Assembly (NCBI RefSeq): GCF_030645145.1
Contig: NZ_JAUSMI010000050.1
Span: forward strand, 1 to 34,673
Length of the DNA stretch: 34,673 nucleotides
Direction: 5' to 3'
From: Microcella sp.
GTDB lineage: Bacteria; Actinomycetota; Actinomycetes; Actinomycetales; Microbacteriaceae
Part shown: positions 1 to 34,673 of the stretch, one piece after another
Numbering within the stretch: the stretch's first letter is position 1
Layout: each line of letters opens with the position of its first letter
Notes under the pieces: generated by a model
Told to the model about the DNA's origin: nothing
Database searches by the model: none
What the model saw: the letters and a program-made list of their open reading frames with translations, nothing else
Translations under genes and position numbers: made by a program

Positions 1-1754
1 CGCAGCTCGCCCGCCGCGCCGACCGGCACCACGGGAGACCGCGGGGTCACCGGCGGCACGGGCTGGTAGGCGGCGCCGAGCGCGGGCCGAGCATCCGCCT
101 CGCCGCGATTCGGCCACAGGGCGAAGGCGCGCTCCGCCTGCGCGGTGATCGTGAGCGACGGGTTGACGCCGAGGTTCGCCGAGATCGCCGCTCCGTCGAC
201 GACGTGCAGGCCCTCATGGCCGAACACGCGGTGGTACGGGTCGACGACGCCGGTCGCGGGGGAGTCGCCGATGGGGCATCCGCCGAGGAAGTGCGCCGTC
301 ATCGGCACGTCGAAGACCTCGCTGATGCCCGACTGCGCGAATCCGCTCATGTGCTTCGCCATGAGGCCGTACGCCTCGTTCGCCTCGGGCAGGTAGGTCG
401 GGTTCGGCTCCCCGTGCCCCTGACTCGATCGCAGCCGGAACCGCCCGAACAGCCCGCGCCCAGCGCGCACCGTGAGCGAGTTGTCGCGGTTCTGCATGAC
501 GAGGCCGACGATCGTGCGCTCGCTCCAGCTGCCGAGGCCGACGACCATCGACGCGACGCGGGCGGGGTGGCGCAGCAGCTGGCCGATCCACAGCAGCCAG
601 CGCGGCGTGCGGCGACCGCCGGGAACGGCGAGCGTCGCGAGCAGCGCGAGAGCGTTCGAGCCGTGGCCGTAGCGGCAGGGCTCGATGTGCGTGTGCTCGT
701 CGGGGTGGATCGACGACGTGATCGCGACGCCCCGCGTCATGTCGACGCCGCGCGCGTGACGCAGGGCGGTGGATGCTCCGCCGAGGGCCTCGGAATTCGT
801 GCGCGTCAGCTCGCCCAGCCGGTCGGAGATCCCCGGCAGATGCCCCTCGGCCTTCATGCGGTGCAGCAGCTGCTGGGTGCCCCACGCTCCCGCGGCGACG
901 ACGACCTGGTCGGCGGTGAGCGTGCGCTCGGAGCGGCGGCCCTTCCCGGTGCGGCGGGTGGTGACGGTGTACCCGCCGCCCGGTCGAGGCGCGACGCGCG
1001 TGACGGTCGTCAGCGGCTGCACGACCGCGCCCGCCGACTCAGCCAGGTGCAGGTAGTTCTTGACGAGCGTGTTCTTCGCGTTGTGCCGGCAGCCCGTCAT
1101 GCACTCGCCGCACTCGAGGCAGCCGCGGCGCGCGGGGCCGGCTCCGCCGAAGAAGGGGTCGGGCGCCTCGACGCCCGCGCCCTCGCCGAAGTACACCCCG
1201 ACCGGGGTCAGGTGGAAGCTCTCGGGCACGCCCAGGTCGGCGGCGACCTTCTGCATGATCTCGTCGGCGGGCGTGATCGTCGGGTTGAGCGCGACGCCGA
1301 GCATGCGGCTCGCCTGGTCGTAGTAGGCGTCGAGCTCGGCCTTCCAGTCGGTGATGTGCGCCCACTGCCGGTCGTGGAAGAACGCGTCCGAAGCCGGACG
1401 GTAGAGCGTGTTGGCGTAGACGAGCGAGCCGCCGCCGACGCCAGCGCCGGCCAAGATCATGACGTCGTCGAGCAGGTGGATGCGCTGGATGCCCAGCAGG
1501 CCGAGCGCGGGCGCCCAGAAGAACTTGCGCAGGCTCCAGGAGTTCTGGGCGAACTCGTCGTCGGCGAAGCGGCGGCCCGCCTCGAGCACCGTCACGCGGT
1601 AGCCCTTCTCGACGAGGCGTAGCGCGGCGACCGAGCCGCCGAAGCCGGAGCCGATGACGATGACGTCGTGGTGGTCGGGGTGTTGGTCGGGGCCGTAAGA
1701 CCCTGGGTCGGTCGCGCGGTGCGACTCGGGCGCGGTCGGGCGTGCGCCGAGCAT
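1..1754 (-). CDS. GMC family oxidoreductase, ChoD (cholesterol oxidase)-like; C-terminus cut by window edge
   Basis: This is an FAD-dependent GMC oxidoreductase that should oxidise an alcohol; the substrate is not known. Translating the minus strand from the ATG at 1754 gives an open frame of 584 codons to the window edge. A dinucleotide-binding motif GSGFGGS sits at residues 35-41 after the strand DVIVI, and an ADP-ribose acidic residue follows in VTVLEAG. A central ECGECMTGCRHNAKNTL segment and a late DGAAISANLGVNPSLTITA segment are hallmarks of the actinobacterial cholesterol-oxidase-like branch (Mycobacterium ChoD type, about 580 residues), so only a short tail should be missing. Many members of this branch do not use sterols, so a sterol substrate is not claimed. 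The start lies 2 bp after the stop of the upstream aldehyde dehydrogenase, which indicates one transcript and an alcohol-to-aldehyde-to-acid pair. Confidence 0.9.
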   Translation of the reverse strand, partial: MLGARPTAPESHRATDPGSYGPDQHPDHHDVIVIGSGFGGSVAALRLVEKGYRVTVLEAGRRFADDEFAQNSWSLRKFFWAPALGLLGIQRIHLLDDVMILAGAGVGGGSLVYANTLYRPASDAFFHDRQWAHITDWKAELDAYYDQASRMLGVALNPTITPADEIMQKVAADLGVPESFHLTPVGVYFGEGAGVEAPDPFFGGAGPARRGCLECGECMTGCRHNAKNTLVKNYLHLAESAGAVVQPLTTVTRVAPRPGGGYTVTTRRTGKGRRSERTLTADQVVVAAGAWGTQQLLHRMKAEGHLPGISDRLGELTRTNSEALGGASTALRHARGVDMTRGVAITSSIHPDEHTHIEPCRYGHGSNALALLATLAVPGGRRTPRWLLWIGQLLRHPARVASMVVGLGSWSERTIVGLVMQNRDNSLTVRAGRGLFGRFRLRSSQGHGEPNPTYLPEANEAYGLMAKHMSGFAQSGISEVFDVPMTAHFLGGCPIGDSPATGVVDPYHRVFGHEGLHVVDGAAISANLGVNPSLTITAQAERAFALWPNRGEADARPALGAAYQPVPPVTPRSPVVPVGAAGEL

Positions 1755-1756
1755 CC

Positions 1757-3517
1757 TCAGCCCCTCACGTAGCTGGCGATCGTGGCGACCGCCGCGGGAA
1801 GCGCGCCCGCGGAATCATCGCCGGCGAAGCGCGTCAGGCGCTCGGCGGTCACGTGCGCCGTGCGGTTGTCGACCGACCAGAGCGGTGTGGGGGTGGGATG
1901 CCACGGCCCGTGGCCGACCGTGCGCTCGACGTGCGCGGGGTCGAGCAGCAGGGCGTTGTGCACCACGCCGATGCCGCTGCCGACCTCGTGCACCTCGTGC
2001 CCCGGGAACGCTCCCCATGTCGCGCCGGGCATGCCGAAGAGCGGGCCGACCCAGCAGTTGACGCCGACCGTGCCGTACTCGAGGGTCGCGATCGCCGCGT
2101 CGAGGGCTCCGCGGAGGGCGCGGCGCGTGCGCGGGTGGATCACGATGCCCGCACCGAGCGTCCCCGCGAGGCGGCCGTTGCAGAACGCGACCGCGGCGTC
2201 GAGGAAGGCCGCCGGGTCGACGACGCCGTCACGGGCGGGCGCCGACGGCACGCGCACGACGCCGAGCACGGGCCCGAAGACCTCGGTCGTGAAGAGCGGC
2301 TCGGTCTCGTCGGCGGGGTCGAGATGGTCGACGAGGGCGCGCGCGGCGGCGGGGTCTCCGCCGAGGCTCACGGCGTCGGGGTGGCCGGCGACCGCGGCGT
2401 CGCGCCGTTCGGCCGCTCCGGGGTAGTAGGCGGGGCGAACGGGTGCGGCCGCGAGGTGCCCGCGGAGCTTCGCGACGAGCGCGTCGGCGTGCTCCCACTC
2501 GGCGGGGATCACGACGAGCTGCGTCGCGATGCAGTTGAAGCCCGAGTTGTGCAGGCGCTCGGTCGCGATGCCGCGGGCGACGGTGTCGAGGTCGTCGTCG
2601 GTCCAGCGGTCGCGACCGCGCGCGCCGTCGGCCCCGCCCGGGACGACGATGACCGGGCCGACGCCGCCGAGCTCGCTCGTGATCGGCTTGTCGAGGATCG
2701 GCCGCCGCCCCAGGCGGCGCGCCTCGCGGTCGGGGCCCGCGCCGAACACGATCGTGTCGTGGCTCGCGCGGCTGCCGGTGATGTGGATGCGGTCGACGTC
2801 CGGGTGGTGGATGAGCGCCTGCCCGACCTCGTGGTCGCCCTCGACGATGCGCACGAGGTCGCGCTCGATCGCGGGAGCGAACGCCGCGCGCAGGGCTTCG
2901 CCCACGTGCGCGTTCACGGGGTTGAGCTTCACGACCGCGGCGCTCGCCTCCTGATACAGGGCGGTCAGCACGTCCAGGGCCGGGATGCCCGTGATGTTCC
3001 CGGCGCCGAGCACCGCCGTGACCAGGGGCGCGCGATCACGATCGCGGAGGGCTCCCGCGATGCCCGCACGGGCATCCTCGATGCTCACGCCGCGGCGGAG
3101 CCAGACGTCGGCGGAGTACCCGGGGAGCACGGCGTCCTTCGGCAGGTACGGGAAGGCGCGGATCGCGACGCGGCCCTGCGGGGCGCGGTCGACGCGACGG
3201 TCGGTGAAGGGGGAGCCGCCCCGCTCGATCGTGCGGAGGGTCTTCTCCAGCGCGCTCGTCGCGGTGATGACGGCGTAGGGGCCGCTCGACCACTCCTCGC
3301 CGGCGGCAGGGCTGCTCGGGTCGATCTGCTTCACGGCGCACGCGGCGGCGACCCAGTCGGCGGCGGCCGCGGCGGTGGCGCGGCGCAGCTCGGGCAGCAG
3401 GGCGCGCTTGGTGGCGAGGTCGCTCGCGACCCAGGAGGCCGCGCCTCGACGGAGCGCGGTGAGGTCGGCGTCGAGTGCGGAGGGGAGCTCGTGGGTGCGC
3501 GTCGCGGCGTCGCTCAC
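1757..3517 (-). CDS. Aldehyde dehydrogenase family protein, long divergent type (586 aa)
   Basis: This is an NAD(P)-dependent aldehyde dehydrogenase-fold enzyme. The catalytic cysteine is Cys329 in NSGFNCIATQ and the general-base glutamate is Glu282 in SELGGVGP. Cofactor-loop sequences VLGAGNITGIPALDV (about 169-183) and KLNPVNAHVG (about 197-206) replace the usual PWNFP and KPA motifs, marking it as distant from the common 480-500 residue enzymes; it is also about 90 residues longer. The start is a GTG at 3517 preceded by a strong ribosome site (GGAAGGAG, about 6 nt away). An extended -10-like TACGCT lies on the minus strand at 3567-3562. It stands 78 bp after the IclR gene and 2 bp before the GMC oxidoreductase, so it probably oxidises the aldehyde made by that enzyme. 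The substrate is unknown. Confidence 0.88.
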   Translation of the reverse strand: MSDAATRTHELPSALDADLTALRRGAASWVASDLATKRALLPELRRATAAAAADWVAAACAVKQIDPSSPAAGEEWSSGPYAVITATSALEKTLRTIERGGSPFTDRRVDRAPQGRVAIRAFPYLPKDAVLPGYSADVWLRRGVSIEDARAGIAGALRDRDRAPLVTAVLGAGNITGIPALDVLTALYQEASAAVVKLNPVNAHVGEALRAAFAPAIERDLVRIVEGDHEVGQALIHHPDVDRIHITGSRASHDTIVFGAGPDREARRLGRRPILDKPITSELGGVGPVIVVPGGADGARGRDRWTDDDLDTVARGIATERLHNSGFNCIATQLVVIPAEWEHADALVAKLRGHLAAAPVRPAYYPGAAERRDAAVAGHPDAVSLGGDPAAARALVDHLDPADETEPLFTTEVFGPVLGVVRVPSAPARDGVVDPAAFLDAAVAFCNGRLAGTLGAGIVIHPRTRRALRGALDAAIATLEYGTVGVNCWVGPLFGMPGATWGAFPGHEVHEVGSGIGVVHNALLLDPAHVERTVGHGPWHPTPTPLWSVDNRTAHVTAERLTRFAGDDSAGALPAAVATIASYVRG

Positions 3518-3595
3518 GTCGGCTCCTTCCTTCCGCGTCGTCGGTGAGCGCGGATGAGTCGAGCGTACGACGGCGAAGCCGAGACGGCACCCGAT

Positions 3596-4486
3596 CTAGC
3601 CCTCGGTGGCGCGTAGCCCGCGCTCGGGTGCCCCCAGCTGCTCCGAGAGCTCTCGGGCAATCTTCGCGACGACGCGACCCGCGGCATCCAGGTGCTCGCC
3701 GAGGCGATGCTTCGGGGCGCTGACGTTGATGGCGGCGATGACGGTGCCGCGGAAGTCGAAGACGGGGGCCGAGACGCCGACGACGCCCGCCTCGAACTCC
3801 TCGTCGACCTTCGCGTAGCCCTGTCGTCGGATGCGCGCGATCTCGGCGAGGAACGCCTCGACGTCGGTCACGAGCGACGCGCCCGGAACGGGCTCGGAGG
3901 GCGAGGGGGATCCGAAGGCCGTCGCCACGGGGGCGCTCGGGCTCGTGATGGCGCGGTCGTGGCCGTGCACCTCGTACCACTCGCGCAGGTTCTGCTCGGT
4001 CCAGCTCGAGACGAGCACGCGCCCGGCAGAGGTGTTCCAGGCGGCCGTGCTCACGCCCTCCCAGCCGACGCCGCGGAAGGCGTACTCGCTCATCTCGCTC
4101 ACGAGGGTGAGCACGGTGCCCGAGCGCAGCACGCACAAGTGGGTCGTCTCATGCGTCGCGCGCACGACGCGGCGCAGGAACGGCAGGGCACGAGTGACGA
4201 GCTGTGCCTCGCGCGTGCGGGCGGCGAGCGCGTAGAGCTGGTGCCCGAGCCGGTACTGCAGGGTGTCTGGGTCCCTCTCAATGAGTCCCGCGTCGGCGAG
4301 CGTTGCGAGGGTGCGCGAGACGACCGCCTTGTCGCGATCGGCGAGGGCGGCGACGCGACTGACGCCGAGACCCCCCGCGCTCACGCTCTCGGGCGTCGCG
4401 AGCAGCTCGAGCAGCTCCAGGTCGCGCTGCAGCCCGGCGGAGTTGCGCCGGGGTGCGGCGGCGGGGCCCGAAGTCGTGCTCGGCAT
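3596..4486 (-). CDS. IclR family transcriptional regulator
   Basis: The 296-residue protein has an N-terminal winged helix (about residues 18-75, with SRVAALADRDKAVVSRTLATLADAGLIER as the helix-turn-helix) and a C-terminal IclR effector domain (about 85-285). The latter contains the typical segments THLCVLRSGTVLTL, SAGRVLVSSW and GVVGVSAPVFDFRGTVIAAINVSAP. IclR proteins usually control adjacent catabolic operons and respond to a pathway metabolite. This one sits between an oxidoreductase pair read leftward and a ten-gene transport and catabolism operon read rightward, so it likely governs both. A -10 (TAGGCT, 4498-4493) and -35 (TTGTCA, 4522-4517) with an 18-bp spacer place the transcript start on the ATG, which predicts a leaderless mRNA. 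The -35 is one arm of the palindrome at 4508-4522, which points to autoregulation. Confidence 0.95.
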   Translation of the reverse strand: MPSTTSGPAAAPRRNSAGLQRDLELLELLATPESVSAGGLGVSRVAALADRDKAVVSRTLATLADAGLIERDPDTLQYRLGHQLYALAARTREAQLVTRALPFLRRVVRATHETTHLCVLRSGTVLTLVSEMSEYAFRGVGWEGVSTAAWNTSAGRVLVSSWTEQNLREWYEVHGHDRAITSPSAPVATAFGSPSPSEPVPGASLVTDVEAFLAEIARIRRQGYAKVDEEFEAGVVGVSAPVFDFRGTVIAAINVSAPKHRLGEHLDAAGRVVAKIARELSEQLGAPERGLRATEG

Positions 4487-4507
4487 GGCGCGAGCCTAGC
4501 CCCGGTG

Positions 4508-4522
4508 TTGCCATACTGACAA
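4508..4522. promoter_or_regulatory. Putative IclR operator (15-bp inverted repeat) in divergent promoter region
   Basis: TTGCCATACTGACAA is a 6-3-6 inverted repeat with 5 of 6 arm bases matching; adding the flanking G and C (4507-4523) gives 7-base arms. The size and layout fit operators described for IclR-family regulators. Its right arm is also the -35 hexamer (TTGTCA, minus strand) of the iclR gene. On its other side, 6 bp downstream, is the -35 (TTGACG, 4529-4534) of the plus-strand operon. One bound regulator could therefore repress its own gene and either repress or activate the operon. The assignment to this IclR protein is inference from position. Confidence 0.6.
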
Positions 4523-4528
4523 CTAGCG

Positions 4529-4558
4529 TTGACGAAATGATCCAGTCCGACCTACCGT
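4529..4558 (+). promoter_or_regulatory. Predicted promoter of the transport/catabolic operon
   Basis: The -35 TTGACG (4529-4534) is one base off consensus, and TACCGT (4553-4558) is a plausible actinobacterial -10 after an 18-bp spacer. Transcription would start near 4565, about 48 nt before the GTG of the first permease gene. A ribosome site GAGGAG precedes that start. No other convincing promoter is seen before the start of the ten-gene series. Confidence 0.5.
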
Positions 4559-4612
4559 GACTCAACCGCCCACCCCGGGGCGCGATCGCTCGACGCTGAG
4601 TGAGGAGCACGT

Positions 4613-5278
4613 GTGACCCCGTTCGATCTCGCCGGCCTGCTGACCTTCTGGTCGCGCCGCTGGGACGACATCCTCGAGCTGATGGTCGAGCACCTCGTCG
4701 TCGTGCTCATCTCCCTCGCGATCGCGATGGTCATCGGCGTCATCGTCGGCATGCTCACCTGGAACAAGCCGATCCCCGCCGCGATCGTCATCGCGGCCGC
4801 GGGCGTCGCGCTCACCATCCCGAGCCTCGCCCTCCTCGCACTGCTCATCCGGCCCTTCGGCCTCGGCTGGACGAGCACCGTCATCGCACTGACCTTCTAT
4901 TCGCTCCTGCCCATCGTGCGCAACACGATCGTCGGCCTCCGCGAGGTGCCGCCGAGCGTCCTCGAGTCGGCGATGGGAATGGGCATGGGTCCGATCAAGC
5001 GCATGATGAGCATCCAGCTGCCCATCGCGTGGCCGATCATCCTCACGGGCGTACGCGTCGCCGCCCAGCTGACCATCGGCATCGCCGCAATCGCGGCCTA
5101 CGTCGCCGGGCCCGGTCTCGGCACTCTCATCTTCAACGGCCTCTCGTCGCTCGGATCGAAGAACGCGCTCAACTTCGCGCTCACCGGCACGCTCTGCGTC
5201 ATCATCCTCGCGCTCGTGGTCGACGCCGCCTTCGTCCAGATCACTCGCCTCACCACCTCAAGGGGTCTCCGTGCCTGA
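4613..5278 (+). CDS. ABC transporter permease, OpuC/ProW (osmoprotectant) type
   Basis: This 221-residue membrane protein has about five hydrophobic segments. It carries the EAA-type loop that contacts the ATPase, in the segment from EVPPSVLESAMGMGMG to LPIAWPIILTGVR (about residues 115-145). These sequences are characteristic of the OpuCB/ProW/YehW permease family, which moves glycine betaine, choline, carnitine and similar quaternary amines. The GTG start is chosen because a GAGGAG ribosome site lies about 8 nt upstream and longer frames have none. The gene overlaps the ATPase gene by 8 bp, so translation is probably coupled. Its position at the head of an operon with catabolic enzymes suggests nutrient uptake rather than osmotic protection. 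That is inference; the substrate cannot be read from the permease. Confidence 0.93.
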   Translation: MTPFDLAGLLTFWSRRWDDILELMVEHLVVVLISLAIAMVIGVIVGMLTWNKPIPAAIVIAAAGVALTIPSLALLALLIRPFGLGWTSTVIALTFYSLLPIVRNTIVGLREVPPSVLESAMGMGMGPIKRMMSIQLPIAWPIILTGVRVAAQLTIGIAAIAAYVAGPGLGTLIFNGLSSLGSKNALNFALTGTLCVIILALVVDAAFVQITRLTTSRGLRA

Positions 5279-6323
5279 ATCGACCGACACCGCCCTCACG
5301 CAGATCGCGAGCCGCACTGACGGCGCCCGCATCGTTCTCGACCGAGTCAGCAAGGTCTACCCCGGGCAGGACGCCCCCGCCGTCGAGGAGTTCTCGATGG
5401 TCGCCGAGCCCGGCGAGCTCATCATGTTCGTCGGCCCCTCGGGCTGCGGCAAGACCACGACGATGAAGATGATCAACCGCATCATCGAGCCCTCGAGCGG
5501 GTCGATCACGATCGACGGCCGCGACATCCTGTCGCTCGATCCGAGCGAGCTGCGCCGGCACATCGGTTACGTGATCCAGCAGATCGGGCTGTTCCCGCAC
5601 ATGACGATCGCCGAGAACATCGCGGTCGTGCCGAAGCTGCTCGGCTGGAGCAAGCAGCGCACCGCCGAGCGCATCGACGAGTTGCTGCAGACGGTGCAGC
5701 TCGACCCCGGAACCTTCGCTCACCGCTACCCGCGCCAGCTCTCGGGCGGCCAGCAGCAGCGGGTCGGCGTCGCGCGCGCGCTCGCCGCCAACCCGCCCGT
5801 CATGCTCATGGACGAGCCCTTCGGCGCGACCGACCCCATCACGCGCGAGAAGCTGCAGGCCGAGTTTCTGCGCCTGCAGGAATCGATCGGCAAGACGATC
5901 ATCTTCGTCACTCACGACTTCGATGAGGCCATCAAGCTCGGCGACCGCATCGCCGTGCTGAGCGAGCGCTCGCAGATCGAGCAGTTCGACACGCCCGCGG
6001 CGATCCTCGCTGAGCCGGCCAACGCCTACGTGCGCTCGTTCATCGGCCATGGGGCGGCATTGAAGCGGCTCGCCCTCATCCCGGTCGAGACCGCGGTGCT
6101 CGGCGCAGCATCCGCCGCCGTCGACCACCACCGCATTGCGACCGATGACAGCCTGCGCGATGCGCTCGACCTGCTCATCGTGACGGGTGCCCCCGCGATC
6201 GGCGTCGTCGACCGGTCGGGCTCGCTCGTCGGGTCGCTGACGGTCGAGCGCATCTCGACGGCGCTGGGGGCGGATGCCACGGCGCTCGCCGCGACGCGCT
6301 CCGACGAGGGGCGGCCCGCGTGA
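5271..6323 (+). CDS. ABC transporter ATP-binding protein, OpuCA/ProV type
   Basis: The 350-residue ATPase energises the two adjacent permeases. Walker A GPSGCGKT is at 55-62, the Q-loop near Gln103-104, the signature LSGGQQQR at 157-164, Walker B VMLMDE at 177-182 and the switch His at 215. After the nucleotide domain (to about residue 240) there is a C-terminal extension of about 100 residues. It contains one CBS-like stretch (RDALDLLIVTGAPAIGVVDRSGSLVGSLTVERI, about 292-325). OpuA/OpuC ATPases normally carry a tandem CBS pair used for ionic-strength or nucleotide sensing; here one copy looks degenerate. It starts at a GTG inside the end of the first permease gene and overlaps the second permease gene by 4 bp. 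Confidence 0.94.
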   Translation: MPESTDTALTQIASRTDGARIVLDRVSKVYPGQDAPAVEEFSMVAEPGELIMFVGPSGCGKTTTMKMINRIIEPSSGSITIDGRDILSLDPSELRRHIGYVIQQIGLFPHMTIAENIAVVPKLLGWSKQRTAERIDELLQTVQLDPGTFAHRYPRQLSGGQQQRVGVARALAANPPVMLMDEPFGATDPITREKLQAEFLRLQESIGKTIIFVTHDFDEAIKLGDRIAVLSERSQIEQFDTPAAILAEPANAYVRSFIGHGAALKRLALIPVETAVLGAASAAVDHHRIATDDSLRDALDLLIVTGAPAIGVVDRSGSLVGSLTVERISTALGADATALAATRSDEGRPA

Positions 6324-7105
6324 CCGTCTCGACCGCCACGACCGCGATCTCGACCGCGTCGGCCGCACGCCGGACCGACCGCCGCATCCGCATCGCCCGG
6401 CGGGCGGCGACTCCCGTCATCGTCGTGCTCTCGCTCGGCGGCCTGCTGCTGTGGCTGTCGACGCTGGAGCTCGACTCGATCGAGCAGCGGACGCTCAACT
6501 GGGACTACATCGCTCTGCGCACCGGCGAGCATCTCAACCTCACGATCGTGGCGTCGATCCTCGTCGCCGTGCTCGCGATCCCGACAGGCATCCTGCTGAG
6601 CCGAACGAGATCGCGTGCAGCTCGGGGCTTCGTGCTCGGGCTCGCCAACGTCGGCCAGGCGACGCCCGCGGTCGGCGTCGTGATCCTCCTCGCCATCATC
6701 TGGCAGACCGGTTACACGACCGCGCTCGTCGCGCTCGTCATCTACTCGTTCCTGCCCGTGCTGCGCAACACGATGATCGGCCTCGAGCAGATCGACCCCT
6801 TCGTCAAGGAGTCGGCGCTCGGCATGGGCATGACGAGCGGCCAGGTGCTGCGGCGCATCGAACTACCGCTCGCGGTGCCCGTGATCCTCGCTGGTCTGCG
6901 CACCTCGCTCGTCTTCTGCGTCGGCGTCGCGACGATCGCGACCTTCATCAACGCCGGCGGGCTCGGCGACATGATCGTCAACGGCCTCAAGCTCCAGCGT
7001 TTTCCCGTACTCGTGACCGGCGCCGTGCTCGTGGCGAGCATCGCGCTGCTCATCGACTGGGTCGCAAGCGTCGTCGAAGACGTGCTGCGCCCGAAAGGCG
7101 TGTAG
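6320..7105 (+). CDS. ABC transporter permease, OpuC/ProW type (second subunit)
   Basis: This 261-residue permease pairs with the one at 4613-5278. After a short charged N-terminus rich in Arg and Thr (residues 1-30), the first membrane span is near 34-48 and further spans follow. The EAA loop reads QIDPFVKESALGMGMTSGQVLRRIELPLAVPVILAGLRTS (about 155-195). The start is a GTG in a GTGA overlap with the ATPase stop. The order permease, ATPase, permease, binding protein matches opuC/yeh-type four-gene systems. A 62-bp gap without a clear promoter separates it from the binding-protein gene. Confidence 0.93.
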   Translation: MTVSTATTAISTASAARRTDRRIRIARRAATPVIVVLSLGGLLLWLSTLELDSIEQRTLNWDYIALRTGEHLNLTIVASILVAVLAIPTGILLSRTRSRAARGFVLGLANVGQATPAVGVVILLAIIWQTGYTTALVALVIYSFLPVLRNTMIGLEQIDPFVKESALGMGMTSGQVLRRIELPLAVPVILAGLRTSLVFCVGVATIATFINAGGLGDMIVNGLKLQRFPVLVTGAVLVASIALLIDWVASVVEDVLRPKGV

Positions 7106-7167
7106 CGACGACGCTGCTCGCCCGCACTTCGAAAAGCACCGCCCACCCGCATCACCAAGGAGAACAC

Positions 7168-8103
7168 ATGCGCACTCGCACCACAGCTCTGGTGGCCCTC
7201 GCGGCCGCCTCGAGCCTCGTCCTCGCCGGCTGCTCCGCCGGCGCCGAGGCCCCCGTCGCCGAGGAGGAGCAGCTCGTCTCGGGCCTCACCGGCACGATCG
7301 GCTCGAAGGACTTCTCAGAGCAGTACATCCTCGCCCACCTCACGAGCCAGCTGCTCAACGCGTACGGCGCCGACACCGACGTCAACACGCAGGTCGTCGG
7401 CTCGGCCAACGTGCGCACGGCGCTCGAGAGCGACGAGTTCCTCGGCTACTGGGAGTACACCGGCACGTCGTGGATCACGTATAACGGCAACACGGCTCCC
7501 GTCGTCGGCGCCGAGGCCCAGTTCGAGGCGACCAAGGAGGCCGACGCGGCCAACGGCATCGCGTGGCTCGATCCGGCGCCGCTGAACAACACGTACGCGT
7601 TCGCGATCCGCGCCGACAAGGCCGAGGAGCTCGGCGTCTCGTCGCTCAGCGACATCGCAGGCCTCCCCGTCGAGGAGCAGACGTTCTGCATCGAGAGCGA
7701 GTTCTCGACGCGTGACGACGGCTTCCCGGGTCTCGTCGAGGCCTACGGCATCGACGTGCCGGCCGAGAACGTGGCGCTGCTCGACACGGGCGTCATCTAC
7801 ACGGCGACCGCCGAGGGCACCGACTGCAACTTCGGCGAGGTGTTCGCGACCGACGGCCGCATCGCCGCGCTCGACCTGGTCGTTCTCGAGGATGACGAGG
7901 CGTTCTTCCCCGTCTACCAGGCTGGCTTCACGCTCAAGCAGGAGGTGCTCGACGAGTACCCGGGCATCTCCGAGGTCATCGCGATGTTCGCTTCGAAGCT
8001 CACCGACGCCGAGATGCAGCGCCTCAATGCGCTCGCCGACGTCGACGGTGAGGACCCGGAGGACATCGCTCGCGACTGGCTCGAAGAGCAGGGCCTGATC
8101 TAG
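7168..8103 (+). CDS. Substrate-binding lipoprotein, OpuCC/ProX (quaternary amine) family
   Basis: The 311-residue protein has a lipoprotein signal: positively charged MRTRTT, hydrophobic core, then lipobox LAGC with acylated Cys22. The mature part begins TGTIGSKDFSEQYILAHLTSQLL and continues with ALESDEFLGYWEYTGTSW, both typical of the OpuCC/OsmX family that binds glycine betaine, choline and related compounds. The ATG at 7168 is chosen because an AAGGAG site lies 5 nt upstream and the signal peptide begins there; a longer in-frame extension exists but covers the permease gene. Anchoring on the outer face feeds ligand to the permeases. The stop is 2 bp before the Fae gene, linking the receptor tightly to the enzyme set. 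The ligand is unproven. Confidence 0.94.
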   Translation: MRTRTTALVALAAASSLVLAGCSAGAEAPVAEEEQLVSGLTGTIGSKDFSEQYILAHLTSQLLNAYGADTDVNTQVVGSANVRTALESDEFLGYWEYTGTSWITYNGNTAPVVGAEAQFEATKEADAANGIAWLDPAPLNNTYAFAIRADKAEELGVSSLSDIAGLPVEEQTFCIESEFSTRDDGFPGLVEAYGIDVPAENVALLDTGVIYTATAEGTDCNFGEVFATDGRIAALDLVVLEDDEAFFPVYQAGFTLKQEVLDEYPGISEVIAMFASKLTDAEMQRLNALADVDGEDPEDIARDWLEEQGLI

Positions 8104-8105
8104 TC

Positions 8106-8615
8106 ATGGCCTTCACCCTCCAGATCGGCGAGAGCTTCGTCGGAGACGGCGTGAACGCCGCGCACGTCAACACGGTCCTCGGTGATCGGGAGGGCCCCGC
8201 CGGGGTGGCGTGGGCGACAGCCCTCGCCACCCCGAGCGCGGGACACGTCCCGTTCGTCACAGTGCTGCGGCCCTCTCTTCCTGTGAAGCCGCTCACCCTC
8301 TTCGTCACGAAGGCCGCCCCGGCCAGCGATGCGCACGGCCTCCTCATCTGGGGGCCCGCGCAGGCCGGTGTCGCCGCCGGTGTCGCCGACGCGCTCGCCG
8401 AGGGCGTCATCCCGCTCGAGCACGCCGACAGCCACTGCATCATCGCCGCGGTCTGGGTGAACCCCGCCGCCGACGACGCCGACGCCGTCTTCGCCCACAA
8501 TCGGCTCTCCGCCTTCACGGCGCTGCGCAACGGGGCCGAGCGCCTCCCGAGCGCCGACGATGTGATCGCCGCGCGTCACCACCCCGCCAACCCCTTCTAC
8601 TCCCCGCAGAGCTGA
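8106..8615 (+). CDS. fae: Formaldehyde-activating enzyme (Fae) homologue
   Basis: At 169 residues the protein matches the size of the methylotroph enzyme (about 170). The N-terminus QIGESFVGDGVNAAHVNTVLG (6-26) reproduces the Fae motif GEaLVGDGxExAHID, including the conserved His (His20) proposed to be catalytic. The stretches LRPSLPVKPLTLFVTK (54-69) and IWGPAQAGVAAGVADALAEGVIPLEHAD (82-109) match the core of the family. Known Fae condenses formaldehyde with tetrahydromethanopterin; related Fae-like proteins have other or unknown roles. Actinobacteria of this type are not known to make tetrahydromethanopterin and normally use mycothiol for formaldehyde, and no C1 cofactor gene is visible here. 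The real acceptor or reaction may therefore differ. It lies 2 bp after the transporter gene and 4 bp before the enolase-superfamily gene. Confidence 0.85.
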   Translation: MAFTLQIGESFVGDGVNAAHVNTVLGDREGPAGVAWATALATPSAGHVPFVTVLRPSLPVKPLTLFVTKAAPASDAHGLLIWGPAQAGVAAGVADALAEGVIPLEHADSHCIIAAVWVNPAADDADAVFAHNRLSAFTALRNGAERLPSADDVIAARHHPANPFYSPQS

Positions 8616-8619
8616 GCCG

Positions 8620-9723
8620 ATGAAGATCACCGCGATTCGCCTGACCAGGCTGAATCTTCCCCTCGACCCGCCGTTCAACGCGGCCTGGGATCCCGAGCCG
8701 CGCCGCGCCTTCCCGGCCACTCTCGTCACGGTCGAGACCGATGAGGGCGTCACGGGCTACGGCTCGGGCGACACCATGGACGGCTTCGAGGCCTACGAGC
8801 ACCTCTTCGTCGGCACCGATCCGCTGCAGATCATCAACCAGGTGCGCCGCATCGAGACGATCAACTTCCATGGCGGCCGCTACTGGCCGCTCGAGGCGGC
8901 GATCTGGGACATCATCGGTCAGGTGGCCGGGATGCCCGTCTCCGTCCTCTTCGGAGGAGCACGCGACAGACTCCCCGCCTACGCCTCGAGCGGCGAGCTG
9001 CTGAGCCCCGAGGCTCGAGCCGAGTCGGCGCTCGCCGCGAAGGCGGTCGGCTTCCGCGCGATGAAGATCCGCATCGCGCGCGACCGGCTCTCCGAGGGCG
9101 TCGCCGCTGTGCGCGCCGCGCGCGCGGCGGTCGGCGACGACTTCGACCTCATGGTCGACCTCAATCAGATGTGGCGCATGTCGGGCGACATTGACCACGC
9201 CCTCCCACTCGCGAAGGTGCACCGCCTCGCGGCAGAGCTCGCCGAGCTCGGGGTGCTGTGGCTCGAGGAGCCCCTGCCCCAGGTCGACGTACCGGGCGCC
9301 CAGCGCGTGCGCGCGCAGACGGGCCTGCAGCTCTCAGGCGGCGAGATGGTCCGCAGCCTGCCCGAGATGATGGCCCTCATCGAGCAGGACGCCTTCGACA
9401 TCTACCAGCCCGACGTGGCCCTCGCGGTCGGCATGTACCGCGCGCGACAGGTCGCCGAGTCGGCGAACCTTCGCCATCGCTTCTTCACTCCGCACACGTG
9501 GACGAACGGTCTCGGCCTGCTCGCCAACCTTCACGTCGCCGCGGGCGTCGACGCCGGCCCGTACCTCGAGTTCCCGTACGACCCGCCGGGGTGGACCCCG
9601 GAGCGCCGCGACTTCTTCATGACGCCCATCACGATCGACGCGCATGGCGATGTCGTCGTCCCCGACCGTCCGGGGCTGGGCGTCGTGATCGACCACGACG
9701 CCGTCGCGCACTACACGGTCTGA
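8620..9723 (+). CDS. Enolase superfamily, mandelate racemase/muconate lactonizing-type enzyme
   Basis: The 367-residue enzyme abstracts an alpha-proton from a carboxylate and is a racemase or dehydratase of an acid. Metal ligands are Asp180 (LMVDLN), Glu216 (WLEEPL) and Glu242 (SGGEM). The His-Asp dyad is His292 (FTPHTW) with Asp265 (YQPDVA). The N-terminal capping domain is MKITAIRLTRLNLPL to about residue 125. The usual KxK of the mandelate racemase group is Lys149-Ile-Arg151, so the second lysine (the base on one face) is replaced by Arg. That favours a dehydratase or single-face chemistry using His292 over a simple 1,1-proton-transfer racemase. This is an inference. Members of this group include acid-sugar dehydratases and betaine epimerases, and the substrate cannot be assigned. 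It sits between Fae and an aldehyde dehydrogenase. Confidence 0.92.
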   Translation: MKITAIRLTRLNLPLDPPFNAAWDPEPRRAFPATLVTVETDEGVTGYGSGDTMDGFEAYEHLFVGTDPLQIINQVRRIETINFHGGRYWPLEAAIWDIIGQVAGMPVSVLFGGARDRLPAYASSGELLSPEARAESALAAKAVGFRAMKIRIARDRLSEGVAAVRAARAAVGDDFDLMVDLNQMWRMSGDIDHALPLAKVHRLAAELAELGVLWLEEPLPQVDVPGAQRVRAQTGLQLSGGEMVRSLPEMMALIEQDAFDIYQPDVALAVGMYRARQVAESANLRHRFFTPHTWTNGLGLLANLHVAAGVDAGPYLEFPYDPPGWTPERRDFFMTPITIDAHGDVVVPDRPGLGVVIDHDAVAHYTV

Positions 9724-9736
9724 GAGGCTCACGGTC

Positions 9737-11227
9737 ATGACGAACTGGCATGAGGCCGCGGCCGCACTGCGCCCCGAGACGCGATTGCTCATCGACGGCG
9801 AGTTCCGCCCCGCCGCCGATGGTGCGACCTTCGACACGATCGCCCCGCGCGACGGTCGGCTGATCGCGAGCGTGAGCGCAGCATCCGACATCGATGTGGA
9901 TGCCGCGGTGCGGTCGGCGGCCGCCGCGTTCGAGTCGGGCGTGTGGTCGCGCTCTGATCGCCGCCACCGTCAGCGCGTGCTGCTGCGCCTCGCCGAGCTC
10001 ATGCTCGAGAACCTCGACGAGCTCGCGCTGCTCGAAGCCATCGATTCGGGTCACCCGATCGGCGACGCGCGCCGGGTCGACGTGCCCAACGCCGCGCGTG
10101 TCGTGCGCTGGTACGCCGAAGCGATCGACAAGGTCTACGACGAAGTGGCGCCCGCGCCGGAGAGTGCGCTCGCGCTCGTCACGCGGGAGGCGCTCGGCGT
10201 CGTCGGCGCGGTCGTGCCCTGGAACTATCCGCTCATCATCAGCTCGTGGAAGATCGCGCCCGCGCTCGCGATGGGCAATTCGGTCGTGCTCAAGCCGGCC
10301 GAGCTCACGAGCCTCTCGGCGCTCATGCTCGGGCGGCTCGCGCTCGAGGCGGGCATCCCGCCCGGGGTCTTCAACGTCGTGCCCGGGCTCGGTCCTGTCG
10401 CGGGGCAGGCGCTCGGCCGGCACCCGCTCGTCGACAAGGTCACGTTCACGGGCTCACCGGCGGTCGGCCGCGGATTCATGACCTACGCGGGCGAGTCGAA
10501 CGGCAAGCAGGTGGCCCTCGAGCTCGGCGGCAAGTCGCCGCACATCGTGCTCGCCGACGCGGAGGACCTCGACGCGGCCGCGAGCGGCATCGCGTGGGGC
10601 ATCTTCTACAATGCGGGCCAGACGTGCCACGGCGGCAGCAGGCTCATCGTCGACGAAGCCGTGCACGACGAGCTCGTCGAGAAGGTCGTCGCGGTCGGGC
10701 GCTCGCTCGTGCTCGGCGACCCGCTTGACGAGGCGACCCAGATCGGCACGATCGCGAGCGAGCGCCAGCTCGAGCGCGTGCTGGACTACGTGGCCATCGC
10801 CCGCAGCGAGGGCGCCACGGTCATCGGCGGCGACCGCGTCTCGCCGGTCGAGGGCGGCTACTACGTCGAGCCCACGGTCTTCGACGGCGTCGACAACCGC
10901 TCGCGCATCGGCCAGGAGGAGATCTTCGGGCCCGCGCTCGCCGTCACGACCGTGCGCGGTGCCGAGGAGGCTGTGCGCATCGCGAACGACTCGCCCTACG
11001 GGCTCGCCGCAGCCGTGTGGACGAGCAGCGTCACGACCGCGCATCGCGCCGCCCGAGCTCTGCGCGCCGGCACCGTCTGGGTCAACGCCTTCGACATCGC
11101 CGACGTCATCACGCCCTTCGGTGGCTTCAAGGCCTCCGGCTCGGGTCGCGACCGCTCGCTGCACGCGCTCGACAGCTACAGCGCTCTCAAGACCACCTGG
11201 ATCCACCTCGGCGACGACCGTCTCTGA
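9737..11227 (+). CDS. NAD-dependent aldehyde dehydrogenase, PuuC-like
   Basis: This 496-residue aldehyde dehydrogenase oxidises an aldehyde to its acid. It has the cofactor motif VVPWNYPLIISSWKIAPALAMGN, the Glu motif LELGGKSPHIV and catalytic Cys297 in YNAGQTCHGGSR. The C-terminal stretch FGGFKASGSGRDRSLHALDSYSALKTTWI closely follows gamma-glutamyl-gamma-aminobutyraldehyde dehydrogenase (PuuC) and betaine aldehyde dehydrogenase relatives, which accept amino- or ammonio-aldehydes. That fits a quaternary-amine transporter upstream but is not proof. It starts 13 bp after the enolase-superfamily gene. This is the first of two aldehyde dehydrogenases in the same operon, with a third across the divergent promoter. 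Confidence 0.94.
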   Translation: MTNWHEAAAALRPETRLLIDGEFRPAADGATFDTIAPRDGRLIASVSAASDIDVDAAVRSAAAAFESGVWSRSDRRHRQRVLLRLAELMLENLDELALLEAIDSGHPIGDARRVDVPNAARVVRWYAEAIDKVYDEVAPAPESALALVTREALGVVGAVVPWNYPLIISSWKIAPALAMGNSVVLKPAELTSLSALMLGRLALEAGIPPGVFNVVPGLGPVAGQALGRHPLVDKVTFTGSPAVGRGFMTYAGESNGKQVALELGGKSPHIVLADAEDLDAAASGIAWGIFYNAGQTCHGGSRLIVDEAVHDELVEKVVAVGRSLVLGDPLDEATQIGTIASERQLERVLDYVAIARSEGATVIGGDRVSPVEGGYYVEPTVFDGVDNRSRIGQEEIFGPALAVTTVRGAEEAVRIANDSPYGLAAAVWTSSVTTAHRAARALRAGTVWVNAFDIADVITPFGGFKASGSGRDRSLHALDSYSALKTTWIHLGDDRL

Positions 11228-11260
11228 CGGCCCGCCCCTTCGAATCGAGTGACGCACCTC

Positions 11261-12181
11261 ATGACCAGCATCTCCCTCCCCACCGTTGGCTTCATCGGAC
11301 TCGGCAACATGGGTTCGGGCATGACCCGCAATCTGCAGGCCGCGGGCTTCCCTCTCGTCATCACCGACATCCGCCGCGAGTCGGGCGACGCGCTCGTCGC
11401 GGGCGGCGCGGTCTGGGCCGACACGGCGGCGGATGTCGCTTCCGCCAGTGATGTCGTCATCACGATGCTGCCCACGCCGCGGCACGTGGACGCCGTGCTC
11501 TCGGGGCCGACCGGCCTTCTCGCAGGCGCCCGCGCTGGCCTCACCTGGGTCGACATGTCGACCTCGGTCCCCGAGGTCGCCGAGCGCGTGCGCGCCGCCC
11601 ACCCCGAGCTCGTCGTTCTCGACGCCCCTGTGTCGGGTATGTCGGTCGGCGCCGCGAACGGCACGCTGCAGATCTTCGTCGGCGGCGACGCCGAGCACGT
11701 CGAGCGACTGCGCCCCGTGTTCGAGGCGATGGGCGACCCCGAGCGGATCATCCATGTCGGCGGTCACGGTGCGGGGTACGCCGTCAAGCTCATGATCAAC
11801 CAGCTCTGGTTCTCGCACCTCGTCGCCACAGCCGAGGTGCTCGCGATCGGCGTCAAGGCCGGCGTCGACCTCGACGTGCTGCGCCGCTCGCTCATCGCGA
11901 GCCCCGCCAACAGCACGTTCGTCGAGCGCGACGTGCTCTCGGTGCTCGACCACGGCGACTATGACGAGGGCTTCGCGATCGCCCTCGCGTGCAAAGACCT
12001 CGGGCTCTCGATCGACCTCGCACGCTCGGTCGGCGTGCCCGCCGAGCTCAGTGGCCTCGTCGAGCAGATCTACCGCCGAGCTCGCGCCCAATACGGCGAC
12101 CGTGCGGGGGAGATGACACCCATGAAGCTGTACGAAGATCTCATCGGCCAGGAGCTGCGCCTCGCCGGAGCCGACCGATGA
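11261..12181 (+). CDS. NAD(P)-dependent beta-hydroxyacid dehydrogenase (3-hydroxyisobutyrate dehydrogenase family)
   Basis: The 306-residue enzyme interconverts a beta-hydroxyacid and its semialdehyde. The Rossmann motif GFIGLGNMG is at 10-18, the substrate-binding motif DAPVSGMSVGAANGTL at 121-136, and the catalytic lysine is Lys176 in KLMINQ with Asn180. This is the family of 3-hydroxyisobutyrate dehydrogenase, tartronate semialdehyde reductase and sulfolactaldehyde reductase; the residues visible do not decide among them. A GTG at 11249 would add four residues; neither start has a good ribosome site, and ATG is preferred because the Rossmann strand begins only a few residues later. The stop overlaps the next start by 4 bp (ATGA). 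Confidence 0.92.
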   Translation: MTSISLPTVGFIGLGNMGSGMTRNLQAAGFPLVITDIRRESGDALVAGGAVWADTAADVASASDVVITMLPTPRHVDAVLSGPTGLLAGARAGLTWVDMSTSVPEVAERVRAAHPELVVLDAPVSGMSVGAANGTLQIFVGGDAEHVERLRPVFEAMGDPERIIHVGGHGAGYAVKLMINQLWFSHLVATAEVLAIGVKAGVDLDVLRRSLIASPANSTFVERDVLSVLDHGDYDEGFAIALACKDLGLSIDLARSVGVPAELSGLVEQIYRRARAQYGDRAGEMTPMKLYEDLIGQELRLAGADR

Positions 12182-13380
12182 CCGGCCTCGCGCCCACGGG
12201 CCTCGCTCCGCTGCCCTCCCCGCTTGCACCGCAGTCGCTCACGCTCGACCCCAAGCCCACGGCGCACTTCGGGTGCGGCGCCGTGAGCATGACGGGTTCG
12301 GTCGCCGCCTCACTAGGCGCGCAGCACGCGCTCATCGTCACCGACTCCTTCCTCGCGACGACGCCTGTCGTCGCTGCCGTGCGCGCCTCGCTCGAGGCGG
12401 CCGGCATCACCGTGACGGTCTTCGACGGCGTCGCCCCGAACCCGACGACAACCGCGGTCGACGCGGGCAGCGATGCCGCCGCGGCCGCTGAGGCCGACCT
12501 CGTCGTGCCGGTCGGCGGCGGCTCGTCGATGGATGCCGCGAAGGGCATCGCGCTCGGCGCCGTCAATCCGCAGCGAGGCATCGAGCTCGACTACACCTCC
12601 TCGTTCGAGAACACCGCCCTGCCGATCATCGCCATTCCGACCACGGCTGGCACGGGCGCCGAGGTCAACGCCTTCGGCGTCATCACCGACGTCGTCGGGC
12701 ACCGCAAGTTCTACGTCGGGCATGCGAGCGCCCTCGCGTACGCGGCGATCCTCGACCCCGAGCTGACGATCGGGCTCCCGCCCGGGCCCACGGCCGCCAC
12801 GGGCATGGACGCGCTGACGCACGCGCTCGAGTCGTACCTCTCCGTGCGCGCGAATCCGTACTCCGACGGCATCGCCCTGCAGGTGATCTCGACCGTCGCT
12901 GAACACCTGCCGCGAGCCGTCGCCGACGGCTCCGACCTCGAGGCGCGCGCCGAGCTGCTGCTCGCGAGCCATGTCGCTGGCGTCGGTTTCTCGCACACGG
13001 GTCTTGGCCTCGTGCACGGCATCGCCCACCCGCTGGGCGGCCAGTTCAACATTCCGCACGGGCTCGCGCTCTGCATCGTCGTCGAGGATGTCCTGCGGTT
13101 CAGCCTCCAGGCGCGCCGCGCTCGCATCGCTCGCGTCGCCTTCGCGCTCGGCGTCGGCCGCACCGACGCGAGCGAAGCCGAGAACGCCGAGGCGGCGATC
13201 GTCGCCGTCGGAGAACTCGCTCGACGGGTCGGCATGACCGCGCCGCTGTCGGGCTTCGGTGTCACCGAGGAGGCTCTCTCGTCGCTCGCGCGCGACACGC
13301 TCGCCGACGCCGTGACGATCAACGCTCCCGTGCAGCCGCGCGAAGAGGACGTAGTCGAGATCCTTCGACGCGCCCTCTGA
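12178..13380 (+). CDS. Iron-containing (group III) alcohol dehydrogenase
   Basis: The 400-residue protein belongs to the FucO/methanol dehydrogenase/4-hydroxybutyrate dehydrogenase family. The nucleotide motif GGGSSMDAAKG is at 113-123 and PTTAGTGAEV at 154-163. The metal ligands are Asp211 and His215 (GMDALTHALESYL), His280 (VHGIAHPLGG) and His294 (NIPHGLAL); all four are present. The enzyme interconverts an alcohol and an aldehyde with NAD. About 25 proline- and alanine-rich residues precede the domain. It overlaps the preceding hydroxyacid dehydrogenase gene by 4 bp and precedes a succinic-semialdehyde-type aldehyde dehydrogenase by 38 bp, so alcohol to aldehyde to acid is the natural reading. 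The exact alcohol is unknown; formaldehyde formation from methanol is possible in the family but not shown here. Confidence 0.93.
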   Translation: MTGLAPTGLAPLPSPLAPQSLTLDPKPTAHFGCGAVSMTGSVAASLGAQHALIVTDSFLATTPVVAAVRASLEAAGITVTVFDGVAPNPTTTAVDAGSDAAAAAEADLVVPVGGGSSMDAAKGIALGAVNPQRGIELDYTSSFENTALPIIAIPTTAGTGAEVNAFGVITDVVGHRKFYVGHASALAYAAILDPELTIGLPPGPTAATGMDALTHALESYLSVRANPYSDGIALQVISTVAEHLPRAVADGSDLEARAELLLASHVAGVGFSHTGLGLVHGIAHPLGGQFNIPHGLALCIVVEDVLRFSLQARRARIARVAFALGVGRTDASEAENAEAAIVAVGELARRVGMTAPLSGFGVTEEALSSLARDTLADAVTINAPVQPREEDVVEILRRAL

Positions 13381-13418
13381 GCTCGACCGCCGCCGCCGCC
13401 ACCACCACTCGAGAGACC

Positions 13419-14894
13419 ATGACGACCGAGAACGAACTCCTGGCCCGCATCCCGACCGACCTCTATGTGGGAGGCGGATGGCGCTCCGCCTCCACCGGCG
13501 CCCGCTTCGACGTCATCGACCCCTCGACCGGCGAGCCGATCGCGAGCGTCGCTGATGCCTCACCGGAGGACGGCGAGGCGGCGCTCGCCGCCGCCCACGA
13601 GGCGCAGCGAGCGTGGAGCCGCACGCCCCCGCGCGAGCGAGCCGAGCTTCTGCGGCGCGCGTTCGAGCTCGTCACCGAGCGCGCCGACGACTTCGCGCTC
13701 GTGATGACGTTGGAGATGGGCAAGACGCTCGCCGAGTCGCGCGGAGAGGTCGCGTACGGCGCGGAGTTCCTGCGCTGGTTCTCGGAGGAGGCCGTGCGCA
13801 TCTCGGGCCGGTACTCGACCGCCCCGGACGGGCGCAACCGACTGCTCGTCACGAAGCGACCCGTGGGGCCCAGCCTGTTCATCACGCCGTGGAACTTCCC
13901 CCTCGCGATGGCGACGAGGAAGATCGCGCCCGCGCTCGCGGCCGGGTGCACCTCGGTTCTCAAGCCCGCGGCGCTCACGCCGCTCACGGCACTCCTCTTC
14001 GCCGACGTGCTGCATGAGGCGGGCATCCCCGCGGGAGTCGTCAACGTCATCCCGACCACGCGGGCGGGCGCCGTCACCGGGCCGCTCATCGCGGACAGTC
14101 GTTTGCGCAAACTCTCGTTCACCGGCTCCACCGAGGTGGGCCGACGACTCATCGCCGACGCGGCACCCCAGGTGCTGCGCGTCTCCATGGAGCTCGGCGG
14201 CAATGCCCCGCTCATCGTTTTCGATGACGCCGACCTCGATCAGGCGGTCGATGGCGCGATGCTCGCCAAGCTGCGCAACGGCGGTGAGGCATGCACGGCC
14301 GCCAATCGCTTCATCGTGCACGAGGCCATCGCGGAGGAGTTCACGGCGCGACTCGTCGAACGGATGAGTGCCCACACCGTTGGTCGGGGAACGGACGCTG
14401 CCTCTCGTATCGGCCCGCTCGTCGACGCCGCCACTCGCCATAAGGTCCAGCAGCTGGTCGACGGAGCTGTGTCGGAGGGCGCCCGGGTCGCGCTCGGCGG
14501 CGCGCCCCTCGACGGCCCCGGCTACTTCTACCCGCCGACGGTGCTCGTCGATGTGCCCGCCCATTCCGGGATCCTGCGTGAGGAGATCTTTGGCCCTGTC
14601 GCCCCGATCGTCACGTTCTCGACGGAGGATGAGGCGATCTCGCTGGCGAACGCGACCGAGTACGGGCTCGTTGCGTACGTTTTCACGCGCGACCTCGATC
14701 GAGGACTTCGCATCGCCGAGGAGCTCGAGGTCGGGATGCTCGGTCTCAATGCGGGAGTGATCTCCAACCCCGCGGCACCGTTCGGAGGCGTCAAGCAATC
14801 GGGGCTGGGGCGCGAGGGCGGATTCGAGGGGATCGAGGAGTATCTCGAGACGCAGTACATCGGAATCAGCGACCCGCAGGCGACGAAGCCCTAG
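13419..14894 (+). CDS. NAD(P)-dependent aldehyde dehydrogenase, GabD (succinate-semialdehyde)-like
   Basis: This is a 491-residue aldehyde dehydrogenase. The cofactor motif is FITPWNFPLAMATRKIAPALAAGC, the Glu motif MELGGNAPLIVFDDADLD, and catalytic Cys292 lies in RNGGEACTAANRF. The C-terminal APFGGVKQSGLGREGGFEGIEEYLETQYI ending is typical of succinate-semialdehyde and sulfolactaldehyde dehydrogenases. The enzyme would oxidise a carboxylated (acidic) semialdehyde. It is the last gene of the ten-gene series. After its stop there are 48 bp with only a weak bulged hairpin before the polyketide synthase gene, so read-through cannot be excluded. The nearby hydroxyacid and iron-type alcohol dehydrogenases are possible suppliers of the semialdehyde. 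Confidence 0.94.
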   Translation: MTTENELLARIPTDLYVGGGWRSASTGARFDVIDPSTGEPIASVADASPEDGEAALAAAHEAQRAWSRTPPRERAELLRRAFELVTERADDFALVMTLEMGKTLAESRGEVAYGAEFLRWFSEEAVRISGRYSTAPDGRNRLLVTKRPVGPSLFITPWNFPLAMATRKIAPALAAGCTSVLKPAALTPLTALLFADVLHEAGIPAGVVNVIPTTRAGAVTGPLIADSRLRKLSFTGSTEVGRRLIADAAPQVLRVSMELGGNAPLIVFDDADLDQAVDGAMLAKLRNGGEACTAANRFIVHEAIAEEFTARLVERMSAHTVGRGTDAASRIGPLVDAATRHKVQQLVDGAVSEGARVALGGAPLDGPGYFYPPTVLVDVPAHSGILREEIFGPVAPIVTFSTEDEAISLANATEYGLVAYVFTRDLDRGLRIAEELEVGMLGLNAGVISNPAAPFGGVKQSGLGREGGFEGIEEYLETQYIGISDPQATKP

Positions 14895-14942
14895 TCTTTC
14901 GCGGCTGTACGCCCGCAAAGCCGACCGTGGAATGATGCGCGC

Positions 14943-16007
14943 ATGTCTCGGATCCTCGCCGTCGCGCCCGTGCTGCCTGAGAACGTGCACGAGCAGCACG
15001 AGATCACGGCAGAGCTCGGCGCGCGCCTCACCGGCGACCGCGCGGCGCGCTCGGTGCTCGAGCGGGTGCATGCCGCGAGCGGCATCAAAACGCGGCACCT
15101 CGCGCTGCCGCTCTCGCGGTACGCCGAACTCGACTCGTTCAGCGAGACCAACGCGCTCTTCATCGAGCTCGCTCTGCCGCTCGTCGAACGGGCGGTGAGC
15201 ATCGCGCTGCGCGAGTCGGGCTTGCGGGTGGAGGATGTCGACCACCTCTTCTTCACGACCGTCACGGGCGTGCAGGCCCCCTCCCTCGACGCGATGCTCG
15301 CGACGTCGCTCGGGTTCCGCTCCGACCTGAAGCGCGTGCCGAGCTTCGGGCTCGGATGCGTCGCCGGCGCCGCCGGGATCGCGCGCGTCTCCGACTACCT
15401 GGCCGGGCATCCCACCGGGGTCGCACTTCTCGTGAGCGTCGAGCTGTGCTCGCTGACGCTGCAGTGGTCGGATCAGTCGATGGCCAACGTCGTCGGCACC
15501 GGCATCTTCGGCGACGGGGCCGCCGCGGTCGTCATGACGGGCGACGCGCACCCCGCGGCCGTCGCCGCCGGAGCGAGCAGGCCGCGCGTGATCGGCAGCC
15601 GCAGCGCTCTGTACCCCGACAGCTCCGAGATGATCGGCTGGCAGATCGGGTCGACCGGGTTCACGCTCATGCTCGCCGCGGGCGTTCCGGCCCTCATCGA
15701 CGGGCACTTCGCCGCGGGGGTCGACGCACTGCTCGCGGAGGCCGGGATCGGGCGCTCGGACGTCGATCGGTGGATCGCCCACCCGGGCGGCCCGCGCATC
15801 CTCGAATCGTTCACGGCGGCGCTGAACCTGCCACCCGCCGCGCTCGACACCTCGTGGGAAGTCATGGCGCGCACCGGCAACCTCTCGTCGGCCGCCGTGC
15901 TGCACGTGCTCGCCGCGGTCGGCGACCAGACCGCGGGCACGCGCGCCGTGCTCTTCGCCCTTGGCCCCGGCGTCACCGCCGAGCTCGTCCTCCTGGAGTG
16001 GTCATGA
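14943..16007 (+). CDS. Type III polyketide synthase (alkylresorcinol/alkylpyrone synthase-like, SrsA-type)
   Basis: The 354-residue homodimeric ketosynthase condenses an acyl-CoA starter with malonyl-CoA units. The catalytic triad is complete: Cys139 (FGLGCVAGAAG), His280 (WIAHPGGPRILE) and Asn313 (RTGNLSSAAVL). The C-terminal GPGVTAELVLLEW closes the thiolase fold. Length and motifs are those of bacterial chalcone-synthase-like enzymes. Product class is inferred from the neighbours: an isoprenylcysteine-methyltransferase-like protein and an FAD monooxygenase follow with 4-bp overlaps, the layout of the Streptomyces srsA-srsB-srsC phenolic-lipid operon and of bpsA-bpsB in Bacillus. The ATG at 14943 has no ribosome site, so a leaderless transcript is possible. 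Confidence 0.93.
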   Translation: MSRILAVAPVLPENVHEQHEITAELGARLTGDRAARSVLERVHAASGIKTRHLALPLSRYAELDSFSETNALFIELALPLVERAVSIALRESGLRVEDVDHLFFTTVTGVQAPSLDAMLATSLGFRSDLKRVPSFGLGCVAGAAGIARVSDYLAGHPTGVALLVSVELCSLTLQWSDQSMANVVGTGIFGDGAAAVVMTGDAHPAAVAAGASRPRVIGSRSALYPDSSEMIGWQIGSTGFTLMLAAGVPALIDGHFAAGVDALLAEAGIGRSDVDRWIAHPGGPRILESFTAALNLPPAALDTSWEVMARTGNLSSAAVLHVLAAVGDQTAGTRAVLFALGPGVTAELVLLEWS

Positions 16008-16537
16008 GCGTCATCCTGTACTCGCTGCTCGTGCTCGCGACCGGCGTCGAGCGCCTCGTCGAGCTCGTCATCTCGAAGCGCCATGCGGCCGCGGCCTTCG
16101 CGCGCGGCGGGGTCGAGCACGGCCAGCGGCACTTCCCCTGGATGGTGCTCCTCCACACCGGGCTGCTCGTCGCGTGCGTCGCCGAGGTCGTGCTGCTCGA
16201 CCGTCCGTTCATCGGTGCGCTCGGCTGGCCCATGCTCGTCATCGCGCTGCTCTGCCAGGCTGGCCGCTACTGGGTCATCGCGTCGCTCGGCGAGCAGTGG
16301 AACACGCGCGTCATCGTCGTGCCGGGCGCGACCCGAGTCACGCGCGGCCCGTACCGCTTCGCCTGGCTGCGCCACCCCAACTACTGGATCGTCGCGATCG
16401 AGGGCATCGCGCTGCCGCTCGTCCACACCGCGTGGGTGACCGCGCTCGTCTTCACGGTGCTCAATACCGTGCTGCTGCTCGGCTTCCGCATCCCCGTCGA
16501 GAACCGCGCGCTCGCGGCGCTGCGCACGGCGTCATGA
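16004..16537 (+). CDS. Isoprenylcysteine carboxyl methyltransferase-like membrane protein (SrsB/BpsB-type)
   Basis: The 177-residue integral membrane protein has about four hydrophobic helices. It carries the family motif in RVTRGPYRFAWLRHPNYW (about 108-125), where the RHPNY segment helps bind S-adenosylmethionine, and a late glutamate in PVENRAL. Next to type III polyketide synthases this family O-methylates alkylresorcinols or alkylpyrones rather than prenylated proteins. That role is inferred here from the operon. The start forms an ATGA overlap with the synthase stop, so the open frame that extends further upstream is not used. Confidence 0.88.
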   Translation: MSVILYSLLVLATGVERLVELVISKRHAAAAFARGGVEHGQRHFPWMVLLHTGLLVACVAEVVLLDRPFIGALGWPMLVIALLCQAGRYWVIASLGEQWNTRVIVVPGATRVTRGPYRFAWLRHPNYWIVAIEGIALPLVHTAWVTALVFTVLNTVLLLGFRIPVENRALAALRTAS

Positions 16538-17562
16538 CTGCGGCCGACGTCGACGTCGTCATCGCGGGCGGCGGCCCGGTCGGGCTCGTCCTCGCGCTCG
16601 AGCTCGAGCGCCGCGGCCTGCACGCCGTCGTGCTCGAACCGCGGACGGGCGAGATCGACAAGGCGTGCGGCGAGGGCATCATGCCAGGTGGGCTCGCCGC
16701 GCTGCACCGCCTCGACGTCGACCCGCCGGGCCATGCGATCAGAGGCATACGGTACGAGGATGCCCGGGGCGCGGTCACGCATCGCTACCGCTCCCGAGAG
16801 GGACGCGGCGTGCGCCGCACCGCGCTGAGCGCGAGCCTGCGGGCGGCGGTCGCGGCGCGCGGGCTCGAGCTGCGACCCGAGAAGGTCGAGCACTTCGTGC
16901 ACGACGACCTCGGGGTCTCGGTCAACGGGCTGCGGGCGCGGTGGCTCGTGGGCGCCGACGGTCTGCACTCGCGCGTGCGCAGCGAGGCCGGACTCGGAGA
17001 TGCCGATCGCGGCATGAAGAGGTTCGGCCTGCGGCGCCACTACGCGATCGCTCCGTGGAGCGACGTCGTCGAGGTGACCTACGGCCCCGACTGGGAGCTC
17101 TACGTCACGCCCGTCGACGACACGACCGTGGGCGTGGCGGTGCTCGGCCCGAAGGGCGTCGACCTCGAGGCCGCGATCGCCGCGCACCCCGGGCTGCGCG
17201 AGCGGCTCGCGGGCGTCGACGTCGCCTCCGAGCTGCGCGGCGCGGGCGCCCTCCGCCAGCGCACCCTCTCGCGCTCGACCGGGCGCATCGCCCTCGTGGG
17301 CGACGCCTCCGGCTACGTCGACGCGATCACAGGCGAGGGGATGCGCGTCGGCTTCGCGCAGGCCGAGGCGCTCGCTGACTGCCTGGCGCGCGACGACCTG
17401 CCGGCCTACGAGCGGGCGTGGGCGCGGTCGACGCGCGACTTCCGACTGCTGACCGAGGGGCTCGTGCGCCTCGCGAGCTCGCCCGCCCGCCCGGCGATCG
17501 TGCCGGCCGCACGTGCGATGCCGTGGCTCTTCGGCGCGATCGTCGAGCGCCTCGCGCGGTAG
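16534..17562 (+). CDS. FAD-dependent monooxygenase/oxidoreductase (SrsC-like)
   Basis: The 342-residue flavoprotein has the FAD-binding motif DVVIAGGGPVGLVLALELERRG (GxGxxG at 12-17), a second adenine-binding region WLVGADGLHSRVR, and the late FAD motif RIALVGDASGYVDAITGEGMRVGF. This is the aromatic hydroxylase/geranylgeranyl reductase superfamily. Following a type III polyketide synthase and a methyltransferase with 4-bp overlaps, it most likely hydroxylates the phenolic lipid ring towards a quinone, as SrsC does in Streptomyces griseus. The early DKACGEGIMPGGLAALHRL resembles reductases acting on lipids, so double-bond reduction is the alternative. It converges on the HAD phosphatase gene, with 47 bp between the two stops. 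Confidence 0.88.
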   Translation: MTAADVDVVIAGGGPVGLVLALELERRGLHAVVLEPRTGEIDKACGEGIMPGGLAALHRLDVDPPGHAIRGIRYEDARGAVTHRYRSREGRGVRRTALSASLRAAVAARGLELRPEKVEHFVHDDLGVSVNGLRARWLVGADGLHSRVRSEAGLGDADRGMKRFGLRRHYAIAPWSDVVEVTYGPDWELYVTPVDDTTVGVAVLGPKGVDLEAAIAAHPGLRERLAGVDVASELRGAGALRQRTLSRSTGRIALVGDASGYVDAITGEGMRVGFAQAEALADCLARDDLPAYERAWARSTRDFRLLTEGLVRLASSPARPAIVPAARAMPWLFGAIVERLAR

Positions 17563-17609
17563 CGGGGTGCCCTGCGGTGCGCCTGCGGCCGCGGCCTCAG
17601 CGGCGCGGC

Positions 17610-18311
17610 TCAGGCGGCGGGCTCGACCGCGGCGGGCAGCCCGAGCAGCGATCGCAGCTCGTCCGTCGTCGACGCGACGAGCGCCGCATGCGCGCGCTCG
17701 GCATCCGTGCCATAGCCCCATTCCACCGCGATCGTCGGCACGCCGTGCTCGGCCGCGCCCTCGATGTCGTGGATGCGGTCGCCGACCATCACGACGTTCG
17801 TCAGGTCGACGCCGAAGCCCTCGAGCCGGCGCAGGGCCTCCTCGACGACGTCGGCCTTCTCGCTGCGGGTCTCGTCGGCCGAGGCCCCGGTGATGACGGT
17901 GAAGCAGTGGGCGATCGTGAAGTGCTCGAGCATGAGCGTCGCCGGCAGCTCGGGCTTCGAGGTCGCGAGACTGAGCGGGATGCCCGCCTCGGCGATGTCC
18001 TGCACGAGCAGGCCCATGCCGGGGTAGAGGGCCGAGTCGTAGGCGCCGCGGTCGAGGTAGCGGGCGCGGTAGATCTCGAGCGCGCGCTCGGCGGTCGGCT
18101 GGTCCATTCCGGCGAGGTCTCGGAAGGAGTCCATGATCGGCGGGCCTACCCAGCGCAGGAGCTCCTCGTATGCCGGCACGGGCATCCCGAGCTGCTCGTA
18201 GGTGTAGGCGAGCGTGTCGGTGATGCCGGGCGCCGAGTCGGTGATCGTGCCGTCAAGGTCGAGGAGGATCGCCGAGAACGGCGGGCGGGGGGCGTCGGCT
18301 GCGGAAGTCAT
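17610..18311 (-). CDS. HAD family hydrolase, phosphoglycolate phosphatase-like
   Basis: The 233-residue hydrolase has HAD motif I LLDLDGTITDS (nucleophile Asp18, acid Asp20), motif II in LSLATSKPE, a motif III lysine in ETRSEKADVV, and motif IV VMVGDRIHDIEGA. The four-helix cap between motifs I and II contains YTYEQLGMPVPAYEELLRWVGPP, typical of the Gph/PpaX type. It dephosphorylates small phosphate esters, perhaps 2-phosphoglycolate from DNA repair or oxygenase side reactions, but family members vary widely in substrate. It lies 24 bp downstream of nucS on the same strand, so the two are probably cotranscribed. Confidence 0.92.
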   Translation of the reverse strand: MTSAADAPRPPFSAILLDLDGTITDSAPGITDTLAYTYEQLGMPVPAYEELLRWVGPPIMDSFRDLAGMDQPTAERALEIYRARYLDRGAYDSALYPGMGLLVQDIAEAGIPLSLATSKPELPATLMLEHFTIAHCFTVITGASADETRSEKADVVEEALRRLEGFGVDLTNVVMVGDRIHDIEGAAEHGVPTIAVEWGYGTDAERAHAALVASTTDELRSLLGLPAAVEPAA

Positions 18312-18335
18312 CGGCCCGAGCCTACGGGGCGGCGC

Positions 18336-19031
18336 TCAGAACAGCCGCGGAACCCCGTCGTCGAGCCCGCGCATCGCGTCGTAGTCGAGCAGCAGGCAGC
18401 GGATCCCGCGATCCTCGGCGAGCGTCCGCGCCTGCGGGGCGATCTCCTGCGCGGCGAAGACGCCGGCGACGGGGGCGAGGAGCGGGTCGCGGTTCATGAG
18501 CTCGAGGTAGCGGGTGAGCTGCTCGACGCCGTCGATGCCGCCGCGGCGCTTGATCTCGACCGCGACCGACCCTCCCTCGGCGTCGCGCGCGAGGATGTCG
18601 ACCGGCCCGATCGCCGTCATGTACTCGCGGCGCACGAGCGCGTGGCCGGGGCCCAGCAGGTCGATCTGCTCGGCGAGGAGCTTCTGCAGGTGCGCTTCGA
18701 CGCCGTCCTTCTGCAGGCCGGGGTCGAGACCGAGGTCGTGCGCCGTCTCGTGCAGCACCTCGTGCACGCTCACGACGAGCATGTCGGCAGTCTTCGCGTG
18801 CGTCACGCGCCACAGCTCGATGACGCCGGCCTCGCGCTGGTCGTCGTCGGGCTCCTCGACGGCGAGGGTGCACGGCGGGCTCATCCAGTTGAGCGGCTTG
18901 TACGAGCCCCCGTCGGAGTGCACGAGCAGGCTGCCGTCGTTCTTGTGGATGAGCAGGCGCGTCGCGAGCGGCAGGTGCGCGCTGAGGCGCCCGGCGTAGT
19001 CGACGGAGCAGCGGGCGATCACGAGGCGCAC
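18336..19031 (-). CDS. nucS: Endonuclease NucS/EndoMS (mismatch-specific)
   Basis: The 231-residue protein is the actinobacterial NucS, which cuts both strands at mismatches and replaces the missing MutS-MutL repair. The N-terminal DNA-binding domain begins [16 protein letters not shown] and contains [10 protein letters not shown]-type sequence near 40-50. The RecB-like nuclease core has Asp145 (GPVDILARD), Glu159 and Lys161 (VAVEIKRR), followed by [10 protein letters not shown]. The C-terminus ends PRLF, resembling the short clamp-binding tail reported for this family. The GTG start at 19031 gives full family length. It lies between a short-chain dehydrogenase (31 bp upstream) and the HAD phosphatase. 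Confidence 0.97.
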
Positions 19032-19062
19032 GAGGGTCGAGTCTAAGCGCGGCGCGTGCGGC

Positions 19063-19917
19063 TCATCCCCACAGCCCGGGGCGGCGCTCCTCGGCCACCG
19101 AATTGCCGCCGTCGACGACGATGAGCTGCCCGGTGATGTAGCTCGCGCCGGGGGAGGCGAGCCACGCGATCGCGCTCGCGACCTCGTCGGGCCGACCGCT
19201 GCGCCCGAGCGGGACGAGCCCGCCCTCGACGGCCTCCTGCTCCAGCTGCGACGCCGTCGCGATCCACCCGGGAGCGACCGCGTTCACGGTGATCCCGTGC
19301 CGCGCCTCGTCGACCGCGAGCCCCCGCGTCAAGCCCAGCACCCCGGCCTTCGCGGTCGCGTACCCGAGGTCGTCGCGCGCCGCCTGCAACGCCCCGGTCG
19401 TGCTCGCGACGGTGACGATGCGGCCCCACCCGCACTCGCGCATCCGCCCGATGACGGCTCGCGTCACGAGGAACACGCTCGTCAGGTTCACGTCGACCGC
19501 GCTGCGCCACTCGTCGAGGCTCATGCCGATGTCGCCGCGCGGGAACTCCTCGCCGACCGCGACCATGCCGGCGTTGTTGACGAGGATGTCCGGCTCGGCG
19601 CCCAGCGCGCGCAACGCCTCGATCGCGGCGTGCGCCGCACTCTCGGTCTCGAGCCGCGCGACGACGCCGGCGGCGTCGTGCCCCGCGTCCCGCAGCTCCT
19701 GCGCCCGCTGCTCGATGCGCTCGGTCGTCGCGGTCATGACGACGCGGGCGCCGCGCTGCGCGAGCTCGCGGGCCGTGGCGAAGCCGATGCCCTCGGCCGA
19801 GCCGCACCCGGTGACGAGCGCCGTGCGGCCGGCGAGGTCGAGCGAGGCGGGGAGGGGTGCGCCGGGGTGTGAGGCGGCGGGCGGGGAGGCGGCGAGCGGC
19901 GAGGTCGGTGAGCTCAT
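19063..19917 (-). CDS. Short-chain dehydrogenase/reductase (SDR), FabG-like
   Basis: This 284-residue classical SDR has a cofactor loop at about 35-43 ([10 protein letters not shown], slightly longer than the usual TGxxxGIG), the NNAG motif, catalytic Ser in VASTTGAL, and Tyr-x-x-x-Lys in [17 protein letters not shown] proline- and alanine-rich leader of about 25 residues precedes the Rossmann strand, so an internal start is possible, but no better ribosome site was seen; AGGA lies about 8 nt upstream of the chosen ATG. The GYATAKAG and [13 protein letters not shown] segments fit 3-oxoacyl-ACP reductase or alcohol dehydrogenase roles. The substrate is unassigned. It leads the SDR-nucS-HAD series. 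Confidence 0.9.
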
Positions 19918-19937
19918 GCGCTCATCCTGCCGCCGCT

Positions 19938-20030
19938 CCGATGCCGAATGCAGGCACAGGCGTGCGTGGTGGGCGCGGTCGCCCTGTAAACAGCGACGTC
20001 AGGGCCGTTGGTGACTGCATTCGGCAACGG
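19938..20030. repeat. Inverted repeat 1: 16-nt arms, one mismatch, 61-nt loop
   Basis: The arm ccgatgccgaatgcag (19938-19953) is matched by ctgcattcggcaacgg (20015-20030) in reverse complement, with 15 of 16 bases paired and the inner 12 perfect. The arms lie in the 250-bp gap between the MFS gene and the SDR gene, close to the SDR start. They could form a long stem in RNA or a cruciform in DNA. The sequence is not T-rich after the stem, so it does not look like an intrinsic terminator. Confidence 0.8.
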
Positions 20031-20056
20031 CGGGGCCCGCTCGCGCTGTGGTGGTC

Positions 20057-20140
20057 GCACAACTCAGGAACCGACGGCTCGCGCGGGCGCAAGAACCCTG
20101 AGATCAGGGGAGCGGGGGCGGTGGCCTTCCTGAGTTGTGC
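20057..20140. repeat. Inverted repeat 2: perfect 14-nt arms, 56-nt loop
   Basis: The arm GCACAACTCAGGAA (20057-20070) is matched exactly by TTCCTGAGTTGTGC (20127-20140). A smaller hairpin CCCTGA-GA-TCAGGG lies inside the loop at 20096-20109. Together with inverted repeat 1 it fills the gap between two minus-strand genes. The two repeats have unrelated arms but similar total spans (93 and 84 nt), suggesting paired REP-like units, a small structured RNA or the remnant of a small mobile element. No family can be named. Confidence 0.8.
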
Positions 20141-20167
20141 ACCGTGGGGGAAGTACCGCGGAGGAGC

Positions 20168-21430
20168 TCAGCCCGCGTTCGCCTCGCGCGACTCGGCAGC
20201 AGGTTCACTCGCGCCGGCCCCACCCGCCGAAGCCCCGCGCTCGCGCGCCGCGCCCGACGCGACCGCCGCGACGAGGATGAGCACGAGCACGACCCACAGC
20301 GCATTGAGCAGCCCGATCTGCTCGCCGAGGAACCCGATGACGGGCGGCCCGACGAGGAAGGCGAAGTACCCGACCGTCGCGACGGCGGCGACGGCGGCCG
20401 CGGCCCGGCGCGGGTCGTCGGCGGCGGCCGACATCCCGACGGGGAAGCCGAGCGACGAACCGAGCCCCCAGGCGAAGATGCCGAGCGCGGCGATGACCGG
20501 CTGCTCGACGGTGATGACGACGGCGAGCCCGGCGGCGGCGAGCACGGCCGACCCGCGCAGCACCGGCACGCGGCCGAAGCGGTCGAGCACCCACACTCCG
20601 GCGATGCGGCCGGTCGTCATCGCGACGGCGAAGATGCCGAACGCGAGGGCTCCGGTCGCCTCGTCGACGCCGCGGCCGTCGACGACGGCGAGAGCGAGCC
20701 AGTCGTTCGCCGACCCCTCCGCGAAGGCCATGCCGAGCACGATGAGGCCGATGAGCAGGATGCGCGGCTCGCGCCAGATGGACAGGCGCTCCTGCCACGT
20801 GGTGCGCTGCGGCCCCGGCCCGTCATCGTCGAGGCCGGGAAGCACCTCGTCCCGCGGCAGCAGCCGCACGACGAACAGGACGGCGACGATGAGCAGCACC
20901 CCGACGACGCCGGCGTGCCAGTCGACGCCGATGCCGAGGTCGGCGACCCCGGCTGCGGCGGCCGCGCCGATGACGGTGCCGATGCTCCAGGACGCGTGGA
21001 ACCACGGCATGATCGCGCGGCCCTGGGCCTGCTCGACCCCCGCGCCCTCGACGTTCATGGCGACGTCGGTGATGCCCGCGCCCGCCCCGAACACGATGAG
21101 CGAGCCGAGCACGAACGCGTAGCTGCCGAGCGTCTGGGCGCCGATGCCGAGACCGATGAGCGCGACCGAGGTCGCGATGATGCCGAGCAGGATGACCCGG
21201 CGCGTGCCGAGGCGGGCGATGATGTGGCTCGACCCGAGCAGGCCGACGATCGACCCGGCGGCCATGCCGAAGATGAGGATGCCGAACTCGTCCGTCCGCA
21301 CGTCGAGCGCGTCGCGGATGGCGGGCGTGCGCGCGACCCAGGTCGCCATGGTGATGCCGCTGAGCGCGAAGACCGCGAAGACGGCGAAGCGCCAGGGCGC
21401 GAGGCGGGGAGCGGTGGTCGGCGAGCTCAC
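20168..21430 (-). CDS. MFS transporter, YbjJ-like
   Basis: The 420-residue protein has about twelve membrane spans. The first, FAVFAVFALSGITMATWVARTPAIRDAL, and the following loop IARLGTRRVILLG with MNVEGAGVEQAQGRAIMPWFHASWSIG resemble the YbjJ group of major facilitator proteins. The loop between spans 6 and 7 is charged (DDDGPGPQRTTW). The GTG at 21430 is chosen over an upstream ATG because GAAAGG lies just before it and the 28 extra residues are low-complexity. The gene is divergent from a LacI-type regulator with a perfect palindrome between, so it is probably that regulator's target and may carry a sugar or related compound. The substrate is unknown. Confidence 0.9.
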   Translation of the reverse strand: MSSPTTAPRLAPWRFAVFAVFALSGITMATWVARTPAIRDALDVRTDEFGILIFGMAAGSIVGLLGSSHIIARLGTRRVILLGIIATSVALIGLGIGAQTLGSYAFVLGSLIVFGAGAGITDVAMNVEGAGVEQAQGRAIMPWFHASWSIGTVIGAAAAAGVADLGIGVDWHAGVVGVLLIVAVLFVVRLLPRDEVLPGLDDDGPGPQRTTWQERLSIWREPRILLIGLIVLGMAFAEGSANDWLALAVVDGRGVDEATGALAFGIFAVAMTTGRIAGVWVLDRFGRVPVLRGSAVLAAAGLAVVITVEQPVIAALGIFAWGLGSSLGFPVGMSAAADDPRRAAAAVAAVATVGYFAFLVGPPVIGFLGEQIGLLNALWVVLVLILVAAVASGAARERGASAGGAGASEPAAESREANAG

Positions 21431-21517
21431 GCGGAACCTTTCGGAACGAGGGGGGTGGCGAGGCGAGGGGAGGCGCGGGGGCGGAGTTCGCGCGACCGCG
21501 CCCCGAGCATCCATCGA

Positions 21518-21531
21518 TCGAATCGATTCGA
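21518..21531. promoter_or_regulatory. Putative LacI-family operator (perfect 14-bp palindrome)
   Basis: TCGAATCGATTCGA is perfectly self-complementary with a central CG, the symmetry preferred by LacI/GalR repressors. It lies between the divergent MFS and LacI genes. A -10-like TACGCT at 21546-21551 places the lacI-type transcript start near 21558, so the operator would overlap the -35 position of the regulator's own promoter. It also lies upstream of the MFS start. Assignment to the neighbouring regulator is by position. Confidence 0.65.
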
Positions 21532-21559
21532 CACCCGAGTTCGACTACGCTAACAGCCG

Positions 21560-22633
21560 ATGGCGACCCCGGCAAACCCCCCAGGCGACGGCACGAGGGC
21601 GACCCTCGCGCAGGTCGCCGCGCGCGCCGGAGTGAGCGCCTCGACCGCGAGCCTCGCCTTCAGCGGCGCGGGCCCCGTCGCCGACGAGACCCGCGAGCGC
21701 GTGCTCGCCGCGGCCCGCGAGCTCGACTACGGCGGGCCCGATCCGCGCGCCCGCAGCCTCCGCACCGGCCGCAGCGGCATCATCGCCGTCGTCATGGAGG
21801 ACCGCATCCGCGTCGCCTTCCGCGACCCCATGGTCGTGACCCTCTTGGACGGCATCGCCGACGAGATCGGCAACGCCGGCTACAGCCTCCTGCTGCTGAC
21901 CGACAGCCTCGAGCGCGCCGAGGGCGGCCTGCGCGACGCCCCGATGGATGCCGCTCTCCTGCTCGGCTGCAGCACCGACCTCGACCCCGCGGTCCGGGTG
22001 CTGAGCCAGCGCCAGGTGCCGCTCATCGGCGTCGAGGCCGAACCGCGCCAGGGGCTGCCCATGGTCGACATCGACAATCGCGCGGGCATGCGCCGCCTCG
22101 CCGAGCACCTCGCCGAGCTCGGCCACGAGCGCGTCGCCGTCATCACCCTCCCGATGGATCGCGATCACACCCGCGGCCCGCTCACGCAGGTCTGGCAGGA
22201 CTCCTCCGTCGCCTACACGGGCCTCGAGAGGCTGTCCGGTGTGCGCGATGTGTTCCCGGATGCTCCCGCCGAGGTCGCCGCGGGCAGTCTTATCGAGGAG
22301 GGGCTCATCGCCGCCCGGGCGCTCCTCGACGCCGAGCCCGGCCTCACCGCCATCGTCGGACAGAGCGACCTCCTGGCGCTCGGCGCGATCCAGGCCGTCG
22401 AGGAGCGCGGCCTGCGCGTCCCGGAGGACATCAGCGTCGCGGGCTTCGATGGCGCCCGCATCGACGGCCTCAGCCGGCACCGACTGACGACCGTCGTGCA
22501 GCCGAGCGTCGAGAAGGGTCGCGCCGCGGCTCGGCTCGCGCTCGCGGCGCTCGCTGGCGAGCCGGTCGAGAACGTCGCGTTCACGACCGAGCTCCGCATC
22601 GGCGACACCACGGCCCCTCCCGGCCCGGCCTGA
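21560..22633 (+). CDS. LacI family transcriptional regulator
   Basis: The 357-residue protein has an N-terminal LacI helix-turn-helix at about 14-57 (TLAQVAARAGVSASTASLAFSG), with the hinge region after it, and a periplasmic-binding-like effector domain (about 73-345). This contains HERVAVITLPMDRDHTRG, IVGQSDLLALGAIQAVEERGLRVPEDISVAGFDG and TTVVQPSVEKGRAAARLAL. It would repress until a small ligand, usually a sugar, binds. There is no ribosome site and the predicted -10 places transcription start 2 nt before the ATG, so a near-leaderless message is likely. The likely target is the divergent MFS transporter. Confidence 0.95.
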   Translation: MATPANPPGDGTRATLAQVAARAGVSASTASLAFSGAGPVADETRERVLAAARELDYGGPDPRARSLRTGRSGIIAVVMEDRIRVAFRDPMVVTLLDGIADEIGNAGYSLLLLTDSLERAEGGLRDAPMDAALLLGCSTDLDPAVRVLSQRQVPLIGVEAEPRQGLPMVDIDNRAGMRRLAEHLAELGHERVAVITLPMDRDHTRGPLTQVWQDSSVAYTGLERLSGVRDVFPDAPAEVAAGSLIEEGLIAARALLDAEPGLTAIVGQSDLLALGAIQAVEERGLRVPEDISVAGFDGARIDGLSRHRLTTVVQPSVEKGRAAARLALAALAGEPVENVAFTTELRIGDTTAPPGPA

Positions 22634-22747
22634 GCCTCCCCGCCGCGAATCCTGAGCGCCCACTGGACGCGCAGGAAGTCAACCCCGTGACGCGCCCGCG
22701 GTCGACCTGGCACCGTCAGAGGTCCATCGCGACGAAGGGATCCGACG

Positions 22748-22912
22748 ATGAACAGCGAAGCGAAGCACAAGGGCGAAGAGCTCGGCGGCAAGATCAAGGA
22801 GGGCGTCGGCAAGGCGACCGACAACGAGCGCCTCGAGGCCGAGGGACGCGCCGACCAGACCGCCGCGAACCTCAAGCAGGCCGGCGACGACGTCAAGGAC
22901 GCGTTCCGCTAA
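22748..22912 (+). CDS. CsbD-like small stress protein (54 aa)
   Basis: This short gene encodes a hydrophilic, charged protein beginning MNSEAKHKGEELGGKIKEG, with GKATDNERLEAEGRADQ in the middle and a KDAFR end. The GKxKEGxGKxTxNxxLExEGxxxQ pattern is the CsbD signature. CsbD-family proteins are abundant in general stress responses but have no established biochemical activity. A GAAGGG ribosome site lies about 7 nt before the ATG. It stands alone between the LacI gene (114 bp upstream) and two hairpins, the second a good terminator. No clear promoter could be assigned. Confidence 0.93.
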   Translation: MNSEAKHKGEELGGKIKEGVGKATDNERLEAEGRADQTAANLKQAGDDVKDAFR

Positions 22913-22931
22913 CCAAGCCCCCCACGACAGC

Positions 22932-22952
22932 CGCGGCCTCCAGGTGGCCGCG
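22932..22952. terminator. GC hairpin after csbD-like gene (first of two)
   Basis: CGCGGCC (22932-22938) and GGCCGCG (22946-22952) form a perfect 7-bp stem with a 7-nt loop. Three more pairs (CAG with CTG) extend it beyond one mismatch. No T tract follows, so it may stabilise the message end rather than terminate alone. Confidence 0.45.
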
Positions 22953-22960
22953 ACTGCCCC

Positions 22961-23000
22961 GGCGGGCGTTCGACCTCAGGGTCGGGCGCCCGCCTTCTTC
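22961..23000 (+). terminator. Intrinsic terminator, csbD-like gene / convergent MATE gene
   Basis: GGCGGGCG (22961-22968) pairs perfectly with CGCCCGCC (22987-22994). Inside, CGACC pairs with GGTCG, giving a two-tier stem with a 4-nt loop. TTCTTC follows directly at 22995-23000. The stem lies between the plus-strand csbD-like gene and the minus-strand MATE gene, 43 bp before the latter's stop. Confidence 0.7.
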
Positions 23001-23043
23001 ATGCCCGGCGACGTCATGCCCGACGACCCTCCGCCGAGAACGG

Positions 23044-24354
23044 CTAGCGGGCCCCCGTCACGATCCACCGCTCTCCGCGCGCCCGAGCCCCGAGCGTCCC
23101 CGCGCGCGCCCCGAGGTACCCGAAGGTGAACGCCGCGAGCAGCGCCGGCAGCCCCGCGCCCGCGGCGAGCACGAGCAGCACGAGGTAGACGAGCAGATTG
23201 AGGATGCCCGTGACGGCGAGGTAGCGCCCGTCACCGGCTCCGATGAGGACGCCGTCGAGCACGAACACGAGCCCGGCGAGCGGCAAGCCGACCGCGAGGA
23301 TCAGCAGGACGAGGGGGAGGGCATCCCGCACCCGCTCGTCGGAGGTCACGAGGATCGGGACCAGCGGCGCCGACGCGGCCACGAGCACGGCGAGGGCCGC
23401 GCCGACGAGCACGCCCCATCCGACGAGGCGGCGGGTGATGCGGTGCACGCGATCGACGTCGGACGCGCCGAGTCCGTGGCCGACGAGCGCCTGCCCGGCG
23501 ATCGCGAGCGCGTCGAGGGCGAGCGCGAGGAGGCTGTAGACGGCGAACCAGACGTGCGTCGCGGCGAGCTCGACGGTGCCGAGGCTCGTCGCGACGAGCA
23601 CGGTCGCGACGAGGGCGATACGCAGAGAGACGGTGCGCAGCAGCAGCCACGAGCCCGCGGCCATCGCGGCCCGCAGGCCCGCGGGCCCCGGTCGCAGCTC
23701 GGCGCCCTCCGCGCGGGCGCCCCGCACGACGACCCCGACGAGCACCGCCGCCATCGCCCACTGCGCGATGACCGTGCCGAGCGCCGAGCCCGCGACGCCG
23801 AGGCCCGCGCCGTAGATGAGGAGGGCGTTGAGGACGATGTTCGCGCCGAAGCCCCACGCCGCGACGACGAGCGGCGTGCGCGCGTCGTGCAGGCCGCGCA
23901 GCACGCCCGTCGCCGCGAGGACGAGCAGCATGCCGGGCACGCCCCACCAGGCGATGCCGAGGTACTCGAGCGCCGCGGCCTCGACCGGGGCGGCCGCCCC
24001 GAAGGCGCCGACGATCGCGGGCGAGGTCGGCAGCAGCACGACGAGCAGCACGAGGCCGATGCCGAGCGCGAGCCAGAGCCCGTCGACGCCCGCGGCGTGC
24101 GCGCCGGCCCGGTCGCCGGCTCCCAGCCGGCGCGCGACGGCCGGGGTCGTGGCGTAGGCGAGGAAGACGAGGAGGCCGATCGCCGTCTGGAGCACCGTCG
24201 AGGCGACGCCGAGCCCGGCGAGGGCATCCGCCCCCAGATAGCCGACCATCGCCGTGTCGGTGAGGACGAACAGCGGCTCGGCGACGAGGGCTCCGAGCGA
24301 GGGCACGGCGAGGCGCAGGATGTCGCGGTCGATCGCTCGCAGCCGGGGGCGCAC
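23044..24354 (-). CDS. MATE family efflux transporter (DinF-like)
   Basis: The 436-residue protein has about twelve membrane segments in two pseudo-symmetric halves. The first half opens DRDILRLAVPSLGALVAEPLFVLTDTAMVGYLGADALAGLGVA, the classic DinF/MATE signature, and the second half repeats a related fold from about residue 230. MATE proteins export organic cations or drugs in exchange for Na+ or H+. The GTG start at 24354 has no ribosome site. A TAGCGT -10 on the minus strand (24366-24361) would put transcription start at the GTG, a leaderless arrangement. It is divergent from an ArsR regulator, and the inverted repeat at 24401-24422 lies between the two. Confidence 0.94.
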   Translation of the reverse strand: MRPRLRAIDRDILRLAVPSLGALVAEPLFVLTDTAMVGYLGADALAGLGVASTVLQTAIGLLVFLAYATTPAVARRLGAGDRAGAHAAGVDGLWLALGIGLVLLVVLLPTSPAIVGAFGAAAPVEAAALEYLGIAWWGVPGMLLVLAATGVLRGLHDARTPLVVAAWGFGANIVLNALLIYGAGLGVAGSALGTVIAQWAMAAVLVGVVVRGARAEGAELRPGPAGLRAAMAAGSWLLLRTVSLRIALVATVLVATSLGTVELAATHVWFAVYSLLALALDALAIAGQALVGHGLGASDVDRVHRITRRLVGWGVLVGAALAVLVAASAPLVPILVTSDERVRDALPLVLLILAVGLPLAGLVFVLDGVLIGAGDGRYLAVTGILNLLVYLVLLVLAAGAGLPALLAAFTFGYLGARAGTLGARARGERWIVTGAR

Positions 24355-24397
24355 GGGTCAACGCTAGGGCCGTGCGCAGCGCCCGCTCGCCGTGCCT

Positions 24398-24422
24398 TAG
24401 TATCTGCGTATGCATGCAGATA
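24398..24422. promoter_or_regulatory. ArsR operator candidate overlapping promoter and start codon
   Basis: TATCTGC (24401-24407) and GCAGATA (24416-24422) form a perfect 7-bp inverted repeat with an 8-bp spacer. This is close in size to the imperfect 12-2-12 repeats bound by ArsR/SmtB regulators. A TAGTAT -10 (24398-24403) overlaps its left arm and predicts transcription start at 24410, which is the A of the ATG. A bound regulator would block its own promoter and could also affect the divergent MATE gene. Confidence 0.7.
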
Positions 24423-24760
24423 CGCATGAGGACGAGCTCGACCCGTCCTCCCCGCTCGTCGACGTCGTCGCCGAGCTCTTCGGCCTCCTGGCCGATCCCA
24501 CGCGCGTCCGGATCATCCTCGCCCTCGATGTCGACGAGCTCTCGGTGAACCACATCGCCGACATCGTCGATCGCTCGCCCGCCGCCGTATCGCAGCACCT
24601 CGCGAAGCTCCGGCTCGCCCGGCTCGTGACCGTCAGGCAGGAGGGCAACCGCGCCTTCTACCGTCTGCGCGACGAGCACGCCCGGCGACTCGTGCTCGAG
24701 GCGCTCCGCCAGGCCGAGCACGCCGTCTCGGACAGCCCGCGCCACCACGGGGAGCGCTGA
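24410..24760 (+). CDS. ArsR/SmtB family regulator, alpha5-type metal sensor candidate
   Basis: The 116-residue winged-helix protein has recognition helix SPAAVSQHLAKLRLARLV (56-73) and the beta wing VRQEGNRAFYRL (75-86). In the last helix the positions matching the NmtR/SmtB alpha5 metal site are Asp88, His90, Gln101 and His104; the usual third ligand is Gln in place of His. A tail with His112-His113 could supply extra ligands, as the His tail does in NmtR. A Ni, Co or Zn sensor is therefore plausible, while loss of one ligand leaves room for another inducer. The start codon lies inside its own operator and the mRNA should be leaderless. An MFS gene begins 2 bp after its stop. Confidence 0.93.
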   Translation: MHADTHEDELDPSSPLVDVVAELFGLLADPTRVRIILALDVDELSVNHIADIVDRSPAAVSQHLAKLRLARLVTVRQEGNRAFYRLRDEHARRLVLEALRQAEHAVSDSPRHHGER

Positions 24761-24762
24761 TC

Positions 24763-26007
24763 ATGCTCGGGGTCCTCCGCCACCGGCGCTTCGCCGCCCT
24801 CTTCGCCTCGCAGGTCGCCTCGCTCGTCGGCACGGGCGTGCTCACCGTCGCGCTCGCGCTCGTCGCCGTCCGCATCGCGGGGGAGGACGCCGCGCAGATC
24901 ATCGGCATTGCGCTCACGATCCGCATCGCGGCCTACGTCGTCGTGTCGCCGATCGCGAGCGCGCTCGTCGCGGGCCGGTCGAGCCGGGCCGTCCTCATCG
25001 GGGCGGATGCGGCGCGCGTCGTCATCGCGATCGGTCTCGTCCTCGCGACGGAGGCGTGGCACATCTACCTCGCGATCCTGCTGCTGCAGTCGGCGTCGGC
25101 GGTCTTCACGCCGACGTACCAGGCGGTCATCCCGGAGGTGCTGCCCGACGAGCGCGACTACACGACCGCGCAGTCGCTCTCGCGTCTCGCCTACGACCTC
25201 GAGTCGCTCCTGAGCCCCGTGATCGCCGCGGTGCTCGTCCTCGTCCTTCCGCCCAATGCACTCTTCGCCGTGACGGCCGCGGGCTTCGCGGTCTCGGCGC
25301 TCGCCGTGGCGCTCTCGCGCATCAGCCAGCGCGCCGGCGCGGCGGGCGAGCCGTTCTCGTCGCGCCTTACGCGCGGCCTGCGCCTCATGGCCCGGATGCC
25401 CGCGGTGCGGTTCCTCGCCGTGCTCGACGCGGTCACGGCCACGGTCTACGCCACGGTGCTCGTGACGACGGTCGTGCTGCTCGTCGTCATCGGCGCCGCC
25501 GACGTCGACGACCCGTCGGGGCCGCTCGCCGTGGCGCTCGTGGCGTTCGGCGTCGGATCGATCGCGGTGGCGCTGGTGCTGCCGCGCATCCTCGACCGCG
25601 TCAGCGACCGCACGGTCATGGCGACCGGCGCGTCCGTCGTGCCCGTCGCGCTCGCGGCGACCGCGTCGCTCGCCGTGACGGGGGCGCTCACGCTGCCGCT
25701 CGTCATCGCGCTGTGGTTCGTGCTCGGCGCCGCGAGCTCGGCGATCAGCACGCCGAGCGCCCGCATCATCCGACGCGAGGTCGAGCCCGACGACCGGCCG
25801 GCCGTCTTCGCCGCGCGGTTCTCGAGCTCGCACGCCTGGTACGCCGTGACCTACCCGATCGCTGGCCTCGTCGGGTCGGCCGCGGGGCCCGCCGCCGCGA
25901 CCGCCGTGCTCGCGATCGTCGCCCTCGGCGCGCTCGCCGCGGCGCTCGTGCTCTCGCGCGGCGCGCGACCCTCGGGGGATGCGCAGGCGAACAGGCCCGC
26001 GCCCTGA
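24763..26007 (+). CDS. MFS transporter cotranscribed with ArsR regulator
   Basis: The 414-residue protein has about twelve membrane spans. The opening MLGVLRHRRFAALFASQVASLVGTGVLTVAL and the following LQSASAVFTPTYQAVIPEVLPDERDYTTAQSLSRLAYDLESLLSPVIAA segment are typical of the MFS_3/NreB-like exporter group, in which metal and drug exporters occur. The loop after span 6 carries ISQRAGAAGEPFSSRLTRGLRLMARMPAVR. It begins 2 bp after the ArsR gene, so its substrate is probably the signal sensed by that regulator. A metal cation is possible, given the partial alpha5 site, but not shown. Confidence 0.92.
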   Translation: MLGVLRHRRFAALFASQVASLVGTGVLTVALALVAVRIAGEDAAQIIGIALTIRIAAYVVVSPIASALVAGRSSRAVLIGADAARVVIAIGLVLATEAWHIYLAILLLQSASAVFTPTYQAVIPEVLPDERDYTTAQSLSRLAYDLESLLSPVIAAVLVLVLPPNALFAVTAAGFAVSALAVALSRISQRAGAAGEPFSSRLTRGLRLMARMPAVRFLAVLDAVTATVYATVLVTTVVLLVVIGAADVDDPSGPLAVALVAFGVGSIAVALVLPRILDRVSDRTVMATGASVVPVALAATASLAVTGALTLPLVIALWFVLGAASSAISTPSARIIRREVEPDDRPAVFAARFSSSHAWYAVTYPIAGLVGSAAGPAAATAVLAIVALGALAAALVLSRGARPSGDAQANRPAP

Positions 26008-26021
26008 TTAGAGTCGGTCGG

Positions 26022-27998
26022 GTGACCGACGACGCCCGTACCCCCTCTCTCGGCAGCGGGATCCTCCGCGACGACCTCGACCCGAGCATCCGCCCGCAGG
26101 ACGACCTGTACCGCCACGTCAACGCCGCGTGGCTCGCGCGCACGCCGATCCCCGCCGACAAGGCGCGCTACGGCAGCTTCATGGTGCTCGCCGAGGAGGC
26201 CGAGAAGGCCGTTCGCGACATCATCATCGAGGCGCAGGCGGCCGAGCCGGGCACGCTCGAGCGCAAGGTCGGCGACCTCTACGCGAGCTTCATGGACGAG
26301 GAGCGCATCGAGGCGCTCGGCGCGGCCCCGCTCGCTCCGCACCTCGCCGCTGTCGACGCGATCGCCGACAGGGATGCCCTGCTGAGCGAGATCGGACGCC
26401 TCGAGCGCGAGGGCGCGCGCGGGTTCGTGCAGCTCGTCGTCGACAACGACCCCGGTGACCCCGAGCGCTACCTCGTCTTCGTCGAGCAGGGCGGGCTCGG
26501 CCTCCCCGACGAGTCGTACTACCGCGAGGACGCCCACGCCGCCACGCGCGCCGCCTACCTCGCCCACCTCGAGCGGATGCTCGCCCTCGCCGGCATCGAC
26601 GCCCCCGCCGAGCGCGCGGCGCGCATCATGGCCCTCGAGACGCACCTCGCGAGCCACCACTGGGACAAGGTGCGCAATCGCGACAGCCAGGCCACCTACA
26701 ACCTGCGCACGTGGGCCGAGTGGGAGTCGGAGGCGCCGGGCCTCGACCTCGCCCGCTGGCGCGACGCGTTCGGCATCACCGAGCAGCAGCTCGCCGAGGT
26801 CGTGCTGCGCCAGCCCTCGTTCCATGCCGGGCTCGCGGCCGCGATCGCGGACCGCCCCCTCGAGGAGTGGACGGACTGGCTGCGCTGGTCGGTCATCCGC
26901 TCGATGGCGTCGTACCTCTCGCGCGACTTCGTCGACGCGACGTTCGACTTCTACGGCCGCACCCTCACCGGCACCCCCGAGCAGCGCGCCCGCTGGAAGC
27001 GCGGTGTGAGCTTCGTCGAGGGCTCGATGGGCGAGGCCGTCGGCGCGGTCTACGTCGAGCGGCACTACCCGCCGGAGGCGAAGGCCGCGATGGACGAGCT
27101 CATCGCGAGCCTCATCGAGGCGTACCGGCAGTCGATCACCGAGCTCGAGTGGATGACCGCGGAGACCCGCGAGCGCGCCCTCGACAAGCTGTCGAAGTTC
27201 ACGCCGAAGATCGGCTACCCGGTGAAGTGGCGCGACTACTCGTCGCTCGAGGTCGTCGCCGACGACCTCGTGGCGAACGTCCGGGCGGCAGGGGAGTTCG
27301 AGTTCCACCGCGAGCTCGGCAAGATCGGCCGGCCGATCGACCGCGACGAGTGGTTCATGACGCCGCAGACCGTGAACGCGTACTACAACCCGGGATTCAA
27401 CGAGATCGTGTTCCCGGCGGCGATCCTGCAGTTCCCCTTCTTCGATGCGGGGCGGGATGCCGCGGCCAACTACGGCGCGATCGGCGCGGTCATCGGCCAC
27501 GAGATCGGGCACGGGTTCGACGACCAGGGCTCGCGCTACGACGGCGACGGCCGCCTCATCGACTGGTGGACGGAGGCCGACCGCGCCGCCTTCGAGGAGC
27601 GCACCGGCTCGCTCATCGCGCAGTACGACGCCCTCTCGCCGCGCGAGGCGCCCGACCACCACGTCAACGGCTCGCTCACGATCGGCGAGAACATCGGCGA
27701 CCTCGGCGGGCTCGGCATCGCGTGGAAGGCGTACCTGCTCTCGCTCGGCGGCGAGGAGCCGCCCGTGATCGACGGGCTGACGGGGGCGCAGCGGTTCTTC
27801 CTCTCGTGGGCGCAGGCCTGGCAGATCGCGATCCGCCCGGAGGAGGCCCTGCGCCTGCTGTCGATCGACCCGCATTCGCCGAACGAGTTCCGGTGCAACC
27901 AGATCGTGCGTAACATCGGAGCGTTCTACGAGGCCTTCTCGGTCACCCCCGACGATGCCCTGTGGCTGGACGAGAAGGAGCGCGTGACCATTTGGTGA
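26022..27998 (+). CDS. M13 family zinc metallopeptidase (neprilysin/PepO-like)
   Basis: The 658-residue protein begins at a GTG and has the M13 length. The zinc motif is His493-Glu-Ile-Gly-His497 (IGHEIGHGFDDQGSRYDGDG), and the third ligand Glu556 lies in GENIGDLGGL, where Asp560 is also conserved. The substrate-binding NAYYNPGFNEIVFPAAILQFPFFD is present upstream and the C-terminus ends in IW, as in many family members (CxxW-like end without the Cys). There is no signal peptide, so it acts in the cytoplasm on peptides. A TAGAGT -10 at 26009-26014 places transcription start next to the GTG, suggesting a leaderless message; a longer open frame upstream overlaps the MFS gene in another frame and is not used. 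The serine hydrolase gene overlaps its stop by 4 bp. Confidence 0.95.
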   Translation: MTDDARTPSLGSGILRDDLDPSIRPQDDLYRHVNAAWLARTPIPADKARYGSFMVLAEEAEKAVRDIIIEAQAAEPGTLERKVGDLYASFMDEERIEALGAAPLAPHLAAVDAIADRDALLSEIGRLEREGARGFVQLVVDNDPGDPERYLVFVEQGGLGLPDESYYREDAHAATRAAYLAHLERMLALAGIDAPAERAARIMALETHLASHHWDKVRNRDSQATYNLRTWAEWESEAPGLDLARWRDAFGITEQQLAEVVLRQPSFHAGLAAAIADRPLEEWTDWLRWSVIRSMASYLSRDFVDATFDFYGRTLTGTPEQRARWKRGVSFVEGSMGEAVGAVYVERHYPPEAKAAMDELIASLIEAYRQSITELEWMTAETRERALDKLSKFTPKIGYPVKWRDYSSLEVVADDLVANVRAAGEFEFHRELGKIGRPIDRDEWFMTPQTVNAYYNPGFNEIVFPAAILQFPFFDAGRDAAANYGAIGAVIGHEIGHGFDDQGSRYDGDGRLIDWWTEADRAAFEERTGSLIAQYDALSPREAPDHHVNGSLTIGENIGDLGGLGIAWKAYLLSLGGEEPPVIDGLTGAQRFFLSWAQAWQIAIRPEEALRLLSIDPHSPNEFRCNQIVRNIGAFYEAFSVTPDDALWLDEKERVTIW

Positions 27999-28900
27999 CG
28001 ACCCCGATGCTGCGCGACCGGAGCGCCCGCCTGGCGGCTCCGGTCTCAGCGCGGCGTCGGGCCCTCGAGCGGTCGCCCTCGTTCCGCCCCTCCTTCCGCG
28101 CGCTCGGCGCCCTCGCGTACGAGGGCGCGCGCGTCTCGGTCGCGGCGGTGGATCTGCAGTCGGGGCAGAGCGTCTTCGCCGTCGACGAGCGCATCGTGCT
28201 GCCGACCGCGTCGATCGGCAAGATCCTCCTGCTCATCGAGGTGAGCGCGCGCATGACCGACCGATCGCTGTCGGAGTTCTCGATCGTCGATCGCTCGATG
28301 CAGGATTCGGTGGCCGACTCGGGGCTCTGGCAGTACCTGCAGGCGCCGGCCCTCCCGCTCTCCGATCTCGCCGCGCTCGTCGGCTCGACGAGCGACAACG
28401 TGGCGACCAATGCGCTCCTCCGTCATATCGGGCTGGATGCCGTGCGCGCGCGCACGGAGTCGCTCGGCCTCGTGCGCACCGCCCTGCTCGACGTCGTCCG
28501 CGAGAGCCGTGGGCCGGATGACGCGCCCCAGCTCTCCGTCGGCTCGACCGCGGAGCTCGCGTGGCTCTTCTACGCCCTCGCCCATGGCCACATCATCGAC
28601 CCGACGACGAGCCAGCGCGTGCTCGGCTGGCTCTCGCTCAACACCGACCTCTCGATGGTCGCGAGCGCGTTCGGCCGCGACCCGCTCGCGCACCGCGGGG
28701 TCGAGCACAGCACGTGGATGGTCAACAAGACGGGGTGCGATGCGGGCGTGCGGTCGGAGTCGGGCATCCTGCGCGGGCCGCGCGGCGGCCTCGCCTACGC
28801 CGTCTCGGTGCAGTTCGAGGAGCGCGACCTGGCGAGCCGGCTGCGCGTGCTCGACGCCCTGCGGGTCTTCGGGCTCGACCTCCTGGAGTTCGTGCACTGA
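27995..28900 (+). CDS. Class A beta-lactamase-fold serine hydrolase without signal peptide
   Basis: From the GTG overlapping the M13 stop (GTGA) the protein has 301 residues. The active-site motifs are Ser73-Ile-Gly-Lys76, the SDN loop at 133-135 (STSDNVATNAL) and KTG at 245-247 (VNKTGCDAG). The omega-loop ExxLN expected of true class A beta-lactamases is not visible between about 160 and 185 (VRESRGPDDAPQLSVGS), so efficient beta-lactam deacylation is unlikely. The N-terminus is basic and lacks a hydrophobic signal, so the enzyme seems cytoplasmic unless exported by another route. An ATG at 28007 is an alternative start. Function is unknown: an amidase, esterase or peptide hydrolase working alongside the M13 peptidase is possible. 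Confidence 0.88.
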   Translation: MTTPMLRDRSARLAAPVSARRRALERSPSFRPSFRALGALAYEGARVSVAAVDLQSGQSVFAVDERIVLPTASIGKILLLIEVSARMTDRSLSEFSIVDRSMQDSVADSGLWQYLQAPALPLSDLAALVGSTSDNVATNALLRHIGLDAVRARTESLGLVRTALLDVVRESRGPDDAPQLSVGSTAELAWLFYALAHGHIIDPTTSQRVLGWLSLNTDLSMVASAFGRDPLAHRGVEHSTWMVNKTGCDAGVRSESGILRGPRGGLAYAVSVQFEERDLASRLRVLDALRVFGLDLLEFVH

Positions 28901-28939
28901 CCCGCTCTCGGCCCCATCGCGCCGCCTGAGCATTGCTCG

Positions 28940-28957
28940 TACCCCCGTTGAGGGGTA
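28940..28957. terminator. Short palindrome TACCCC-6-GGGGTA, possible terminator or operator
   Basis: TACCCC (28940-28945) and GGGGTA (28952-28957) form a perfect 6-bp stem with the 6-nt loop CGTTGA, 39 bp after the serine hydrolase stop. No strong T tract follows, so it may instead be a protein-binding palindrome. Confidence 0.35.
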
Positions 28958-29139
28958 GACGGAACGGTCCAGTCTTGCTTTCGTCACTCCGCGGGGAATA
29001 TCGTCGGGCTCGCCTGCGGAATCGGCTCACCCGACGTTCGTCGATTCGCGCAGGCTGGGAGAGTACACACCTGGCGATTCCTTGACTACCCCGTCGAGCG
29101 AATCGGTCTCAGAGTCGTACTGTTCCGAATACCTGCAGT

Positions 29140-29241
29140 ACCCGCTGTACCCGAACACCCGACGGTCGTCGTTCCCCGACGACGGCCGAACGCTCGACCG
29201 TGGTCTCCCCCGATCCCGATCGCGCGATACCCGAAAACCCG
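29140..29241 (+). promoter_or_regulatory. ACCCG direct repeats, copy 1
   Basis: ACCCG occurs at 29140-29144, 29149-29153 and 29157-29161 with 9 and 8 bp spacing, then again at 29229-29233 and 29237-29241 with 8 bp spacing. A matching cluster precedes the second paralogue. Evenly spaced short direct repeats of this type are often sites for response regulators or other dimeric activators. The binding protein is unknown. Confidence 0.45.
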
Positions 29242-29247
29242 AACACT

Positions 29248-29274
29248 GAGCGCTGCCGGCCCGCTGGTGCGCTC
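29248..29274 (+). promoter_or_regulatory. Conserved leader hairpin, copy 1
   Basis: The 27-nt element begins GAGCGC and ends GCGCTC, with an inner stem and a CCCG loop, and finishes 15 nt before the AGGAG ribosome site of the surface-protein gene. The same structure occurs before the second paralogue with compensating changes at three pairs: C-G to G-U, G-U to A-U, and G-U to A-U. This supports an RNA structure kept by selection in the 5' leader. Confidence 0.6.
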
Positions 29275-29300
29275 GGCTCCGACCCCCCCAGGAGCTCTTC

Positions 29301-31475
29301 ATGATGCGCACGCGCATTCTTGCCGCGGCGACCGCCGCCCTCCTCGCCCTCGGCATGGCCGCGGGCGGCGCAAGCCCGGCGCTCGCTGCTCCCGGAAACT
29401 CCGGGATGTCTCAGTCCACGCCGGAATCCGAGAAGAAGGTCTGGGTGTGCAAGTACGTCGGCACACCGGGCGTGGACGAGCGGCTGCAGGTCGCCGGACC
29501 GGGCCAGAACAATCCGATCGAAGTCAGCGTCAACGCCATTCAGGACGACGGCTGGGATGTCGCGTCCGGCACGGGCTGGTTCTCGGATGGACAGGGTCGC
29601 TCTTACGCGATTGGATACTCCGACGCCCGCGGTGGCGGTCAAGGCGACGAACCAGACATCAATGAGTGTCCTCGCCCCGACTTCCCCGACGCCACCCCCG
29701 GCGCCACCACCTCTCCCGCTACGTGTGAAGTGAGCACGGGAAGCATCACCTTCGCGGACAACGCCGGCATCGCCGAGTACCGGATCGGCGAACAGTCCTA
29801 CCAGCCCGGCGACACCGGTTCCGGGTTCGCGCCCGCGGACTACGTGATCACGGCTGTCCCGGAGGACAACTTCGACCTGTCACCCAACTCATCACCCTTC
29901 ACGGTGACCGTCGCAGGGCCAGCAGAGGGCGAATGTGACGAGGAGCCGATCGTCGTCACGCCGGCCTTCAGCGTCACGGCCGAGAGCTGCCCGACTGGGT
30001 CGGCGCTCGTCGGCGGATCGATCTCGCTCGACTCGAGCGAGGGCACGATCACCTTTGTCGTGACCGACGCCGAGGGCACGGAGGTCACTGACCTCACGAA
30101 CCTCGCTCCCGGGACGTACACCGTGACCCCGACCGCGGTGGGCGATGCCGTCCTCGACCTCGAGGGATACGACGACCAGGCCGTCGTCGCTCCGTTCGAC
30201 GGTGAATGCTCCGAAGCCGAGGTCGTCATTCCCTCCTTCACCGTTGTCGATGAGACCTGCGTCAGCGGCATCCTCCTCCAGGGCGGATCGATCACGCTCG
30301 ACACCAAGGGCGGGACGATCTCGTACATCGTGACCGACGCCGACGACAACGTCGTCGAGGACCTCACGGACCTCGCCCCGGGCACCTACACGGTCACGCC
30401 GTCACCGGTCGGCGACGTCGAGCTCGGGCTCGAGGGCTACAGCGACCAGGCGGTCGTCGATGCCTTCGAGGGCGAGTGCGGATCCGTACTGCCGATCACG
30501 GACGCGTTCCTCGCGTTCATCGACCCGACCTGCGACGACCGCGAGCAGCTCGACCCGGAGAACTTCATCTACGACCCGGAGCTGGCTGAGCTGACCATCC
30601 TCGAGGTCGAGGAGAACGGCGACTTCCTCGTCGTCTTCGAGACCATCGGCGAGGACACGCAGTTCTTCCAGGAGCTCGAGGGTGACTTCAGCACCGCGGA
30701 CCACAACGGCTTCACCCGCACGGTCGAGGAGGGCGGCACGGTCCTTGTCTTCGAGGGAACGCTCGCCGGCCCCAACACCGAGCTCTGCGAGGACGAGGTC
30801 GTCGTCGTCCCGCCGGTCACCGTGGTGGATGACTGCTTCGAGCAGTCGTACACGATCACCGCGGTCGAAGGCGTCTCCTACGCCGTGTCCGTCAACGGCA
30901 GCCTCCCGATGGGCGTCTCGTTCGAGGAGGGCGAGGACACCGCGACCTTCGGCGCAGACCCGTTCGACGAGATCGTCGTCATCGCCACGGCCGACGAGGG
31001 CTACGCGCTCGATGAGGGCTACGAGCCGTTCGAGTACACCTACGCGTTCGACGAGGACTGCCTGCCCACGGCGCCCGTGACGACCGCGTCGGTGACGTGG
31101 ACGCAGGCGGACTGCCTCGGCAACCCCGGCAGCTACACGCTGACGAACGAGCCCGGAGTGATCTGGACCGTCGACGGCGTCGTGGTGGCCGGCAACACGA
31201 AGTACACGGCGGCCGTCGGGTCGACTCCGAGCATCGTTGCGAGCCTCGAGCCCGCCAGCGAGGAGTTCCCGACCGGCTTCGGCTGGAGCAACCCGGCGCA
31301 GCAGACCCTCTGGAACCTCGTCTTCGAGGCTGCGGATGACTGCCTGCCGACCCTGGCTCTGACCGGTGCGTCCAACGCGCTGGGCGGTCTGGGGGTCGTT
31401 GCGATCCTGATCATGATGGCCGGTACCGGTCTCGTGGTCGCTCGTCGCCGGGAGGCTGTCCGAATCCAGGGCTAG
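29301..31475 (+). CDS. Secreted, LAxTG-anchored repeat surface protein
   Basis: The 724-residue protein has a Sec signal peptide (MMRTRILAAATAALLALGM, predicted cleavage after Ala29 in SPALA). An N-terminal domain (about 46-123) follows, starting KVWVCKYVGTPGVDERL and ending at Cys123. Two 90-residue tandem repeats occupy 221-310 and 311-400, each with LAPGTYTVTP, and with cysteines at 230/303 and 320/393, exactly in register. Further beta-rich units with paired cysteines run to about 680. The C-terminus is a sorting signal: LALTG (685-689), a hydrophobic span (694-714) and a basic tail ARRREAVRIQG. LAxTG is the motif of class E sortases. Adhesin or stalk function is inferred. AGGAG lies 6 nt before the ATG. 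Its start region is duplicated before the next gene. Confidence 0.92.
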   Translation: MMRTRILAAATAALLALGMAAGGASPALAAPGNSGMSQSTPESEKKVWVCKYVGTPGVDERLQVAGPGQNNPIEVSVNAIQDDGWDVASGTGWFSDGQGRSYAIGYSDARGGGQGDEPDINECPRPDFPDATPGATTSPATCEVSTGSITFADNAGIAEYRIGEQSYQPGDTGSGFAPADYVITAVPEDNFDLSPNSSPFTVTVAGPAEGECDEEPIVVTPAFSVTAESCPTGSALVGGSISLDSSEGTITFVVTDAEGTEVTDLTNLAPGTYTVTPTAVGDAVLDLEGYDDQAVVAPFDGECSEAEVVIPSFTVVDETCVSGILLQGGSITLDTKGGTISYIVTDADDNVVEDLTDLAPGTYTVTPSPVGDVELGLEGYSDQAVVDAFEGECGSVLPITDAFLAFIDPTCDDREQLDPENFIYDPELAELTILEVEENGDFLVVFETIGEDTQFFQELEGDFSTADHNGFTRTVEEGGTVLVFEGTLAGPNTELCEDEVVVVPPVTVVDDCFEQSYTITAVEGVSYAVSVNGSLPMGVSFEEGEDTATFGADPFDEIVVIATADEGYALDEGYEPFEYTYAFDEDCLPTAPVTTASVTWTQADCLGNPGSYTLTNEPGVIWTVDGVVVAGNTKYTAAVGSTPSIVASLEPASEEFPTGFGWSNPAQQTLWNLVFEAADDCLPTLALTGASNALGGLGVVAILIMMAGTGLVVARRREAVRIQG
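29961..30500 (+). repeat. Tandem 90-residue protein repeats (two copies)
   Basis: Residues 221-310 and 311-400 of the first surface protein align without gaps. Shared blocks are GGSIxLDxxxGTIxxxVTDAxxxxVxDLTxLAPGTYTVTP and GYxDQAVVxxFxGEC. At DNA level the copies have diverged, so the duplication is old compared with the 948-bp repeat in the second protein. Confidence 0.85.
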
Positions 31476-31478
31476 TAC

Positions 31479-31496
31479 CCGGCCCTGCGGGGCCGG
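31479..31496 (+). terminator. Upstream hairpin overlapping the main terminator
   Basis: CCGGCCC (31479-31485) and GGGCCGG (31490-31496) form a perfect 7-bp stem with a 4-nt TGCG loop, starting 3 nt after the stop codon. Its last four bases are the first four of the longer terminator stem, so the two structures exclude each other. Confidence 0.5.
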
Positions 31497-31552
31497 GGCG
31501 GCGATGCGACCCGAAAACGCGTCGTCGCCCCGGTCTCGCTCCTTCTCTTTCC
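31493..31552 (+). terminator. Strong intrinsic terminator of first surface-protein gene
   Basis: Two 16-nt arms (31493-31508 and 31518-31533) pair with 14 Watson-Crick and 2 G-T pairs around a 9-nt loop ACCCGAAAA. A pyrimidine run rich in T follows to 31552. It ends transcription before the second paralogue, which therefore needs its own promoter. Confidence 0.85.
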
Positions 31553-31577
31553 ATCACACCGACGAACCACCTGAAGA

Positions 31578-31616
31578 ACCCGGATCACCCGAAGAACCCG
31601 AACCACCGATCACCCG
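31578..31616 (+). promoter_or_regulatory. ACCCG direct repeats, copy 2
   Basis: ACCCG occurs at 31578-31582, 31587-31591, 31596-31600 and 31612-31616, with 9, 9 and 16 bp spacing; one more lies at 31691-31695. The arrangement parallels the cluster upstream of the first surface gene, although the exact spacing differs. No confident -10 or -35 could be placed in this 277-bp gap. Confidence 0.45.
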
Positions 31617-31701
31617 CCGGTCACCGTTCCCCGACGATGACCGAACGCACGTCCGAGATATCCCCGAGCTCGGCCGTGCGACCTCTGATTACCCGAACAC
31701 T

Positions 31702-31728
31702 GAGCGGTACCAGTCCGCTGGTTCGCTC
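31702..31728 (+). promoter_or_regulatory. Conserved leader hairpin, copy 2
   Basis: The element begins GAGCGG and ends TCGCTC, with inner pairs ACCAG and CTGGT around a TCCG loop and one bulged T. It lies 13 nt before the AGGAG site (31742-31746) of the second surface gene. It aligns base for base with copy 1, and its substitutions keep every pair. Confidence 0.6.
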
Positions 31729-31752
31729 GGCTCCGACCCCCAGGAGCACACC

Positions 31753-34673
31753 ATGTTGCGCACGCGCATTCTTGCCGCTGCGACCGCCACCCTCCTCGCC
31801 CTCGGCATGGCCGCCGGCGGAGCGAGCGCGGCCACCGCGGCACCCCCTCAGGAAGACACCAAGGTCTGGGTCTGTAAGTACTCAGGCACCCCCGGTGTCA
31901 ACGAGAAGTACAAGGCGGGGAAGAACCCCATCGAGGTGAGTGTCAGCACCATCGACAGCAACAGCGGCTTCGACCCCGTGACCGGCACCGGGTACTTCGC
32001 GGACAGCCAGAGCCGCTCGTACTCTCTCGGCTACACCGCGACCTTCCCGGTCCCTCCGACCCTTCAGGACTGTCCGCGTCCGCAGCTCCCCATCCCGGGG
32101 TACACGGTCACGGATCAGACGTGCGAAAGCGGCGGATCCATCACTCTTGCCACCTCGCAGTGGATCATCTACGTCGTCACGAACTCCTCGGGGGTGGTCA
32201 TCCCGAACGACCAGCTGACCAACCTGCCTCCCCGCACGTACACGGTGACACCGACCGCCGTCTCACCGGCGATCCTCGATGACGAGTTCTACGATCCGGT
32301 GGCCGTCATCGACCCCGTCGATCCGGTGCTCTGCGCCGACCTCGCGACCGCATCCATCGCCTTCACCGACGCCACGTGCCTCACGGGCCAGCAGCTGAAC
32401 ACCGACGGATTCGCGGCGACCGGCGCGACGCTCACGTCCTTCGTCGTCGAGGGCAGCACGTACACCGTGGTCTTCACCGCTGACGAGGGATACCTCTTCG
32501 CAGCCGGCACCGGCGTCTCGGATGACCGCACGACACTGACCTTCACGGGCACGCTGGGCGGCGTTGATCTGACCAAGTGCGCGGTCGCCACGGCCTCCAT
32601 CGACTTCACCGCTCCGACCTGCACCACGAGTGAGCAGCTGAACGAAAGCGGCTACCAGGCCACCGGTGCGACCCTGACGTCCTCGGGCGTCGTCGACGGC
32701 GTCTACACCGTGGTGTTCACGGCGACCCCCGGTTCGCTGTTCGCCGCCGGTGAGAACGTGTCGCTGGATCGCACGACGCTGACCTATACAGGAACGCTCG
32801 ACCCGCCGGACCTGACTCTCTGCCCGGTCGCGACCGCGTCGATCGCGTTCATCGATCCCACCTGCAACGACGACGAGCAGCTCGACGAGGGTGCCTTCCA
32901 GACCGTCAACGCGACGCTGACCTCGGCCGACGTCGTGGGCAAGGAGTACACGGTCGTCTTCACCGCGGTCGGCGACGCGCTCTTCGCCGTCGGCGACGGC
33001 GTCTCACCCGACCGGAAGACGCTGACCTACACCGGCACGCTCGACCCCAACGACGAGCGCCTGTGCCTCGTGGTCACAGCCACCTTCACCCTCCCGCCCG
33101 CCACGTGCGAGGTCGGCGAGGACTGGGCGAACCCGATCATCGTCGCCGACGCCGGCGTCGTTCCTGGCGCGCCCATGTACGACGAGGCGACCGGAACGGT
33201 CTCGATCACGTTCCTCGCGACCGGCGCGAACATCTTCGTCATCGACGTGGATGGCGAGCCGACCTTCTCGAAGACGCTGGCGGTGACGCTGGACGTCGCC
33301 GACCGCGACCCGAGCCTCTGCGAGGAGGCGACGGTCGAGGTGCCGATCAACCCCGCCACCTGCGAGCTCGGCGAGAGCCTCGACGAGGGCGGCATCGACG
33401 CGATCGGCGCGACCTTCGAGGTCATCGATGATGGCTCCGTCTCGGGCACGTACGAGGTCGAGTTCACGGCGGACGAGGGCTACCGGTTCCCCGGTGACCA
33501 GCTGACGCTGACGGTCTCGGGCGAGCTGGCCGATCGTGACCCGCTGCTCTGCGAGGAGGCGACCGGCACGGTTCCGCTGATCGACCCGACGTGCGAGCTC
33601 GGTGCGAGCGTGGACCTGGAGAACATCTCCGGCGTCAACGCGACCTTCGAGGTCATCGACGACGGATCTGAGTCGGGCAGCTACGAGGTCGAGTTCACGG
33701 CGCTGGAGGGCTTCCGGTTCGCCGGCGACCAGACGACGCTGACGATCTCGGGCGAGCTCGCTGACCGCGACCCGCTGCTGTGCCTTGAGGCGACGGGCTC
33801 GGTCCCGATCATCGACCCGACCTGCGAGCAGGGGGCGAGCGTCGACCTGGAGAACATCGCCGGTACGAACGCCACCTTCGAGGTCATCGACGATGGCTCG
33901 ACGGACGGCACGTACGAGGTGCTGTTCACGGCGAACGACGGCTACCGGTTCACCGGTGACCAGAAGACGCTGACCGTGACCGGAACGCTCGACCCCAAGG
34001 ACGAGCGCCTGTGCATCGTCGTCGAGGCCTCCTTCACCCTCCCGCCCGCCACGTGCGAGGTCGGCGAGGACTGGGAGAACCCGATCATCGTCGCCGATGC
34101 CGGCGTTCTGTGGGGCGAGCCGATGTTCGACCCGGAGACCCACACCGTCTCGATCGAGTTCCTCGCGACCGGCGCGACCGTGTTCGTGATCGAGGTCGAC
34201 GGGGAGATGACGTTCTCCAAGACGCTCACCGTCACGCTCGATGTCGCCGACCGCGACCCCGAGCTGTGCCTCGAGCCGACCTACGTGGTTCCCGTCATCG
34301 ACCCGACCTGCGAGCTCGGCGCGAGCCTGGATGTCGCGGGCATCGACGCGGAGAACGCCACGTTCGTGGTCGTCGATGACGGCACGGAGTCGGGCAGCTA
34401 CGAGGTCGAGTTCACGGCGCTGGAGGGTTACCGGTTCCCCGGTGACCAGCTGACGCTGACGGTCTCGGGCGAGCTGGCCGATCGTGACCCGCTGCTCTGC
34501 GAGGAGGCGTCGGCGAGCGTTCCGCTCATCGACCCGACCTGCGAGCTGGGGGCGAGCGTGGACCTGGAGAACATCTCCGGCGTCAACGCGACCTTCGAGG
34601 TCATCGACGACGGATCTGAGTCGGGCAGCTACGAGGTCGAGTTCACGGCGCTGGAGGGCTTCCGGTTCGCCGG
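31753..34673 (+). CDS. Large secreted Cys-paired repeat protein, paralogue of the preceding gene; runs off the window
   Basis: At least 973 codons are open from the ATG at 31753 to the window end with no stop. The signal peptide MLRTRILAAATATLLALGM and the following domain KVWVCKYSGTPGVNEKY to DCPRP (about 37-109) match the first surface protein closely. After one 80-residue unit there are three units of about 80 residues beginning ATASIxF with TLTxTGTL near the end. Then comes a higher-order array of FTLPPATCEVGED units and IDPTCELGAS units ending ELADRDPLLCEE. Each unit has one Cys near its start and one near its end. Expected to be a wall-anchored adhesin or stalk; the C-terminal anchor lies outside the window, so this is inferred from the paralogue. 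AGGAG lies 6 nt before the start. Confidence 0.92.
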   Translation, partial: MLRTRILAAATATLLALGMAAGGASAATAAPPQEDTKVWVCKYSGTPGVNEKYKAGKNPIEVSVSTIDSNSGFDPVTGTGYFADSQSRSYSLGYTATFPVPPTLQDCPRPQLPIPGYTVTDQTCESGGSITLATSQWIIYVVTNSSGVVIPNDQLTNLPPRTYTVTPTAVSPAILDDEFYDPVAVIDPVDPVLCADLATASIAFTDATCLTGQQLNTDGFAATGATLTSFVVEGSTYTVVFTADEGYLFAAGTGVSDDRTTLTFTGTLGGVDLTKCAVATASIDFTAPTCTTSEQLNESGYQATGATLTSSGVVDGVYTVVFTATPGSLFAAGENVSLDRTTLTYTGTLDPPDLTLCPVATASIAFIDPTCNDDEQLDEGAFQTVNATLTSADVVGKEYTVVFTAVGDALFAVGDGVSPDRKTLTYTGTLDPNDERLCLVVTATFTLPPATCEVGEDWANPIIVADAGVVPGAPMYDEATGTVSITFLATGANIFVIDVDGEPTFSKTLAVTLDVADRDPSLCEEATVEVPINPATCELGESLDEGGIDAIGATFEVIDDGSVSGTYEVEFTADEGYRFPGDQLTLTVSGELADRDPLLCEEATGTVPLIDPTCELGASVDLENISGVNATFEVIDDGSESGSYEVEFTALEGFRFAGDQTTLTISGELADRDPLLCLEATGSVPIIDPTCEQGASVDLENIAGTNATFEVIDDGSTDGTYEVLFTANDGYRFTGDQKTLTVTGTLDPKDERLCIVVEASFTLPPATCEVGEDWENPIIVADAGVLWGEPMFDPETHTVSIEFLATGATVFVIEVDGEMTFSKTLTVTLDVADRDPELCLEPTYVVPVIDPTCELGASLDVAGIDAENATFVVVDDGTESGSYEVEFTALEGYRFPGDQLTLTVSGELADRDPLLCEEASASVPLIDPTCELGASVDLENISGVNATFEVIDDGSESGSYEVEFTALEGFRFA
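32335..33052 (+). repeat. Three tandem repeats of about 80 residues (ATASIxF units)
   Basis: Units start near 32347, 32587 and 32830 with ATASIAF, ATASIDF and ATASIAF. Each contains a Cys about 8 residues in, a YTVVFTA strand, an LFAxG turn and RxTLTxTGTL near the end, before a final Cys. They are moderately diverged from one another. Confidence 0.8.
33061..34673 (+). repeat. 948-bp (316-residue) higher-order tandem repeat, second copy incomplete
   Basis: The stretch after LDPNDERLC (33060) recurs after LDPKDERLC (34008), an offset of 948 bp. Each super-unit holds one FTLPPATCEVGED unit and then IDPTCELGAS-type units (three in the first copy). Positions 33604-33725 and 34552-34673 are identical over 122 bp, up to the window edge, at the same offset. 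Such identity in coding DNA points to recent duplication or gene conversion. Assembly of this array from short reads would be unreliable. Confidence 0.9.

Follow-up and report, generated by a model that had tools for sequence, protein, structure and literature searches.

What a homologue of formaldehyde-activating enzyme (Fae) does in a catabolic operon of an actinobacterium in which tetrahydromethanopterin (H4MPT) is not available is the question raised by this locus. Here, we analyse a stretch of 34,673 nucleotides from Microcella sp. (hereafter the window) and report an H4MPT-free kind of Fae within a conserved catabolic operon, which is more than a mis-annotation. Its substrate is probably not the usual one of Fae, and the pathway that it serves would be one without earlier description; among the titles and abstract openings of the best matches in the open-licence literature none dealt with this Fae group or its operon. 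The features of the locus are collected in Table 1.

Table 1. Features of the Fae operon and its island in the window, in order of position.
Feature	Position	Strand	Evidence and remarks
Presence/absence island with the whole operon	3481..14900		11.4 kb; comparison with congener G475
IclR-family regulator, divergent	3596..4486	-	PF01614 2.3e-25; in 63/66 Fae loci with enough flank
ABC permease 1	4613..5278	+	PF00528 7.9e-17
ABC ATPase, betaine/proline/choline (ProV) type	5271..6323	+	TIGR01186 334.8 bits, cut-off 326.6
ABC permease 2	6320..7105	+	PF00528 1e-22
OpuAC-type substrate-binding lipoprotein	7168..8103	+	PF04069 2.6e-53, scanned as ORF 6274-8103
Fae-family protein	8106..8615	+	Pfam/NCBIfam profiles, predicted fold, alignment, tree
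Mandelate-racemase/enolase superfamily enzyme	8620..9723	+	PF13378 1.7e-47
Aldehyde dehydrogenase, PuuC/betaine-aldehyde-type	9737..11227	+	PF00171 9.3e-161
3-Hydroxyisobutyrate-dehydrogenase-like (HIBADH-like) enzyme	11249..12181	+	PF03446 8e-44, PF14833 4e-30
Iron-type alcohol dehydrogenase (Fe-ADH)	12178..13380	+	PF00465 8e-45, PF25137 3.7e-57; start chosen: ATG 12178
Succinate-semialdehyde-dehydrogenase-like (SSADH-like) ALDH	13419..14894	+	PF00171 1.3e-163; TIGR01780 555 bits, below 646 cut-off

The fae gene runs from ATG to TGA and encodes 169 amino acids with the motifs VGDGVNAAH and GPAQAGV. Its product matches NCBIfam TIGR03126 (142.2 bits, cut-off 118.05) and Pfam PF08714 (E 4.6e-49; 166.9 bits, cut-off 27), the latter being the only family found in the Pfam scan. 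The binding-protein gene ends 2 bp upstream, at 8103, and the next gene begins 4 bp past the Fae stop. The initial annotation of a 169-residue Fae with VGDGxxxAH and GPAQxGV motifs, 2 bp after a binding-protein gene, is thus borne out by the reading frame, the profiles and the coordinates. This is a real gene and not a chance reading frame, since the proteins of the best 80 of its 119 relatives are 53–83% identical to it in the best segment and the genes stand in the same order in three genomes of 1.42–1.66 Mb assembled as single contigs, all of which keep the full window-type operon. The closest named relatives are from Microbacteriaceae. By sequence, the closest solved relative is the Fae of M. 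extorquens, and the second solved match, 8ub7, contains that same sequence. An AlphaFold2 model of the monomer (pLDDT 92.8) has M. extorquens Fae, 1y5y, as its best solved structural match (TM 0.87–0.93; rmsd 1.1 across 153 aligned columns, with 33% identity).

The window protein and its relatives (the window type) were compared with canonical Fae in an alignment of 111 rows, including 101 of the window type and 8 canonical ones. His20, which we take to be the catalytic histidine numbered His17 in the literature, is kept in all 100 readable window-type rows (one of the 101 has a gap) and in the 8 canonical rows; Lys69 and Gln86 are each found in 101 of 101 and in all 8. Six other positions separate the two groups: the canonical rows have, in 8 of 8, Asp22, Asn43, Phe47, Gln77, Trp120 and His162, against Asn (99 of 101), Pro (101), His (98), His (100), Pro (98) and Asn (99) in the window type. 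Further substrate contacts of canonical Fae are presumably Asp19, Leu48, Lys66, Thr68 and Gln83. Of these the window protein retains the Lys and the Gln and shows Asp to Asn, Leu to Val and Thr to Ala; across the 101 rows Asn22 is present in 99, while the canonical-like Leu51 and Thr71 occur in 17 and 14, respectively.

An unrooted tree of 59 rows placed the 8 canonical sequences on one side of a branch with support of 100/100 and a length of 2.93. They stand next to a Streptomyces clavuligerus protein (L123), a placement made unsure by the long branch. That protein has Phe47 and Trp120 in common with canonical Fae, yet belongs to a window-type operon, and the split as read from the sequences is not clean everywhere. 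As far as alignment, model and tree can tell, the window protein has the Fae fold and retains His, Lys and Gln of the catalytic type outside the canonical group. The initial annotation had held that clustering outside Fae together with a lost histidine pocket would refute formaldehyde chemistry; the position outside canonical Fae was indeed found, and the catalytic-type residues proved to be kept. Window-type Fae is also carried on plasmids of Burkholderia, Caballeronia and Ensifer. Two other Fae-family proteins (L129, 3983-4531; L130, 3989-4543) have Glu or Met in place of the catalytic-type His and form a long separate branch; the gene of the former adjoins glnT/glxC genes.

The cofactor problem noted in the initial annotation was confirmed. 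The host genome is a 2.41-Mb draft of 98.99% completeness. Marker proteins were sought in it and in 22 further actinobacterial genomes with Fae, among which two reach no more than 82% and 88% completeness. Mch, beta-RFAP synthase and Ftr were found in 0 of these 23 genomes, the own genome included. Three named control genomes were positive for Mch, and two plasmids with canonical Fae (Azoarcus and Phyllobacterium) for the other two proteins, neither of which matched on two plasmids carrying window-type Fae, where the search covered the plasmid sequences themselves. In eight plasmid regions with a more distant Fae, mch lay within 4 kb in three and a formylmethanofuran dehydrogenase subunit was present in one, the other four having no H4MPT-type neighbour or no annotation. 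Because these marker profiles are absent, H4MPT is not available in this organism and was rejected as the cofactor. That the protein is an ordinary H4MPT-dependent Fae, as its TIGR03126 score above the cut-off might suggest, has practically no chance of being right: besides the missing markers, the protein falls outside the canonical group in the tree, and for the own genome this reading could survive only if the missing 1% contained all three genes.

Mycothiol, which the initial annotation had offered as another acceptor, fares little better in this organism. The mycothiol ligase MshC reached 268.7 bits in the own genome (cut-off 485.1), about what a paralogue, for example cysteinyl-tRNA synthetase, would score, and mycothiol-dependent formaldehyde dehydrogenase reached 127.8 bits (cut-off 512.9). 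With both scores below their cut-offs, mycothiol is very probably not available here, and it was discarded as the acceptor in the own genome. Mycothiol-linked formaldehyde detoxification does operate in other actinobacteria (PMC8879981), and MshC and the dehydrogenase exceed their cut-offs in 5 and 4 of the 23 Fae carriers, respectively. MshC is below the cut-off in the remaining 18, nine of which score 391–429 bits and may hold divergent forms. As an account of the window Fae, this detoxification is highly improbable.

Once H4MPT and mycothiol are discounted for the own genome, the common C1 carrier that remains is folate. Formaldehyde released in the pathway could then be condensed with tetrahydrofolate by a protein that has kept the Fae fold and the His, Lys and Gln, an unlikely explanation. 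It has to contend with the lack of any recognised C1-carrier gene among the neighbours in 80 loci, where part of the shared families are annotated, and with the lack of a certain formaldehyde-forming enzyme in the operon. The M. extorquens enzyme is not known to use tetrahydrofolate, which also counts against it.

The whole operon is present or absent as one unit. Congener G475 matches the window at 1-3480 (91%) and 14901-17565 (90%) with 258 bp between the two matches (L158, 15515-15772), and since its flanks are joined by these 258 bp only, the 11.4 kb can be regarded as a single presence/absence unit. The island begins just outside the IclR gene, on its left, and ends just past the SSADH-like stop. 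No match to Fae was found in G475, nor in any of the five congeners listed. In 2-kb steps the G+C content of the island is 0.68–0.72 against 0.73–0.75 in the near flanks, though values as low as those of the island return at 26-34 kb, at the far right of the contig. The island looks like an acquired catabolic operon. Contamination of the contig was rejected, as its right part has matches in all five of the congeners searched and G475 aligns with both flanks around the empty site. Just right of the island, at 14943-17562, are genes for a type III polyketide synthase, an ICMT-type methyltransferase and a FAD-binding enzyme; membership of Fae in this polyketide cluster was dismissed, the cluster being outside the island. 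Just left of the operon, a 586-aa reading frame on the minus strand (1757-3517) has a weak match to the aldehyde dehydrogenase family.

Within the operon, neighbouring plus-strand genes overlap by at most 8 bp or lie at most 62 bp apart. The reading frame 6274-8103 is over-extended, its first part overlapping permease 2 in another frame, and a lipoprotein-like signal suggests that the binding protein probably starts at 7168. The closest solved structures to this long reading frame are acetylcholine and nicotine sensor proteins, OsmF and EgtUC. The racemase-type enzyme has among its solved relatives 3,6-anhydrogalactonate cycloisomerase (5xd7-5xd9; 67.5 bits, well below the best at 114.9), which we take to be an ether-opening member of the enolase superfamily. 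All 25 best NCBIfam models for the first aldehyde dehydrogenase score below their cut-offs. Solved relatives of the HIBADH-like enzyme are 3obb, 3cky and 1vpd, the SSADH-like protein is closest to succinate-semialdehyde dehydrogenase 3jz4, and the Fe-ADH to NAD-dependent methanol dehydrogenase 8zrl (272 bits), followed by lactaldehyde reductase (237 bits). Pfam and NCBIfam scans of the operon in the window found no oxygenase or demethylase family, and choline or betaine demethylation within the operon was set aside on that ground.

The company of Fae was counted in 66 loci with enough flank, taken from the best 80 of the 119 relatives. The HIBADH-like gene is found in 63 (57 on the same strand within 8.5 kb) and the SSADH-like gene in 60 (38 so placed, the others divergent or distant), while the regulator, similarly frequent, is so placed in six. 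The ABC importer occurs in 43 loci and an MFS gene in 18. Beside this constant part stands one of two modules: the racemase-type, ALDH and Fe-ADH genes, as in the window, in 43 loci, or an SDR with a flavoenzyme resembling alkyl-DHAP synthase (AGPS) in 17, and none of the 66 loci has both. An FGGY kinase accompanies the second module in 12 of the 17, the other five sequences ending near the flavoenzyme gene. Four loci have the HIBADH-like and SSADH-like genes without either module; one of these, L047, shows an SDR and is probably an incomplete view, as the stretch ends early. The importer is missing from 23 loci, 17 of them with the racemase module, and an MFS gene is found instead of or besides it in 15 of the 43 racemase-module loci.

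The alcohol dehydrogenase beside Fae changes in fold. An aldo-keto reductase adjoins Fae in all four proteobacterial plasmid loci and a Zn-ADH in six others (L074, L075, L088, L113, L115 and L116); in L147 the Fae gene is divergent and followed by SSADH-like and Zn-ADH genes, the latter two genes away. In a more distant group (L113–L116) Fae is paired with a racemase-type gene. In several other lineages a HalD-like Fe/2OG oxygenase directly precedes Fae, overlapping or abutting it, in seven loci (L106, L107, L108, L111, L112, L078 and L109) and is present in two of the 66 counted loci (L091 and L097). Halogenases of the Fe/2OG type lack the acidic residue of the HxD...H motif, which is invariant in all seven aligned sequences, so that a halogenase was rejected and a hydroxylase-type enzyme is more likely. 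In L106 and L091, the Fae gene is followed by one for a hydrolase of the alkyl-sulfatase type. The theme common to these arrangements would be an enzyme making an aldehyde or a carbinol beside Fae, though not universally.

Co-occurrence was assessed in 299 family genomes per search, the three sets presumably being the same genomes and the counts uncorrected for relatedness. Fae is present in 31 of them. The racemase-type subfamily (E <= 1e-110) is found in 20, all 20 of which are Fae carriers, and the AGPS-like enzyme (E <= 1e-150) in 22, of which 13 carry Fae and 9 do not. One gene or the other thus accompanies Fae in 31 of 31 carriers, against 9 of 268 non-carriers. The modules are not strictly alternative, since genome G427 carries SDR/AGPS/FGGY and the racemase-type gene in one cluster; in G538 the racemase-type and AGPS-like genes are at separate places. 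Another proposal is that the protein is a non-catalytic aldehyde-binding or regulatory relic. In its favour, deletion of the Fae homologues Fae2 and Fae3 in Methyloversatilis caused no growth defect on C1 compounds (PMC5023235). A relic is nonetheless very unlikely here, given that Fae is present in all 20 carriers of the racemase gene, is kept with the whole operon in the three genomes of 1.42–1.66 Mb and has the catalytic-type His in every readable row.

The reading that we prefer, tentatively and at slightly less than an even chance, is that of a Fae-fold enzyme separated from H4MPT and acting in a catabolic pathway on an aldehyde made by the alcohol dehydrogenase of the operon. An aldehyde intermediate of the pathway itself is favoured as the substrate because the conserved neighbours are an alcohol dehydrogenase of changing fold and an SSADH-like ALDH. 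The ABC importer would take up a quaternary-ammonium-type compound, a class suggested by the transporter family, and the alcohol dehydrogenase (HIBADH-like here, of other folds elsewhere) would convert it to an amine-bearing aldehyde. Fae could act on this aldehyde or on its amine adduct by the carbinolamine chemistry known for the family, releasing for example an amine or a formaldehyde unit, and the SSADH-like ALDH may oxidise the remaining aldehyde. The Fe-ADH, ALDH and racemase-type enzyme might convert a three-carbon, glyceryl-like part to a 2-hydroxy-3-alkoxy acid, followed by beta-elimination. In the sister operons the SDR, FGGY kinase and AGPS-like flavoenzyme may achieve the same removal, with cleavage of a glyceryl ether via an alkyl-DHAP intermediate.

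The OpuAC-type importer leads us to propose glyceryl-ether betaines, among them betaine-lipid head groups, as a candidate class, and the imported quaternary-ammonium compound is possibly one of these. A full version of this proposal is decidedly unlikely. In it, the Fae fold would serve outside C1 metabolism as an enzyme that releases an amine, by retro-Mannich reaction or beta-elimination, from a beta-ammonio aldehyde supplied by the alcohol dehydrogenase of the operon. The pathway would be widespread and would break down compounds such as glyceryl-trimethylhomoserine or glyceryl-hydroxymethyl-trimethyl-beta-alanine, the ether being opened either by an enolase-superfamily beta-elimination yielding pyruvate or by the kinase and the AGPS-like flavoenzyme yielding DHAP. 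No account of bacterial ether cleavage in betaine-lipid head groups was found among the titles and abstract openings of the best open-licence matches. Genes for a guanidino-acid hydrolase (guanidinobutyrase/guanidinopropionase-like) and a GABA-permease-like transporter adjoin Fae in three genomes (L104, L117 and L118) and do not fit a glyceryl betaine, and the ABC importer, where present, only suggests the quaternary-amine class and is absent from 23 of 66 loci.

Other observations count against the preferred role on a pathway aldehyde. Beside Fae in L104, L105 (where SDRs and an acyl-CoA dehydrogenase are near) and L114, and in the HalD loci L091 and L097, no gene was recognised as that of an alcohol dehydrogenase, and the AGPS-like gene occurs in nine genomes without Fae. 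The likeness of the Fe-ADH to methanol dehydrogenase would fit plain formaldehyde. It would also suit a protein that binds formaldehyde to a small carrier, the hydroxymethyl adduct then being oxidised by the adjacent alcohol dehydrogenase, as class III ADH does with thiol adducts. In 64 of 66 loci Fae is found together with an alcohol dehydrogenase (HIBADH-like in 63, Zn-ADH in L074), and the flanking Zn-ADHs of G042, G111 and G175 reach 244–282 bits against the model for mycothiol formaldehyde dehydrogenase, which has its cut-off at 512.9. With a single fixed adduct, a dehydrogenase of varying fold (HIBADH, AKR or Zn-ADH) would be surprising and the SSADH-like ALDH superfluous, so that a small carrier seems unlikely.

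Should the preferred reading prove right, methanopterin would be dispensable for a large group of Fae proteins, and the operon, which even genomes of 1.4 Mb retain, would encode a catabolic route not described before, in which two modules can replace each other. Public records label window-type genes as formaldehyde-activating enzyme, a label that suggests methylotrophy where the pathway is missing. The role of orphan Fae homologues would also become directly testable in ordinary culturable bacteria.

Among known systems, AGPS is the closest solved relative of the sister-operon flavoenzyme (4bby, 162.9 bits, against 98.2 for glycolate oxidase, the next kind), an identity expected from the motifs before the search of solved structures gave it. 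HHHGIGKY and Arg272, the equivalent of an Arg419 that we take to matter in AGPS, are kept in 21 of 21 sequences. Unlike AGPS, the flavoenzyme is bacterial, has 492 aa and is encoded beside an SDR and an FGGY kinase; it probably runs towards cleavage. The SDR, AGPS-like and FGGY genes also occur away from any Fae (L149–L155 and L157): seven genomes with this trio have no Fae, and in G538 the trio has a location of its own. The seven regions fetched from the nine AGPS-only genomes have SDR/AGPS/FGGY and no Fae match, and the transporters beside the trio are weakly MFS-like in the five scanned (four AGPS-only genomes and G538). The trio has the look of an independent pathway for a compound of the glyceryl type; no paper joining AGPS with FGGY was found in the open-licence literature.

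Glutathione-dependent formaldehyde-activating enzyme (Gfa) shares with Fae the name and an adduct-forming role, and its fold is unrelated to the Fae fold. Gfa is described as a zinc-dependent enzyme (PMC4776306). Fae2 and Fae3 of methylotrophs are, like the window Fae, homologues without assigned function, described for an organism that has H4MPT (PMC5023235). Possible relatives of these are L129 and L130, set apart by their replaced histidine and separate long branch, and our guess is that L129 is Fae3. Canonical, H4MPT-dependent Fae (EC 4.2.1.147; M. extorquens 1y5y/1y60), a homopentamer, is alike in fold and in the equivalents of His20, Lys69 and Gln86. It differs from the window type at the six positions given above, and its neighbourhoods hold mch, whereas window-type Fae resides in a catabolic operon in genomes without H4MPT markers.
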